From Solimonas variicoloris DSM 15731 (GTDB lineage: Bacteria > Pseudomonadota > Gammaproteobacteria > Nevskiales > Nevskiaceae), in contig NZ_KB907929.1 of assembly GCF_000382285.1 (NCBI RefSeq), positions 62,001 to 126,000 on the forward strand: 64,000 nt of DNA, given 5' to 3'. The notes beneath the pieces were generated by a model, which made no database searches, was not told the DNA's origin, and saw only the letters and a list, made by a program, of their open reading frames with translations. Below are positions 1-64,000 of the stretch, one piece after another. Made by a program: the position numbers and the translations under genes. Every line of letters begins with the position of its first letter. The stretch's first letter is position 1.

Positions 1-2
1 AC

Positions 3-929
3 GGCTACGCGCAGGAAGCGCGCTGGGTCTACTTCCAGAGCCTCGATCTGCCGCCCGCCGCGCGCCGCGAGCTCGCCGCCTTTCTCGCCTGGAACGCCGA
101 GCCCGAGCACGCCGAGTACCGCTACGACTACTTCATCGCCAACTGTTCGACGCGCGTGCGCGATGCGCTCGACGTCGCCACCGGCGGCGCGCTCAAGCGC
201 CAGAGCGAAGGTCTGGCGACGCAGCGCAGCTACCGCTTCGAGGCGACGCGCCTGATCGGCCCGGACCTCGTGCTCGCGCTCGGCATGGATCTCGGCATGG
301 GGCCGGCGGCCGACCGGCCGATCGATCTCTGGCAGCAGAGCTTCGTGCCGATGGTGCTGATGGACGCGGTGCGCAAGGTGCAGCTCGGCGATGCCGACGG
401 CCGCACGCATCCGCTGGTCGCGCGCGAGGGCTGGCTGCTGCAGAGCGAGGCCTGGCCGGAACCCACCGCACCGCCCTCGGCGCTGCTGCCGCTGCTCGCC
501 GCCGGCCTCGCCATCGGCGCGCTGCTGGTCCTGCTCGACCGCGCGCGGCGCCGCGCGCCGGCGCGCTGGGCGTTCGCGCTGCTCGCGTTCGCGATCAGCC
601 TCACGGCGGGCGTCGGCGGACTCGTGCTGGTCGCCGGCTGGACGCTGACCGAGCACTGGATCATGTGGGCCAACCGCAATCTGCTGTTGCTCAGCCCGCT
701 GTGCCTGCTGCTGCTGCCGGCCTGGATCGCGTCGGCGCGCGCCGGCTGGCGGCCGCGCCGCTGGCAGCGCACGCTCGCCGTGCTCGTCGCCGCCGGCGCC
801 GCGTTGAGCGTGCCGCTGCTGCTGCTCCCGGGCGCGCAGCACCATCTGCCGTGGATCGCGCTCTGGCTGCCGGCGCAGCTGGCGCTGGCCCGGAGCCTCG
901 TCCGCGCCGCGCGTGCGTCGTCGCGCTAG
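3..929 (+). CDS. DUF4105 (Lnb N-terminal periplasmic domain) membrane protein, 5' end missing
   Basis: The reading frame is already open at base 3, so the gene starts before the window. The first visible residues hold a YRYDYFxxNCSTRVRDAL block, which is the core of DUF4105, the Lnb N-terminal periplasmic domain, with its invariant Asn-Cys. The C-terminal third is hydrophobic, with about four membrane segments separated by Arg-rich loops, so the domain probably faces the periplasm and is anchored by a C-terminal membrane bundle. The cysteine resembles a papain-like nucleophile, but no reaction is established from what is visible. It stands alone, with about 220 noncoding bases before the next gene. 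Confidence 0.8.
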   Translation, partial: GYAQEARWVYFQSLDLPPAARRELAAFLAWNAEPEHAEYRYDYFIANCSTRVRDALDVATGGALKRQSEGLATQRSYRFEATRLIGPDLVLALGMDLGMGPAADRPIDLWQQSFVPMVLMDAVRKVQLGDADGRTHPLVAREGWLLQSEAWPEPTAPPSALLPLLAAGLAIGALLVLLDRARRRAPARWAFALLAFAISLTAGVGGLVLVAGWTLTEHWIMWANRNLLLLSPLCLLLLPAWIASARAGWRPRRWQRTLAVLVAAGAALSVPLLLLPGAQHHLPWIALWLPAQLALARSLVRAARASSR

Positions 930-1147
930 GCAGGCTCTGAAAGAGTTCATGCGGCGTCGTGGCGCGGCGCCACGGGCGACGACGCAGACCAGTGGCGCGC
1001 GACGCCAAAGGCATTTCCGGATCGCCACGGCGCGCGGCGCGGCCTGGCGATGACAGCGTCATGGAGCCCGTCCGTCGCGCCGCGCGAATCTTGCAGCGCG
1101 ACCTTGCGCCGCGAGGCGAGGGTGAGCGGAGCGGAGGAGACAGACGA

Positions 1148-1555
1148 ATGAGCCAGAACACTGCGGGATCGTGCCTGTGCGGCGCCGTGCGCTTCGAGGT
1201 GGAAGGCGACTTCGAGCGCTTCTATCTCTGCCACTGCGCGCGCTGTCGCAAGGACACCGGTTCGGCGCACGCCGCCAACCTGTTCTCGTCGAGCGCGCGG
1301 CTGCACTGGCGGTCGGGGCAGGAGAACGTCCGCAGCTTCGGGTTGCCGGGCACCCGGCATCGCCGCAGCTTCTGCGCGGTCTGCGGTTCGGCGCTGCCGG
1401 ATCTGCAGATGAACGGCGAGCTGCTGGTGGTGCCGGCCGGCAGCCTGGACACGCCGCTGGCGCTGGCGCCGGATGCGCACATCTTCACCGCCAGCCGCGC
1501 CGACTGGGATCACGAGCTGCAGCGGATTCCGTCGCTGGCGCGCGCTCCGTCCTGA
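1148..1555 (+). CDS. GFA (glutathione-dependent formaldehyde-activating enzyme / CENP-V) family protein
   Basis: A 135-residue single-domain protein with the zinc ligands of the GFA fold: C9 and C11 (CLCG), C28, C30 and C33 (CHCARC) and C76 and C79 (CAVCG). The family contains glutathione S-hydroxymethyl synthase, but most members, including short stand-alone ones like this, have no proven substrate. The ATG at 1148 is chosen because a GGAGGAG-like ribosome site lies just upstream; the open frame running further 5' lacks family similarity. Bases 930-1147 upstream hold no gene I can support. Confidence 0.85.
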   Translation: MSQNTAGSCLCGAVRFEVEGDFERFYLCHCARCRKDTGSAHAANLFSSSARLHWRSGQENVRSFGLPGTRHRRSFCAVCGSALPDLQMNGELLVVPAGSLDTPLALAPDAHIFTASRADWDHELQRIPSLARAPS

Positions 1556-1821
1556 GCGGACGCGCGGCGATCGTCGGTTCCTGTACGGCTTCCTGCCCGG
1601 TGCGCCGATCGTGGCGGCATAGTGGCGCGGCCCGGCAGCCGGCTCCCGAAATGAGGTGGCCGGCTTTCGATTGCACCGGAGGCGAACTCGGCCGGGCCCC
1701 GACGCGCATCCGGCGCACGCGCCGCCGACGCTTTCCGTTTCGTGCTGTGCGCGGACTTCTGCGGCGATCTGTACTCGCGCTGTGGCTGTCGCGGCCGTGT
1801 CGTGCCGAACACAATGCGGCG

Positions 1822-2730
1822 ATGTCTTCCCTCTCTTCCAGCGCCTGGCGCAACGGTCTGATCGGCGTGCTGATCTTCAGTGGCTCGCTGCCGGCGACGC
1901 GCGTCGCGGTGGCGGCGCTCGATCCGTGGTTCGTGACTTGGGCGCGGGCGGCGATCGCGGGCCTGCTCGCCGGCGGCCTGCTGCTCGCGCTGCGGCAGCC
2001 GTGGCCGCGGCGCGACGAGCTGGCTTCGCTGGCGCTGGTGATGCTCGGCGTCGTCGTCGGCTTTCCGCTGTTCAGTGCGCTGGCGCTGCAGCAGGTCAGC
2101 TCGGCGCATGCGCTGGTCTTCGTCGGGCTGCTGCCGCTGGCGACGGCGGGCTGCGCGGTGCTGCGTGGCGGCGAGCGGCCGCGGCCGGCGTTCTGGCTGT
2201 TCGCGCTGCTCGGCAGCGCGCTGGTGCTCGGCTACGCGCTGCGCCGCGAGACGGCGGCGCCGGCAGGTTTCGGCGTCGGCGACGCCTGGATGCTGGCGGC
2301 GATCGCGGTCTGCGGGCTTGGCTACGCCGAAGGCGCGCGCCTGTCGCGCCGGCTCGGCGGCTGGCAGACGATCTGCTGGGCCTTGCTGCTGGCGCTGCCG
2401 CTGATGCTGCCGCTCGCCTGGCGGACGCGGCCGGCCACGCCGCCGCCGGCCGTCGCGGCGTGGCTGGCGCTCGCCTACGTCTCGCTGTTCAGCATGCTGC
2501 TCGGCTTCGTGTTCTGGTACCGCGGCCTCGCCCAGGGCGGCATCGCCGCGGTCGGCCAGCTGCAGCTGCTGCAGCCGCTGTTCGGGCTGCTGCTCGCCGG
2601 CCTGCTGCTCGGCGAGACGGTCGAGCCGGCGATGATCGGCGTGGCCGTCGCCGTCGCGCTGTGCGTGGCCGCGGCGCGCCACCACGGCGCGCGGCCCGCG
2701 CCGGCGGTCGCGGCTGCCGTCGAAACCTAA
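1822..2730 (+). CDS. EamA-family DMT superfamily transporter
   Basis: A 302-residue, very hydrophobic protein that divides into two homologous halves of about five membrane segments each, the pattern of EamA (drug/metabolite) permeases. The second half carries the typical YxSLFSMLLGFVFWYRGLAQGG region followed by LQPLFGLLLAGLLLGE, the conserved end of the second EamA repeat. Such proteins export amino acids or other small metabolites across the inner membrane; the substrate cannot be read from sequence. Its TAA (2728-2730) overlaps the stop codon of the convergent aldolase gene. The 266 bases upstream (1556-1821) hold no recognisable feature. Confidence 0.85.
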   Translation: MSSLSSSAWRNGLIGVLIFSGSLPATRVAVAALDPWFVTWARAAIAGLLAGGLLLALRQPWPRRDELASLALVMLGVVVGFPLFSALALQQVSSAHALVFVGLLPLATAGCAVLRGGERPRPAFWLFALLGSALVLGYALRRETAAPAGFGVGDAWMLAAIAVCGLGYAEGARLSRRLGGWQTICWALLLALPLMLPLAWRTRPATPPPAVAAWLALAYVSLFSMLLGFVFWYRGLAQGGIAAVGQLQLLQPLFGLLLAGLLLGETVEPAMIGVAVAVALCVAAARHHGARPAPAVAAAVET

Positions 2731-3488
2731 TCGCGGAACGAGGGATCGAGGCGATCGAGCCGGCGCAGCAGGCCCGGCCAGGCGAGCGCGCCGCCGAGGC
2801 CCTTGGTCACCGCCGCGGCGGCAGCCTGCACGCCGGCGATGATCTGCGGATGGACCTTGACCAGCTCGCCGCCGCCGGCCAGCGCCCGCACCTGGATCAT
2901 GCAGGCGGCCTCGAACACGTACATCGCCAGGAACGCGTCGGCCGGCGTCGCGCCGACCGTCAGCAGGCCGTGGTTGCGCAGCATCAGAAAGATCCTGTCG
3001 CCGAAGTCGGCGACCAGGCGCGGCTTCTCGTCGTCGCGCAGGGCGATGCCTTCGTAGTCGTGATAGGCGAGTGAGGCGAGCACGATCGTCGCCTGCTGCG
3101 AAATCGGCAGCACGCCGTCCTTCTGCGCCGAGACGGCGACGCCGTTCAGCGAATGCGTGTGCATGACGCAGTGCGCGTCCGGCCGCGCGGCGTGGATCGC
3201 GCTGTGAATGGTGAAGCCGGCCGGATTGACCGGATGCGGCGAGTCCATGACCTTGCGTCCGGCGAGATCGATCTTGACCAGGCTCGACGCGGTGATCTCG
3301 TCGAACAGCCAGCCGTAGGGATTGATCAGGAAGTGGCCTTCCTCGCCTGGCACGCGCGCCGAGATGTGGGTGAAGACCAGATCGTCCCAGCCGAAGTGCG
3401 CGACGAGGCGATACGCGGCGGCGAGATCGACGCGCGCCTGCCATTCGGCTGCGGAAACCTGGGCGCGGACGGAGACGGAATTCGACAT
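2727..3488 (-). CDS. class II aldolase/adducin family protein
   Basis: A 253-residue protein with the class II aldolase fold (fuculose-1-phosphate aldolase and adducin head). Visible hallmarks are the N-terminal DLVFTHISARVPG stretch, the HCVMHTHSLNGVAVSA segment with the HxH metal ligands, and RNHGLLTVG, which supplies the third histidine. Long stand-alone members like this usually have unknown substrates, so a specific sugar phosphate should not be assumed. The start at 3488 is preferred to one further upstream because GAGGAG sits 5-10 bases ahead and homologues begin near MSNSVSVRAQVS. It converges on the EamA gene with overlapping stop codons. Confidence 0.85.
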   Translation of the reverse strand: MSNSVSVRAQVSAAEWQARVDLAAAYRLVAHFGWDDLVFTHISARVPGEEGHFLINPYGWLFDEITASSLVKIDLAGRKVMDSPHPVNPAGFTIHSAIHAARPDAHCVMHTHSLNGVAVSAQKDGVLPISQQATIVLASLAYHDYEGIALRDDEKPRLVADFGDRIFLMLRNHGLLTVGATPADAFLAMYVFEAACMIQVRALAGGGELVKVHPQIIAGVQAAAAAVTKGLGGALAWPGLLRRLDRLDPSFRD

Positions 3489-3585
3489 GGGGTTCTCCTC
3501 GGATGGGTCGCCGGATGTTCTGATGGCGCCGGCGACGGGACGTCGGCGACGGTAGCGCAAGCCGGCTGTGCTGCCTTGAGCGCGA

Positions 3586-4611
3586 TCATGGCGCCGCCGG
3601 CAGCGAAAAGTGTTCGCCCTGCCGCGGCAGGCGGAAGCGCACGCCCAGCGCCGGCGCGGCGGCCAGCTGCGCGGCGATCAGCGCGCGCGGATCGGCGCCG
3701 GCCTGCAGGCTCGGCTTGATGTGGGTGACGACGACGTCGAGGCCGCTCAGCGCGCCGGCGCCGCCGGCTTCGCGTTCGAAGCGCCGGAGTTCCGCCAGCA
3801 GCCATTGCGGTTTCAGATGGCCGAACAGGCGCGTGTCCTCGACCGCGTCCGGATACGAGCACTCGATGATCAGGCCCTTGAGCGCGCCGCGGCGCTGCAG
3901 CGGGCCGAGCACCTGCCAGACGCGCGCCAGCCGTGTGCTGCGCTGCACTTCGTCCGGGCCGGTGTCGCCGAAGTAGGCGAGGTAGGCGTCGCCGTGCTGC
4001 ACGAGGATCATCGAGGATTCGAGGCGATCGTGCGCGAGCGGATAGAGGCGCGCGCGCAGCGCGGTGCCGTCGATCGCGAAGGCCTGTTCCGGCGGCTGCG
4101 CCCGCAGCGGGTACTGGCCGAGCGCCGGCGCCGCGCCGCGATCGGCGAAGTTCGGCCATGCGGCCCAGTTGAAGTAGTCGTCGCTGAGCGTCTGCAGCGT
4201 CGCGGCCAGGCCGTAGACCGGCTTGCGCGTGTCGTCGGTGGACGCGATCAGCAGGCCGGCGAGATGGTCGAGATGTGCGTGGCTGATGAAGTAGCCGGCG
4301 ATCGCTTGGCGCAGCACGGCGCCGGCCGGCGTCAGCGCGCCGTCGGGCGCGCGGTCGGCGAACGCGCCGGCGCGCAGTGCGGCCTCGATGCCGGGCAGCA
4401 GGGTGCCGGCGTCGAGCGCCAGATAGTGCGCCTCGCCCGGGGCGCGCAGCAGCCAGGCATTGAGCTGGCCTTCGTGCAGGCCGCCTTCGCTGCCGAGCGT
4501 GACCAGCTCGAAGTCGGCGGCGGCGGCGAGCCGGGTGATGCCGGCCAGCAGCAGGACGGCGAACGCGGCGCACAGGCGTGCGGCCAGGCGAAGGCGGGAA
4601 CGGGCGGACAT
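3586..4611 (-). CDS. class II 3',5'-cyclic-nucleotide phosphodiesterase, exported
   Basis: A 341-residue protein with an N-terminal signal peptide (about residues 1-32, ending AAAA). The metallo-beta-lactamase-fold motif H111-A-H113-L-D115-H116-LAGLLIAS fits the PDEase II signature HxHLDH followed by a small/hydrophobic run and Ser. Later motifs EC-YP and VVTHIKPS also match the cAMP phosphodiesterase II family (yeast PDE1, Vibrio CpdP). The predicted reaction is hydrolysis of cAMP or cGMP to the 5'-nucleotide in the periplasm, as for Vibrio CpdP. It is transcribed towards the aldolase gene but separated by about 100 bases, so an operon is possible but not shown. Confidence 0.82.
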   Translation of the reverse strand: MSARSRLRLAARLCAAFAVLLLAGITRLAAAADFELVTLGSEGGLHEGQLNAWLLRAPGEAHYLALDAGTLLPGIEAALRAGAFADRAPDGALTPAGAVLRQAIAGYFISHAHLDHLAGLLIASTDDTRKPVYGLAATLQTLSDDYFNWAAWPNFADRGAAPALGQYPLRAQPPEQAFAIDGTALRARLYPLAHDRLESSMILVQHGDAYLAYFGDTGPDEVQRSTRLARVWQVLGPLQRRGALKGLIIECSYPDAVEDTRLFGHLKPQWLLAELRRFEREAGGAGALSGLDVVVTHIKPSLQAGADPRALIAAQLAAAPALGVRFRLPRQGEHFSLPAAP

Positions 4612-4754
4612 GGCCGCAGCGTAGAGCAGCGCCGGCCGCCGCGGCCAGCGCCGCCTGCGCCGGGCCGCCGATCTCGTCCGGGTGGCGCTGTGGCCGGCTG
4701 CCGAGTTCGGCTACGCTGACCGCATCCCGTCCTCGTTTCCGGAGTCCACGCGTC

Positions 4755-5347
4755 GTGTTCGCGCCTCAGCTGCTGCTCGCCTCGCAATCGCCGCGCCGCG
4801 CCGAACTGCTGCGCCAGATCGGCCTGCGCTTCGTCGTCGCGCCGGCCGACGTCGCCGAGGGCGCGCGCGCCGGCGAGACGGCGGCGGACTACGCGCGGCG
4901 CATCGCGCTGGAGAAGGCGCGCGCCGGCTGGCAGGCCTCGGATCGCCGCCTGCCCGCGCTCGGCGCCGACACCGACGTGGTGCTCGACGGCCGCATCCTC
5001 GGCAAGCCGCGCGGGCGCGACGAGGCGCTGGCGATGCTCGCCGCGCTGGCGGATCGCGTGCACGAGGTCTACTCGGCGGTCGCGTTGGTCGACGGCACGC
5101 GCGAGGCGCTCGCGCTGTCGGTGACGCAGGTCGCGTTCGGGCCGATCGCGGCGGCACAGGCCGAGGCCTACTGGGCCAGCGGTGAGCCCGCCGACAAGGC
5201 CGGCGCCTACGGCATCCAGGGCCTCGGCGCGCTGTTCGTGCGCGAGATCCGCGGCTCGTACAGCGGCGTCGTCGGCCTGCCGCTCTACGAGACGGCCGCG
5301 CTTCTGGAACAATTCGCTATCCGACCTTTGTCCTTTCCCGCCCATTC

Positions 5348-5351
<4 letters not shown>
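4755..5351 (+). CDS. maf: Maf-type nucleoside triphosphate pyrophosphatase (YhdE-like)
   Basis: A 198-residue Maf/Ham1-fold enzyme. Visible motifs are the N-terminal LASQSPRR (residues 8-15), the catalytic Asp in GADTDVV (D72), the GKP loop, and the C-terminal DKAGAYGIQG. YhdE-type Maf proteins hydrolyse dTTP and UTP to monophosphate and pyrophosphate. The start is a GTG at 4755; a GGAG sits about 12 bases upstream and the next residues fit the family N-terminus, whereas the longer open frame does not. The stop overlaps the rng start (ATGA), matching the maf-rng linkage of other gammaproteobacteria. Confidence 0.9.
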
Positions 5352-6805
<1,454 letters not shown>

Positions 6806-6942
6806 GGCCGGCCGGCACCCTGGCGCGCGGCGCCGGCCAAGCGTGATCTGGCTCAGGTGCCGTTCAGCCGGTGCAGTGGCTCCGGCGGGCGCGGCACGCG
6901 ACAATAGCGCCATCCCGCTGCACCCTCCCGTACCCTGAGAGC

Positions 6943-9900
6943 ATGGAACGCGTCAAACGCCGCTGGTGGACCTGGGCGATCACGCTGCTGGCCGCCCTGG
7001 TCATCGTCGGCGCGGTCATCAGCGGCCTGTTCCAGCTCGCCGTGCTGGCGCTGCCCAGCTATCGCGCCGATCTGTCGGCGTGGATCACGCACGTCGCCAA
7101 CCGTCCGGTGCAGATCGGCGGCATCAATCTCGGCTGGCGCGGCATCGAGCCGCGCCTGGATCTCGACGACATCACGCTGTTCAGCGACGACGGCGACGAG
7201 AGCCTGACCCTGGATCGCCTGAGCCTCGGCTTCAGCGTGCCGCGCCTGCTCACCGGCAACCTGTTCCCGGACCGCCTGGAGATGTCCGGCCTGACGGTGG
7301 TGATCGAGGTCGACGAGGACGGCCAGTGGACGATCGCCGGCTTCACGTCCGGCGCCGCGCAGCTGCCGCCGCAGAGCCGCGACAACTGGTCGCGCGATCT
7401 GGCGCGCTTCCGCCACGTGGTCCTGCAGAACTGCACGCTGGTCTTCAGCGGCCCGCGCTTCGGCGCGCTCGAAAAGCAGGTGCGCGTCGCGCGCATGGAG
7501 ATCGACCAGACCGACGCCGGCTTCGATGTCGACGGTCGCCTGCAGCTGCCGGTCACGCACGGCGACAGCGTCCAGCTGTCGGCCGAGATCGAGGGCGCGA
7601 TCGCCGAGCCGGCACGCTGGCGCGGCGACTTCGAGCTCGACCTCGCGCGCCTGCGCCCGCAGGGCTGGCTCGAAGGGCTGCTGCAGCCCGGCGTGCAGAT
7701 CGGCGCCGAGAATCTCAACGCGACGATCGACGGCCATCTCGAGGCCGGCCGCCTCGCGCACGCCGACCTCGCCGTCGATTCCGGGCCGCTGGTGGTCGCG
7801 CGCGGCGGCAAGTCGAACGGCGCGCGCAAGGCGCGGCTGCGCGCCGCGGTGCGCAGCGAGGCGCGCGGCTGGATCGCCGATCTGCGCGAGCTGCGCTTCG
7901 ACGACCAGCGTCTCGCCCACGGCAGCCTGCGCTGGGCGCGCGACGCGCAGGGCGACGAGCTCGACGTCGACGCCGACGAGCTGCAGCTCGGCCGCCTGAT
8001 GCCGTGGACCGGCATCTGGCGCGACACGCCGCCGGCGGTCGCGCAGGCGGCGCGGCTGTCGGGCACCTTGCGCAATCTGGTGCTGCGCCTGCGCCGCGAC
8101 GGCGAGGCGACGCCGCGCTATTCGGCGACCGCGCGGCTCGACGGTCTGGCGCTGGCCCCCGACACGCACGTCGGCTTCTCCGGCTTGAGCGGCGATCTGT
8201 CGGCGAACGAGAACGGCGGCCAGCTGCGCCTCGGCCGCGTGCCGCTCGATCTGCTGCTGCCGTCGACGCTGAGCGAACCGCTGCGTTTCGACGCGCTCGA
8301 CGCGCAGCTGCAGTGGTCGCGCGCCAGCGACGGCTGGAAGCTCGGCGCGCCGGCGTTCGCCTGGCAGCTGGCCGGCAGCGAGGGCAGCGGCCGCTTCGAG
8401 CTGCAGCTGCCGCAGGCCGGCGGTTCGCCGCAGCTCGACCTGCAGGCGCGCTTCAGCGCGCAGGACGTCAACCTGCTCAAGCCGTACATGCCGACGCACT
8501 GGTCGCAGCATCTGCGCGACTGGCTGCGTGACAGTCTGCTGCGCGGCCGCGCGACGCGCGGCGATCTGCTGATCCGCGGTCCGCTCGCCGACTTTCCGTA
8601 CGCCTCGCATCCGACCGGCGTCTGGAAGCTCAACCTCGACACCGCCGGCGTCGACCTCAAGTTCGCGCCGGACTGGCCGCAGCTCGACGACGTCGCCGCG
8701 CGCCTGACATTCACCGGCGCCGGCCTGGCGATCAACGCGATCTCGGCCAGGCTCAACGGCAACAGGATCGACCGCGCCGTCGCCCGCTTCGACGACTTCG
8801 CCACGTCGCTGCTGACCGTCGACGCCGCGACCAGCGGCGAGATCGCGCGCTTCTACGATTTCCTGCGCGCCTCGCCGCTGCACGCGCGCCTGTCGGGCCT
8901 GCTCGACCAGACGCGCGCCGCCGGCAATGCCAGCGTCGCCGTCAAGCTCGACCTGCCGCTGCACGACATCCAGTCGACCCGCGTCAACGGCAGCGTCGCG
9001 CTCGACAACGTGCAGATGTTCTACACCAAGCTCGATCAGCCGATCAGCGGCATCCGCGGCACTGTGCAGTTCGACGACCACGGCGTCAGCGGCGAAGGGC
9101 TGGCCGGCCGCTTCGAGGATCTGCCGCTGGCGGTGCGCATCGTGCCGCGCGCCGGCACGCACGGCGTGGTGATGGCCGACTTTCCGTTCGCACCGAACGA
9201 CGACGGCATCGGCGCCAGCCAGTTCATCCCGGCGCTGATCCGCGGCGGGCTGCACGGCGAGAGCGCCTGGCACGCCGAGCTGCCGATCCAGGAGCACGAC
9301 ACCGCGCTGCTGCTGAGCAGCGAGATGCGCGGCACCGAGGTGACGCTGCCCGAGCCGCTGGCCAAGCCGGCCGACGCGGCGCTGCCACTGAGCGTGCGCA
9401 TCGGCGGCGACGCCGAGGCGCCGCTGCGCATCGGCATCGGCTACGGCCAGCGCCTGGGCGGCGACCTGGCGTTCGGCGACGGCGGCGGCCGCAGCCTGCG
9501 CCTCGACGGCATGGCGCTGCGCTTCGGCGGCGCCGCGCCGAAGGCGACCAAGGGCCGCTACGTCGTCGACGGCCATGCCGGCACCGCCGATCTCGCCGCC
9601 TGGATCGCGCTGCTGGCCGGCGACACTACGCCGGCGCCGACCGCCGCGGCGCCGGTCACTGCGGCCGGTGCGGCCGCGCCGCCGGCGCCGGCGGGCGGCG
9701 GCGCGCGCGTTGACCTCATCGACCTCGATCTCGCCCACGTGCGCTGGCAGCATCAGCTCAGCGGGCCGACGCACCTGCGCTGGGTGCCGCTGCAGAACGG
9801 CTGGCGCGCCAACCTCAGCGGCGACGGCGCGCAGGGCGTCGTCGAATACGCCGGGCCGGCGCCGGGCCGGCTGATCGCGCGGCTCGAGCGTCTGGCGCTG

Positions 9901-10851
9901 ACGCCGCAGGCGCCGCCAGGCGAAGCCGAGGCGGAGAAGGCGGGCGCCGCCGGCAGCGCGCCGGTGGCGGCCGAGCCCAATACAACGCCGGTCGAGCCCG
10001 GCCGCTGGCCGGAGCTCGACGTGATCTGCGAGGCCCTCAGCGGCGGCGGCGCCGACCTCGGCCGCTTCGAGCTGAAGACCGCGCGCATCGCCGGCGGCCA
10101 GCGCATCGAGCGGCTCAAGGCCGGCGGCGGCATCGTCACCCTCGACGCCGCCGGGCAGTGGACGCGCAGCGGCGGCCGCTCCACCGCCGAGCTGCGCTCG
10201 AAGATGACGTCGAGCGATTTCGAGGCGGTGCTCAAGGCCTTCGATCTGGAGCCGAACTTCAGCGCGCGCAGCACGCGCATCGACGGCGATCTGAAGTGGG
10301 CGCCCTCGCCGACCGGCCTGGCCTGGCAGGCCGCCGCCGGCCGCGTCGAGCTGGAGGCGGAGAGCGGCCAGGTGCGCACGGTCAAGCCGGGCGCCAGCCG
10401 CGTGCTCGGCCTGCTGAATTTCTATGCGCTGCCGCGGCGTCTGACGCTGAACTTCAGCGATGTCACCGAGGACGCGCTCGCCTTCGACCGCGTCGACGGC
10501 CACTTCGATCTCGGCAACGGCGCGGCGGTGACCGACGATCTGACCGTGCGCGGCCCGTCGCTGCGCATGGATCTGCGCGGCCGCATCGGCCTGGCGGCGC
10601 GCGACTACGACCAGCGCGTCACCGTCTACCCGACCGGCATCTCGTCCGGCGTCACGCTCGGCGCCGCGCTGCTCGGCGGTCCCGCGCTCGGTGCGATCGT
10701 GCTGCTGGCGCAGCAGGTGCTCGACAAGCCGCTCGACCAGGTCACGCAGCTCAGCTATCACGTCTCCGGCAGCTGGGACAATCCGAAGGTCGAGAAGCTC
10801 GATGCGCGCACGCTGCGCGCCGCCGAGCAGAAGGGAGCGAAGAAGAAATGA
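6943..10851 (+). CDS. yhdP: YhdP family AsmA-like intermembrane phospholipid transport protein
   Basis: A 1302-residue protein with an N-terminal inner-membrane anchor (about residues 10-35, after a basic MERVKRRWW) and a very long beta-rich periplasmic region, the architecture of YhdP, an AsmA-like protein proposed to bridge the envelope as a lipid conduit. The C-terminal part ([20 protein letters not shown], then [21 protein letters not shown]) is the best conserved family signature. A low-complexity Ala/Pro stretch lies near residues 910-925. The ATG at 6943 is chosen because the charged-then-hydrophobic N-terminus fits the family. It follows rng and overlaps the nitrilase gene by 4 bases. 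Confidence 0.92.
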
Positions 10852-11696
10852 GCGAAACGGCCCGGCCGGCGCGCCTCGCGGCGCTGCAGATGAACAGCGG
10901 CGACGACGTCGCCGCCAACCTCGACGCCGCCGCGCAGCTGCTGCGCGAGGCGGCGCGCGCCGGCGCGCGCGTCGCCGTGCTGCCGGAGAACTTCGCGTTC
11001 ATGGGCCGTCGCGATCGCGACAAGCTCGCCCACGCCGAGGCCGACGGCCACGGGCCGATCCAGGATCGCCTCGCGGCGCTGGCGCGCGAGCTGGACCTGT
11101 GGATCATCGCCGGCACCCTGCCGATCCGCGTCGACGGCGAGGAGCGCGTGTACGCGGCCTGCTGCGTCTACGACAGCGACGGCGCGCGCGTCGCGCGCTA
11201 CGACAAGATCCATCTCTACGACATCGACGTGCCGGGCGGCGGTGGCGAGCGCTATCGCGAATCCGCGAGCATCGCGCCGGGCCGGCTGCATCCGGTCGTC
11301 GTCGACACGCCGGCCGGTCGCGTCGGCCTGTCGGTCTGCTACGACCTGCGCTTTCCGGAGCTGTACCGCGCGCTGGTCGAGGCCGGCGCCGAAATCCTGG
11401 TCGTGCCGGCCGCGTTCACCGTCAAGACCGGCGAGGCGCACTGGGAGCTGCTGCTGCGCGCGCGCGCCGTCGAGAACCTCTGCTATGTGGTCGCGCCGGG
11501 CCAGTGCGGCACGCATCCGAGCGGGCGCGGCACCTACGGCCACAGCCTGATCGTCGAGCCCTGGGGCCGCGTCGTTTCGAGCCGCGACGCCGGCACGCCG
11601 GGCGTGGTCACGGCGACGCGCGATGCCGAGCGTCAGGCCGAGCTGCGCCGCGAATTCCCGGCGCTCGCGCACCGGCGTCTGCCGGCGCGCTTCTGA
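10848..11696 (+). CDS. carbon-nitrogen hydrolase (Nit/deaminated glutathione amidase-like)
   Basis: A 282-residue nitrilase-superfamily protein with a complete catalytic triad: E47 (LPENFAF), K120 (YDKIHLYD) and C164 ([10 protein letters not shown]). The [11 protein letters not shown] and [10 protein letters not shown] signatures are typical of the Nit branch, whose best characterised role is hydrolysis of deaminated glutathione, a metabolite-repair reaction. The substrate is inferred from the branch only. The gene lies between yhdP and tldD, as I recall from Pseudomonas, and starts within the last codon of yhdP (ATGA), so it is probably translated from the same mRNA. Confidence 0.88.
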
Positions 11697-11836
11697 AGGC
11701 GCCGCAAGAGCGCTTGCAAACCGGCGCTGCGCCCGCATTCAGAGAGGAACGCCGCCGGTCGGCGGCACCCCTTTTCCGCGCTATGCTGCGGCGCTTTCCG
11801 TCGCCGCAGCGGCGGACCGACTTCCAGCGGACCGAC

Positions 11837-13278
<1,442 letters not shown>

Positions 13279-13282
<4 letters not shown>

Positions 13283-13737
13283 GTGCGGTGCTGCGCGTTT
13301 CGAACGATCGCGACGCCCTCGACGTCGAGCTGATTCACGATTTCCTGACGCGGCAGTCGAGCTGGGCGCGCGGCATTGCGCGCGCCACCGTCGAGACCTC
13401 GCTGCGTCACTCACTGTGCTTCGGCGGCTATCTCGACGAGGCTGGCGCGGCGCGGCAGGTGGCGTTCGCGCGTGTGATCTCGGACTACGCGACCTTCGCC
13501 AATCTGGTCGATGTGTTCGTGCTGCCGGCGTACCGCGGGCGCGGCTACAGCAAGGCGCTGCTGCGCGCGATCGACGCGCATCCGCAGCTGCAGGGCCTGC
13601 GCCGCTTCACGCTGGCCACGGCCGACGCGCACGGACTCTACGCGCAGTTCGGTTTCACGGCGCCGCTCAAGCCGCAGACGCTGATGGAGCGCTACGTGCC
13701 GGACCTCTATCGCCGAACGCCGGCGGCAGCCGAGTGA
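13279..13737 (+). CDS. GNAT family N-acetyltransferase
   Basis: A 152-residue acetyltransferase. Motif A, which binds acetyl-CoA, is visible as [19 protein letters not shown], and the LYAQFGFT segment is motif B. The N-terminal [15 protein letters not shown] and the ending ([12 protein letters not shown]) match a family of small GNATs common in proteobacteria and annotated only as acetyltransferases; the acceptor is unknown. Its ATG overlaps the tldD stop codon (ATGA), so it is the last cistron of the maf-to-tldD run. The frame and length are intact. Confidence 0.85.
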
Positions 13738-13802
13738 GGCGGTGCGGATCGCCGGCGCAGCGCCGGGTTGACGGCGGCGTGCGGCGCATTAAAGTCGGCG
13801 CC

Positions 13803-14153
13803 ATGCCCAAGCAAGCCGCCACACTGCACAACGAAGCCTGTGCTCAGGCCTTGTTCGCGCGCGTCGACGGCGGTGTCGGCGCCTGGCGCGAGCGGCGCCT
13901 GTTCGGCGGCGTTTGCCTCGACGGGCCGCAAGGCCTGTTCTGCATCGTCTTCGGCGGTCGCCTGTACCTGCGCGTCGACGACGTCACGCGCGCGCGCCAC
14001 GAGCGCGCCGGCATGACGGCGTTCCAGCCCTACGGCGGCCGCGCGATGCGCGGCTACTACGAAGTGCCGGACGACGTGCTCGCCGACGGCGCGCAGCTGC
14101 GGCAATGGATGCAGGCTGCGGCCGAACTGCCGCGTCGCGGGGAGAGCGTCTGA
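13803..14153 (+). CDS. TfoX/Sxy N-terminal domain protein
   Basis: A 116-residue protein corresponding to the TfoX N-terminal domain (RRLFGGVCL, FCIVFGGRLYLRVDD, MRGYYEVPDDVL). Full Sxy/TfoX proteins, which control competence genes, carry a second helical domain that is absent here. Stand-alone N-terminal domains are widespread with no settled function, so a competence role should not be assumed. A TTAAAG-type -10 sits about 7 bases before the start, in the pattern aaagtcggcgccATG. The stop codon overlaps the ATG of rsmD by one base, which suggests co-translation. Confidence 0.78.
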   Translation: MPKQAATLHNEACAQALFARVDGGVGAWRERRLFGGVCLDGPQGLFCIVFGGRLYLRVDDVTRARHERAGMTAFQPYGGRAMRGYYEVPDDVLADGAQLRQWMQAAAELPRRGESV

Positions 14154-14719
14154 TGCCGCGTGCGGAAGGGCGGCTGCGCGTGATCGGCGGACAGTGGCGC
14201 TCGCGCGTCGTCGAGTTCGACCCGGCGAGCGGCGTGCGGCCGACGCCGGATCGCGTGCGCCAGACGCTGTTCGACTGGCTGGCCCCGTACATCGACGGCG
14301 CGCGCTGCCTCGACCTGTTCGCCGGCAGCGGCGCGCTCGGTATCGAGGCGCTGTCACGCGGCGCGGCCTCGTGCTGCTTCGTCGAACAGGGCCGCAAGCA
14401 GGCCGGCGCGATCCGCACCGCGCTGCTGCTGCTGAAGGCACAGCACGCCGAGGTGATCGAACTCGATGCCGAGTTCTACCTGGCGCAGACCTGGCATCGC
14501 TTCGATCTCGTTTTCCTCGATCCGCCGTACGGCAAGGGCCTGCTCGAACGCGTGCTGCCGGAGCTGCCGAAGGCGCTGGCGCCGCACAACCGCATCTACC
14601 TCGAATGGCCGGCCGGCACGGCGCCGCAGCTGCCGCCGGGCTTCGAGCTGCTGCGGGAAAAGAAGGCCGGTCAGGTATGCTTCGGCCTCGCGACCTATCA
14701 CCACCCGGCCGAAAAGTAG
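14153..14719 (+). CDS. rsmD: 16S rRNA (guanine966-N2)-methyltransferase RsmD
   Basis: A 188-residue class I SAM methyltransferase. The N-terminus has the RsmD signature RVIGGQWRSR and RPTPDRVRQTLFDWL; the SAM site is LDLFAGSGALGIEALSRGA; and the catalytic LVFLDPPYG holds the DPPY motif of N2/N6 methyltransferases. The enzyme methylates G966 of 16S rRNA in assembled 30S subunits. It starts one base into the tfoX-like stop codon and is followed by coaD after 60 bases, a common bacterial rsmD-coaD pairing. Confidence 0.93.
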   Translation: MPRAEGRLRVIGGQWRSRVVEFDPASGVRPTPDRVRQTLFDWLAPYIDGARCLDLFAGSGALGIEALSRGAASCCFVEQGRKQAGAIRTALLLLKAQHAEVIELDAEFYLAQTWHRFDLVFLDPPYGKGLLERVLPELPKALAPHNRIYLEWPAGTAPQLPPGFELLREKKAGQVCFGLATYHHPAEK

Positions 14720-14779
14720 CTGTCCCGGGTCGCGCGCGACGCGCGCGGTTCGGCTGCACAACACCAAGAACGAGGCAAC

Positions 14780-15590
<811 letters not shown>

Positions 15591-15633
15591 GTCGCGCGGC
15601 CGCGCCAGCCGTTCCTCGCATCGAGCCGCCCAG

Positions 15634-17005
15634 ATGAAAAACCGACTACGTCCGCTGCTCGCCGCGTGTGCGCTGTGTGCCGCCGCGGCGCAGGCCGCGC
15701 CGCCGTCGCCGACCCCGCCCGGCTACGCCTGCGCGACCCCGCATCCGCTGGCGACGCAGGCCTGCCTCGAGCAGCTGGCCGCTGGCGACGCTGCTGGCAC
15801 CGGCCATCCGCCAGGCGCGCGACGGCGTCGCCGTCGACGCGGCGCTGGCGCGCGCGATCGTCGCGCAGACGCCGCAATTGTCGTGGGCGGCGCGCAAGCT
15901 GCTGGTGCCGGACGGCCGGCCGCTGGCGGCCGGCGCCGTGCTGCGCCAGCCGGATCTGGCGGCGACGCTGGAGCAGCTCGCGCAGCGCGGCCGCGCCGGC
16001 TTCTACGAAGGTCCGGTCGCCGCGCAGCTGCTGAAAGCCGTGCAGGCGACCGGCGGCGTCTGGAGCGGCGAAGATCTCGGCCGCTATGCGGCGGCCGAAC
16101 GCGAGCCGCTGCTATTCGATTACCGCGGCTATCGCGTGATCACCGCACCGCCGCCTTCGTCCGGCGGCGTCGCGCTCGCGCAACTGCTCGGCCAGCTCGA
16201 AATTCTCGGCTGGCGCGACGACGGTTCGGTTGCGTCGCGGCACGCCTGGATCGAAAGCCAGCGGCGCGCCGGCGGCGAGGGCGCTGCGGACCTCGGCGAT
16301 CCGGACCGGGTGCGTGTGCCGACCGCCGAACGGGTGTCGCGCGCGCAGCTGCGCGCGCTGGCCGGGCGCATCGCCGCGAACCATGCGACGCCGGCGGCGA
16401 GCGGTGCCGAAGCGCTGCTGGTGGCGCCCGCTGGCGAAGCGGCCGCGGCGCCGATCGTGGTGCTCGATGCGCAGGGCAACCGGGTGGCGGCGACGCTGTC
16501 GCTGGCGCGGCCGTTCGGTTCGGGCTTCGTCGCGCCGGGCACCGGCGTGTTCCTCAACGCGGCGATGGAAGATTTCTCGCCGGCCACCGTCCGTCCGGCC
16601 AACGCGCTGTCGCCGCGCAAGCGGCCGCTGTCGCCGCTGGCGCCGGTCTTCGTCGAAGGGCCGCGCGGCCTGCTGGTGCTCGGTGCCGCGGGCGGGCCGC
16701 GCGGCGTCGCGACGACCGGCGCGGCGATCAGCGCCTGGACGCGCGGCCTCGATCCGGCGGCGCTGGTCGCCGCACCGCGTCTGGCGCTGGCCGGTGCGCC
16801 GCCGCGCGTGCAGTTCGAGGAAGGGGCGCTCGACGCCGCCACGCGCCAGGGACTGACTGCGCTCGGCCATACGCTCGAAGCGGTGCCCGCCTACGGCGAG
16901 CTGCAGGTGCTCGGCTGGGACGTGGCGGGCGACACGCTCTCGGCCGCCGCCGATCCGCGCGGCAGCGGTCGCGGCACGGCCGTGCGCACGCGCGCGGCGC
17001 CGTAG
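15634..17005 (+). pseudogene. gamma-glutamyltransferase remnant with internal deletion, frameshift and lost catalytic Thr
   Basis: The first part, in the frame of 15634, reads as a signal peptide followed by the GGT start HPLATQACLEQLAAGD. From about 15780 the similarity jumps to the frame ending at 17005: LATLLAPAIRQARDG, then LRQPDLAATL, then GGVWSGEDLGRY and TAPPPSSGGVALAQLL, all recognisable GGT blocks. The roughly 100 residues normally between these parts (GGNAVDAA through the glycine-rich region) are missing. The catalytic Thr, normally within a THxSVVD motif, is replaced: the aligned residues read AAPIVVLD. The C-terminal half after FGSGFVAPGTG is well preserved. The gene follows coaD and fdx as I recall for ggt in Pseudomonas, so it looks like a decayed native gene. 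Confidence 0.8.
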
Positions 17006-17029
17006 CGCCGCTGCGCCGCCGCGCGGCGC

Positions 17030-18025
17030 CTACGCGGCGTGCGCCAGCGCCGGCGTCGGCCGCCTCGGCGCAGCCTCGGCGAGGATTTCGCGCAGGCGCT
17101 CGCGGTTGATCGCGACCGGGCGCAGGCGCAGTTCGTCGAGGCGCTCGTCGCGCACCAGCGCGGTAATGCGCGAAAGATGCGCCGTGATCGCTGCGCTGTA
17201 CGGATCATGGCCGCCGAAATGCGCGGCGAGATAGCGATGCACGCCGCCGAAGTAGCCGTCGAGGCGCTCTTCCCAAAGCTGATGGTTGAAGGCGCAGGTC
17301 TTCTCGAGCAGTTCGCGCGCAGTGCGGTAGATCGGCGCCGGGCGCCCCGGCTGCGGCTCGCCGGCGAGCCCGCAGATCGAGAACTCGCGGAACAGGAAGT
17401 CGCGGCATTTCTCGAGGTAACAGCGGTCGGCGGTCTGCGCGAGGATGTCGGCGCTGCCGAGCAGGAAACCGAGCCGGCGGTCCTTGGCGTTGCGGACCTG
17501 GATTTCGTCGAGCGCGATTTCGTAGCCGGTGAAGTGCACGATCTGCCGCGCCTTGGCGACGTCCTCACCGTAGCCGATGCGCGGCAGCAGCTCGCCGAGG
17601 AATTCGCCGCTGCGGCGCACGTGGGTGAGCGTGAACTCGGCGCCGTTGCGGGCGCTGTCGCCGCGGCGGCGGATGTAGCCGGCGTCGTGGAACAGCGCGA
17701 TCAGCAGGCCGAGCACGGCGCGCCGCGGCCCCAGCTGCTGCGCCGCCGTGACGCTGCGCTCGTGGCCGTCGATGAGACGCGCCATCGCCAGCGCGCAGTC
17801 GAGGCTGTGCTGGGCGTCGTGGTACCAGGTGTCGCAGCCGGCGTAGCCGGGCAGGGTGCCGGCGTAGAGCCGGCCGAAGGTCGAGAAGCCCTGGCGCAGC
17901 GGCTTGAGGTCGAGGCCCGGATAGCGTCTGCGCAGCAGCGTGCAGACGGCGGCGCAGACATCCTGCGGATGCGAGATCTGCACCGTGTCGGTGACGTCGT
18001 AGTGATTGCGCCGCTCTGCCGCCAT
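17030..18025 (-). CDS. HD-domain phosphohydrolase family protein
   Basis: A 331-residue protein with HD-superfamily metal ligands: H69-D70 and H73 (YHDAQHSLD), then H113-D114 (LFHDAGY) and a later conserved Asp (LGSADILAQ). The arrangement resembles metal-dependent phosphohydrolases acting on nucleotides or cyclic nucleotides, but there is no GYP motif of cyclic-di-GMP phosphodiesterases and the substrate is unknown. The start at 18025 is chosen because AAGGAG lies 8 bases upstream; the longer frame adds 16 residues without support. It is convergent with the GGT remnant and separated by about 150 bases from xth. Confidence 0.75.
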   Translation of the reverse strand: MAAERRNHYDVTDTVQISHPQDVCAAVCTLLRRRYPGLDLKPLRQGFSTFGRLYAGTLPGYAGCDTWYHDAQHSLDCALAMARLIDGHERSVTAAQQLGPRRAVLGLLIALFHDAGYIRRRGDSARNGAEFTLTHVRRSGEFLGELLPRIGYGEDVAKARQIVHFTGYEIALDEIQVRNAKDRRLGFLLGSADILAQTADRCYLEKCRDFLFREFSICGLAGEPQPGRPAPIYRTARELLEKTCAFNHQLWEERLDGYFGGVHRYLAAHFGGHDPYSAAITAHLSRITALVRDERLDELRLRPVAINRERLREILAEAAPRRPTPALAHAA

Positions 18026-18172
18026 CGATTCACTCCTTGCGTGAACCGCGTGAAAGCGCCCGATCTTAGGCACTCGCCGGGGCAGCCGGAAGGACCTTGT
18101 TCTCAGTCGCCGGCCGGGTTCGGCCAGCGACTGACGGAGGGTCGCGCGCCGCCGCCGGATGGTAGCGGCGGC

Positions 18173-18958
18173 TCAGGCTTGCAGGCCCAGCTCGACGAGC
18201 AGCGGTGCGTGGTCGGACGGCCGTTCGAGGCGGCGCGGCGCCAGGTCGATGCGGGCGGCGCGGGCGCGTGCCGCCAGCGGCGACGACAGCAGCCAGTGGT
18301 CAATGCGCAGGCCCTGGTTGCGCGCGAAGGCGCCGGCCCGGTAGTCCCACCAGGTGTAGCCGCCGGGCGCCTGCGGGAACAGGCGGTAGACGTCGTGCAG
18401 ACCGAGCGCCTGCAGGCGGCGCAGGCCGGCGCGCTCCGGCTCCGAACAGAGGATTTCGCCCTCCCAGGTGTTCGGATCGTGCGTGTCCTCGGGCGCCGGC
18501 GCGATGTTGTAGTCGCCGCCGACCGCGAGCAGCGGATAGCGGTCGAGCTCGGCGGCCAGATAGTCGTGCAGCGCTTCCAGGAAGCGCAGCTTGTAGGCGT
18601 ACTTCTCGCTGCCGAGCGCCTGGCCGTTGACGACATAGACGCTGACGAAGCGAATGCCGCCGATCGTCGCCGCGATCACCCGCTTCTGGTCGTCGCCGAA
18701 GCCGTCCATGTCGCGCACCACGTCCTGCGGCTCGCTGCGCGCCAGCAGCGCGACGCCGTTGTAGGTCTTCTGGCCGTTGCTGACCGCGCGATAGCCGGCC
18801 TCTGCCAGCGCCGCGTGCGGAAAAGCCTCGTCGACCAGCTTGAGCTCCTGCAGCGCCACCACGTCGACCGGCCCGCTGCTCTCCTGCGCCTTCAGCCAGT
18901 CGAGCAGATGCGGCAGGCGGACGTTGAGCGAGTTGACGTTCCAGGTGGCGATCTTCAT
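18173..18958 (-). CDS. xthA: exodeoxyribonuclease III
   Basis: A 261-residue endonuclease/exonuclease/phosphatase-fold DNA repair enzyme. The motif set is complete: WNVNSLNVR near residues 6-14, LQELKL (metal-binding Glu), the GGDYNIAP motif (Asp and Asn of the active site; family members usually have Phe where Tyr is found), LRIDHWLLS and PSDHAPLL with the catalytic Asp-His. It removes abasic sites and 3' blocking groups from duplex DNA. The start at 18958 gives the canonical MKIATWNVNS. It is divergent from the alkaline phosphatase gene, with about 160 bases between for both promoters. Confidence 0.93.
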   Translation of the reverse strand: MKIATWNVNSLNVRLPHLLDWLKAQESSGPVDVVALQELKLVDEAFPHAALAEAGYRAVSNGQKTYNGVALLARSEPQDVVRDMDGFGDDQKRVIAATIGGIRFVSVYVVNGQALGSEKYAYKLRFLEALHDYLAAELDRYPLLAVGGDYNIAPAPEDTHDPNTWEGEILCSEPERAGLRRLQALGLHDVYRLFPQAPGGYTWWDYRAGAFARNQGLRIDHWLLSSPLAARARAARIDLAPRRLERPSDHAPLLVELGLQA

Positions 18959-19121
18959 CGGGCGGCGCGGCGCAGGGAGGGCTCGCCATTCTAGAGGCTC
19001 GGGCCGCGCGCCGACGGCGCCGCCCGCTGTCCCGCCGCCGTCATCGGGCGCCGGCATGCTGGACGGGCCCGGGCAGTACGGTGACGCTATGGGCGTAAGC
19101 AAGGTCCGAGGGGACTTCTCC

Positions 19122-20870
19122 ATGAATCGTGTCCGCATCGCCGCGCTGGCGGCGCTCGCGGTGTGGTCCGGCGCGCCGGCGTTCGCCGCCGCACCGCCGC
19201 CGAAGCTGATCGTCGCCATCTCGATCGATCAGTTCTCGGCCAACTTGTTCGAGCAGTACCGCAGCCAGTTCCGCGGCGGGCTCGCGCGTCTGGCCGGCGA
19301 GGGCGTGGTGTTCCCGAACGGCTACCAGAGCCACGCCGCGACCGAGACCTGCCCGGGCCACTCGACGTTGCTGACGGGCCGGCATCCGGCCGCGACCGGC
19401 ATCGTCGCCAACACCTGGTTCGCGCCCGACGGGCAGAAGATCTACTGCGTGCAGGACGACGCCAACACGGTACCGGGCCGCGAGCAGGGTCGCGGGCCGG
19501 CGCACTTGCGCGGGTCGACGCTCGGCGAATGGCTGCACGCCGCCGATCCGGCGTCGCGCACGGTCGCCGTGTCCGGCAAGGACCGCGCCGCGATCATGAT
19601 GTCCGGCCACGATCCGGCCGCCATCTACTGGTGGGACGACGAGCGCGGCTTCAACACCTACGTCGGCCCCGGCCAGACCGCCGCCGCGCGCCTGCGGCCG
19701 GTGGTCGCGTTCAATGCCGAGATCGAGCGGCGCTGGGCCAAGGCCCCGCCGCAGTGGCGGCCGACGACGCGGCGCTGCGCCGCCCTCGACGGCGCGCGGA
19801 CCTACGGCAGCTTGCGGCTCGATCATCGCGTACCGCCGCCGCTGCCGCGCGATGGCGCACGGCCGCTGCGCGCGGACCCCGGCTTCCAGCGCTGGCTGCG
19901 CGCGTCGCCGGAGCTCGATCGCCTCACGCTGGCGCTGGCCGAACACCTCGTCGACGAGTTCGCGCTCGGCGCACGCGGTGCGACCGACCTGCTCGCCGTC
20001 AGCCTCAGCGCGACCGATTACGTCGGCCATCGCTACGGCAATCAGGGTCCGGAGATGTGCGAGCAGCTCGCGCAGCTCGATGCGATGCTCGGCGATTTCC
20101 TGGCGCGCCTCGATCGTCGCGGCCTGCCGTATCTGGTCGTGCTCAGCGCCGACCACGGCGCGATGGATGCCGCCGAGCGCGTCGCCGAACGTGGCGTCCC
20201 GGCGCAGCGCCTGTCCGGCGGCAAGGCCTGGCTCGCGCAGCTCAACGAGCGCATCCGCGGCGAACTCGGGCTCGCCTACGCGCCGCTGTTCGGCGACGAG
20301 CAGGCGCTGTATGTCTCGGCCCGGGCCGACGCCGCGCAGCGCGCAAAGATCGTCGCGGCGGCGCGGGCGGCGCTCGCTGGCACGCCGCAGCTGGTTGCCG
20401 CGTACACCAAGGACGAGGCGCTGGACGCGAAGATCCCGCGCGAGCGGCCGGCTGACGAGCTGAGCCTGCTCGAACGCATCGCCGAGAGCACCGACGCGCA
20501 GCGCTCCGGCGATCTGCAGCTGATCTGGCAGCCCTACATCTCGTACGGCCAGCCGGAGCAGCCGGGCGATACGATCGCCGGCCACGGCTCGCCGTGGAAC
20601 TACGACCGGCGCGTGCCGATCATTTTCTGGTGGCCGGGCGCGCGCGGCTTCGAGCAGTCGCTGCCGATCGCGACCGTCGATATCGCGCCGACGCTCGCCG
20701 CCGTGGTCGGCGTCGCCACGCCGGCCGTCGACGGCGTCTGCCGCGATCTCGATCGCGGCGCCGCGTTGACCTGCGTGCTGTCGAACAACGCGCCGCCGGC
20801 GCGTACGCCGTACGGCGCGACGAGGCTCTGCGTGGCGCCGTCACCGACCAGCGTGCCGCCGGTGCGCTAG
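19122..20870 (+). CDS. PafA-type alkaline phosphatase family protein, exported
   Basis: A 582-residue protein with a signal peptide (MNRVRIAALAALAVW to AFAAA). The alkaline phosphatase-superfamily phosphodiesterase core is clear: the first metal Asp in ISIDQF, the nucleophile Thr in ATETCPGHSTLLTGRHP, SATDYVGHRYGNQGP and SADHGAMD, and the last His in GHGSPWNYD. This resembles the calcium-independent PafA/SPAP group, which hydrolyses phosphate monoesters in the periplasm. The start at 19122 is preceded by a GAGGGGA-like site; the longer frame lacks a signal peptide at its N-terminus. Expression under phosphate starvation is plausible, but I see no clear Pho box. Confidence 0.85.
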   Translation: MNRVRIAALAALAVWSGAPAFAAAPPPKLIVAISIDQFSANLFEQYRSQFRGGLARLAGEGVVFPNGYQSHAATETCPGHSTLLTGRHPAATGIVANTWFAPDGQKIYCVQDDANTVPGREQGRGPAHLRGSTLGEWLHAADPASRTVAVSGKDRAAIMMSGHDPAAIYWWDDERGFNTYVGPGQTAAARLRPVVAFNAEIERRWAKAPPQWRPTTRRCAALDGARTYGSLRLDHRVPPPLPRDGARPLRADPGFQRWLRASPELDRLTLALAEHLVDEFALGARGATDLLAVSLSATDYVGHRYGNQGPEMCEQLAQLDAMLGDFLARLDRRGLPYLVVLSADHGAMDAAERVAERGVPAQRLSGGKAWLAQLNERIRGELGLAYAPLFGDEQALYVSARADAAQRAKIVAAARAALAGTPQLVAAYTKDEALDAKIPRERPADELSLLERIAESTDAQRSGDLQLIWQPYISYGQPEQPGDTIAGHGSPWNYDRRVPIIFWWPGARGFEQSLPIATVDIAPTLAAVVGVATPAVDGVCRDLDRGAALTCVLSNNAPPARTPYGATRLCVAPSPTSVPPVR

Positions 20871-20955
20871 GCGCGGCGGGCCGGCCGGGCGGCGGATCGC
20901 TGCAAGTCTGCCGTCGCCCCGGCGCGTTCGCCGCCGGGCCGCGTGGCGCCAGGCC

Positions 20956-23019
20956 TCAGGCGGTTTCGCCGAGGCCGTTGTGGCGCAGCAGTGCGTCGAT
21001 GCTCGGCTTGCGGCCGCGGAATTCGACGAACAGGTCCATCGCGTCCTTCGAGCCGCCCTGGGCCAGGATGGTGTCGCGGAAGCGGTAGCCGATCTCCGGC
21101 GAGAACTCGCTTTCCTCGAAGGCCGCGAAGGCGTCGGCCGACAGCACTTCGGCCCACTTGTAGCTGTAGTAGCCGGCTGCGTAGCCGCCCGCGAAGATGT
21201 GCGAGAAGCTCCACGGCATGCGGTTGAAGGCCGGCGGCTTCATCACCGCCACTTCGTCGCGCACGCGGTCGAGCAGTTCCAGCACGCGCGCGCCGTGCTC
21301 GGACTTGCGGGCCGGATCGAAGTCGCGATGCAGGCGCAGATCGAACAGCGCGAATTCGAGCTGGCGCACGGTGCCCAGGCCGGCATGGAAACTGCGCGAC
21401 TGGCGCAGCTTGCCGAGCAGTTCCTCGGGCATCGGCGCGCCGCTCTGCCAGTGACGCGCGAAGTGCTTCAGCGTCGCCGCGTCGTAGCACCAGTTCTCCA
21501 TGAACTGGCTCGGCAGTTCGACCGCGTCCCAGGCGACGCCGTGAATGCCGGCGACCGAGGCTTCGTCGACGCGCGTCAGCAGGTGGTGCAGGCCGTGGCC
21601 GAACTCGTGGAACAGCGTGACGACTTCGTCGTGCGTCAGCAGCGCCGGCTGGCCGGGCAGCGGCGGCGTGAAATTGCAGGTCAGGTAGGCGACCGGCTGC
21701 TGCACGCCGCCGGGGGTACGGCGGCGGTTGATGCACTCGTCCATCCACGCGCCCGAACGCTTCTCGGCGCGCGCGTACGGATCGAGATAGAACAGGCCGA
21801 ACGGCACGCCGTCGCCGTCCTTGAGCACGTAGGTGCTGACGTCGGCATGCCAGGTGGCGATGCCGTCGACCTTGTCGATGCCGATGCCGTAGAGGCGCTG
21901 CACGACGTCGAACATGCCGCGCACGACGCGATCGAACGCGAAGTACGGCCGCAGTTCCTCGTCGGACAGGCCGAGCTTCTGCTCCTTGAGCTTCTCGCTG
22001 TAGTAGGCCGCGTCCCAGGGCGCGAAGTCATCGAGGCCGTCGCGTTCGCGAGCGAACGCGCGCAGCTCGTCGAGATCGGCCTGCGCGCGCGGCTTGGCGC
22101 GCTGCGCGAGGTCGACGAGGAAGCGTTCGACCTCGTCCGGTGATTCGGCCATCTTGGTCGCCAGCGACAGCTCGGCGTAGTTGGCGTAGCCGAGCAGCCG
22201 CGCCAGCTCGTGGCGCAGGGCGAGGATTTCCTCCATCAGCGCGCCGTTGTCGAACTGGCCGGCCTGCGGGCCGTGGTCCGAGGCGCGCGTGGCGAAGGCT
22301 TCGTACAGCTCGCGGCGCAGCTCGCGGTGGTCGGCGTAGCTGATGACGGCGTCGTAGCTCGGGAAATCCAGCGTCAGCCAGTAACCCTTCAAGCCCTTGG
22401 CTTCGGCGCGCGCGCGCGCCGCCTGCTTGGCGGCGTCGGTCATGCCGGCCAGCAGCGCCTCGTCCTCGACGTGCTTGCCCCAGGCCTGGATCGCGTCCAT
22501 GAGGTTTTCTTCGAACTTCGTCTGCAGTTCCGACAGGCGCAGCGAAATGTCCTTGTAGCGCGCCTTCTCGGCGGCCGGCAGGGCGATGCCGGACAGGCGG
22601 AAGTCGCGCAGCGCGTCGGCGATCACCTTGCGGCGCACGGCGCCGTAGCGCTGGTATTCGGCGGACGCGGCGAGCGCCTCGTAGGCGCGAAACAGCGGCT
22701 CGGACTGCGAGACCTCGACGCTGTACTCGGTGAGTTTCGGCAGACAGGCGTTGTAGGCGCGGCGCCAGTCGGCGGTCGAGACGACGCTGAACAGGTGCGA
22801 GACCGGACCCCAGGCGCGCTGGATGCGGTCGCTCATGTCCTCGAGCGGCTCGATCAGCGTGTCCCAGGTCGGCGCCTCGTTGCGGGCGAGCAGCTGTTCG
22901 AGCTCGGCGCGATTGCGGGCCAGTACCTCGTCGAGGGCCGGTTCGGCGTGTTCGGGGCGAATGGCGTCGAAGGCCGGCAGCGGCTGGGCGAGCGCGTCGA
23001 GAAGTAGCGGGTTTTGCAT
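20956..23019 (-). CDS. prlC: oligopeptidase A (M3 family metallopeptidase)
   Basis: A 687-residue cytosolic zinc peptidase, close to the 680 residues of E. coli OpdA/PrlC. The zinc motif HEFGHGLHH is at about residue 471, followed by the family GVAWDAVELPSQFMENW segment, and near the C-terminus by MPWSFSHIFAGGYAAGYYSY. OpdA cleaves signal peptides and other short peptides and can suppress signal-sequence mutations. The N-terminus (MQNPLLLDALAQPLPAFDAI) matches the family start. The 140 bases upstream contain no gene. Confidence 0.95.
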   Translation of the reverse strand: MQNPLLLDALAQPLPAFDAIRPEHAEPALDEVLARNRAELEQLLARNEAPTWDTLIEPLEDMSDRIQRAWGPVSHLFSVVSTADWRRAYNACLPKLTEYSVEVSQSEPLFRAYEALAASAEYQRYGAVRRKVIADALRDFRLSGIALPAAEKARYKDISLRLSELQTKFEENLMDAIQAWGKHVEDEALLAGMTDAAKQAARARAEAKGLKGYWLTLDFPSYDAVISYADHRELRRELYEAFATRASDHGPQAGQFDNGALMEEILALRHELARLLGYANYAELSLATKMAESPDEVERFLVDLAQRAKPRAQADLDELRAFARERDGLDDFAPWDAAYYSEKLKEQKLGLSDEELRPYFAFDRVVRGMFDVVQRLYGIGIDKVDGIATWHADVSTYVLKDGDGVPFGLFYLDPYARAEKRSGAWMDECINRRRTPGGVQQPVAYLTCNFTPPLPGQPALLTHDEVVTLFHEFGHGLHHLLTRVDEASVAGIHGVAWDAVELPSQFMENWCYDAATLKHFARHWQSGAPMPEELLGKLRQSRSFHAGLGTVRQLEFALFDLRLHRDFDPARKSEHGARVLELLDRVRDEVAVMKPPAFNRMPWSFSHIFAGGYAAGYYSYKWAEVLSADAFAAFEESEFSPEIGYRFRDTILAQGGSKDAMDLFVEFRGRKPSIDALLRHNGLGETA

Positions 23020-23159
23020 GGCGGACCGGTACAGCGGAAGGGATCGTTATTCTGGGGACGGTCCGGCCCGTTTTCGAGGACCGTTCGTTCAGGATGGCCG
23101 GAACGGCCGGTTTTGCGGCGTTTTTTGGCGCTTATCCACAGGCGGCCGCGGGGCCGGCG

Positions 23160-24092
23160 TCAGGCGCCGCGCAGGCCGAGCAGCCCGCTCAGGGCGCCGC
23201 CGGCGGCCAGGCCCAGCGCCAGCAGCGCCAGCCCCTGCGCGCGCAGCCGCCGTGCCAGCACGTGTTCGTCCAGCGTCGAGAGGATGAAATCGCGGCCGTC
23301 CGGCGGCACGGCCAGCACGTGCAGCTCGGGGTGCAGGCTCTGCTCGAGGTGCTCGGCGCGCACCTGCTGCTGCGCGGCGCGGCGCGCCTGTTCCCATTCG
23401 GCGAAATCGACCTCGCCGTCGCCGTTGGCGTCGAAGCGGCGCAGCAGCTCGTGGCGGTCGGTTTTCCAGACGCGCAGCAGGTCGCGGACCTCGGCGGCTT
23501 CGTCGTATTGCTGCGCCGCCGACTGCGTGCGGAACCAGCCGTGCACGTACAGCGGATCGCCGATGCCGATCAGCTGCTCGCTGTAGCGGTAGTTGCCGCT
23601 GGTGAGCCACGGCGTGCGCGCCGGGATGCGCGCCGGCCGCCGCGAGTCGCCCTGCCAGCGCCGCGACAGGCTCGGCCAGGCGCGCGCGCGATGCGGATCG
23701 ACGATGCACTCGCCGCTGTCGTCGGCGAGCAGGAACAGCTCCTCCGAGCTGGCCTGCTCGATCACTTCCCAGTCGCTGCTGTGCCCGCTGCTGTCGTCCT
23801 CGGTGCGGCGGTATTCGATCCGGTAGCGCCACCACGCGCAGCGCACGCCGGACAGCGGCGAGACGATATCGGGGCCGGGCAGCAGCCGCGCGTAGCCGCG
23901 CAGCTCGACGTAGCCCTGCGCCGCCGAGCGGATGCGCGAGGTCGGCGTGTCTTCGAGGTGGCGGGCGCGACGCAGCCGCCGGAAGCCGCTCAGGAACGCC
24001 CCCGCCGAGAGCAGCGCCAGCAGCGTGCACATCAGCCAGAACGGCGCCGGCGGGGTGGCCGCCAGCTCACGGCCGAGTTCGAGCAGGGGCAC
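23160..24092 (-). CDS. GIDE-domain membrane protein with a single EF-hand
   Basis: A 310-residue protein with one N-terminal membrane segment (about 15-37) and one near the C-terminus (about 285-307). Between them lies a GIDE-like domain, named after a mitochondrial E3 ligase: TSRIRSAAQGYVELRGYAR, WWRYRIEYR and GDPLYVHGWFRT. An EF-hand-like loop, DANGDGEVDFAEW, is inserted about residue 220, so calcium binding is likely. The RING domain of eukaryotic GIDE is absent. It is immediately downstream of lemA (8 bases); LemA and GIDE-type proteins are often paired in bacteria. No reaction can be assigned. Confidence 0.75.
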   Translation of the reverse strand: MPLLELGRELAATPPAPFWLMCTLLALLSAGAFLSGFRRLRRARHLEDTPTSRIRSAAQGYVELRGYARLLPGPDIVSPLSGVRCAWWRYRIEYRRTEDDSSGHSSDWEVIEQASSEELFLLADDSGECIVDPHRARAWPSLSRRWQGDSRRPARIPARTPWLTSGNYRYSEQLIGIGDPLYVHGWFRTQSAAQQYDEAAEVRDLLRVWKTDRHELLRRFDANGDGEVDFAEWEQARRAAQQQVRAEHLEQSLHPELHVLAVPPDGRDFILSTLDEHVLARRLRAQGLALLALGLAAGGALSGLLGLRGA

Positions 24093-24100
24093 CGCGGCGG

Positions 24101-24673
24101 CTAGTTGCGGAACAGCGCGCGCAGATCGACGTCGCGGGTTTCGTCGGCGCTGAACTGCAGCAGCTCGGCCGGCTTGAAGCCGAACAGACGGGCGACCAGC
24201 ACGTCCGGGAACTGCTCGATGCGCACGTTGTTGAGATTGACGGCCTCGTTGTAGAACTCGCGGCGGTCGGCGATCGCGTTCTCGAGGCCGGTGATGCGGC
24301 CGAGCAGCTGCTGGATCGACTGGTTGGCTTTCAGTTCCGGATAGGCCTCGACGGTCGCCACCACGGTGCCGAGGCCGCCGCGCAGCAGGCTCTCCGCCTG
24401 GCCGACGCCCTTGACGTCGCCGGCCTCGCGCGCCTTCTGCGAGCCGGCGCGCGCCGCCATGATCTGCTCGAGCGCGGTCTTCTCGAACTGCATGTACTGG
24501 CGGCAGGTCTCGACCAGCTTCGGCAGCTCGTCGTGGCGCTGCTTGAGCAACACGTCGATGTTGCTCCAGGCCTTGCCGATGGCGTGCTTGAGGTTGACCA
24601 GGCCGTTGTAGACGATGATCGCGTAGGCGACCACCGCCAGGCCCGCGGCGAGCCAGATGAACGCAGTCAGCAT
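24101..24673 (-). CDS. lemA: LemA family protein
   Basis: A 190-residue protein with one N-terminal membrane helix (about residues 3-23) and a helical LemA domain: YNGLVNLKHAIGKAWSNIDV, LLKQRHDELPKLVETC and EFYNEAVNLNNVRIEQFPD are all conserved family segments. LemA proteins have a short periplasmic N-terminus and a cytoplasmic helical domain; the function is not settled. The start at 24673 is preceded by a GGGGGGAAC site and gives the usual short N-terminus before the helix. It is the first gene of a two-gene unit with the GIDE protein and is divergent from the lipoprotein hydrolase. Confidence 0.9.
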   Translation of the reverse strand: MLTAFIWLAAGLAVVAYAIIVYNGLVNLKHAIGKAWSNIDVLLKQRHDELPKLVETCRQYMQFEKTALEQIMAARAGSQKAREAGDVKGVGQAESLLRGGLGTVVATVEAYPELKANQSIQQLLGRITGLENAIADRREFYNEAVNLNNVRIEQFPDVLVARLFGFKPAELLQFSADETRDVDLRALFRN

Positions 24674-24767
24674 GTTCCCCCCACAGGAAGCGTGACTTGA
24701 AAGTGGTGCAGCGAATCGGGAGCGCACGTTACCATACGGACGAATCGTGACATCGATCGAAAACCCC

Positions 24768-25748
24768 ATGCTGCGAATCCTCGTGATGCTGTTGCTCGGC
24801 GCCGCCTCGCTGGCCGGGCTTGCCGGCTGTACCGGCCAGGAAGTCCTCAACGACATGACGACCCGGCGCGGCTATACGCTGACCGCCGACGTCCCGTACG
24901 ACCGCACCAACAATCTGACGCTCGACGTCTACATGCCCGATAGCGCGCAGAACGCGCCGGTCGTGGTGTTCTTCTACGGGCGTCGCTGGCAGCAGGGCGA
25001 CAAGTCCGACTACAAGTTCGTCGGCCAGGCGCTGGCCTCGCGCGGCTTCGTCGCGGTGGTTCCGAACGTGCGCCTGTATCCGCGCGTGCGCTTCCCGGAC
25101 TTCGTCGAGGACGGCGCGCGGGCCGTGAAGTGGGCGCGCGACAACGCCGCGCACTACGGCGGGCGCAGCGACAAGCTGTTCGTCATGGGCCACAACTCCG
25201 GCGGCCACATTGCGGCGATGCTGGCGCTCAACGAGGAATATCTGAAGGGCGTCGGCGGCTCGCGCAGCTGGCTGCGCGGCATGGTCGGTCTCGCCGGGCT
25301 CTACAACTTCATGCCGATCACCGCGCCGGACCTGCGCGACCTGTTCGGTCCGGTCGACCGCTTCCCGTACACGCAGCCGATCTTCTTCGTCGATGGCAGC
25401 AACCCGCCGCTGTTCCTCGTGCACGGCGAGGACGACCAGATCGTCGACGTCGCCAACACCCGCACGCTGGCGCAGGCGGTGACCAAGGCGGGCGGTCCGG
25501 TCGAGACGCTGATCTATCCGAAGATGTCGCACGACCTCATCATCAGCTCGTTCGCGTCGCTGCTGCGCGGCCGCTCCGACGTGCTCGACCAGGTCGAGGA
25601 TTTCATCCGGCGCAAGTCCGCCGGCCAGCCGACGCCGCAGGCCGGCAGTCTCAAGGCCGCGCCGCTGCAGCCGGACGCGGCGCCCGACACGCAGGGCGTG
25701 CCGTACTCGGATTCGATCGAAGCGGCGCCGCCGGTGCCGCTGCGGTGA
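24768..25748 (+). CDS. alpha/beta hydrolase lipoprotein
   Basis: A 326-residue protein starting with a lipoprotein signal (LAGLAGC, lipidated C21). The body is a carboxylesterase-type alpha/beta hydrolase: VVVFFYGRRWQQGDK occupies the oxyanion region, GHNSGGHIA holds the nucleophile S144, HGEDDQIV the acidic residue and MSHDL the catalytic His. It resembles BD-FAE and kynurenine formamidase-like esterases; the HGGxW consensus is altered to YGRRW, which makes substrate prediction unsafe. A Pro/Ala-rich tail of about 40 residues follows. A GTG at 24747 would add seven residues; the ATG at 24768 gives the better lipoprotein signal. Confidence 0.8.
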   Translation: MLRILVMLLLGAASLAGLAGCTGQEVLNDMTTRRGYTLTADVPYDRTNNLTLDVYMPDSAQNAPVVVFFYGRRWQQGDKSDYKFVGQALASRGFVAVVPNVRLYPRVRFPDFVEDGARAVKWARDNAAHYGGRSDKLFVMGHNSGGHIAAMLALNEEYLKGVGGSRSWLRGMVGLAGLYNFMPITAPDLRDLFGPVDRFPYTQPIFFVDGSNPPLFLVHGEDDQIVDVANTRTLAQAVTKAGGPVETLIYPKMSHDLIISSFASLLRGRSDVLDQVEDFIRRKSAGQPTPQAGSLKAAPLQPDAAPDTQGVPYSDSIEAAPPVPLR

Positions 25749-25755
25749 GCGGGCG

Positions 25756-26286
25756 ATGATCCGCCGCTACGGCGGTCTGGCGCCGACGCTCGGCGCGCGC
25801 GTCTACGTCGACGAGCAGGCCGCGGTGATCGGCGACGTCACGCTCGGCGACGACGTCTCGGTCTGGCCCTTCGTCGCCGCGCGCGGCGACGTCAACCGCA
25901 TCGTCGTCGGCGCCCGCTCCAATATCCAGGACAACAGCGTCCTGCACGTCACGCACGACGGCCCGTATTCGCCGGGCGGCGTGATGCTGACGATCGGCGA
26001 GGACGTCACCGTCGGTCACGGCGTGATCCTGCACGCCTGCACGATCGGCGACCGCTGCCTGATCGGCATGGGCGCGATCGTCATGGACCGCGTCGTCGTC
26101 GAGTCCGAGGTGCTGATCGCCGCCGGCAGCATGGTGCCGCCGGGCAAGCTGCTGCAGTCCGGCTGGCTGTACCGCGGCGCGCCGGCGCAGCCTGCGCGCG
26201 CGCTGACGCCCGAGGAGCGCGCCCACTTCCGCTATTCGGCCGAGCACTACGTGCGGCTCAAGAACCGCTATCTCGAAGCCGGCTAA
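25756..26286 (+). CDS. gamma carbonic anhydrase family protein
   Basis: A 176-residue left-handed beta-helix protein of hexapeptide repeats (IGDVTLGDDVSVWPFVAARGD, IGERxLIGMG-type turns). The three zinc-ligand histidines of the gamma-CA family fall in HVTHDG and VGHGVILHAC. E. coli homologues YrdA and PaaY are related; some hydrate CO2, others act as thioesterases, so activity is uncertain. It starts 7 bases after the hydrolase stop codon and is probably co-transcribed with it. Confidence 0.88.
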   Translation: MIRRYGGLAPTLGARVYVDEQAAVIGDVTLGDDVSVWPFVAARGDVNRIVVGARSNIQDNSVLHVTHDGPYSPGGVMLTIGEDVTVGHGVILHACTIGDRCLIGMGAIVMDRVVVESEVLIAAGSMVPPGKLLQSGWLYRGAPAQPARALTPEERAHFRYSAEHYVRLKNRYLEAG

Positions 26287-26345
26287 GGCCGGCGCGCCGC
26301 TCGCGTCGCTCGCCGCATTCCTCACAGCATCGCCCCCGTTCGGCG

Positions 26346-26351
26346 CTAAAA
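26346..26351 (+). promoter_or_regulatory. candidate -10 element of gpmA
   Basis: TAAAAT, five of six positions of the sigma70 -10 consensus, is the most AT-rich hexamer in the gap before gpmA. No convincing -35 was seen. Transcription from here would give a leader of about 145 bases that contains the hairpins noted separately. Confidence 0.35.
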
Positions 26352-26371
26352 TTGCCGGATCGCGGCGGAGG

Positions 26372-26438
26372 GTCTTCGCCGCGAAGACGAGCCCTGCCGT
26401 CCGGCGGGGTTCGCGCTTTCCGGCCGCAGAAGCCGGAA
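26372..26438 (+). other. three consecutive hairpins in the gpmA leader
   Basis: Three stems follow each other: gtcttcg/cgaagac (26372-26378 with 26382-26388), ccctgccg/cggcgggg (26392-26399 with 26402-26409, containing a T-G pair and a very tight loop), and ttccggc/gccggaa (26418-26424 with 26432-26438). None is followed by a T run. In a GC-rich genome some hairpins arise by chance, and no known riboswitch fold is recognised. Confidence 0.35.
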
Positions 26439-26502
26439 GCCGAGAGCCTGGATTGATCGCCACCTGTAGCTGCCGCGCGTGGCGCGGCGTTTGGAGCCTG
26501 AT

Positions 26503-27255
26503 GTGACCCGTAAACTCGTGCTGCTGCGCCACGGCCAGAGCCAGTGGAACCTCGACAACCGCTTCACCGGCTGGGTCGATGTCGATATCACCGAGGCCGG
26601 CCGCCAGGAAGCCGCCGCCGCCGGCCGGCTGATGCGCGAGGAGGGCCTGCTGTTCGACGTCGCCCACACCTCGGTGCTCAAGCGCGCGATCCGTACGCTC
26701 TACACCGCGCTCGACGAAATGGACCAGATGTGGATCCCGGTCGACAAGACCTGGCGCCTCAACGAGCGTCACTACGGCGCCCTGCAGGGTCTCGACAAGG
26801 CCGAGACCGCCGCCCAGCACGGCGAGGCGCAGGTCAAGATCTGGCGCCGCTCGTACGACATTCCGCCGCCGCCGATGGCCGACAATGACGGCGGCCACCC
26901 GAAGTTCGACCGCCGCTACGCCAAGCTCGACGAGCACGTGCTGCCGGCCACCGAGTCGCTGAAGACCACGCTCGAGCGCGTGCTGCCGTACTGGCACGAC
27001 GCCATCGCCCCGCAGCTCAAGAGCGGCCAGACGGTGCTGGTCACCGCGCACGGCAACTCGCTGCGCGCGCTCTACAAGTACCTCAACAACGTCTCCGACC
27101 ACGACATCCTCGAGCTGAACATCCCGACCGGCATTCCGCTGCTGTTCGAACTGCACGAGGACCTGCGCGTGAAGTCCTACCGCTACCTCGGCGATCCGGA
27201 AGCGGCGAAGAAGGCGGCCGAGGCGGTCGCCAACCAGGGCAAGACGCGCAGCTGA
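26503..27255 (+). CDS. gpmA: 2,3-bisphosphoglycerate-dependent phosphoglycerate mutase
   Basis: A 250-residue glycolytic enzyme interconverting 3- and 2-phosphoglycerate. The phosphohistidine is H10 in [10 protein letters not shown] and the second active-site His is H183 in [27 protein letters not shown] is the family signature. Its length equals E. coli GpmA. The GTG at 26503 is chosen because TTGGAG ends six bases upstream and the product then starts [11 protein letters not shown]; the ORF further upstream has no homology. A perfect-stem terminator follows the stop codon by about 30 bases. Confidence 0.94.
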
Positions 27256-27285
27256 GCGTCGCGCTCGCGCCGTGTGGCAAGCCAG

Positions 27286-27310
27286 GACCGGGCCTCGTGC
27301 CCGGTCTTTT
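27286..27310 (+). terminator. intrinsic terminator of gpmA
   Basis: A perfect 8-bp stem gaccgggc (27286-27293) and gcccggtc (27299-27306) encloses a ctcgt loop and is followed directly by TTTT. It lies 31 bases after the gpmA stop codon. Confidence 0.88.
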
Positions 27311-27499
27311 GGTTTCGGCGGCCGGCCACGAAGTTGCCGCGTCATGCGTCATGCGTCACCGCGGCATACGGCATCGCGTCATACGCATCGCGGCGCCGGG
27401 CCGCGCGCCGGCCGGCGCGAGGGGATGCGCACGCACGCGCTGGATCGGGTGCGGCGGGCAGGGCTATGATCGGGCCAGTCGCGGCTCCGGGGATGCGTT

Positions 27500-28798
27500 G
27501 TGCTGAAACGGCGAGTGATCGTGGCGGGCGGGGTGATCGTCGTGGTCGCGGGCGCGGCGCTCGCGCTGGCCTGGCGCCCGGCGCTCGCACCGATCGCGCC
27601 GCCGCCGGCCGCCTCGTTCGCCGCGCAGCAGATCGCCCGCGGCGCGGTGCTCGCCGGCGCCGGCTACTGCGCGACCTGCCATACCGCCAAGGGCGGCCAG
27701 CCCTACGCCGGCGGCTACGCGATGGAGACGCCGTTCGGCGTCATCCATTCGACCAACATCACGCCGGACGTCGCGACCGGCATCGGCGCCTGGTCCCAGG
27801 CCGCGTTCAACCGGGCGATGCGCGAGGGCGTGGCGCGCGACGGTTCGCACCTGTTCCCGGCGTTTCCGTACGAGCACTTCAGCCGGCTCAGCGACGACGA
27901 CCTTGTCGCGCTGTATGCGTACTTCATGACGCGTCCGCCGGTGCAGGCCGAGGCGCCGCGCAATACGCTGCCGTTCCCGCTCAACGTGCGCCTGCTGCAG
28001 GCCGGCTGGAAGCTGCTGTTCTTCCGTCCGCAGCGCGATGAGCCGCGCGCCGACCGCTCGGCGGAATGGAATCGCGGCGCCTATCTCGCCGAAGGTCTCG
28101 CGCACTGCGGCGCCTGCCATACGCCGCGCAACGCGCTCGGCGCCGAGCGGCGCGCGCAGGCCTATGCCGGCGCCGAGATCGACCACTGGATCGCGCCGCC
28201 GCTCGATGCCGCGAATCCGTCGCCGGTCGCCTGGGACGTCGATGAGCTCGTCGCCTATCTGTCGACCGGCGTGACCCGCTATCACGGCACCGTCGCCGGG
28301 CCGATGGCCGCGGTCACGCGCGGCATTGCGCAGCTGCCGGCCGAGGACATTCGCGCGATCGCCGTCTACTTCGCCGATCTCGCCGGCGCCGCGGCGCGCG
28401 CCGATGCGACGCCGGCGGCGGTCGCCACCGCGCTCGCGCGCGGCGCCGCCGGCAGCGGCCGCAGCGACGACGCGGCCGAGCCGCTCTACGCCGCCGCCTG
28501 CGCGTCCTGCCACTACAACGGCGCCGACGGCGTGAACCCGCTGCGGCCGGAGCTGGCGCTCGGCAGCGCCGTGCACCTCGACGATCCGACCAATCTGATT
28601 CAGGTGATCCTGTTCGGCCTCGACGCGCTCGACGGCGCGCCGGGCGTGGTGATGCCGGCATTCGGGCGCGGCCTGTCCGATGCCGACGTCGCGCGTCTCG
28701 CGGCGTATCTGCGGGCGACGCGCAGCGATCGGCCGCCGTGGCCGGATCTCGACAAGAAGGTCGCGCAGGTGCGCGCCACCGGCGCTAGCGCCGAATAG
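27500..28798 (+). CDS. triheme cytochrome c (dehydrogenase electron-transfer subunit)
   Basis: A 432-residue membrane-anchored protein: a hydrophobic segment at residues 6-25 and three c-type heme motifs, C57-x2-C60-H61, C203-x2-C206-H207 and C334-x2-C337-H338. This three-domain layout is that of cytochrome subunits of membrane-bound alcohol, gluconate or aldehyde dehydrogenases, which pass electrons to quinol oxidases or the respiratory chain. The start is a GTG at 27500 after a CCGGGGA stretch. The molybdenum hydroxylase genes follow within 30 bases, so it is the likely electron acceptor of that enzyme. Confidence 0.88.
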
Positions 28799-28827
28799 CG
28801 GCAGCAGGCTCTGTCAGGAAGAACGCG

Positions 28828-29313
28828 ATGACGATCCGCTTCACCATCAACGGACGCGCGGCGACGAGCGAGGCGGAAGGCGATACGCCGCTGCTCTGGA
28901 TCATCCGCGACGACCTCGGCCTGACCGGCACCAAGTACGGCTGCGGCATCGGCATGTGCGGCGCCTGTACCGTGCACGTCGGCGGCCGCGCGACGCGCGC
29001 CTGCATCACGCCGCTGGCGGCGGTCGACGGCGCCGCGGTGACGACGATCGAGGGCCTCGATCCGCAGGCCGCGCATCCGCTGCAGCGGGCCTGGCGCGAG
29101 CTGCAGGTGCCGCAGTGCGGCTACTGCCAGTCCGGCCAGATCATGCAGGCGGTGGCGCTGCTCCAGGATTTTCCGCAGCCAACCGATGCCGACATCGACG
29201 CGGTGATGGCCGGCTGCCTGTGCCGCTGCATGACCTACGTCCGCATCCGCGAGGCGATCAAGAAAGCCGCCGCGGCGATGGCGCCCGCGGCCGCGCCGGG
29301 AGCCTCGTCATGA
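28828..29313 (+). CDS. [2Fe-2S] small subunit of a molybdenum hydroxylase (IorA-like)
   Basis: A 161-residue iron-sulfur subunit of the xanthine dehydrogenase family. The N-terminal plant-type cluster ligands are in [13 protein letters not shown] with a further Cys in RAC about 12 residues on; the C-terminal helical cluster is CGYCQSGQ plus CLCRC. Two-cluster subunits of this length pair with IorB-type large subunits (isoquinoline 1-oxidoreductase and related aldehyde oxidoreductases). There is no FAD subunit gene, consistent with electron exit through the adjacent cytochrome. It overlaps the large-subunit gene by 4 bases. Confidence 0.92.
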
Positions 29314-31613
29314 GCCGCGTGCAGGCGCTCGCCGAAGCCGGCCATCCGCTGTCGCGGCGCGGCTTCCTGGTTGCCGCGGCGGGCAGCGCGCTCGCCTTCG
29401 GCTTCACGCGGCTGGCCGGCGCGGCGATGGATCCGGCCATGCCCGGCAACACGCCGGCCGCGGCGCTCGGCCCCGAGTTCGCGCCCGGGCTGTGGTTCTC
29501 GATCGACAGCGAAGGCACCGTCAGCGTCAACATCATTCGCGCCGAGATGGGCCAGCACGTCGGCACCGCGCTGGCGCGCATCCTCGCCGACGAGCTCGAG
29601 GCCGATTGGGAACGGGTGCGCGTGATTTACGTCGACACCGATCCGAAGTGGGGCCTGATGGTGACCGGCGGCAGCTGGTCGGTGTGGCAGACGTTCCCGG
29701 TCTTCAGTCGCGCCGGCGCTGCCGGACGCCTCGCCCTGATCGAGGCCGGCGCCAGACTGCTCGGCGTGTCGCCGGCACAGTGCACGGCGCGCGCCGGCAA
29801 GGTCAGCGCCGGCAGCCGCTCGATCACCTACGGCGAGATCGCGCGGCGCGGCGGCCCGGCGCGCCGCTTCAGCGCCGAGGAACTCGATCGCCTGCCGCTC
29901 AAGCCGGTTTCCGAGCGACGGCTGATCGGGCGGCCGACGCAGGCGCTCGACATCGCGCGCAAGGTCGACGGCAGCGGCCTGTACGGCATCGACGCCAAGG
30001 TGCCCGGCATGGTCTACGCGCGGCCGAAGCTGCCGCCGACGCGCAACGGCGCGAAAGTCGTGTCGATCGACGATCATGCCGCGCGCGCGATCAAGGGCTA
30101 CCGGCAGTGCCTCGCGCTCGACGATCCGTCGGAGACGGTGACGGGCTGGGTGCTGGTGATCGCCGACAGCTATCCGGCGGCGCTGCGCGCGTCGCGGCTC
30201 GTGCAGGTGCAGTGGACGGCCGGGCCGGGCGCCGATGTCTCGGAGCCGCAGCTGCAGGATCACGCGCGGGCGCTGATCGATCGCGCCGACGCCGGCGTAC
30301 GGCTCGACGTCGGCAGCGAGGATCCCGCGCCGCTGTTCCAGTCCGCCGCCAGCATCGTCGAGCAGACCTACACGACCGCGACCGTGCTGCACTTCCAGCT
30401 CGAACCGGTCAACGCGCTGGCCTTCGAGAAGGACGGCGTGATGGAAATCCACACCGGCAACCAGTGGCAGTCGCTGATCCTGCCGACGCTGGCCAAGGCG
30501 CTGGGCCGTGCCGAGACCAGCATCGTGCTGCGCACCTATCTGCTCGGCGGCGGCTTCGGCCGGCGTCTGAACGGCGATTACGCGGTGCCGGCGGCGCTGG
30601 CCGCCAAGGCGCTCGGCGTGCCGGTCAAGCTGGTGCTGACGCGCGAGGACGACTGCCATTTCGATTCGGTGCGCTCGCCGTCGGTGCAGCGCCTGCGCAT
30701 GGCGTTCGGGGCCGACGGCGAGGTGCAGGCCATGGAGCACCACGCCTGCGCCGGCTGGCCGACGCAGGTGATGGCCGGCGCGCTGCTGGCCAAGGGCCTC
30801 GACGACGGCCGCTACGACCCGTTCGCGATCGCCGGCGCCGACCACTGGTACGACGTCGGTCGCCAGCTGGTGCGCGCGATTCCCAACGATCTGGCCAACC
30901 GCAGTTTCCGTCCGGGCTGGCTGCGCTCGGTCGGTCCGGGCTGGACCAACTGGGCCCTCGAAAGCTTCATGGACGAAGCCGCGCATCATGTGCGGCAGGA
31001 CCCGCTGGCGTTCCGCCTCCAGCGGCTCAGCGGCAAGGGCCGCAACGCCGGCAGCGCGCCCAGTGCGGTCGGCGGTGCGCTGCGCCAGGCCGAAGTCCTG
31101 CGCCGCGCCGCGCAGCGCGCCGGCTGGGGTAGCGCGCTGCCGAAGGACAGCGGCCTGGGCATCGGCACCAGCTTCGGCCAGGAGCGCGACATGCCGACCT
31201 GGGGCGCCTGCGTCGCGCGCGTGCGCGTCGATCGCGCCAGCGGCAAGGTCACGGTCGAGAAGCTGACGATCGTGGTCGACGCCGGCACCATCGTCGATCC
31301 GGACGGCGCGCTGGCACAGACGCAGGGCGCCGCGCTGTGGGGCCTGAGCATGGCCCTGCACGAAGGCACCGAGTTCGTGAACGGGCAGGTGCGCGACGTG
31401 AACCTCAACACCTATACGCCGCTGCGCATCAACCAGGTGCCGGAACTGGACATCAGCTTCGTCGACAGCGCCGAGGTGCCGGTCGGACTCGGCGAGCCGG
31501 CGACGACGATCGTCGCCCCGGCGATCGCCAACGCCATCTTCGCGGCCGTCGGCGTGCGCGTGCGCGATCTGCCGATCACCGCGGCGGCGGTGCGCGCGGC
31601 GCTGGCGACGTAG
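29310..31613 (+). CDS. molybdopterin-binding large subunit of a xanthine dehydrogenase-family oxidoreductase (IorB-like)
   Basis: A 767-residue catalytic subunit with a twin-arginine signal ([19 protein letters not shown]), so the complex is probably exported folded with its partner. The molybdenum-cofactor region includes [11 protein letters not shown] and the active-site Glu near the C-terminus in [15 protein letters not shown]. Architecture fits the IorB group (isoquinoline 1-oxidoreductase beta, nicotinate and aldehyde oxidoreductases); the actual substrate cannot be told. The operon is cytochrome c, [2Fe-2S] subunit, Mo subunit, ending at a strong bidirectional terminator. No chaperone or cofactor-maturation gene is adjacent. 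Confidence 0.9.
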
Positions 31614-31628
31614 GGCGGCGATCAGGCC

Positions 31629-31660
31629 AAAAAAGAAGCCGGGCGATGCCCGGCTTCTTT
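31629..31660. terminator. bidirectional intrinsic terminator between iorB-like and nlpC/P60 genes
   Basis: A perfect 10-bp stem gaagccgggc (31635-31644) and gcccggcttc (31648-31657) with a GAT loop is flanked by A6 on the left and T3 on the right. It sits between convergent genes and can serve both strands; the longer U run is on the minus-strand transcript. Confidence 0.88.
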
Positions 31661-31674
31661 CGTTTCAGCTCACT

Positions 31675-32196
31675 TCACGGTTTCAGCACGCGGCGCACGG
31701 CGATCAGGCGCCGCTGCCAGGCCGCGTCGAGCGGCGCGACCACCACCTCGCCGGCGCTCGGCGAGGCGTGGACGATGTGCGTGCGGTCGAGCGCCAGCGC
31801 GACGTGCAGCTGGTGCGGCTGCCAGCGGTAGATCAGCAGATCGCCGGCCCGCGCCCGCGTGCGCGCCACCGGCACGCCGGTGTGCAGAAGCTCGCGCGCG
31901 GTGCGCGGCAAGGCGACGCCGGCGCTGGCGAAGATGCGCTGCATCAGGCCCGAGCAGTCGACCGCTTCATCGTCGTTGCGGCCGAAGCCGTACGCGGTGC
32001 CGAGCATCGCCAGCGCCTGGTCGTGGATCTGCGGCCACGCCGCAGCCTTCGCCGCTTTGGCATGCGCGCCGTGCGCCAGCGCCGCGAGCCCGAGCAGCAG
32101 CGCGATGACGTCGCCGGCGCCGCGGCGCAGACCGCGCCGGGCAGGCCCCGTGGCGGCGGCGCGGCGCCGCGCACGCATGCCGTCGCGCGCCCTCAC
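31675..32196 (-). CDS. NlpC/P60 family cysteine peptidase, exported
   Basis: A 173-residue protein with a basic N-terminus, a hydrophobic signal segment (VIALLLGLAALAHGAHA) and a C40 peptidase domain: nucleophile C81 in VDCSGLMQRIF, catalytic H131 in QLHVALALD, and a later polar residue near HASPSAGEV. Such enzymes cut peptidoglycan stem peptides. The start is either GTG at 32196, overlapping the receptor stop codon by four bases, or ATG at 32178; the longer form is listed. Translation is probably coupled to the TonB receptor gene upstream. Confidence 0.8.
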   Translation of the reverse strand: MRARDGMRARRRAAATGPARRGLRRGAGDVIALLLGLAALAHGAHAKAAKAAAWPQIHDQALAMLGTAYGFGRNDDEAVDCSGLMQRIFASAGVALPRTARELLHTGVPVARTRARAGDLLIYRWQPHQLHVALALDRTHIVHASPSAGEVVVAPLDAAWQRRLIAVRRVLKP

Positions 32197-34346
32197 AGCG
32201 ACATCCGCACGCCGAGGTAGACCGAGCGGCCCGGCGCCGGCACCTGGTCCTTGATGAACGAGGTCGAGCGGCGGATCTCCTCGTCGAGCAGGTTGCTGCC
32301 GCGCAGATAGACGGCCGCCGCATGCTCGCCGTCGGCGGCGACGAAGAACTTGTAGCTGAGGTCAGCGTTCAGCAGGTTGTAGCCGGCGGTCGGCGTCTCC
32401 AGCGACGCGACGTCGTTCTGCCGGTCGACGCGCGTGTAGCTGAGGCCGCCGTCGATGCGCTGCCAGCTGCCGTCGAGGCCGAGGCCGTAGCGCATCGGCG
32501 GGATGCGCGGCAGGTTGTCGCCGCCGCTGAGCTTGGCGCGCACGGAGTCGCCGAACACGCGCGCGTTGAGCTTGAACGGACCTTCGACCAGCAGCGCGTA
32601 GCGGGCCTCGGCCTCGAAGCCGTAGAGCCTGGCGTTGGCCTGCTGGTAGTCGACGAGCAGGATCTCGCCGGCCGGATCGAACGTGCCGTCGCCGTCGACG
32701 CGGTCGGCGATGCCATCGCTCGACGGCGTGCCGCTGCCGTCGGCGTTGAGGCCCTGGTCGACCTCGGCGAGGTAGAGATAGTCGCTGATGCGGTTGTAGT
32801 AGACGCTGGCGTCAACGCTGAAGCGGCCCTGATGATGATCGAAGCCGAGCTCGAAGTTGTTCGAGGTTTCCTTCCGGGCGTCGAGATTGCCGCGCTCGAA
32901 GGTCGAGGTCGCGCCGTGCGGGCCGAACGCGTACAGCTCCTCCGGAACCGGCGAGCGCTCGCCGTGCGTGGCATACAGCTTCAGGTGCGAGTGCTCGCCG
33001 AGATTGAAGCTGGAGCCGAGCGAGGCGGAGAACGGCGTGTAGTCGCGTTGCGGATGGCCGTCCGGCGTGTTGGTGTTGCGTTCGACGCGCGCGCCGAACT
33101 CCAGCTTGCCGAGGCGGTACGGGCGTTCCTCGAGGAAGAACACGCCGTACTGGCGGCTCAGCACCGACGGCACGTAGGCTTCCTCGCCCTGCGCGCTGAA
33201 GTCGCGCCAATTCATCTGCACGCCGAACACGCCGCGGAAGCCGAGCACCGGCACGTGCACCGCCTCGACGCGGCCCTGGAACTGCTGGTTGTGGAAGATC
33301 GTGCCCGGCTCGCGCTTGGCTTCGAACTCGGTGTGATCGTAGTTGGAACTGCCGCCGCGGAACTTCAGCGACTCCAGGCCGTCGATCGGCCGCGCCAGGA
33401 TCGCCTGCGCGTCGAAGCGCGTCTGGTGCATCTGGATGAACGCGGTGTCCTCGACCGGCAGGCCGTAGTTCGTCACGTAGCGGCTGCCGGCGACGCCGAA
33501 CACGTCGCCGCTGCCGTCGATGTACGAGTACGAGGCCGCGCCGGACTGCGCGCGCACCTGGCTGTTGTTCATCGTCTCGTGGTTGCCGCTGCCGTCGACG
33601 TTGGACCAGCCGGGAATGCGGTAGTCCTCGGCCTCGCGAAAGCCGTAGTCGGCGTGCAGCATGTGCGCGCCGCGGCCGTAGTTCAGCTCGCCGCTGAACG
33701 AGCCTTCGTCGCCGTTCGTGCCGTAGTAAGTGTCGACGGCGCCGTGCAGGCCTTCCTCGACGGCGGTCGGCAGGCGGCCGTTGTCGACGTTGACGACGCC
33801 GCCCGAGGCGCTGTTGCCGTACAGCAGCGAGGCCGGGCCCTTGAGGATCTCGATCTGTCGGGCCTGCGCCGGCGCGATCGTCACGGCGTGGTCCGGCGAC
33901 AGGTCGGAGACGTCCATCGCGCTCAGGCCGTTCTCCAGCATTTCGACGCGCGGGCCGGCGAGGCCGCGGATCACCGGCCGGCCGGCGCCGCCGCCGAAGT
34001 CGGTGGTCGAGACGCCCGGCTGGCTTTCGAGCGTCTCGCCGAGCGTGCCGCGCCGCACGCGGTCGAGGTCCTCGCCGCTGAGCACCTCGACCGGCTGGAC
34101 CAGATCGTCCGAGGTGCGGCCGAGCGGGTTGGCGGTGACGACGATCTCGGCGATCGGCGGATTGTGCGGGTCGTTGTCGCCGGGCGCGGCGGCCTCGGCG
34201 CGGGCCAGCGAGGGGAAGGCGAGGCTGGCGGCGAGCAGCGGGCTCAGCGCGCAGACGGAACACAGGCCGGCGCGAGTGACGGCGGTCAGCGAAAAGACAG
34301 GAGGCAGCGCGCGCGCAGCGTGCGCACGCAGGAAAGCAGCGGTCAT
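32193..34346 (-). CDS. TonB-dependent outer membrane receptor, possibly metal (zinc) uptake
   Basis: A 717-residue outer membrane receptor: long signal region (about residues 1-50), plug domain starting EIVVTANPLGRTSDDLVQPV, with GRPVIRGLAGPRVEMLENG and EILKGPASLLYGNSASGGVVNV, then a 22-strand barrel ending in RSVYLGVRMSL. The plug and barrel resemble the ZnuD-like group. Single His residues are scattered, but a strong His-rich loop is not seen, so the zinc assignment is tentative. A small His/Cys exported protein is encoded just upstream, as is often seen with this receptor type. No Zur or Fur box was recognised. Confidence 0.82.
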   Translation of the reverse strand: MTAAFLRAHAARALPPVFSLTAVTRAGLCSVCALSPLLAASLAFPSLARAEAAAPGDNDPHNPPIAEIVVTANPLGRTSDDLVQPVEVLSGEDLDRVRRGTLGETLESQPGVSTTDFGGGAGRPVIRGLAGPRVEMLENGLSAMDVSDLSPDHAVTIAPAQARQIEILKGPASLLYGNSASGGVVNVDNGRLPTAVEEGLHGAVDTYYGTNGDEGSFSGELNYGRGAHMLHADYGFREAEDYRIPGWSNVDGSGNHETMNNSQVRAQSGAASYSYIDGSGDVFGVAGSRYVTNYGLPVEDTAFIQMHQTRFDAQAILARPIDGLESLKFRGGSSNYDHTEFEAKREPGTIFHNQQFQGRVEAVHVPVLGFRGVFGVQMNWRDFSAQGEEAYVPSVLSRQYGVFFLEERPYRLGKLEFGARVERNTNTPDGHPQRDYTPFSASLGSSFNLGEHSHLKLYATHGERSPVPEELYAFGPHGATSTFERGNLDARKETSNNFELGFDHHQGRFSVDASVYYNRISDYLYLAEVDQGLNADGSGTPSSDGIADRVDGDGTFDPAGEILLVDYQQANARLYGFEAEARYALLVEGPFKLNARVFGDSVRAKLSGGDNLPRIPPMRYGLGLDGSWQRIDGGLSYTRVDRQNDVASLETPTAGYNLLNADLSYKFFVAADGEHAAAVYLRGSNLLDEEIRRSTSFIKDQVPAPGRSVYLGVRMSL

Positions 34347-34400
34347 CGGACGAAATCCTTTAAAACGGCGAAAGAGGCGCGCAGGCGCGCGCCGTGGCGA

Positions 34401-34697
34401 TCAGGCAGCAGAGGTGATCGCGAACGCCGGAGGACCGCGGATGTCGTAGGCCGCGAGCGGCGCGGCAAGTGTGCTGCGCGTGGCGGCGCCGGCCGGCGCT
34501 TCGCCGTGCGCGAGTGCCGTCGGCAGCGGCAGCGCCGGCGACAGCGCCGCGCCGTCCAGGCCCTGCGCGTGCGCGCAGATCTGGCACAGCGCATCGGCCT
34601 GCAGCGCCGGATGCTCGAAGGTATGCGCGAGCGCCAGCCACTGACCCAGCACGAGGGCCAGGGCGAGCAGCAGGGTTTTCGGCGAGCGCAGACGCAT
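34401..34697 (-). CDS. small exported His/Cys protein upstream of the TonB receptor
   Basis: A 98-residue protein with a signal-like start (LLLALALVLGQWLALAHT) followed by HTFEHPALQADALCQICAHAQG, which combines two His and a CxxC-type pair. Small proteins of this kind, annotated hypothetical or DUF2946-like, commonly precede ZnuD-like receptors, which suggests a role in periplasmic metal handling. The remainder is Ala/Pro-rich. The start at 34697 is the only one that gives a clean signal sequence. It is separated from the receptor gene by 54 bases and probably shares its transcript. Confidence 0.65.
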   Translation of the reverse strand: MRLRSPKTLLLALALVLGQWLALAHTFEHPALQADALCQICAHAQGLDGAALSPALPLPTALAHGEAPAGAATRSTLAAPLAAYDIRGPPAFAITSAA

Positions 34698-34746
34698 CGG
34701 CGGCGATTCTAGCGCAGGAAGCGCCGCGACAACGGCGCGAACGCGC

Positions 34747-35964
34747 TTACGGTTCGCGCATCTCGCCGGCGGCGGCCTGCGGCAGCGTCGCGCGCGTCGG
34801 CGCGTGCGCCGGCAGCCAGCCGGCGAAGGCCGGCAGGCGCCGCGTCGCATGGTAGGCGAGGTAGCTGAGCAGCTGGCGGACCAGCGTGCGGCGGCGCGCC
34901 GTCGCCGGATCGATCTCGCGGCAGTGCGCCGCGAGCAGGTGTTCGAGGCTGTCGCGCAGCGCCGCGGCAGCGCCGTGGTCGCGCGCGAAGACATTGGCTT
35001 CGAGATTGAGGAAGAGGCTCAGCGGGTCGAGGTTGCTGGAGCCGACCGTCAGCCAGTCGCCGTCGATCAGCGCGACCTTGGCGTGCATCGGCCGCTCGCA
35101 GTATTCGTAGATGCGCACGCCGGCGTGCAGCAGGTAGTCATGCAGGGTGTTGGCGGCCCATTGCACGAAGCGCATGTCGGGATTGCCCTGCAGGATCACG
35201 CGCACACGCACGCCGCGTCGCGCGGCGTGGCGCAGATCGCGCAGCAGCCGGTAGCCCGGGAAGAAGTAGGCGTTGGCGATGACGATGTCGTGGCGCGCGG
35301 CGCGAATGCCGAGGCGATAGAGGCGCTCGATGTCGGCGCGATGCCGATCGTTGTCGCGGATCACCACGGCGGCGACCGCCGGCCCGTCCTGCGGCTGCTG
35401 CTGCGGCGACACCGGTGCCAGCCGCTGCCGGCGCAGCCAGCGCCAGCGTCGCGGCGGCGGCGCCAGCACCTCGAGCATCGTGCGGTGGATGTCGGCGACG
35501 ACCGGGCCCTCGATCTGCAGCGCGTAATCCTGCTTCGACTGCTCGCCGAAGTCGCGCAGGTGATCGTGCGACAGGTTGATGCCGCCGCAGAAGGCGAGCC
35601 GGCGGTCGATCACCGCGAGCTTGCGGTGCAGGCGGCGGAAGATGCGCGTGCGCTGGCCGAACAGACGCTGCACCGGATCGTAGACATGGATGTGCACGCC
35701 GGCCTCGAGCAGCGGCGCCGTGAACGTGGCGTCGAGGTCGGCCGAGCCGAAGCCGTCGATCGTGATCCGCACCGCCGCGCCGCGTCGCGCGGCGGCGATC
35801 GCCGCGTCGCGGAACTGCCGGCCGACCGGGTCGTCGAACAGGATGAACGTCTCGACCAGCACTTCCTCGCGGGCGGCGGCGATCGCCGCGAACAGACGCG
35901 GATAGTAGGCCTCGCCGTTTTCGAGCAGTTCGAGGCGATTGCCGTTGCGCCAGTGCGTGATCAC
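34747..35964 (-). CDS. clsB: cardiolipin synthase B
   Basis: A 405-residue phospholipase D-superfamily enzyme, close to the 413 residues of E. coli ClsB (YbhO). Both HKD motifs are present: HRKLAVIDRRLAFCGGIN and HAKVALIDGDWLTVGSSNLD. The start matches the family pattern (VITHWRNGNRLELLENGEAYYPRLFAAI). ClsB makes cardiolipin by transesterification of phospholipids at the inner membrane. The GTG start at 35964 overlaps the ybhP-like stop codon by four bases (GTGA), reproducing the ybhP-clsB pair of E. coli; a ybhN homologue is absent here. Confidence 0.92.
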   Translation of the reverse strand: MITHWRNGNRLELLENGEAYYPRLFAAIAAAREEVLVETFILFDDPVGRQFRDAAIAAARRGAAVRITIDGFGSADLDATFTAPLLEAGVHIHVYDPVQRLFGQRTRIFRRLHRKLAVIDRRLAFCGGINLSHDHLRDFGEQSKQDYALQIEGPVVADIHRTMLEVLAPPPRRWRWLRRQRLAPVSPQQQPQDGPAVAAVVIRDNDRHRADIERLYRLGIRAARHDIVIANAYFFPGYRLLRDLRHAARRGVRVRVILQGNPDMRFVQWAANTLHDYLLHAGVRIYEYCERPMHAKVALIDGDWLTVGSSNLDPLSLFLNLEANVFARDHGAAAALRDSLEHLLAAHCREIDPATARRRTLVRQLLSYLAYHATRRLPAFAGWLPAHAPTRATLPQAAAGEMREP

Positions 35965-36725
35965 AGGCGCGCCTCGGCGGTCAGCGCGGCATGGTCCGAG
36001 AGTCGCGACCAGGGTGGCGCCGACAGCACCTGCGGGCGCTCGACGCAAGCGTTGCGGAAATAGATGCGGTCGAGCCTGAGCAGCGGCCAGCGCACCGGAA
36101 ACGAACGCGCCGGGCGGCCGCGGCGCAGGGCGAAGGCTTCGCGCAGGCCGCAGTCCTGAAGGCGGCGGTCGGCATGCAGGCCCCAGTCGTTGAAGTCGCC
36201 GGCGACGAACAGCGGGGCGGCCGCCGGTACCTCGGCGGCGATGAGCGTACAGAGCCGCGACAGCTGGACGCGCCGGTGGCTTTCGCGCAGGCCCAGATGG
36301 ACGCAGATCACGTGCACGTCGAGCGGATGGTTCGGCAGGCGCAGCACGCAGTGCAGCAGCCCGCGCTGCTCGTGGCGGCCGACCGAGACGTCATGGTTGT
36401 CGAAACGCACGATCGGAAACTTGGAGAGCACGGCGTTGCCGTGGTGACCCTCGGTATAGACCGCGTTGCGGCCGTAGGCGAAGTCGCGCCAGATGGTGTC
36501 GGCGAGAAACTCGTATTGCGGCGCCGCCGGCCAGGTCGCATGCCGCACGGCATGCGCGCTGTGCATGCCCAGCACTTCCTGCAGGAAGACGATGTCCGCC
36601 GAAACGCCACGCACCGCCTCGCGCAGCTCGTGCAGCACGAAGCGGCGATTGAACGAGCTGAAGCCCTTGTGCGTGTTGAGCGTCAGCAGCTTGAAGGCGA
36701 CGCTGGTGTCGGTGGCGTGGTCCAT
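35961..36725 (-). CDS. ybhP: YbhP-like endonuclease/exonuclease/phosphatase family protein
   Basis: A 254-residue EEP-fold metal-dependent hydrolase, almost the length of E. coli YbhP. Motifs are LTLNTHKGF (metal Asn), VFLQEVLG (Glu), ICVHLGL, FVAGDFNDW, LDRIYF and SDHAALTAE with the terminal catalytic Asp-His. The family contains DNases, sphingomyelinases and phosphatases; YbhP itself has no established substrate. Linkage to a cardiolipin synthase suggests a lipid-related role, which remains inference. The ATG at 36725 gives an N-terminus in register with YbhP. Confidence 0.88.
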   Translation of the reverse strand: MDHATDTSVAFKLLTLNTHKGFSSFNRRFVLHELREAVRGVSADIVFLQEVLGMHSAHAVRHATWPAAPQYEFLADTIWRDFAYGRNAVYTEGHHGNAVLSKFPIVRFDNHDVSVGRHEQRGLLHCVLRLPNHPLDVHVICVHLGLRESHRRVQLSRLCTLIAAEVPAAAPLFVAGDFNDWGLHADRRLQDCGLREAFALRRGRPARSFPVRWPLLRLDRIYFRNACVERPQVLSAPPWSRLSDHAALTAEARL

Positions 36726-36823
36726 CGCGGGCGTCCGGCGATCCGGCTTCCAAGGCTCGCCACCGCGGCTGAACCGCGGCTGACGGCCGAGGCTGCGTCC
36801 GACGCCGCTCGCGCCGCGCATGC

Positions 36824-37300
36824 TCAGTAGCCCGGCGGACGCCGTCGTTCCAGCCAGGCGATGGCGTCGTCGGCATCGCCTTCGAACCAGGCCTGCGCCG
36901 AGCCGAGGATGAAGTGATAGCCCCAGGCGTCCATGTCGGCGAAGCACTGCGCGCGCGTGTAACCGGCCAGGCGCGCGGCGAGCAGGCATTCGAGATAGCA
37001 GACCGCGTGCTCCTCGACGTCCTCGCCGCCGGCGTTGGTGTGCATCGTCGCGCGTCGCGCCTCGTCGGCGCACAGCCAGTGGCAGGCCTCGTGCAGCGCC
37101 GAGTGCACGGGCGTGTCGCTGCGCACGTAGAGCGTCGCCCCGATCAGGCCGGCCTCGGTCTCGCCCCAGTAGCTGCCGGGGATCTCGACGCCGTCGTCGA
37201 CGACCGCGACGCGCATGCCGAGCGGTTCGAGCAGCGCGCGCAGCGCCGCGTCGCCGATTTCGCGGCAGCGGGTCACGGTCGGTTCGGCTTCGGCGGGCAT
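36824..37300 (-). CDS. conserved protein with an HExxH-like metal motif
   Basis: A 158-residue protein of unknown function. Its centre has HSALHEACHWLCADE, an HExxH zinc-binding motif, followed about 25 residues later by EDVEEHAV, which could supply the third ligand, as in minimal metallopeptidases such as ImmA/IrrE or the SprT type. There is no signal peptide or membrane segment. It lies between the ybhP-like gene and the AraC regulator with 90-100 base gaps on both sides, so it may be a single-gene unit. Catalytic activity is not established. Confidence 0.65.
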   Translation of the reverse strand: MPAEAEPTVTRCREIGDAALRALLEPLGMRVAVVDDGVEIPGSYWGETEAGLIGATLYVRSDTPVHSALHEACHWLCADEARRATMHTNAGGEDVEEHAVCYLECLLAARLAGYTRAQCFADMDAWGYHFILGSAQAWFEGDADDAIAWLERRRPPGY

Positions 37301-37389
37301 CGTGATTCGTCTCGGCGGCGCCGGCAGCTACCGGCGCGGCAGGCCGCGATTGTCCGCGCTGCGCGCGGCCGGCGTCCAGGTCGCGGCCG

Positions 37390-38433
37390 TCATGGCGACG
37401 GTTCGCGCCGGTCGCGATCGCGCAGCCGGTAGGTCGACGGGCTGCAGCCGGCGCGCTGGCGGAAGGCGCGCGTGAAGTTGGCGATGTCGCTGAAGCCCAG
37501 CGAGTAGGCGACTTCGGTGACGCTCAGGGTGCCGGCGGCGAGACGCTCGCAGGCGAGCTCGTGCTGGATGCGGCCGGCGATCTCGCGAAAGCTGCTGCCT
37601 TCGCGCTGCAGATAGCGGTTGAGCGTGCGCATCGACAGATTCAGCGTGCGCGCCATTTCCTGCAGCGAGGGGCCGCCGTCGCCGACTTCGCGCAGCGTCA
37701 TCGCCACCCAGTCGGAGAAGCGGCGCTCGCGCGCCGCGTGCTGCACCAGCGCGTTGCAGCGCTCCTCGGCGACCTTGAGCGAGTTGGCGTCGGCCATGTG
37801 CATCGGGAAGCGCTCGAAGTCCTGCGCGTAGCTGACGCGGACGCCCGGCTGGCGCTGGACGCCGAAGCGGTACTGCAGATGTTCGAGCTCGGCGTAGCGC
37901 TTCACGTGTGGCGGCTCGGGGATCGAGAAGTACAGCTTCGCCGGCAGCGACGGATCGCCGGTCATGTCCTTCATGTCGCGCAGCGCCGCCATCGCGATCG
38001 CTTCGAGGTGAAAGGCCAGGCACATGTGCGACATGCCGACGACGGGCTCGAACAACAGCTCGGTGCTGCCGCCGTCGAGCCGCAGCCGCATGCGGAACGT
38101 CGGCATGACGAGGCGGAAGTAGCGCGTGATGAACTGCAGCGCGCCCAGCACGGTCGGGCTGCTGAGCATGCCGAAGCCGACGATGCTGTGCGTGCTCAGC
38201 GTCAGCAGCCGTCCCATCTCGAAGCCGAGATCGGTGCGCGGGCTGCGCAGGTGGAGCTGCTGCACGAGCCGTTCGACGCGCGAGAAGCGGATCGTGGCGT
38301 CGGCCGCCTTCAGTGCCGACAGCGGCGTCCCGGGCTGGATCAGCAGGTCGGCGATGTCGACGTGGTCGCGCGCCAGCACTTCGGCGAGCCGCAGGTAATA
38401 CCGCGCCGGCACGAGGTAGTCGATCTTCGCCAT
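37390..38433 (-). CDS. AraC family transcriptional regulator
   Basis: A 347-residue regulator: residues about 20-200 match the arabinose-binding-like sensor domain (LITRYFRLVMPTFRM region), and about 240-335 form a two-HTH AraC domain (MARTLNLSMRTLNRYLQREG, then TEVAYSLGFSDIANFTRAFRQRAGCSPSTYR). This subclass is frequent beside genes for hydrophobic compound use, including CypR-type regulators of CYP153 genes. It is divergent from the RND pump gene, with a 199-base shared regulatory region that contains an inverted repeat. A diverged second copy of its first 116 codons exists at 47.8-48.1 kb. Confidence 0.9.
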   Translation of the reverse strand: MAKIDYLVPARYYLRLAEVLARDHVDIADLLIQPGTPLSALKAADATIRFSRVERLVQQLHLRSPRTDLGFEMGRLLTLSTHSIVGFGMLSSPTVLGALQFITRYFRLVMPTFRMRLRLDGGSTELLFEPVVGMSHMCLAFHLEAIAMAALRDMKDMTGDPSLPAKLYFSIPEPPHVKRYAELEHLQYRFGVQRQPGVRVSYAQDFERFPMHMADANSLKVAEERCNALVQHAARERRFSDWVAMTLREVGDGGPSLQEMARTLNLSMRTLNRYLQREGSSFREIAGRIQHELACERLAAGTLSVTEVAYSLGFSDIANFTRAFRQRAGCSPSTYRLRDRDRREPSP

Positions 38434-38949
38434 GGCTGTCGGGTTTTTGCGTGTTGTCGCATTATGACAAACAAGTGGCGTGAAATGATAAGACCGCGAT
38501 CGCTGCGCAAGGCAGCATCAAGCCCGTTAGCCGATCGCTCGATCGATCGGCGCCGCCGGTGACCCGAAGAACCGGCGCAAGACAACGACAACGCGCGTCT
38601 CAGCGCGGCGGTGATTGGAGAGGAGCAGCAGGGTGCATGATTCGAGAAGCGCGTTCGCGCAGGCTTTCGTGCGCGTCACGGAGCCGCTGATATTCAGCCG
38701 CCGTTACCTGACGCTGAGCGTGCTCGGCCTGATCACGCTGCTGCTCGCCTGGCAGGCGGCGCATCTGCGGCTCGACACCGGCTTCGAAAAAAAGCACCCG
38801 CTCGGCCATCCCTATATCCAGGTCTACAAGCAGTACGAAAAGGAATTCGGCGGCGCCAACGTGACGCTGGTCGCCGTGCGCCAGAAGTCCGGCGACATCT
38901 ACAACGCCGCGTTCATGCGCACGTTGCGCGCCGCGACCGACGCCGTCTA
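38087..38949. repeat. segment duplicated at 47780-48667
   Basis: The stretch from inside the AraC gene through the intergenic region to codon 106 of the RND gene reappears, in the same orientation, at 47780-48667. The copies share long identical runs but differ by many single bases, and the second has a 25-base expansion around the RND start codon. The edges are sharp: similarity stops at cgcatgcgg on the left and ccgtcta on the right. Confidence 0.93.
38454..38470. promoter_or_regulatory. inverted repeat, candidate operator of the AraC/RND divergent pair
   Basis: ttgtc-N7-gacaa lies 21-37 bases upstream of the AraC start codon, in the most AT-rich part of the intergenic region. It is unchanged in the diverged copy at 48147-48163. 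AraC proteins usually bind direct repeats, so the binding protein is uncertain. Confidence 0.4.
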
Positions 38950-41248
38950 TTTCACGCCGGGCATGGACCGCGCGCGCGTCAGCTCGCTGTTCACGCCGGA
39001 CGTGCGCTATCTGGAAGTCGTCGAAGGCGGCTTCGCCGGCGGCAACGTCGTGCCGGCCGATTTCCAGCCGACGCCGGAGATGCTGGCGCGCGTGCGCGCC
39101 AACGTCGAGAAGGCCGGCATCATCGGCCGCCTGGTCGCCAACGACCAGAGCGCGGCGATGATCTTCTCGGAGTTGCTCGAACGCGATCCGGTGAGCGGCG
39201 CCAAGCTCGATTACCTGAAGACCGCGCAGCTGCTGGAGACCATCCGCGAGCGCTTCACGCAGCCGCGCCTCTACCGCTACCGGCTCAAGCACGAACTCGG
39301 CGCGCTGAAGGCCGGCACCGTGGTCGGCAGCGCCTATCACGCGCCGCGCGCCTGGTCGTTTCCGCTGCAGCGCATCGACACCGATCCGGCGCTCGCCGCC
39401 GACGGCGCCGCGCCGCCGGTCGTGCGCGGCTACCAGGTCGAGATCGAGGCCGTCGACAACCCGGACTACAACCCGGACGTCGACATTCACATCATCGGCT
39501 TCAGCAAGGCGGTCGGCGACATCGCCGACAGCGCGATCGAAGTGTTCAGCTTCTTCGGCCTGACCGTGTTCCTGGTCTGGCTGCTGCTGTGGCGCTACTG
39601 CGGTTCGCCGAAGGTCGCGCTGCTGCCGCTGGCCTGCGGCATTCTCGCGGTGATCTGGGAGCTCGGCCTGCTGCATCTGGTCGGCCTCGCGCTCGATCCG
39701 TTCGCGGTGCTGATGCCGTTCATCGTGCTGGCGATCAGCACCTCGCACGGCATCCAGATCACCAGCTTCTGGCTCAACGAGATCGCCGACAACGGCCTGT
39801 CCTCGTTCGACGCCGCGCAGGCCACCTATCGGCGCCTCGTCATTCCGGGCCTGTCGGCGCTGGCGACCAACTTCGTCGGCTTCGGCACCATCCTGCTGAT
39901 CCCGATCGACATCATCCGCGAGATGGCGATCAACGCCATGCTCGGCCTGCTGGCGATCGTGCTGTGCAAGAAGATGCTGCTGCCGTGCCTGCTGAGCTTC
40001 GCCTCGCTGAAGGACCCGGTCGCCTTCCGCGCCCACCAGCAGCGCCGCGACCGCCACCTCGCGCCGGTCTGGCACGCGCTGTCCGGCATCACGCGCAAGC
40101 CGGTCGCCGCGGTGGTGCTGCTGTCGGCCGCGCTGCTGTGGGGCTGGGGCGCGTGGGTCTCGCAGGACCTGAAGATCGGCGAGCTGCATGACGGCGTGCC
40201 GGAGCTGCGCCCCGACTCGCGCTACAACCGCGACTCGGCGCAGATCGTCCACGACTTCTCGATCGGCGTCGACGTGCTGAAGATCGTCGCCGAGGGCAAG
40301 GCCGACGGCTGTATCGACCACTCGATCGTCTCGCTCGTCGACCGTTTCGCGTGGCGCATGGAGAACACCGCCGGCGTGCAGTCGACGCTGTCACTGCCGA
40401 AACTGCAGCAGAAGGTCTACAACAGCTACAACGAGAGCAATCCGAAGTTCGACACGCTGCCGCGCGAGAGCGGCGCGCTGGTCATCACCGTGCAGCCGTT
40501 TCCGAGCTCGACCGGCCTGCTCAACGAGGACTGCAGCGCGCTGCCGGTGCTGGTCTTCACCAAGGACCACAAGGCCGAGACGATCGACGCGATCGTCGCC
40601 GAAGTGCAGCGCTTCATCGCCGAGCAGCCCAAAGACGCGCCGGTGAAGCTGCGCCTGGCGACCGGCAACGTCGGCGTCATGGCCGCCGCCAACGACGTCA
40701 TCAAGGACACCGAGTACCGCGTGCTGCTGTGGCTGTTCGTCGGCATCGGCGTCTGCGTGCTGGCCTCGTTCCGCAGCTTCGCCGGCCTGGTCTGCGTGCT
40801 GGTGCCGCTGGCGCTCGTGCACATCGTCTCGTACGCGGTGATGGTCTACCTGCAGATCGGCGTGAAGATCTCCAACCTCGCGGTCGCCGCGTTCGCCGCC
40901 GGCATCGGCGTCGACTACGGCATCTACATCTACAGCGTGCTCGAGGAGAACGTGCTCAACAAGGGCATGACGCTGCGGCGCGCCTACGAGAACACCCTGC
41001 ACCAGACCGGCAAGGCGGTGGTGTTCACGGCGCTGACGCTGGCGGCGACGGTCTGCACCTGGATGTTCTCGGACCTGCAGTTCCAGGTCGACATGGGCAT
41101 CCTGCTGACGATGATGTTCGTCGCCAACGCGGTGGCCGCCGTGGTCCTGCTGCCGGCCTTCGCCGCCTTCCTGCTCAAGCCCAAACCCGCCGCGGTCGCC
41201 GAGACCGCTGCGGTCGCCGCCGCGCCCGTCGCCGGCCCGACGATTTGA
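38633..41248 (+). CDS. RND/MMPL family transporter
   Basis: An 871-residue inner membrane protein with the RND layout: a first membrane helix (about 30-48), a large periplasmic loop, a block of five helices with the SSD-like LMPFIVLAISTSHGIQIT segment, then the same again (second loop, helices with FAAGIGVDYGIYIYSVLEEN). It is of the smaller MMPL/HpnN type rather than an AcrB-type efflux pump. The GTG at 38633 follows GAGGAG by eight bases; the diverged copy has ATG at that place. It is the first gene of a four-gene unit with DUF1329, DUF1302 and a YCF48-like protein. Residues KKHPLGHPY differ from KQLPLGHPY in the copy. Confidence 0.88.
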   Translation: MHDSRSAFAQAFVRVTEPLIFSRRYLTLSVLGLITLLLAWQAAHLRLDTGFEKKHPLGHPYIQVYKQYEKEFGGANVTLVAVRQKSGDIYNAAFMRTLRAATDAVYFTPGMDRARVSSLFTPDVRYLEVVEGGFAGGNVVPADFQPTPEMLARVRANVEKAGIIGRLVANDQSAAMIFSELLERDPVSGAKLDYLKTAQLLETIRERFTQPRLYRYRLKHELGALKAGTVVGSAYHAPRAWSFPLQRIDTDPALAADGAAPPVVRGYQVEIEAVDNPDYNPDVDIHIIGFSKAVGDIADSAIEVFSFFGLTVFLVWLLLWRYCGSPKVALLPLACGILAVIWELGLLHLVGLALDPFAVLMPFIVLAISTSHGIQITSFWLNEIADNGLSSFDAAQATYRRLVIPGLSALATNFVGFGTILLIPIDIIREMAINAMLGLLAIVLCKKMLLPCLLSFASLKDPVAFRAHQQRRDRHLAPVWHALSGITRKPVAAVVLLSAALLWGWGAWVSQDLKIGELHDGVPELRPDSRYNRDSAQIVHDFSIGVDVLKIVAEGKADGCIDHSIVSLVDRFAWRMENTAGVQSTLSLPKLQQKVYNSYNESNPKFDTLPRESGALVITVQPFPSSTGLLNEDCSALPVLVFTKDHKAETIDAIVAEVQRFIAEQPKDAPVKLRLATGNVGVMAAANDVIKDTEYRVLLWLFVGIGVCVLASFRSFAGLVCVLVPLALVHIVSYAVMVYLQIGVKISNLAVAAFAAGIGVDYGIYIYSVLEENVLNKGMTLRRAYENTLHQTGKAVVFTALTLAATVCTWMFSDLQFQVDMGILLTMMFVANAVAAVVLLPAFAAFLLKPKPAAVAETAAVAAAPVAGPTI

Positions 41249-41287
41249 CCGGCATCGCGCAAGCGAGCCCATGACATGGAGAGAGAA

Positions 41288-42643
41288 ATGAGGAAAAAAC
41301 TGATGGCGGCGATGGTGGCGATGGTGTTCGCGCCACTGCCGCTGTGGGCGAAGGTGTCCGCCGACGAGGCCGCGCGCCTCGGCAAGGATCTGACGCCGGT
41401 CGGCGCCGAGCGCGCCGGCAACAAGGACGGCACGATTCCCGAGTGGACGCCGGCCAAGCAGTCCGGCGCCCTCAAGGGCGAGTATCCGAGCGACGCGCAG
41501 CTCGAAGCCGAGCAGCCGCTGTTCACGATCGACGCCAAGAACATGGCGCAGTACGAAGGCAAGCTCACCGAAGGCCACAAGGAGCTGCTCAAGCGCTTTC
41601 CGGCCACCTACAAGATGAACGTCTACAAGACGCATCGCAAGGTGAACTTTCCGGACAAGATCCTCGCCGAGACGCAGAAGAACGCGACGCGCGCGGTGCT
41701 CGAAGGCGTCGACAACGTCAGCGGCGCCTACGTCGGCTTTCCGTTCCCGATCCCGAAGTCCGGCGCCGAGCCGATCTGGAACCATCGCGTGAAGTGGCGC
41801 GGCGACGCCGTGCGCCGCTACAACAACCAGATGATCGTGCAGCAGAGCGGCACGTTCACGCTGACCAAGATCGTCGAGGACGCCAAGTTCTACTACGCGA
41901 ACCTGTCCGATCCGAACCCGCCCGAACTCAAGCCGGGCGTCGACTTCCTGCGCTACCTCTCGGAGACGATCTCGCCGCCGCGCATCGCCGGCACCTTCAT
42001 CCTGGTGCACGAGAAGGCCGGCTTCGGCACCGAAGGCCGCGCCGCGTGGCTGTACGCGCCGATCCTCAAGCGCATCCGCCGCGCGCCGGCGGTCTGTTGC
42101 GACAACCCCTACGAGGGCACCGACGGCCATCAGTTCTACGACCAGGTCGACATGTACAACGGCGTGCTCGAGCGCTTCACCTGGAAGCTGCTCGGCAAGC
42201 GCGAGGTCTACATTCCGTATGACGCGTTCCGCATCGCCGGCAGCAAGACCCGCTACGCCGACATGGCGCGTCCGAACCATCTGAACCAGGACCTGCCGCG
42301 CTACGAGCTGCACCGCGTCTGGGTGGTCGAGGCCGACAACAAGCCGGACATGCGCCACACCTTCAAGAAGCGCCGCTTCTACATCGACGAGGACAGCTGG
42401 AACATCGTGGCGATCGACAACTACGACCAGCAGGACAAGCTGATGCAGTTCCAGGAGGGCCACCTGGTGCCGTACTACAACATTCTCGGCGCGACCACGC
42501 AGCCGGAGGTGATCTATCACCTCAACTCGGGCCGCTACTTCGTCACCGCGATGATCAACGAGGACCAGCCGTACGACACCACGGTCCGCTTCAACGACAG
42601 CGCGTTCGACGCCGACACCGTGCAGAAGCGTACGTCCAAGTAG
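41288..42643 (+). CDS. DUF1329 outer-membrane-associated lipoprotein-like protein
   Basis: A 451-residue exported protein with a signal peptide (MRKKLMAAMVAMVF to LWA). The rest is DUF1329: SADEAARLGKDLTPVGAERAGN near the N-terminus, then GFPFPIPKSGAEPIWNH, and late RRFYIDEDSWNIVAIDNYD. The fold is related to LolB/LolA-like lipid carriers in structure predictions I recall, but no activity is proven. It is almost always beside a DUF1302 gene, as here. A GGAGAGA site favours the ATG at 41288 over the ATG at 41276. The gap to the RND gene is about 40 bases. Confidence 0.9.
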   Translation: MRKKLMAAMVAMVFAPLPLWAKVSADEAARLGKDLTPVGAERAGNKDGTIPEWTPAKQSGALKGEYPSDAQLEAEQPLFTIDAKNMAQYEGKLTEGHKELLKRFPATYKMNVYKTHRKVNFPDKILAETQKNATRAVLEGVDNVSGAYVGFPFPIPKSGAEPIWNHRVKWRGDAVRRYNNQMIVQQSGTFTLTKIVEDAKFYYANLSDPNPPELKPGVDFLRYLSETISPPRIAGTFILVHEKAGFGTEGRAAWLYAPILKRIRRAPAVCCDNPYEGTDGHQFYDQVDMYNGVLERFTWKLLGKREVYIPYDAFRIAGSKTRYADMARPNHLNQDLPRYELHRVWVVEADNKPDMRHTFKKRRFYIDEDSWNIVAIDNYDQQDKLMQFQEGHLVPYYNILGATTQPEVIYHLNSGRYFVTAMINEDQPYDTTVRFNDSAFDADTVQKRTSK

Positions 42644-42661
42644 GTCGGTTCATACCGGGAG

Positions 42662-42687
42662 GGCCGGCGGCGCGTGCGCCGCCGGCC
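42662..42687 (+). other. perfect 12-bp hairpin between DUF1329 and DUF1302 genes
   Basis: ggccggcggcgc (42662-42673) pairs fully with gcgccgccggcc (42676-42687) around a two-base GT spacer. No T run follows, so it is not a classical terminator; it could protect an mRNA 3' end or tune the ratio of the flanking cistrons. The remaining gap to the ATG at 42751 ends in a GGGGGAG ribosome site. Confidence 0.6.
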
Positions 42688-42750
42688 TGAAGGCGGGGGC
42701 CCTCGGCAGGGTGCCCCGGGCTTTGTCAGCCTTTTGCGGGGGAGAAAAAC

Positions 42751-45246
42751 ATGAAAGCCATTACGGCGACGGCTGCCGCGGCGGCCGGCTTCATCCTGCT
42801 CGGCGCGACGCCGGCGCAGGCCGTCGAATTCGACTTCAGCGTCGGCGACACCGATTTCACCGCCGTGCTCAACAACACGGTGACGATGGGCGCGTCGTGG
42901 CGCGTCGAGGACCAGGCGCGCTATCTGGTCGGCAAGTCCAGCCTCGATCCGGACGTCTGCGGCGGCTATTACCAGTCCTGCCAGGGCGTGCATCGCGATC
43001 AGGTCTATCCGGCGCAGCGCCTGTTCTCGGCGCCGGGCATGGCGTCGATGAACTTCGACGACGGCAACCTCAACTACAACAAGGGTGACGTCACGCAGGC
43101 GCCGCTCAAGCTGTCGCAGGACCTCAACATCAAGTTCGGCGATTTCGGCGTGTTCGTGCGCGGCATGGGCATCTACGACTTCGTCAACTACAACCATTTC
43201 AAGGAGCGGCACTACAACCGCATCACGGCGGACAACTACACGTCGGTCGGCAGCACCGGCGACGTCGCCGCCAACCGCTACTTCGCGCGCACCTACGGTC
43301 CGGGCGCGCGCATGCGCAGCGAGCGCTCGGAGCGCGAGGCCAAGCAGATCGGCCTGCGCTACGACCTGCTCGACGCCAATTTCTACGGCACGCTGCCGTA
43401 CCTCGACGGCGAGCGCGAGCTGATCTTCCGCGTCGGCCGGCAGACCGTGAACTGGGGCCAGAGCACGGTCGCCGTGATCAACAGCGTCAACCAGGCGCAG
43501 CCGGTCAACGCCAACAGCCTTTACCGTCTCGGCTTCGGTCTGCTCGAAGAGCTGTTCGTGCCGGTCGGCATGGTGCGCGCGGCGACCGACGTCGCCGACG
43601 GCGTCAGCGTCGAGGGCTACTACCAGTACGAGTGGGAGCCGATCGAGATCCCGACGCCCGGCAGCTACATGTCGTTCGTCGACCTCGGCAATGACAATCT
43701 GCGCGGTTCGATCAACGCCGCGTTCGGCGGCTCCGCGGACGATCCGGATCATCGCGGCACCCTGCTCAACAACCCCCTCGGGCTGATCACGCCGACGACG
43801 CTGACGATCGACCGCCTGCGCGACAAGAAGGCCAGCGACCAGGGGCAGTGGGGCGTCGCGCTGAAGTACTACGCCGAGTGGCTCAACGACGGTACCGAGC
43901 TGAGCCTGTACGCGATGAACTACCACTCGAAGCTGCCGTACGTCAGCTTCTACTCGACCGACGCCAGCTGCGCGCGCCGCGAGGGCAACCGCCTCGGCAT
44001 CGACGCGACCAACACGCTGGAGTTCCTGCAGGCCTGTCCGAACCTGCCGGTGTCGCAGCCTTCGGCGTCGACGCAGATCCTCGGCGACCTCACGCGGCTG
44101 ACGCTGGCGCGGCCGGGCATCCTGCCCGAACTCGGCCTGCTGTCGGGCGGCGGCAGCACGGTCGGCGGCCTCGTCAATCTGCTGCTGCCGCGCCCCGGCC
44201 TGCCGGAGAGCGACGCCGTGCCGCTCGACACCGCGAAGTTCCGGCTCGAATACCCCGAGAACCTGAAGATGTATGGCTTCAGCTTCACGACCACGGCCGG
44301 CGATCTGTCGTTCCAGGGCGAAGTCTCGTATCGGCCGAACGTGCCGCTGCAGGTCGCGCTGGTCGATCTCGCGTTCGCGTCGTTCGGACCGACGCTGACG
44401 CGCTGCCACGAGCAGTCGCTCGGCTGCGCCGGCGCCTCGGCCGGCGTCGGCTACGATGCCAACGGCAATTACATCGTCTACGACCAGAACAACTTCGTCG
44501 ACGCCGCCGGCAACAATCCGTATCCGGACGCGGTCAACCTGATCGTCGGCGCGGCGCCCGGCTCGGCGCGCTCGTTCCCGAACTTCATCATTCCGTACCG
44601 CGGCGGCATGGTCGGCGAAAACGCGCCGAATAGCTACATCCGCGGCTGGATCCCGGGAAAGGTCGCGCAGTACAACCTCGGCGCCACGCAGGTGCTCGGC
44701 GCGTCCGACAACTGGATCGGTGCCGATCAGGTGATCCTGCTCTACGAACTGGCGGCGACGCACGTGCTGAACATGCCGAAGTTCGATCGCCTGCAGATCG
44801 AAGGGCCGATGACGGCGACCACGCACGCCAGCGCCGGCGCCGACGGTAGCGGCGCCGACGGTTCGCGACTGGCCTGCTCGACGAATCCGGCCTGCTCGTA
44901 CGGACCGGACGGCCTGCGCTTCAATCCGTTCCAGGCGCGGCGCAGCGCCTTCGCCGATCCGTTCTCGTGGGGCTATCGCGTGGTCGGCCGCATCAGTTAC
45001 GAATCGGTGCTGCCCGGCATCAGCGTGCAGCCGCTGTTCATCTGGCAGCAGGACATCCAGGGCAACTCACCGGGCCCCGCCGGCAACTTCGTCGAAGGCC
45101 GCAAGTCGCTGAACCTGCTGCTCGAGACGCGCTACGAGAAGTCCTACTCGTTCACGATCGCCTACAACATGTTCTTCGGCGGCGGGCACAACAATCTCTA
45201 CGCCGATCGCGACAACCTCGGCTTCTTCGCCAAGTACCAGTTCTAA
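42751..45246 (+). CDS. DUF1302 outer membrane porin-like protein
   Basis: An 831-residue exported protein with a short signal peptide (MKAITATAAAAAGFILLGAT to AQA). The mature start VEFDFSVGDTDFTAVLNNTVTMGASWRVED and the regular alternation of aromatic and polar residues, ending LGFFAKYQF with a terminal Phe, indicate an outer membrane beta-barrel. Its length is greater than usual for general porins and typical of DUF1302. Members accompany DUF1329 and RND genes in clusters for hydrophobic substrates; a transport role in the outer membrane is inferred. Insertions rich in Cys pairs (VCGGYYQSC and RCHEQSLGC) suggest disulfide-tied loops. Confidence 0.9.
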   Translation: MKAITATAAAAAGFILLGATPAQAVEFDFSVGDTDFTAVLNNTVTMGASWRVEDQARYLVGKSSLDPDVCGGYYQSCQGVHRDQVYPAQRLFSAPGMASMNFDDGNLNYNKGDVTQAPLKLSQDLNIKFGDFGVFVRGMGIYDFVNYNHFKERHYNRITADNYTSVGSTGDVAANRYFARTYGPGARMRSERSEREAKQIGLRYDLLDANFYGTLPYLDGERELIFRVGRQTVNWGQSTVAVINSVNQAQPVNANSLYRLGFGLLEELFVPVGMVRAATDVADGVSVEGYYQYEWEPIEIPTPGSYMSFVDLGNDNLRGSINAAFGGSADDPDHRGTLLNNPLGLITPTTLTIDRLRDKKASDQGQWGVALKYYAEWLNDGTELSLYAMNYHSKLPYVSFYSTDASCARREGNRLGIDATNTLEFLQACPNLPVSQPSASTQILGDLTRLTLARPGILPELGLLSGGGSTVGGLVNLLLPRPGLPESDAVPLDTAKFRLEYPENLKMYGFSFTTTAGDLSFQGEVSYRPNVPLQVALVDLAFASFGPTLTRCHEQSLGCAGASAGVGYDANGNYIVYDQNNFVDAAGNNPYPDAVNLIVGAAPGSARSFPNFIIPYRGGMVGENAPNSYIRGWIPGKVAQYNLGATQVLGASDNWIGADQVILLYELAATHVLNMPKFDRLQIEGPMTATTHASAGADGSGADGSRLACSTNPACSYGPDGLRFNPFQARRSAFADPFSWGYRVVGRISYESVLPGISVQPLFIWQQDIQGNSPGPAGNFVEGRKSLNLLLETRYEKSYSFTIAYNMFFGGGHNNLYADRDNLGFFAKYQF

Positions 45247-45258
45247 GGGAGAACCGCC

Positions 45259-46218
45259 ATGCGATTCGTCTTCGGCCTGAGCGCCGCGCTGCTCGCGCTG
45301 GGCGCCACCGCGTCACCGCCGGCGCCGGTGCCGTCCGAAATGGCGCCGCGCGCCGCGCACAGCTCGCTCACCGGCATCGCCGTCGCCGGCGAGCAGCTGA
45401 TCGCGGTCGGCGCGCGCGGCCACATCCTGCGTTCCGGCGATGGCGACCGCTGGGAACAGGTGGCAGCGCCGGTCGACGTGCTGCTGACCGCGGTGCGCTT
45501 CGTCGATGCGCGCAACGGCTGGGCCGTCGGCCACGACGCCACCATCCTGCACAGCGACGACGGCGGGCGCAGCTGGCGACTGCAGCACTTCGAGCCGGGC
45601 CCGAACGTGCCGCTGCTCGACGTGCTGTTCCTCGATGCGCGCCACGGCTTCGCGGTCGGCGCGTACGGCCTGATGCTGGAGACGCGCGACGGCGGCGCGA
45701 GCTGGGAGCGGCGCGAGTCGGCGCTGACCGAGGAAGGGCTGCACTTCAACGCGCTGGCGCGCCTCGGCGACGGCTCGCTGCTGCTGGCCGGCGAGGCCGG
45801 CATGCTGGCGCGTTCCGCCGACGACGGCGCCAGCTGGCAGCGTCTGCAGTCGCCGTACGAGAGTTCGCTGTTCGGCGCCTTGCCGAGCGGCGCCCGCGGC
45901 GCGGTCGTCGCCGGACTGCGCGGCAACGTGTTCCGCACCGACGACGTCGCCGCCGGCACGTGGACGCGTGTGGCGACCGATTCGCAGCAATCGGTGTTCG
46001 GCCTGTCGGCCCTGGCGGACGGCAGCGTCGCGCTGGCCGGCTTCAGCGGCTTCCTGCGCGTGCTCGGCCCGGACGGGCGCGTCGCGCCGCCACGCCCCGA
46101 CGGCGTGTCGCCCGAGGCGGCGCGCGACAGCGAAAGCAGCACGTTCAGCGGCGTGGTCGCCTGGCGCGATGAGCTGATCACGGTCGGCAGCAGCGGCGTG
46201 CAGCGCTGGCGCCGCTAG
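45259..46218 (+). CDS. YCF48-like beta-propeller protein, exported
   Basis: A 319-residue protein with a signal peptide (MRFVFGLSAALLALGATA). It contains at least four propeller blades with the BNR/YCF48 signatures SDDGGRSW, RDGGASW and SADDGASW, and repeated VGHDATI, VGAYGLM and AGEAGML strands. Such proteins accompany RND/DUF1302/DUF1329 genes and are thought to act as assembly or stability factors, by analogy with the photosystem II protein. It begins 12 bases after DUF1302. The stop codon TAG (46216-46218) overlaps the first two bases of an IS inverted repeat, so the native C-terminus may have been altered. Confidence 0.82.
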   Translation: MRFVFGLSAALLALGATASPPAPVPSEMAPRAAHSSLTGIAVAGEQLIAVGARGHILRSGDGDRWEQVAAPVDVLLTAVRFVDARNGWAVGHDATILHSDDGGRSWRLQHFEPGPNVPLLDVLFLDARHGFAVGAYGLMLETRDGGASWERRESALTEEGLHFNALARLGDGSLLLAGEAGMLARSADDGASWQRLQSPYESSLFGALPSGARGAVVAGLRGNVFRTDDVAAGTWTRVATDSQQSVFGLSALADGSVALAGFSGFLRVLGPDGRVAPPRPDGVSPEAARDSESSTFSGVVAWRDELITVGSSGVQRWRR

Positions 46219-47745
46219 GAGCCTGGGCGGTAGAAAGCCATGGCGCTACGATTGGGTGATGCCGACGACCTGCCGCCCATACGACCCCGACCCGCTTCTG
46301 CTGCTACCCGCGTCACTCAAGGAGTGGCTGCCGGAGCAGCACCTGGCCTATTTCATCGCCGACACCGTGGCCGCGCTGGACCTCAAGGCGTTTCACGCAC
46401 GCTATGAAGGCGACGGTCGACGGCGGCAGCCGTTCGATCCGTCGATGATGGTCTAAGGTGCTGGTGTATGCCTATGCCAGCGGCGTGTTCTCGTCGCGCA
46501 AGATCGCAGGTCGTCTGGAAGAGGACGTGGCGTTTCGCGTCCTGGGCGCGGGGAATTTCCCGGCGCACCGGACGCTGCGCGAGTTTTGCCAGCTGCACCT
46601 GGCCGAGTTCTCGGCGTTGTTCGTGCAGATCGTGCAGCTGGCGCGGGAAGCCGGCCTGGTGAAACTGGGCCGGATCGGCATCGACGGCCCCAGGATCAAG
46701 GCCAACGCCAGCAAGCGCAAGGCGATGAGCGATGGCCGGATGCTGGAGCAGGAGCGGCGGCTCAAGGCCGAGATCGCGGATCTGATGAAGCAGGCCGAGG
46801 CGCAGGACACGCAGGAAGATGCGCAATTCGGTGCGGACCGGCGCGGCGACGAGCTGCCTGACGAGCTGGCGCGCCGCGAGCAGCGACTCAAAGTGATCCA
46901 GGCCGCCAAGGCGCGGCTCGAAGCCCGGCAGCACGAGCAGGACCAGAAAGACGGACGCAGCATGGACGACGACGGCCAGACGCGCGGTCCGGGTGGACGC
47001 CCCTGCAAGCGCGCCTTCGTGTGCCCGACGACAAGGCGCAGGACAACTTCACCGGTCCGCAGTCGCGGATCATGAAGACGGCCGATGGTTTTCAGCAGGG
47101 CTACAACGCCAGGCGGCGGTGGACGAAGACAGCCACCTGATGGTCGCGACGGGGTTGACGGACTGCGCGGCGGACAGCGGGCAACTGCTGCCGATGATCG
47201 AGGCGACGACGCGCAACACGGGCGCCGCACCGATGATGACGCTGGCCGACAGCGGCTATGCCAGCGAGGACAACTTCGCGACGCTGGAGGCGCGGCAACT
47301 CACGGCGTGCGTGGCGCTGGCGCGTGAAGGCAAGACGTTGCGCCCGGTTGACCCAGAGCACCACCCGGCGACGCAGCGCATGGCCGAGCGCCTGGCCACG
47401 CCCGAGGGCAAGGACCACGACCGGCGGGCAAATACATTCCCGAGCCGGTCTTCGGCTGGGTCAAACAGGCGCTGGGCTTTCGGCGATTCAGTGTCCGCGG
47501 CCGGGACGCAGTGACCGGAGAGTGGAATCTGGTATGTCTGGCGCTCAACCTGCGGCGGATGCAGCGGCTGGGATGGGTGCCGGCGTAACCGATCAAGGGG
47601 GCAACGCGCCACGCACCGCAGGCCGCCAATTCTCGACCCGCTTCGATGCGACTCGTCTGCGCCACGCGCCAGACCGATCGTCGCTTCGCGCGCACTGCCT
47701 CGCGCAAATCAAGCTCGGCTGAAATTTTCAGCCGCCCAGGCTCCT
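46217..47745 (+). mobile_element. IS1182-type insertion sequence, decayed
   Basis: The ends carry matching inverted repeats: aggagcctgggcggtagaaa at 46217-46236 and, as reverse complement, aggagcctgggcggctgaaa from 47726-47745 (two mismatches). Between them is one transposase gene broken into several frames. No target duplication is visible at the two edges (cgct on the left, ggcg on the right), which suggests that one flank was rearranged after insertion. Confidence 0.82.
46259..47588 (+). pseudogene. IS1182 family transposase, several frameshifts
   Basis: The product starts MPTTCRPYDPDPLLLLPASLKEWLPEQHLAYF, the DUF772-type N-terminus of IS1182 transposases. One extra base at about 46454 shifts PSMMV into KVLVYAYASGVFSSRKIA. 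The gene continues with GADRRGDELPDELARRE and breaks again at about 47022, at 47111 (ending YNA, resuming QAAVDEDSHLMV) and near 47431. The end, YIPEPVFGWVKQALGFRRF to LALNLRRMQRLGWVPA, is the normal DDE-domain terminus. Full coverage of the family with at least four frame changes means a complete but inactive gene; sequencing error could explain one or two shifts but hardly all. Confidence 0.85.
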
Positions 47746-48126
47746 GGCGCCAGCGCCAGCGCCAGCGCCGCGTCGCGGTCGCATGCGGAACGTCGGCATG
47801 ACGAGGCGGAAGTGGCGCGTGATGAACTGCAGCGCGCCCAGCACGGTCGGGCAGCTGAGCATGCCGAAGCCGACGATGCTGTGCGTGCTCGGCGTCAGCA
47901 GCCGTCCCATCTCGAAGCCGAGATCGGTGCGCGGGCTGCGCAGGTCGAGCTGCTGCACGAGCCGTTCGACGCGCGAGAAGCGGATCGTCGCGTCGGCCGC
48001 CTCCAGTGCCGCCGGCGGCGTCCCGGGCTGGATCAGCAGGTCGGCGATGTCGACGTGGTCGCGCGCCAGCATTTCGGCGAGCCGCAGGTAATACCGCACC
48101 GGCACGAGGTAGTCGATCTTCGCCAT
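47728..48126 (-). pseudogene. truncated second copy of the AraC regulator (N-terminal 116 residues)
   Basis: The first 116 residues match the AraC regulator at 37390-38433 with nine substitutions that I can count (A10V, V19M, L38P, S39A, K42E, H61D, L79P, S92C, Y105H). After MPTFRMR the frame runs through a GCCAGC-type hexamer repeat (residues RGAGAGAGA) and stops inside the right inverted repeat of the IS1182 element. The whole DNA-binding part is missing, so it cannot work as an activator, although a truncated sensor domain could in principle be made. Confidence 0.88.
47747..47772. repeat. short hexamer repeat (gcgcca)n
   Basis: About four tandem units of gcgcca/gcgccg lie directly between the IS right end and the start of the duplicated segment. 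The array is part of the junction and is absent from the original locus. Confidence 0.6.
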
Positions 48127-48667
48127 GGCTGTCGGGTCTTTCCGTGTTGTCGCATTATGACAAGCAAGTGGCGTGAAATGATAAGACCGCGATCGCTGCG
48201 CAAGGCAGCATCAAGCCCACTAGCCGATCGCCCGAACCATCGGCGCCGCCGGTCACCCGAAGAACCGGCGCAAGACAACGACAACGCGCGTCTCAGCGCG
48301 GCGGTGATTGGAGAGGAGCAGCAGCGATGCATGATTCGAGAAGCGCAGCGATGCATGATTCGAGAAGCGCGTTCGCGCAGGCTTTCGTGCGCCTCACGGA
48401 GCCGCTGATATTCAGCCGCCGTTACCTGACGCTGAGCGTGCTCGGCCTGATCACGCTGCTGCTCGCCTGGCAGGCGGCGCATCTGCGGCTCGACACCGGC
48501 TTCGAGAAGCAGCTGCCGCTCGGCCATCCCTATATCCAGGTCTACAAGCAGTACGAAAAGGAATTCGGCGGCGCCAACGTGACGCTGGTCGCCATGCGCC
48601 AGAAGTCCGGCGACATCTACAACGCCGCGTTCATGCGCACGTTGCGCGCCGCGACCGACGCCGTCTA
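47780..48667. repeat. diverged second copy of the 38087-38949 segment
   Basis: Direct repeat of the AraC/RND divergent region, 888 bases against 863 in the first copy. The 25 extra bases are a near-perfect tandem duplication around the RND start codon, so that atgcatgattcgagaagcgc occurs twice. The intergenic inverted repeat and the ribosome site are conserved. Confidence 0.93.
48147..48163. promoter_or_regulatory. second copy of the candidate operator inverted repeat
   Basis: ttgtc-N7-gacaa is identical to 38454-38470, while nearby bases differ (tttttgc versus tctttcc just before it). Confidence 0.38.
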
Positions 48668-48689
48668 CTTATCGAGACCTTCGCGATGA
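48327..48689 (+). pseudogene. truncated second copy of the RND transporter (N-terminal part)
   Basis: A 120-residue frame beginning MHDSRSAAMHDSRSAFAQAF, where the first eight residues are repeated because of the tandem duplication at the start codon. It follows the RND protein up to TLRAATDAVY and then diverges into a short unrelated tail, LSRPSR, at the junction. It keeps the first membrane helix and the KQLPLGHPY segment. It starts with ATG, unlike the GTG of the intact gene. It is not a functional pump. Confidence 0.88.
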
Positions 48690-49750
48690 GCGGCCTGTAC
48701 GCGGCGTTGTTGACCTGGGCGACGCTGGCCGGATACCTGTGGCCGGCGCTGCGCCTGGTGCTGCTGCCGCAGCGGCTCGCCGTGTTCGTGCTGGCCTGGT
48801 CGTTCGACTGGCTGCCGCATCACGGCCTGCGCGACACCGCGCGCAGCAACCGCTATCAGGCGACGCGCAACCGCATCGGCCGCGAACGGCTGCTGAACCC
48901 GCTGATGCTGTGGCAGAACTACCACCTCGTCCATCATCTGCATCCGTCGATTCCGTTCTTCACGTACCGCCGCGTGTGGCTGCGCAACGAAGCGCACTAC
49001 CTGGCGCAGGAGCCGCCGCTGGCGACCGCGTTCGGGCGCACGTTGACGGCGGCGGCGTATCGCCGCGCACGCGGCCTGCCGCCGCCGGCGGTCGCCGGCA
49101 GCGGGCGGCGCCTGGAGTTCCACGCGCTGCGCGTGGCGGACCTGCAGCGCCTCACCGACGACAGCGTCGCGATCCGCTTCGCGGTGCCGGACGCGCTGCG
49201 CGAGACCTTCCGCTTCGACGCCGGGCAGCACCTGACGCTGCGCGCAGTCATCGACGGCATGAGCTGCCGGCGCAGCCACTCGATCTGTTCGCCGGCGCCG
49301 GACGGGGCGCTCGCGTCGCCGTGCGCCGGGTGCCGGACGGCGTCTTCTCCGGCTATGCGCTCGAGCGCCTGCGCGTCGGCGACCGCCTCGACGTGATGCC
49401 GCCGAGCGGGCAGTTCCGCACCGCGCTCGGCGCCAGCCGCGCGCGCACGCACGTCGCGATCGCCGCCGGCAGCGGCATCACGCCGATCCTGCCGCTGGCG
49501 ATGACGACGCTGGCCGCGGAGCCGCGCAGCCGCTTCGTGCTGATCTATGGCAACCGCAGCGCGGCCAGCACGATGTTCCGCGACGAGCTGCGCGAGCTGC
49601 AGCAGCAGTATCCGCAGCGTTTCGAACTGCTGCATTGCCTGTCGCGGCCGGCGGCCGGTGACAGCGCCGGACTGCTCGGCGGCGAGATCCATGGCGGGCG
49701 CATCGAACCGGCCGCGCTCGCGGCGCTACTCGGCGCGCGCGTCGCACACG
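48668..49750 (+). pseudogene. fatty acid desaturase-ferredoxin reductase fusion remnant, truncated at both ends and frameshifted
   Basis: From the repeat junction an open frame (ATG at 48686) gives the end of a membrane desaturase: WLPHHGLRDTARSNRYQATRNR and the third histidine box WQNYHLVHHLHPS. It continues without a stop into a ferredoxin-NADP reductase-type FAD domain (FRFDAGQHLTLRAV, RRSHSICSPAPDG). At about 49305 one base is missing and the protein continues in another frame as RVAVRRVPDGVFSGYALERL, SGQFRT and IAAGSGITPILPL (NAD-binding). At about 49745 the sequence changes into an IS3 transposase. The N-terminal desaturase half and the C-terminal reductase end with its [2Fe-2S] domain are lost. 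Confidence 0.8.
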
Positions 49751-50426
49751 GCCCAGGCGAGGTCTGGTGTTGGGACGTGACCTGGTTGCCGACCCCGGTC
49801 GTCGGTCGCTGGTTCTGCCTGTACCTGATCCTCGACATCTACAGTCGCAAGATCGTCGGTCATGAGGTTCATGAGGTCGAGGCCGCCGAGCACGCCGCGC
49901 ATCTGGTCAAGCGCACCGCCCTGGCCGAAGGCGTGCACGTCAGGGAAGACGGTCCGGTCCTGCATGGCGACAACGGCGGCATTCTCAAGGCCACGACCGT
50001 GCTGGCGATGCTGCACTGGCACTGGCTCGGGATCGCGCCGTCGTACTCGCGTCCGCGCGTGTCCGGCGACAACGCCTTTGTCGAATCGCTGTTCCGTACC
50101 GCCAAGTACCGGCCCGGCTACCCGGCCAACGGCTTCAAGACGCTGGACGATGCTCGGCAGTGGGCCGAGCGCTTCGTGCACTGGTACAACCACGACCGCC
50201 GCCACAGCGGCATTCGCTACGTTGCGCCAGCGCAGCGCCACACCGGCCATGACCACGCGCGATCCTGGCCGAGCGGCACGCGCTGTATCAGGCGGCTCGC
50301 CAGCGCCATCCCCGGCGCTGGACGACAAGCACGCGGAACTGGACGCCGATCGGTGCCGTCACGCTCAATCCCGAGCGCGATGCTGTCGTGCCGATCATGC
50401 TCGCCGATATTCAGGTCGCAGCGTGA
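49745..50426 (+). pseudogene. IS3 family transposase (integrase catalytic region), truncated and frameshifted
   Basis: The frame reads GPGEVWCWDVTWLPTPVVGRWFCLYLILDIYSRKIVG, then LHGDNGG, then SYSRPRVSGDNAFVESLFRTAKYRPGYP and HWYNHDRRHSGIRYV. These are the DDE signatures of the rve domain of IS3-type transposases, with the D in WDVT, the second D in HGDN and the E in FVESL. At about 50262 (after HTGHDHA) the frame shifts; the proper end AILAERHALYQAARQRHP to ADIQVAA with stop at 50424-50426 is in another frame. In one open frame it is fused to the reductase remnant, which is an accident of the junction. Confidence 0.82.
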
Positions 50427-50460
50427 AATTTCAGGCAACAACTACCTTGACGCGTACCGC
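49745..50460 (+). mobile_element. 3' part of an IS3-type insertion sequence
   Basis: Only the C-terminal half of orfB and the right end remain; the left end and orfA are missing where the element meets the reductase remnant. The right boundary is placed before the ferredoxin leader, after caactaccttgacgcgtacc, and is approximate because no partner inverted repeat is present. Confidence 0.65.
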
Positions 50461-50507
50461 TGTCACGCCAGCATCAAGTGAATCAATCGATTTTCGAGGA
50501 GAAAGCA

Positions 50508-50828
50508 ATGGGCAGCATTACCTTTGTCGAACACGATGGCACCGAACACACGGTGGAAATAGAACCGGGCAAGTCCTTGATGCAAACCGCCAAGGACAAT
50601 GGTGTACCGGGCATCGACGGAGACTGCGGCGGTGAATGTGCCTGCGGCACCTGCCATGTGATCATCGCAGGCGATTGGATCAAGGCCACCGGGGTCGCCA
50701 GCGATGGGGAATTGCAGTTGCTGGATATGACCCCGGAGCGTGCCGATACGTCACGGCTGGCCTGCCAGATCAGCACCACTGAAGCGATGAATGGCATGGT
50801 CGTGCGTCTGCCTGAATTTCAGATGTAG
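50508..50828 (+). CDS. [2Fe-2S] ferredoxin, partner of CYP153A
   Basis: A 106-residue adrenodoxin/putidaredoxin-type ferredoxin. Cluster ligands are C40, C46 and C49 (DCGGECACGTCHV) and C86 (LACQ). Such ferredoxins pass electrons from an NADH-dependent reductase to bacterial P450 enzymes. The ATG at 50508 follows a GAGGAG site by about seven bases; a GTG at 50478 would add ten residues. It lies 55 bases before the P450 gene and is of similarly low GC content, so the two form one transferred cassette. Confidence 0.93.
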   Translation: MGSITFVEHDGTEHTVEIEPGKSLMQTAKDNGVPGIDGDCGGECACGTCHVIIAGDWIKATGVASDGELQLLDMTPERADTSRLACQISTTEAMNGMVVRLPEFQM

Positions 50829-50883
50829 CCATCCTGGCTACCCCTCCCTCACAGCAGTACGTACCAATCTTTGGAGAAGCACT

Positions 50884-52293
50884 ATGAATATCGTTGATCT
50901 GGTGGCAGAGAAAGGCGCTGCATTCGTACCGATGCCTCTGCAAATCAAGGCTGGCCATTTCATCTACAAGGCCAAAACGAAATTGGGCATCTACGCAGAG
51001 TTCCCCGAATTCGTTGAAAAGCCGGTGCCTGATGTGGCAACGCTGGCGATAGAAGATATCGATCTCAGCAACCCGTTCCTGTACAGGCAAAATCGTTGGG
51101 AGTCCTACTACAAGCGCTTACGCGACGAGTGTCCGGTACATTTCCAGAAAAACAGCCCGTTCGGTCCGTACTGGTCCATTACCCGCTTTGAGGACATCAA
51201 GTTCGTGGACAAGCACCACGAGCTGTTTTCCGCGGAGCCGTTTATCGTCATCGGTGAGGCGCCTAAAGAGCTTTACCTTGAGATGTTCATCGCCATGGAC
51301 CCCCCCAAGCACGATCTACAGCGACAGGCTGTCCAGGAGGTTGTCGCACCGAAGAATCTCAAGGAAATGGAAGGGCTGATTCGTGGCCGCACCCAGGATG
51401 TTCTGGATCACCTGCCATTAGGTAAGCCCTTCAACTGGGTGGACGATGTTTCTATAGAGCTGACCGCCAGAATGCTGGCGACGCTGCTCGACTTCCCCTA
51501 CGAAGAGCGCCGAAAGCTCGTTTACTGGTCCGATCTGGCAGGTGGCGGCGCCGAGATGACGGGCGGGTCGAACGACACCGATGAGCTGTTCAGGGGCATG
51601 GCGGATATGGCCAGACACTTTACGCACCTTTGGCGTGTGAAGGAGAAGCAAGCCGCTCGGGGCGAAAGTGGTTTTGACCTGATCAGCCTGATGCAGAGCA
51701 ATGACAGCACCCGGAATTTGATCGACAAGCCGATGGAATTCCTGGGCAATCTTGTGCTGTTGATCGTTGGTGGCAACGACACCACCCGGAACTCCATGAG
51801 CGGGGGTGTCTATGCCATGAATCGGTTTCCGGACGAATTCACCAAACTCAAGAACAACCCCGGTCTGATTCCGAACATGGTGTCGGAAATCATCCGCTGG
51901 CAAACGCCGCTGGCCTATATGCGCCGCATTGCGAAAGAGGACGTCGAGCTGAACGGCCAGCGTATCAAGAAGGGCGACAAGGTGGTGATGTGGTACGCCT
52001 CCGGCAACCGCGACGAACGTGCATTCGACCAACCGGATCAGTTCATCATTGATCGCGAAGGGGCTCGCAATCACCTGTCCTTTGGCTATGGTATTCACCG
52101 CTGCATGGGCAATCGTCTGGCCGAGATGCAGCTACGCATCCTCTGGGAAGAGTTGCTGGCACGTTTCGACAAGATTGAAGTGATCGGCGAACCAGAGCGC
52201 GTGCAATCCAACTTCGTGAGAGGCTATTCAAAGATGATGGTCAAACTGACCGCCAACAGGAAGGCGAGGGATGGGCATCGAAGCAGCAAATAG
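50884..52293 (+). CDS. cytochrome P450 of the CYP153A family (alkane terminal hydroxylase)
   Basis: A 469-residue soluble P450 strongly resembling CYP153A enzymes of Marinobacter and Alcanivorax: RDECPVHFQKNSPFGPYWSITRF, EMFIAMDPPKHDLQRQAV, VAPKNLKEMEGLIR, the I-helix GGNDTTRNSMSGG, the K-helix SEIIRW, and the heme loop FGYGIHRCMGNRLAE with the thiolate C407. The family hydroxylates medium-chain n-alkanes, fatty acids or related terpenes at the terminal carbon. The start at 50884 gives MNIVDLVAEKGA after a TTGGAG site. The C-terminus is about a dozen residues longer than I expect. An ISL3-type element begins one or two bases after the stop codon. Confidence 0.95.
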   Translation: MNIVDLVAEKGAAFVPMPLQIKAGHFIYKAKTKLGIYAEFPEFVEKPVPDVATLAIEDIDLSNPFLYRQNRWESYYKRLRDECPVHFQKNSPFGPYWSITRFEDIKFVDKHHELFSAEPFIVIGEAPKELYLEMFIAMDPPKHDLQRQAVQEVVAPKNLKEMEGLIRGRTQDVLDHLPLGKPFNWVDDVSIELTARMLATLLDFPYEERRKLVYWSDLAGGGAEMTGGSNDTDELFRGMADMARHFTHLWRVKEKQAARGESGFDLISLMQSNDSTRNLIDKPMEFLGNLVLLIVGGNDTTRNSMSGGVYAMNRFPDEFTKLKNNPGLIPNMVSEIIRWQTPLAYMRRIAKEDVELNGQRIKKGDKVVMWYASGNRDERAFDQPDQFIIDREGARNHLSFGYGIHRCMGNRLAEMQLRILWEELLARFDKIEVIGEPERVQSNFVRGYSKMMVKLTANRKARDGHRSSK

Positions 52294-52294
52294 T

Positions 52295-53021
52295 GGCTCT
52301 TCGTCAGAAGCCTGAGGTAGAGAAGGGATAGCCGCCTGCGGCAAGCCCTTGTAGAGCGAAGGTTCTGAGGCTTTCGATGACGAGGACCAATGGGAGCGGC
52401 TGTCCCAGCCCAGATTCTTGGGCTACGCGGGCAAGTGGTCAATGCGGTGACGGTGGGTGGCGAGGGCGTGATTCGGGTGAGCTGTCGTCGGGATGCGCGA
52501 CGGCGTCCGATCGACCCGCGCACGGGACAACGAGGTCGAGCCCATCGCTGGCGACGGCGCACGGTGTGGGACGTGCCGATGGCCGGGCATCGGGTGGCGC
52601 TGGACATCGAGTACCTGGAGATTGCCGTCGGCGCGCGCGACCGGCGGGTCGAGCACCTCGACTTCGTAGCACCTGGCCAAGGCGGGCTCGCCGGGGCCCA
52701 AGCGCATCGGCATCGACGAGATCTCGATCAAGAAGCGCCACACCTACCGCATCGTGGTCAGCGATCTCGATCGGGGCCGGCCGATCGGGTTCGGCGGCGA
52801 GGATCGCTCCGAGGCCAGCATGGCGCAGTTCTACGCCTGGCTGGGCGAGAAGAAGAGCCGCCAGATCCGGCTGGCGCTGATGGACATGTGGAAGCCGTTT
52901 CGCAAGGCCACGCAGGCCCACGCGCCGCAGGCGGCGATTCTGTTCGACAAGTTCCACGTCATGCGCCATCTGGGCGAGGCACTCGACCAGGTGCGCAAGG
53001 CCGAGTACGCGCGGCTGGAAG
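52295..53021 (+). mobile_element. ISL3-type insertion sequence remnant
   Basis: The sequence from ggctcttcgtcagaagcctg at 52295 looks like the left terminal repeat of ISL3 elements, many of which begin GGCTCTTC. The right end is missing where the transposase runs into the MFS gene. The left boundary is therefore plausible but not confirmed by a partner repeat. Confidence 0.6.
52390..53021 (+). pseudogene. ISL3 family transposase, internally deleted and truncated
   Basis: The N-terminal portion (MGAAVPAQILGLRGQVVNAV, then RWRRRTVWDVPMAGHRVALDIEY) resembles the start of ISL3 transposases but the zinc-finger and linker regions are shortened. After about 52700 the frame changes and the catalytic part appears: KRIGIDEISIKKRHTYRIVV, EDRSEASMAQFYAWLG, IRLALMDMWKPFRKA and ILFDKFHVMRHLGEALDQVRK. 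The protein breaks off after AEYARLE, at the junction with the MFS transporter. About half the usual length is missing. Confidence 0.82.
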
Positions 53022-54062
53022 ATGACCGAGATTCCGTACGGCGCGTGGAGCCTCGCCTTGAGCTCCGACTACGCGCAACGCGCCCGGATCCAGGTCTGGC
53101 GCGGCATGGGCGTGCTGACCGGAACCTTGGTGTTCTATGCCGTGCCGTATGCCGCCAAGGCGCTCGGCTTCACGCAAAGCACGGCACTCGACCTGCAGAC
53201 GCTGTCGCTGACCGCGGTGGTCGTGCTGCTGCTGGTGCCGGTGCTCAACGCCTGGTGCCTGCTCGCGGTGCCCGGTCGCGGCAGCGCGGCGCCGCGCGAG
53301 CGCCGCGCGGCGTCGGGTTCGTTGCGCGCGTTCGCGCGCTCGATCGCCGGCAACGCGCCGCTGCTGCGCCTGCTCGTCGCCTACGTCCCGGTTTCGATCT
53401 GCTCGGGCATGGCCGGCGGGGTGGTGTACCTGTTCGCCGACGCCTATCTGCGGCAGGGCGAGCATCTGCCGGCGGTGTTCCTCATCACCGTGCCGCTGAC
53501 CCTGGTCGGACTGCCATTCTGGGGCTGGCTGTGTTCGCGCTACGAGCGGCATCGCATCTGGGCGATGTCGCTGCTGTTCGGCGCCGTGCCTTGCATCGCG
53601 CTCGGCTTCGTCGGCCCCGGCCCGCATGCGCTGGCCGGGCTGATGGTCTTCTATCCGCTGACGATGTTCGCGCTCGTCGCCGTCAGCGTCGCCGTGCCGG
53701 CGATGACCGGCGACATCGTCGACTACGGGCGGCTGCGCTTCCGGCACGATCGGGCCGGCGTCTATACGGCGCTGTTCGCCTTCCTCAACAAGTCGCTGAT
53801 GGGCGTGTCCGCCGCGCTCGGCCTGGCGATCGCCGGCTGGTTCGGCTTCGACGCGACGGCGACGACCCATTCCGCCGCCGAGGTCTTCGGGCTGAAGCTG
53901 GTCGCCGTCTGGATTCCGGCGCTGAGCCTGATCGCGGCGGCGGCGGTGATCTGGAACTTCCCGCTGCACCGCCAGCGCCTGCGGGTGATCGAGCGCGCGC
54001 TCGCGGCGCGGGCCGCCGGCGATGCGCGGCCCGCCTCGCGGCCGCCGACCGATGCGGCCTGA
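53022..54062 (+). pseudogene. MFS transporter of the GPH (sodium:sugar symporter) type, N-terminus missing
   Basis: The open frame gives 346 residues starting EIPYGAWSLALSSDYAQRARIQVWR, which in GPH-type (MFS_2) symporters is internal, at the loop after the third or fourth membrane segment. The remaining eight or so segments follow normally (AVPAMTGDIVDYGRLRFRHDRAGVYTALF is the typical late loop). The missing first 100 or so residues coincide with the end of the ISL3 remnant, so the gene was cut by that event. The ATG at 53022 is an internal Met rather than a true start. It is unlikely to be functional. Confidence 0.78.
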
Positions 54063-55380
54063 GCGCGTGGCGGACCGCAAGCCCCGTTCGCACGCGCGCC
54101 GCGATCCGGACGACTGGAGTCCCTTGCGGCGTCGCGCCGCGCCGCTGCGGGCGCGGATCGCTGTTCGTGTGCTCGCCGTTCTGGCGCGCCTCGTCGTCTG
54201 CGGGCTCGATGTCTGCGCCTGGGCGATGCCGGCACGTTTGCTCGCGCCGGTGCGCTGGCCGAAGCCGTCCGGGCCGTATGCGGTCGGCGTGCGCGATCTC
54301 GATCGGCCGGCGGCGCGGGTCTGGTATCCCGCCGTGGCCGAGACGCGCGGCACGGCGCCGCTGCTCACGGCGGCGGAAGCGGCGGCGATCCGAACCGGCA
54401 GTTCGGGCACGATCCCCGGCGCCATCCTGCGCCAGATGCAAACGGTGCGGACCGCGTCCGTGCCGGACGCGGCGCTGCTGGCGCCCGCCGGGCCGGGCTG
54501 GCCTTTGCTGATCTTCTCGCACGGGCTGGGTGGCTACGCGGCGCAGAACACCGCGCTTTGCGAGGAACTGGCGAGCCACGGCTATTTCGTCGTGGCGCTG
54601 ACGCACGCGACGGGTTCGGCCGCCGCGCGGCAGGCGGACGGTTCTTACCAGGCGCTGCCGCGACAGGATCGGGCGAAGGCGCTCGATCCGTGGCTGTACG
54701 TCTGCGCCGGCCGGCGGCGCCGGGCGCGCGACCGGGCGGCGCAGGACGAGGCGTCGCGCTGCCTCGCCCGAATCGAATCGCTGCAGGTCGAGCAGGAACG
54801 CTGGGTCGCCGACATCCGGGACGCGCTGGATGGCCTCGCCGGCAGCAATGCGCCTGCGTTCATGCAGCGCCATCGCGGCGCATTCGATCTCGGCCGCGTC
54901 GGCCTGATCGGCATGTCGTTTGGCGGATCGGCGAGCGCCGCCGCCGCCTGCGTCGAGCCGCGGATCGGCGCCGTCGTCAACCTCGACGGCGGACAGATCG
55001 GTCCGGCGCTGTACGACGCGCAGATTCGCGTGCCGCTGCTCGTCATGCAGTCCGGCGCACAGCGGGCTCCCGACGGCAGCGGTCGCAACGACAGCTTCTA
55101 TGAACCGATCGACAGCACCGGCCGCAGCGGCACGGTCTTGCGCTTCCGGGTCGAAGGCAGCGCGCATTTGAGCTACAGCGATCTGGTGCTGTTCGGCCGC
55201 GGCCTGCTGCGCAGGGCGCTTGGAACGGGAACGGTGACGGGCGAGCGCATGCACAGGCTCGTGGCGGGCGTGGTCCGACCGTTCTGCGATCGTTACGTGA
55301 AGGGCGATGCGACGGCGTTCGATCCGCCGGCGCTCGAAGCCGGATGGCCCGAGCTGCACCGCCATCGTCGGTCCGGCTGA
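54052..55380 (+). CDS. PAF-acetylhydrolase-like alpha/beta hydrolase
   Basis: A 442-residue protein with a membrane-associated N-terminal segment (IAVRVLAVLARLVVCGLDVCAWA, about 35-57) and an alpha/beta hydrolase domain resembling platelet-activating factor acetylhydrolase isoform II. Motifs are VRDLDRPAARVWYPA, LLIFSHGLGGYAAQN, the nucleophile Ser in GMSFGGSA, and late GSAHLSYSD with the catalytic His. An Arg-rich insertion (AGRRRRARDRAAQDEASR) lies in the middle. Ester or phospholipid hydrolysis is likely, substrate unknown. It overlaps the MFS remnant by 11 bases, so it was probably co-transcribed with the intact transporter and may now depend on another promoter. Confidence 0.72.
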   Translation: MRPERVADRKPRSHARRDPDDWSPLRRRAAPLRARIAVRVLAVLARLVVCGLDVCAWAMPARLLAPVRWPKPSGPYAVGVRDLDRPAARVWYPAVAETRGTAPLLTAAEAAAIRTGSSGTIPGAILRQMQTVRTASVPDAALLAPAGPGWPLLIFSHGLGGYAAQNTALCEELASHGYFVVALTHATGSAAARQADGSYQALPRQDRAKALDPWLYVCAGRRRRARDRAAQDEASRCLARIESLQVEQERWVADIRDALDGLAGSNAPAFMQRHRGAFDLGRVGLIGMSFGGSASAAAACVEPRIGAVVNLDGGQIGPALYDAQIRVPLLVMQSGAQRAPDGSGRNDSFYEPIDSTGRSGTVLRFRVEGSAHLSYSDLVLFGRGLLRRALGTGTVTGERMHRLVAGVVRPFCDRYVKGDATAFDPPALEAGWPELHRHRRSG

Positions 55381-55482
55381 ACGATGCCCGCCGCCGGCGC
55401 GCGACGCGCGGCGGCCTGCTAACGTGTTGGGCCTCGTTCCGGCTGCGAGCGGGCAGCCGGCCTTGGCCATCATCGGGCAGAC

Positions 55483-56406
55483 ATGAACTTGAACACGGAG
55501 CTGAGGGTCGGCATCGACCTCGGCGGCACCAAGATCGAAGGCGTCGTCATCGGCGCGCAGGGCCGCATCGTCGCGCAGCAGCGCATCGCCACGCCGGCCG
55601 GCGATTACGCGGCGACGGTCGACGCGGTCGCGGCGCTGGCGCTGCGGCTCGAAGCGGCGGCCGGCGGTGCGGCGCTGCCGATCGGCGTCGGCACGCCGGG
55701 CGCAATGTCGGCGGCGAGCGGACGCATGAAGAACTGCAACTCGACCTGCCTCAACGGCCAGCCGTTGCTCGCCGATCTGGAAGCGCGGCTCGGGCCGCGC
55801 GTGCGCATCGCCAATGACGCGGACTGCATGACCCTGTCGGAAGCCAGCGACGGCGCGGCGGCCGGCGCGGAGGTGGTGTTCGGCGCGATCCTCGGCACCG
55901 GCGTCGGCGGCGGCATCGTCGTGCGCGGGCAACTGCTGCGCGGCGCCAATGCGATCGCCGGCGAGTGGGGCCACAACCCGCTGCCGTGGCCGCAGCCGGG
56001 CGAACTGCCGGGGCTGGCCTGCTACTGCGGACGCAGCGGCTGCATCGAGACCTGGGTATCGGGCCCCGGGCTGGCGGCCGACCACGCGCGCGTCAACGGC
56101 GTGGCGCTGCGCGGCGAAGACATCGCCGCCGCCGCTGCGGCCGGCGATGCGGCGGCGGAAGCGACGCTGCAGCGCTACGTGCAGCGCCTCGCGCGCGGAC
56201 TCGCGCACATCATCAACGTGCTCGATCCGCAGGTGATCGTGCTCGGCGGCGGCCTGTCGCGCCTGCGGCGCCTGTATCGCGAGGTGCCGGAGGCGTGGAA
56301 GCCGTGGATCTTCTCCGACGAGGTGCGCACGCGCCTGCTGCCGGCGCAGTACGGCGACGCCAGCGGTGTGCGCGGCGCCGCCTGGCTGTGGCCCGGCGCG
56401 GCCTGA
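55483..56406 (+). CDS. mak: ROK family fructokinase (Mak-like)
   Basis: A 307-residue sugar kinase. The ATP-binding GIDLGGTKIEG is at residues 9-19, sugar-binding MKNCNSTCLNGQP and NDADCMTLSEASDG follow, and EWGHNPLPWP with CYCGRSGCIETWVSGPGL is the ROK zinc site. The NSTCLNGQ and HNPLPWP forms fit Mak (YajF) of E. coli, a manno(fructo)kinase that phosphorylates fructose at C6; other hexoses are possible. No sugar transporter of proven function is adjacent, though the broken GPH-type symporter two genes upstream may have been its partner. Confidence 0.88.
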   Translation: MNLNTELRVGIDLGGTKIEGVVIGAQGRIVAQQRIATPAGDYAATVDAVAALALRLEAAAGGAALPIGVGTPGAMSAASGRMKNCNSTCLNGQPLLADLEARLGPRVRIANDADCMTLSEASDGAAAGAEVVFGAILGTGVGGGIVVRGQLLRGANAIAGEWGHNPLPWPQPGELPGLACYCGRSGCIETWVSGPGLAADHARVNGVALRGEDIAAAAAAGDAAAEATLQRYVQRLARGLAHIINVLDPQVIVLGGGLSRLRRLYREVPEAWKPWIFSDEVRTRLLPAQYGDASGVRGAAWLWPGAA

Positions 56407-56419
56407 ACGCCGGCCCCGC

Positions 56420-56773
56420 TCAGGGCATGGCGCGGCGTTCGGAGTAGGCGATGAAGCCTTTGGCCAGGCGATAGATCCACCACACCCACAGGCCGAACAG
56501 CAGCGCGAAACCGATCAGCACGAAGCAGAGCAGCCCGAAGACGATGCCCCACAGCAACGTCCACCAGAAGGTGCGGATCAGGTAGCGATGATGGCTGCGG
56601 ATGAACGCGTTGCGCGTCTCCGAGACCTTGATGTAGCTGATGACGAGACTCGCCACCGAGGCGAGAAAGCCGGTGAACGGCGAGACCGCCTGCAGGATGT
56701 AGGCAACCAGCAGCGTGGTGCGTTCGTTCTCGCTCGCGTCCTGGCCGTCGCCGCCTTGCTGCGGGTATTCCAT
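56420..56773 (-). CDS. small membrane protein (DUF4870-like)
   Basis: A 117-residue protein with about three membrane segments: one at about 24-45 (LVAYILQAVSPFTGFLASVASLVISYI) and a long double segment at about 68-103. It has a polar N-terminus and the loop SETRNAFIRSHHRYLIRTFWW, the pattern of DUF4870/Tic20-like proteins of unknown function. It converges on the fructokinase gene with a 13-base gap and lies downstream of the ppa terminator. Confidence 0.72.
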   Translation of the reverse strand: MEYPQQGGDGQDASENERTTLLVAYILQAVSPFTGFLASVASLVISYIKVSETRNAFIRSHHRYLIRTFWWTLLWGIVFGLLCFVLIGFALLFGLWVWWIYRLAKGFIAYSERRAMP

Positions 56774-56880
56774 CGTCTCGTCGCTCGTCGCTCGTTGTTG
56801 TCGGCCCGGCCGCTCCGGTCCGCGCCGATCGCCGTATGCCTTGGATGGCGCGGCCGCGGCTCCGGTTGCAAGCGACCACG

Positions 56881-56911
56881 AAAAAGGCGGCCGGCGCTCG
56901 CGCCGGCCGCC
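56881..56911 (-). terminator. intrinsic terminator of ppa
   Basis: On the minus strand a perfect 12-bp stem (ggcggccggcgc and its complement, 56886-56897 with 56900-56911) is followed by TTTTT (56885-56881). It begins 22 bases after the ppa stop codon. Confidence 0.88.
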
Positions 56912-56932
56912 TCGTGACGCGGTCCGCGGGCC

Positions 56933-57460
56933 TTACTTGTAGGCCTTGATGCCGTTGGCGATTTCCTCGCGTGCGGCGGCGGCGTCGCGCCAGCCGGCGA
57001 CCTTCACCCACTTGCCCTTCTCGAGCTCCTTGTAGTGCTCGTAGAAGTGCTGGATTTCGTTCTTGAGGCGCTCCGGCACGTCGGCCAGATCCTTCATCGA
57101 CGAGTAGTAGTGGTTGCTGACCTTGTCGGTCGGCACCGCCAGCAGCTTGGCGTCCGAGCCCTTCTCATCGGTGGTGTCGAGCACGGCGACGGCGCGGCAC
57201 TTGATGACCGAGCCGGCGATGATCGGGTGCGGCGTCAGCACCAGCACGTCGACCGGGTCGCCGTCGCCGCCGAGGGTCTTCGGCACGTAGCCGTAGTTGG
57301 CCGGATAGTTCATCGCCACGTTCATGAAGCGATCGACCATCAGCAGGCCGGACTCCTTGTCCACTTCGTACTTCACCGGCGGGCCGTAGGCGGCGATTTC
57401 GATGACGACGTAGAACTCGTCCGGCGCCTTGTCGCCCGGACCCAGTGTTTCAAAACCCAT
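56933..57460 (-). CDS. ppa: inorganic pyrophosphatase (class I)
   Basis: A 175-residue cytosolic enzyme, identical in size to E. coli Ppa within a residue. The signature [11 protein letters not shown] contains the active-site Asp residues; [24 protein letters not shown] and YYSSMKDL are conserved parts of the pocket. It hydrolyses pyrophosphate released by biosynthetic reactions. It is divergent from adk, with 205 bases between, and ends at a strong terminator. Confidence 0.96.
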
Positions 57461-57565
57461 GTGCGCGTTCCCTAGAGCTTGGTGATCGGATCCGAGCGCG
57501 AGCAGGCCTGTCGCGAAATCGGAACGGCGATTCTAACAAATGCAAAATGCTGGCAATTGCAAGGT

Positions 57566-57594
57566 TTGACGCACCGGAACCCAGCGGTTACTTT
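57566..57594 (+). promoter_or_regulatory. sigma70-like promoter of adk
   Basis: TTGACG (57566-57571), a 17-base spacer, and TACTTT (57589-57594) lie 70-100 bases upstream of the adk start. The -35 matches five of six consensus bases. The region is unusually AT-rich for this window. Confidence 0.6.
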
Positions 57595-57665
57595 TGCCTG
57601 CCCGCGCGCCGCCCCCCTACGGCGGACAGGCGCGCGTACCAAGCATAGACAGGGTCACTCCAAAG

Positions 57666-58229
57666 ATGAGAATCGTATTGCTGGGCGCACCGGGCTCGGG
57701 CAAGGGCACGCAGGGCGAAAAACTGGTCGCGCATTTCGGCATTCCCAAGATTTCGACCGGCGACGCGCTGCGCGCCGCGGTCGCCGCCGGCACCGAGCTC
57801 GGCAAGAAGGCCAAGGCGACGATGGACGCCGGCCAGCTGGTCGCCAATGAAATCGTCATCGGCATCGTCGAGGAGCGCCTCGGCCAGCCGGATGCGCGCA
57901 AGGGCTTCATCCTCGACGGCTTCCCGCGCAACACCGCGCAGGCCGAAGTGCTCGACGCGATGCTGGCGCGCCTCGGCCAGCCGGCGATCGACAAGGCCGT
58001 GCATCTGGCCGTCACCGACGAGGAGATCATCAAGCGCCTGCTCGATCGCGCCGAGAAGGAAGGCCGCGCCGACGACAAGGAAGACGTGATCCGCAACCGC
58101 ATCAAGGTCTACAACGCCGAGACGCATCCGCTGCTCGACTACTACGAAAAGCAGGGCAAGCTCGTCACCGTGCCGGGTGTCGGCGGCCTCGAGGAAATCT
58201 TCGCGCGCATCGTCGGCGTGCTGAAGTAA
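57666..58229 (+). CDS. adk: adenylate kinase (short form without LID)
   Basis: A 187-residue kinase with P-loop GAPGSGKGTQ (residues 7-16), the NMP-binding region STGDALRAAV, and GFILDGFPRN. After ITxxL-type residues the LID domain is only a short loop (RAEKEGRADDKEDVIRNRI), so it is of the short type found in Xanthomonas rather than the 214-residue E. coli form. It balances ATP, ADP and AMP. The start at 57666 gives MRIVLLGAPGSG; upstream in-frame starts have no homology. Confidence 0.95.
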   Translation: MRIVLLGAPGSGKGTQGEKLVAHFGIPKISTGDALRAAVAAGTELGKKAKATMDAGQLVANEIVIGIVEERLGQPDARKGFILDGFPRNTAQAEVLDAMLARLGQPAIDKAVHLAVTDEEIIKRLLDRAEKEGRADDKEDVIRNRIKVYNAETHPLLDYYEKQGKLVTVPGVGGLEEIFARIVGVLK

Positions 58230-58243
58230 GCCTTGGCGTTGCA

Positions 58244-58274
58244 GCAAAAAGGCCCGCATTGCGGGCCTTTTTGC
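58244..58274. terminator. bidirectional intrinsic terminator between adk and rnd
   Basis: A perfect stem (ggcccgc/gcgggcc, extended by A5/T5 and gc ends to 14 bp, 58244-58257 with 58261-58274) with an ATT loop. The T run serves adk on the plus strand and the A run serves rnd on the minus strand. Confidence 0.9.
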
Positions 58275-58302
58275 TGGACGGGAATTTTCCGCAAGGACGC
58301 GC

Positions 58303-59394
58303 CTAGAAAAACTGCCGCAGCAGGTCGTCGCCGCACACTTCGAGACGCCAGCCGGCGAGCACCGGCACCTGTGCGGTCTCGCCGCGGCGCAGCAGTTCGA
58401 CGAGGTCGGCGCGCGGCGCCAGATAACCGGGCGGCAGGCTGAGCTGCGCGGCGCGTGCCTGCACCGCGGTCTGGATCTCGCGCAGGCGCGCCTTCTGCTC
58501 GGCGCTGAGTTCTTCGTCGGCGTAGCGACGGCGCGCCGGCTCGTCGCGCGCCTCGGCGATCAGTGCCAGCAGCTGCGGGCCGTGCCGCTCCAGCGTCTTC
58601 GCCGGCAGCACGCCGAGCGCTTCGAGCTGACCCATCGACAGCGGCTGGCGTTCGGCCAGGCGGTAGACGGCATCGTCGTCGAGGATCCATTTGCGCGGCC
58701 GGTCGCGCTTCTGCGCTTCCGTCTCGCGCCACGCGGCCAGGCGTGCGGCGACGGTCTGTTCGGGAGCGCCCATGCGCGCCAGGCCGCGCAGGCGCTCCCA
58801 GGCATCCTCGGGGCGCGTCTCGTAGGTCTCCGGCTTCGACAGGCGCGCGCAGTCCTCGGCGAGCCAGCCGAGCCGGCCGCGCGCGGCCAGATCGTCCTGC
58901 AGGCGCGGGAAGATCGTCGCCAGATGCTCGACGTCGGCGGCGGCGTAGGCGAGCTCGGCTTCGCTCAGCGGGCGCCGCGCCCAGTCGGTGCGCGACAGGC
59001 TCTTGTCGAGCGTGATGCCGAGCGTGCGTTCGATCAGGCCGGCATAGCCGATCTGGTCGCCGATGCCGAGCAGGGTCGCGGCGATCTGCGTGTCGAACAG
59101 TGGCTGCGGGCACTGCCGGCGCAGCTGCACGAGGATCTCCAGATCCTGCGCGGCGGCGTGGAAGACCTTGATCGAGCCGGGCGCGTACAGCACGTCGAGC
59201 AGCGGCTCGAGCGAGGGCAGGGCCAGGGTGTCGACGCAGACGGCGTGTGCGCCGTCGCCGATCTGGATCAGGCACAGCTTCGGGTAGTAGGTGTCGACGC
59301 GGATGAATTCGGTGTCGACGGTGAGCCAGGTGCGGTGCGCCCAGCGTTCGAGGTGGGGCGCGAGGGCCTCGGGAGTTTGGATCAGCTCGGTCAT
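58303..59394 (-). CDS. rnd: ribonuclease D
   Basis: A 363-residue 3'-5' exoribonuclease of the DEDD family. The exonuclease motifs are VDTEFIRVDTYYP (Exo I), FHAAAQDLEIL (Exo II) and YAAADVEHL (Exo III, Y-x3-D). HRDC-like helical domains follow, at about 205-290 (LRGLARMGAPEQTVAARLAAWRE) and towards the C-terminus. It matures tRNA and other small RNA 3' ends. The start at 59394 fits the usual N-terminus just before LTVDTEF. Its promoter would lie in the 88 bases shared with the next divergent gene. Confidence 0.93.
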   Translation of the reverse strand: MTELIQTPEALAPHLERWAHRTWLTVDTEFIRVDTYYPKLCLIQIGDGAHAVCVDTLALPSLEPLLDVLYAPGSIKVFHAAAQDLEILVQLRRQCPQPLFDTQIAATLLGIGDQIGYAGLIERTLGITLDKSLSRTDWARRPLSEAELAYAAADVEHLATIFPRLQDDLAARGRLGWLAEDCARLSKPETYETRPEDAWERLRGLARMGAPEQTVAARLAAWRETEAQKRDRPRKWILDDDAVYRLAERQPLSMGQLEALGVLPAKTLERHGPQLLALIAEARDEPARRRYADEELSAEQKARLREIQTAVQARAAQLSLPPGYLAPRADLVELLRRGETAQVPVLAGWRLEVCGDDLLRQFF

Positions 59395-59482
59395 GTCGTG
59401 TCGTGGTCGCGCGCGGACGGTTGGTCCGCGCGGCGCGGTGCAGACCACTAGAATATCGGCCTTCGTCACCCGCCGACCAGCC

Positions 59483-60061
59483 ATGCTCGCTTCCATCGTC
59501 AACGCCACCCTGCGCATCCTCACTTTCCGCGCCGGTCCGCAGGACTTTCCATACGACCCGAAGCTGACGGCGCCGCTGGTGCTGCTGGCGGCGCTCGCCA
59601 CCGGCCTGCAGGCGATGCCGCTGCTGCCGTTTGCCGGCGCCGTCGCGGCGGCAATCGCCACGGTCGCGGCGCTGGCCATGGCCACGCGCTTCGTGCTGCG
59701 CATGCGCCAGCTCGACGCGCGTTTCCACCAGACCTTCGCTGCGCTGCTCGCGACCAACGCGGTGCTGACGCTGCTGATCGTGCCGTTCGCATCGCAGCTG
59801 GCGCCGGCGCTGCACGAGATTTCCGCGAACCCGGCGCTGATCGAGCATCCCGAGCAGATGAAGGCGACGCTGCCGCTGGGCGTGACCTTCCTGATGCTGC
59901 TGCTGTCGTTCTGGAGCCTGCTGGTCAACGCCTCGATCTTCCGCCACGCGCTCAATGCGACCTACTTCGTCGGCCTGATGATCGCGTTCGGCGTCGCGCT
60001 GACGCTGCAGGTCTTCGTCAACGTCATCGTCAGCCTCGTGGTCGGCACGAGCGCCACCTGA
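59483..60061 (+). CDS. conserved inner membrane protein of unknown function
   Basis: A 192-residue protein with four or five hydrophobic segments (about 30-70, 85-107, 128-150 and 160-187), a short polar N-terminus (FRAGPQDFPYDPKL) and no catalytic motif. I do not recognise the family with confidence; similar small membrane proteins precede mpl in some gammaproteobacteria. A TAGAAT hexamer lies about 25 bases upstream of the ATG. It is separated from mpl by 7 bases and probably co-transcribed with it. Confidence 0.75.
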   Translation: MLASIVNATLRILTFRAGPQDFPYDPKLTAPLVLLAALATGLQAMPLLPFAGAVAAAIATVAALAMATRFVLRMRQLDARFHQTFAALLATNAVLTLLIVPFASQLAPALHEISANPALIEHPEQMKATLPLGVTFLMLLLSFWSLLVNASIFRHALNATYFVGLMIAFGVALTLQVFVNVIVSLVVGTSAT

Positions 60062-60068
60062 GTCCGCC

Positions 60069-61412
60069 ATGCATCTGCACATTCTCGGCATCTGCGGCAC
60101 GTTCATGGCCGGCATCGCGGCGATCGCGCGCGAGGCCGGGCACAAGGTCACCGGCTCCGACGCCAACGCCTGGCCGCCGATGTCGACGCAGCTGGAGGCG
60201 CTCGGCATCACCGTGATGCAGGGTTACGAGCCGGCGCACCTGTCGCCGGTGCCGGACATCGTCGTCGTCGGCAACGTCGTCACGCGCGGCAACGCGGCGA
60301 TGGAATACGTGCTCGACGGCGGCCTGCCGTACACCTCCGGCCCGCAGTGGCTCGCCGAAAACGTGCTCTACGGCCGGCACGTGCTCGCCGTCGCCGGCAC
60401 GCACGGCAAGACCACGACCACCTCGCTGCTCGCCTGGCTGCTGGAGTACGCGGGCCTGGAGCCGGGCTTTCTGGTCGGCGGCGTGCCGCAGAACTTCGGC
60501 ATCTCGGCGCGGCTCGGCAAGTCGAAGTATTTCGTCATCGAGGCCGACGAGTACGACACCGCATTCTTCGACAAGCGCAGCAAGTTCGTGCACTACCGGC
60601 CGCGCACGGCGATCCTCAACAACCTCGAATACGATCACGCCGACATCTTCCCGGACCTCGCCGCGATCGAGCGCCAGTTCCACCATCTGGTGCGCACCGT
60701 GCCGCGTTCCGGGCGGCTGGTCGTCAACGGGCGCAGCGAGGCGCTGACGCGCGTGCTGCAGCAGGGCTGCTGGAGCGAGGTCGTGCGCTTCGACGTGGCG
60801 CAAGGCTGGCATGCCGAGGGCGAGCCGCAGGACTACGAGCTGTTCATCGGCGCCAGCGCGCAGGGCCGCGTCAGCTCGCCGCTCGCCGGCCTGCACAACC
60901 GCACCAACACGCTGGCCGCGTTCGCCGCCGCGCAGCACGTCGGCGTGCCGCTGTCGACGCTGATCGAGGGCCTGCAATCGTTCCGCAGCGTCAAGCGCCG
61001 GCTCGAAGTGGTCGGCGAGGCCGGCGGTGTCACGGTCTACGACGATTTCGCGCACCATCCGACCGCGATCGAAGTGACGATCGACGCGCTGCGCCGCCAG
61101 CCGGGCGGGCGCGTGCTCGCGGTGCTGGAGCCGCGTTCGAACACCATGCGTCTCGGCACGCAGGCCGACGAGCTGGCGCACAGCCTGCGCGACGCCGATC
61201 TGTGCTTCGTCTACGCGCGTCCGGATCTGAAGTGGGACGCGCCGCGCGCGCTCGAACGCGTCGGCGCGCGCCTGCGCATCGCCACCGAGCTGGACGAGCT
61301 GATCGCGCGCATCGCCGCCGAGGCGCGGCCGGGCGATCGCGTGCTGGTCATGAGCAACGGTGACTTCGGCGGCATCCACGGCAAGCTGCTGCAGCGCCTG
61401 CGCGCCGGCTGA
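60069..61412 (+). CDS. mpl: UDP-N-acetylmuramate:L-Ala-gamma-D-Glu-meso-DAP ligase
   Basis: A 447-residue Mur-ligase family enzyme. It begins MHLHILGICGTFMAGIAAIA (nucleotide-sugar binding), has the ATP motif GTHGKTTTTSLL near residues 110-121, the conserved EADEYDTAFFDKRSKF typical of Mpl, and NNLEYDHADIF. Mpl reattaches the recycled tripeptide to UDP-MurNAc during cell-wall recycling. Length is close to E. coli Mpl (457 residues). It follows a small membrane protein gene by 7 bases. Confidence 0.95.
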   Translation: MHLHILGICGTFMAGIAAIAREAGHKVTGSDANAWPPMSTQLEALGITVMQGYEPAHLSPVPDIVVVGNVVTRGNAAMEYVLDGGLPYTSGPQWLAENVLYGRHVLAVAGTHGKTTTTSLLAWLLEYAGLEPGFLVGGVPQNFGISARLGKSKYFVIEADEYDTAFFDKRSKFVHYRPRTAILNNLEYDHADIFPDLAAIERQFHHLVRTVPRSGRLVVNGRSEALTRVLQQGCWSEVVRFDVAQGWHAEGEPQDYELFIGASAQGRVSSPLAGLHNRTNTLAAFAAAQHVGVPLSTLIEGLQSFRSVKRRLEVVGEAGGVTVYDDFAHHPTAIEVTIDALRRQPGGRVLAVLEPRSNTMRLGTQADELAHSLRDADLCFVYARPDLKWDAPRALERVGARLRIATELDELIARIAAEARPGDRVLVMSNGDFGGIHGKLLQRLRAG

Positions 61413-61502
61413 GCGCCCGTACAGGAGCGCCCGCGCCGGCGGCCGCCAGCTGCCGCTGCTGGCCGACCGCCGCGCCGGGGGATGAGCCCCCGGTGGCGTC
61501 CG

Positions 61503-62534
61503 TCAGCCTGCCGCGTGCAGGACGTGCTCGGCCTGCAGATCGGCGTGGTAGCTGGAGCGCACCATCGGGCCGCTGGCGACGTGCGAGAAGCCCATCTGCT
61601 CGCCGACCACGCGCAGACGCTCGAACTCTTCCGGCGTCACGTAGCGCGCCACCGGCAGATGGTTCTTCGACGGCTGCAGATACTGGCCGAGCGTCAGCAT
61701 GTCGACGCCGTGCGCGCGCAGATCGCGCATCACCTGCTCGATCTCCTCGATCGTCTCGCCGAGGCCCAGCATCAGGCCGGACTTGGTCGGCACGTTCGGG
61801 TGCAGGGCCTTGAAGCGCTCGAGCAGGTCGAGCGACCACTCGTAGTCCGAGCCCGGGCGCGCCTGCTTGTAGAGACGCGGGATGGTCTCGAGGTTGTGGT
61901 TGAAGACGTCCGGCGGGTTGTCCTTGAAGATGGTCAGCGCCGGGTCCATGCGGCCGCGGAAATCCGGCACCAGCACTTCGATCGTCAGCTGCGGCGAGAG
62001 CTTGCGCGATTCGGCGATGCAGGCCGCAAAATGCGCGGCGCCGCCGTCCGGCAGGTCGTCGCGGTCGACCGAGGTGATGACGACGTAGCGCAGGCCCATG
62101 TCGCGGATCGTCTCGGCGAGGTGGCGCGGCTCGTCGGCGTCGAGCGGATTCGGCCGGCCGTGGGCGACGTCGCAGAACGGGCAGCGCCGCGTGCAGATGT
62201 CGCCCATGATCATGAACGTCGCGGTGCCCTTGCCGAAGCATTCGCCGAGGTTCGGGCAGGAGGCTTCCTCGCAGACCGTATGCAGCTTGGCGTCGCGCAG
62301 CACGTTCTTCAGGCGCGCGACTTCCGGCGTGCCCTGGCTCTTGGCGCGGATCCACGTCGGCTTGCGCAGCGGCGCGGCGGTCGCCTCGATCTTGATCGGG
62401 ATGCGCGCCATCTTGTCGGCGCCGCGCAGCTTCTCGCCCTGGACCACGGGCTTGATCGCCGGCCTGTCGGTCGGCGACGCGGGATTGGAGGGGGTGGCGC
62501 TCAAGGGCGACTCCGCGTGAAACGGGGCGGCCAT
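61503..62534 (-). CDS. lipA: lipoyl synthase
   Basis: A radical SAM enzyme, 343 residues with the listed start. The auxiliary cluster motif [12 protein letters not shown] and the radical SAM motif CTRRCPFC are intact, followed by [13 protein letters not shown] and NLET. It inserts two sulfur atoms into octanoyl groups on lipoyl domains. A TTG at 62504 preceded by GGAG is a possible alternative start that would shorten the N-terminus by ten residues; the first 45 residues are not conserved either way. lipB is not next to it in this window. Confidence 0.95.
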
Positions 62535-62575
62535 TGTAGCGCCAACCCGCCGGGGCACCGGCCGGGCAGGGCGCC

Positions 62576-63349
62576 TCAGGCCGCCAGCGCGGCCGGTACC
62601 GCCTGGTGCAGGCCCAGTTCGATTTCGATCGCCGTCTGCGCCGCCAGCGCCAGTTCGGCGCGTTCGCGGCCGCGGCTGTCGAGCGGCGGGCAGTAGATCA
62701 CCTCGACCTCGATGCACGGCTCGCGCAGCACGCGCAGCACGTGGCGCAGCAGATCGTCGTCGCCGATGAACGGCGCGACGCGGCGGCCGTCGGGGGCCGG
62801 CAGATAGCGCAGCGCGACCGGCTGCACCGCGCACCTGGCTTCGATCGCCGTCGCCAGCAGGCGGGCGTGGAACGGCAGCACGCGGGTGCCGTCGGTGGTG
62901 GTGCCTTCCGGGAACAGCACGACCGCGCCGCCGCTGCGCAGGTAGACGCTGAGGCGATCGAGCAGCGGCCGCGAGCCGCCCTTGCCGCGGCGGATGTAGA
63001 AGCTGCCCGCGGCGGTCGCCAGCGAGCCGGCCAGCGGCCAGTTGCGGATCTCGGATTTGGCGATGAAGCGCAGCGGTTCGACCGAGCCCATCAGCGGGAT
63101 GTCGAGCCAGGACACGTGATTGGCGACCGTCAGGTGCGCGCCTTCGGCCGGCGTGCCGCGGACCGCGATGCGCAGGCCGAGGATGCGCAGCAGGCGACGA
63201 TGCCACCAGCCGGCCATGCCGAGGCGGTCGAGGCGCTCGCCGATGTCGAGCGCCACCAGCATCGCCATCAGCAGGCCGACGCCGAGGTGTGTGGCGACGC
63301 CGGTGCCGCGCCACAGCGTGCGCAGCGTGGCGAGCGATGCGTCGCGCAT
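62576..63349 (-). CDS. olsA: 1-acyl-sn-glycerol-3-phosphate/lyso-ornithine lipid acyltransferase (OlsA/PlsC-like)
   Basis: A 257-residue acyltransferase with a membrane segment at about 18-36 and the PlsC motifs NHVSWLD (NHxxxxD, block I) and FPEGTTTDG (block III). It could acylate lysophosphatidic acid or lyso-ornithine lipid. Its start codon overlaps the stop codon of the OlsB-like gene upstream by one base (ATGA), and this gene order (OlsB-type GNAT then PlsC-type enzyme) is that of ornithine lipid synthesis in pseudomonads, which favours the OlsA role. Substrate assignment is inference from the pair. Confidence 0.85.
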
Positions 63350-64000
63350 CAGCCGTGTTCGGGCGCCGGGGCGTCGGCGGCCGCCTGGGTCTGGCCGAGG
63401 AAGTGGCGTGCGTAGCGCGGATTCAGGTCGCTGACGTTGAGCAGCATGAACACGTCGACGCAGTTGAAGTCGCGGTCCCAGTAGGCTTCGCCGCAGGCCT
63501 TGGCGCCGAGGCTCAGGTAGGCCTTCAGCAGCGGCGGCATGCGCGGCTTCTCGGTGCTGCGGCGGTCGGCCGCCGGCATCGGAATGTACGGCCGCACGCG
63601 CTGGCTCTCCGGCGCCATGTACTGCGCGCGGATCTGATCGAGGATGGCGTGCGCCGTCGCACCGCCGTCCTCGAGGCCGATCGAGGCGCAGCCGAACAGG
63701 TAGTCGTAGCCGTGATTGACGATGTAGCTGGCGATGCCCTGCCACAGCGTCGCGATCACCGCGCCGTTGCGGTACTCGGCGTCGACGCAGGTGCGGCCGA
63801 TTTCCATCACGCGGCCCGGCAGCGAATCGAGCATGGCCAGATCGAACTCGCTGGCCGAGTAGAAGCCGCCGGCCGCCGGTGCGCGCTCGCCGGTCAGGAT
63901 GCGCGTGCAGGCGACGATGCGGCCGCTGTCCACATTGCGCACCGTCAGGTGGCGGCAATGCGGGTCGTACTGGTCGTGGTCGAGGCCGGCTGCGCCGCCG
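63349..64000 (-). CDS. olsB: OlsB-like GNAT (ornithine N-acyltransferase / hemolysin-type), 5' end beyond the window
   Basis: The frame is open to the window edge. It reads [27 protein letters not shown], then [34 protein letters not shown] and the later [32 protein letters not shown], all typical of the OlsB/PF13444 acyl-ACP-dependent GNAT fold. OlsB makes lyso-ornithine lipid from ornithine and 3-hydroxyacyl-ACP, and the adjacent OlsA completes it. An internal GTG at 63942 is not the true start because family similarity continues upstream of it. Confidence 0.85.

Follow-up and report, generated by a model that had tools for sequence, protein, structure and literature searches.

A truncated second copy of an AraC/RND gene-start region in Solimonas variicoloris is probably a relic of a partial duplication and is shared with Solimonas flava

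The window analysed here, a 64,000-nucleotide stretch of the Solimonas variicoloris DSM 15731 genome, contains the starts of an AraC-type regulator gene and an RND transporter gene twice, once within an operon (copy 1) and once as an isolated fragment (copy 2). We consider it probable, from sequence comparisons, that copy 2 is a decaying relic left by a partial duplication within one Solimonas lineage, and that it lies in a block of genes that was later exchanged. Both copies are found in two species and all four fall into a single clade, both copies in the window lack a gene that is present in relatives, and the copies differ by an excess of amino acid changes. In addition, they lie in a tract that is nearly identical in the two species, and a third species is free of the block.

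The two copies, located at positions 38073-38952 and 47766-48670, form a direct repeat pair, the only long repeat detected when the window was compared with itself by BLAST. Each includes the 5' starts of the regulator gene (minus strand) and of the RND/MMPL transporter gene (plus strand), as well as the region between them. The self-comparison gave 93.6% identity over 905 columns with the gap counted, and a global alignment showed 33 substitutions and one 25-base gap, the identity across the 880 aligned bases being 96.2%. By our own reading of the alignment, 24 of the 25 extra bases form a tandem duplication around the start codon, the remaining one being a single additional base. The RND gene starts with GTG in copy 1 and with ATG in copy 2, and the protein reads KKHPLGHPY in the former and KQLPLGHPY in the latter, while 9 of the 115 compared AraC codons differ. 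These observations bear out the preliminary description of this DNA, which had reported direct repeats with both gene starts and many base differences, nine amino acid changes in AraC, a 25-base expansion and the differences in start codon and motif, and which had concluded that copy 2 is not a recent, near-identical tandem copy. The first 14 bases of the repeat hold 5 of the 33 substitutions, and the homology may have stopped before this point. When these five and the last difference are left out, 27 of 862 bases differ (about 3%), with 10 of 346 in the AraC portion, 9 of 199 in the intergenic portion, which is the most diverged, and 8 of 317 in the RND portion. No third full copy was found in the organism's own genome (4.12 Mb in 48 contigs), where two of nine matches were the copies themselves and the remaining seven were short and 69-86% identical.

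Copy 1 is part of an intact operon with an AraC-family regulator of 347 amino acids (37390-38433, minus strand; Pfam Arabinose_bd and HTH_18), an RND/MMPL transporter with a GTG start (38633-41248; Pfam MMPL), a DUF1329 protein (41276-42643), a DUF1302 protein (42751-45246) and, as the last member, a YCF48-like protein (45259-46218), the latter four being open reading frames with Pfam assignments on the plus strand. Relative to this operon, copy 2 is truncated on both sides and extends to about codon 120 of AraC and about residue 113 of RND. It contains a truncated AraC open frame of 132 amino acids (47728-48126, minus strand), which matches positions 2-101 of the 185 positions of Pfam Arabinose_bd only, about half of the sensor domain, and is devoid of the DNA-binding domain. 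No Pfam match was found for the truncated RND open frame of 120 amino acids (48327-48689, plus strand).

Remains of insertion sequences are found on either side of copy 2. On the left is an element of the IS1182 family (46213-47749, plus strand) that has both inverted repeats and whose transposase frame is broken. It shows NCBIfam matches below the cut-off in two frames and has a relative in genome G034. Where this element ends on the right, a gap in the alignment raised the possibility of a deletion, but a single substitution accounts for the end equally well and a deletion is therefore not claimed. To the right, profile matches identify a truncated and frameshifted desaturase/PaaE-like reductase gene fragment (48671-49707, plus strand) leading into a transposase fragment of the IS3 type (49738-50238, plus strand). 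At five loci with relatives of the desaturase-reductase fragment (L053-L057, 3.1-3.5 kb), no AraC or RND sequences were found, the matches being to desaturase, reductase or rubredoxin parts only. Further to the right, profile matches identify genes for a ferredoxin-like protein and a CYP153-like P450 (50478-52293, plus strand), the latter being similar to CYP153 structures. In Fontimonas (L062), relatives of these two genes directly follow the YCF48 gene in reversed orientation. Positions 52754-54062 contain an ISL3 transposase fragment and then a GPH-type symporter, which matches its profile from position 115 on only and is therefore probably truncated at the N-terminus.

The preliminary description had favoured a foreign or old paralogous regulator-pump pair as the source of copy 2. 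This view is not supported by the phylogeny of the RND portion, which was based on 20 rows of 104 codons (16 of them different, with three identical pairs that probably represent the same genomes) and rooted at the midpoint for drawing only. In this tree, the four copies of the two species formed one clade with support values of 100/100, so that the nearest relative of copy 2 is the intact copy of its own lineage and not a sequence from another lineage. The closest other homologues were 81-82% identical among the matches listed. Indeed, in a survey of 61 genomes (the own genome and 60 relatives), matches above 82% identity were confined, among those listed, to the own genome and that of S. flava DSM 18980 (G007). 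Within the clade, the type 1 copies of both species grouped together (91/78) and the type 2 copies were identical. Since the two types group separately across the species, the duplication would precede the transfer.

A second line of evidence is provided by the loss of a gene. In seven relatives (L059, L061, L067, L062, G006, G010 and G001; L062 corresponds to L101 in G002) an AraC relative lies beside the genes in question, and in all seven it is followed by a desaturase-rubredoxin gene that is missing from both copies in the window (38434-38632 in copy 1). This gene was matched or present as an open frame in six of the seven, and in L061 its presence was deduced from spacing and end sequences. 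FA_desaturase and rubredoxin domains were detected in both of the proteins tested, and the product is presumably AlkB-like. The gene order downstream of the desaturase-rubredoxin gene is different in G010 and G001. Five further RND loci (L063, L064, L066, L068 and L069), for which no AraC match was found beside RND, are uninformative on the gene loss. The desaturase-rubredoxin protein has three matches elsewhere in the own genome, two of them free of internal stops; one match, on contig C1, adjoins another AraC relative.

The start codon and the motif of copy 2 had also been read as signs of foreign DNA. ATG is the start codon in all four outgroups compared, which makes the GTG of copy 1 the derived state, and KKH occurs only in copy 1 of the window, all remaining rows that cover the site having Q. 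ATG and KQLP are thus old rather than foreign, and it is the intact copy that has changed, a clear instance of apparent signs of foreign DNA that proved to be ancestral. Altogether, the tree, the common gene loss and the polarity of these changes speak against a foreign origin of copy 2. For AraC, comparison with 8 outgroup rows (7 distinct) showed that copy 2 is derived at residues 10, 19, 79, 92 and 105, of which 10, 92 and 105 are constant across all 8 rows. Copy 1 is derived at residues 39 and 42, and the polarity is ambiguous at residues 38 and 61. At RND residue 14, copy 1 is derived in most comparisons, although the outgroup L068 shares its V. The decay is therefore not one-sided, as copy 1 has changed at AraC residues 39 and 42, at RND residue 14, at the start codon and at KKH, which speaks against a relic that alone has drifted. 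These changes in copy 1 suggest that selection on the operon may be weak.

The pattern of substitutions nonetheless fits decay better than it fits orthologues of related species, and in a foreign pair mostly synonymous differences would be expected. In AraC, 9 of the 10 coding differences between the copies are nonsynonymous, and for both genes together the ratio is 13.5 nonsynonymous to 3.5 synonymous, close to the neutral proportion of 74% nonsynonymous (p-value of 0.59) and thus without a sign of purifying selection on the protein, although these tests are based on 10 to 17 differences. By comparison, 16 left-flank genes, selected by codon-position G+C, show 302 nonsynonymous and 474 synonymous differences between the window and S. 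flava, with a synonymous difference of 8.8%. The ratio of the copies differs from that of these flank genes (Fisher p-values of 0.0005-0.002, and 0.0003 without a cluster of five base changes described below) and from the between-species AraC difference of 7:12 (p-value of 0.008).

These numbers also bear on the possibility that a sister strain or species supplied copy 2 as an allele of the same gene pair, which recombined in beside the resident copy and was later truncated. The copies are about 3% apart, which is less than the synonymous difference between the species, the region has demonstrably been exchanged between species, and the ancestral states lie in copy 2 for RND and mostly in copy 1 for AraC, as mixed alleles might show. 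However, normally selected alleles should differ mostly synonymously, as the flank genes do and the copies do not, and no donor was found among the matches listed in the 61 genomes or in the 13 loci compared. An imported allele of a weakly selected operon could show the same substitution pattern as a relic, and we regard such an import as unlikely but worth keeping in mind.

According to the account that we favour, a partial duplication within one lineage, the desaturase-rubredoxin gene would already have been lost from the regulator-pump operon in a Solimonas lineage before a second copy of the divergent AraC/RND start region arose there. One duplicate would then have been cut on both sides and stranded between the IS1182-family element and the fragment of another oxidation gene, where it would have drifted with no sign of protein-level selection. 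Afterwards, the block with the intact operon and the relic would have been exchanged between species. We infer the order of these events, the mechanism of the duplication and the lack of function of the relic; no sequence feature revealing how the duplication arose was found.

The exchange is reflected in a tract at 37570-58439 that is nearly identical to S. flava, ten differences being counted across the aligned portions. Five of these are clustered at 38788-38797 and two lie elsewhere, and the remaining three are no more than 24 bases away from the end of an S. flava contig. To the left of the tract the window and S. flava are 93-96% identical, and to the right 46 differences were counted in 58440-61403 and 16 in 61503-61929. 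At 34700-37570 the divergence rises to about 20%; this patch, which ends inside the 3' end of AraC and adjoins the near-identical tract, probably represents a second, more distant exchange. In genome G003, the left flank stops at window position 37257 and the right flank resumes at 55502, with 849 bases in between, and the window thus has about 18 kb extra relative to G003. Positions 37257-55502 constitute a variable chromosomal site, with about 18 kb in the window and S. flava and 849 bases in G003, while in G001 the site is occupied by about 6.9 kb of different DNA. Judged from these alignments, the block, which contains probable alkane-oxidation genes, was recently exchanged between the species of the window and S. 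flava, and the shared scar marks this exchange between two Solimonas species. The earlier view of a mosaic setting thus holds, as copy 2 lies among gene fragments and insertion-sequence remains in a block that has moved between species. A plasmid origin of the block was dismissed, as the five matching plasmid records each cover 1-7% of the block at 73-76% identity and none matches above 80% of it. The same applies to a tRNA-targeted island or an integrative element at a tRNA gene, as the 64-kb window contains 0 tRNA genes.

S. flava also provides an independent view of copy 2. One of its contigs reaches 38928 in copy 1, another covers 38877-48259 and a third covers positions from 48330 onward, which leaves a gap at 48260-48329. 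Copy 2 is thus seen with its two outer junctions in this separate assembly as well. Breaks of the S. flava contigs within the repeat might have mixed the copies at the contig ends, but the presence of both junctions and the 33 positions at which the copies differ leave an assembly artefact with a negligible probability. This agrees with the earlier opinion that copy 2 is not such an artefact. Nor are the copies confined to one strain, with differences resembling assembly errors, as had been envisaged as grounds for abandoning the earlier reading, because both exist in two species. The five base changes within the ten bases at 38788-38797, which turn KQL into KKH, occur in copy 1 of the window only. 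At these sites, copy 1 of S. flava has the ancestral bases of copy 2, with copy-1 bases on both sides, and three copy-1 bases are found at the end of its copy 2. A search of the rest of the own genome, allowing up to 3 mismatches, revealed no template for the five changes. Possible causes of the cluster and the three end bases are gene conversion, a change in the lineage of the window, or mixing at draft contig ends.

Upstream of AraC we noted a half-site like GTCGCATTATGACA, followed by an imperfect repeat. Two such half-sites 21 bases apart form a candidate AraC operator at 38456-38490 in copy 1 and at 48149-48183 in copy 2, and the exact half-site GTCGCATTATGACA occurs in the window in the two copies only. 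When spacings of 17-25 bases were compared, 21 scored highest in each of the 9 rows, the half-sites matching each other at 8-12 of 16 positions (L059, L061 and L067 are one sequence). Since the candidate operator is kept in both copies, titration of the regulator by copy 2 is possible but unsupported. That copy 2 has been retained for an activity, with the spare operator titrating AraC or the truncated AraC interfering, appears very improbable to us: the spaced repeat is kept and both truncated frames remain open, but divergence within the repeat is greatest in the intergenic portion, the substitution pattern is close to neutral and the AraC fragment has only about half of a sensor domain. It is also improbable that the relic still takes part in other ways, its candidate operator or truncated sensor tuning AraC, or its sequence being exchanged with the intact pump gene, for which the mixture of copy-1 and copy-2 bases in S. 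flava could represent gene conversion between relic and intact copy. Copy 2 most likely has no present role, since its AraC frame is without a DNA-binding domain and its RND frame covers a small part of the pump.

In the parts of the literature on Solimonas alkB/CYP153, CypR and DUF1329/DUF1302 that were available, no description of a duplication of an AraC/RND start was found, and one may be in print. CypR, an AraC-type regulator of alkane oxidation genes, is named there (PMC11784139). The AraC of the window resembles it in family and in its likely setting next to oxidation genes, but matches the CypR profile NF053784 (NCBIfam) only weakly, scoring 115 bits where the cut-off is 500. A gene table for Pseudomonas aeruginosa lists RND, DUF1302 and DUF1329 genes as adjacent (PMC7145413). 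Closer to the window are the AraC/desaturase-rubredoxin/RND/DUF1329/DUF1302/YCF48 clusters of other Solimonas and Fontimonas (L059, L061, L067 and L062), which have the same genes and gene order from RND on, the same divergent AraC gene and the same spaced repeat. The window differs from them in that the desaturase-rubredoxin gene has been lost from this position and an extra truncated copy is present. A partial gene duplicate that decays beside insertion sequences is a pseudogene, and copy 2 resembles such pseudogenes in its truncation at both ends, its near-neutral substitution pattern and the insertion-sequence remains on either side. Its functional significance is likely to be little, and an ordinary scar of genome evolution, not a separate foreign system, is the most likely explanation. 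Unlike an ordinary pseudogene relic, it is present in the same form in two species, because the block that holds it was exchanged between them.
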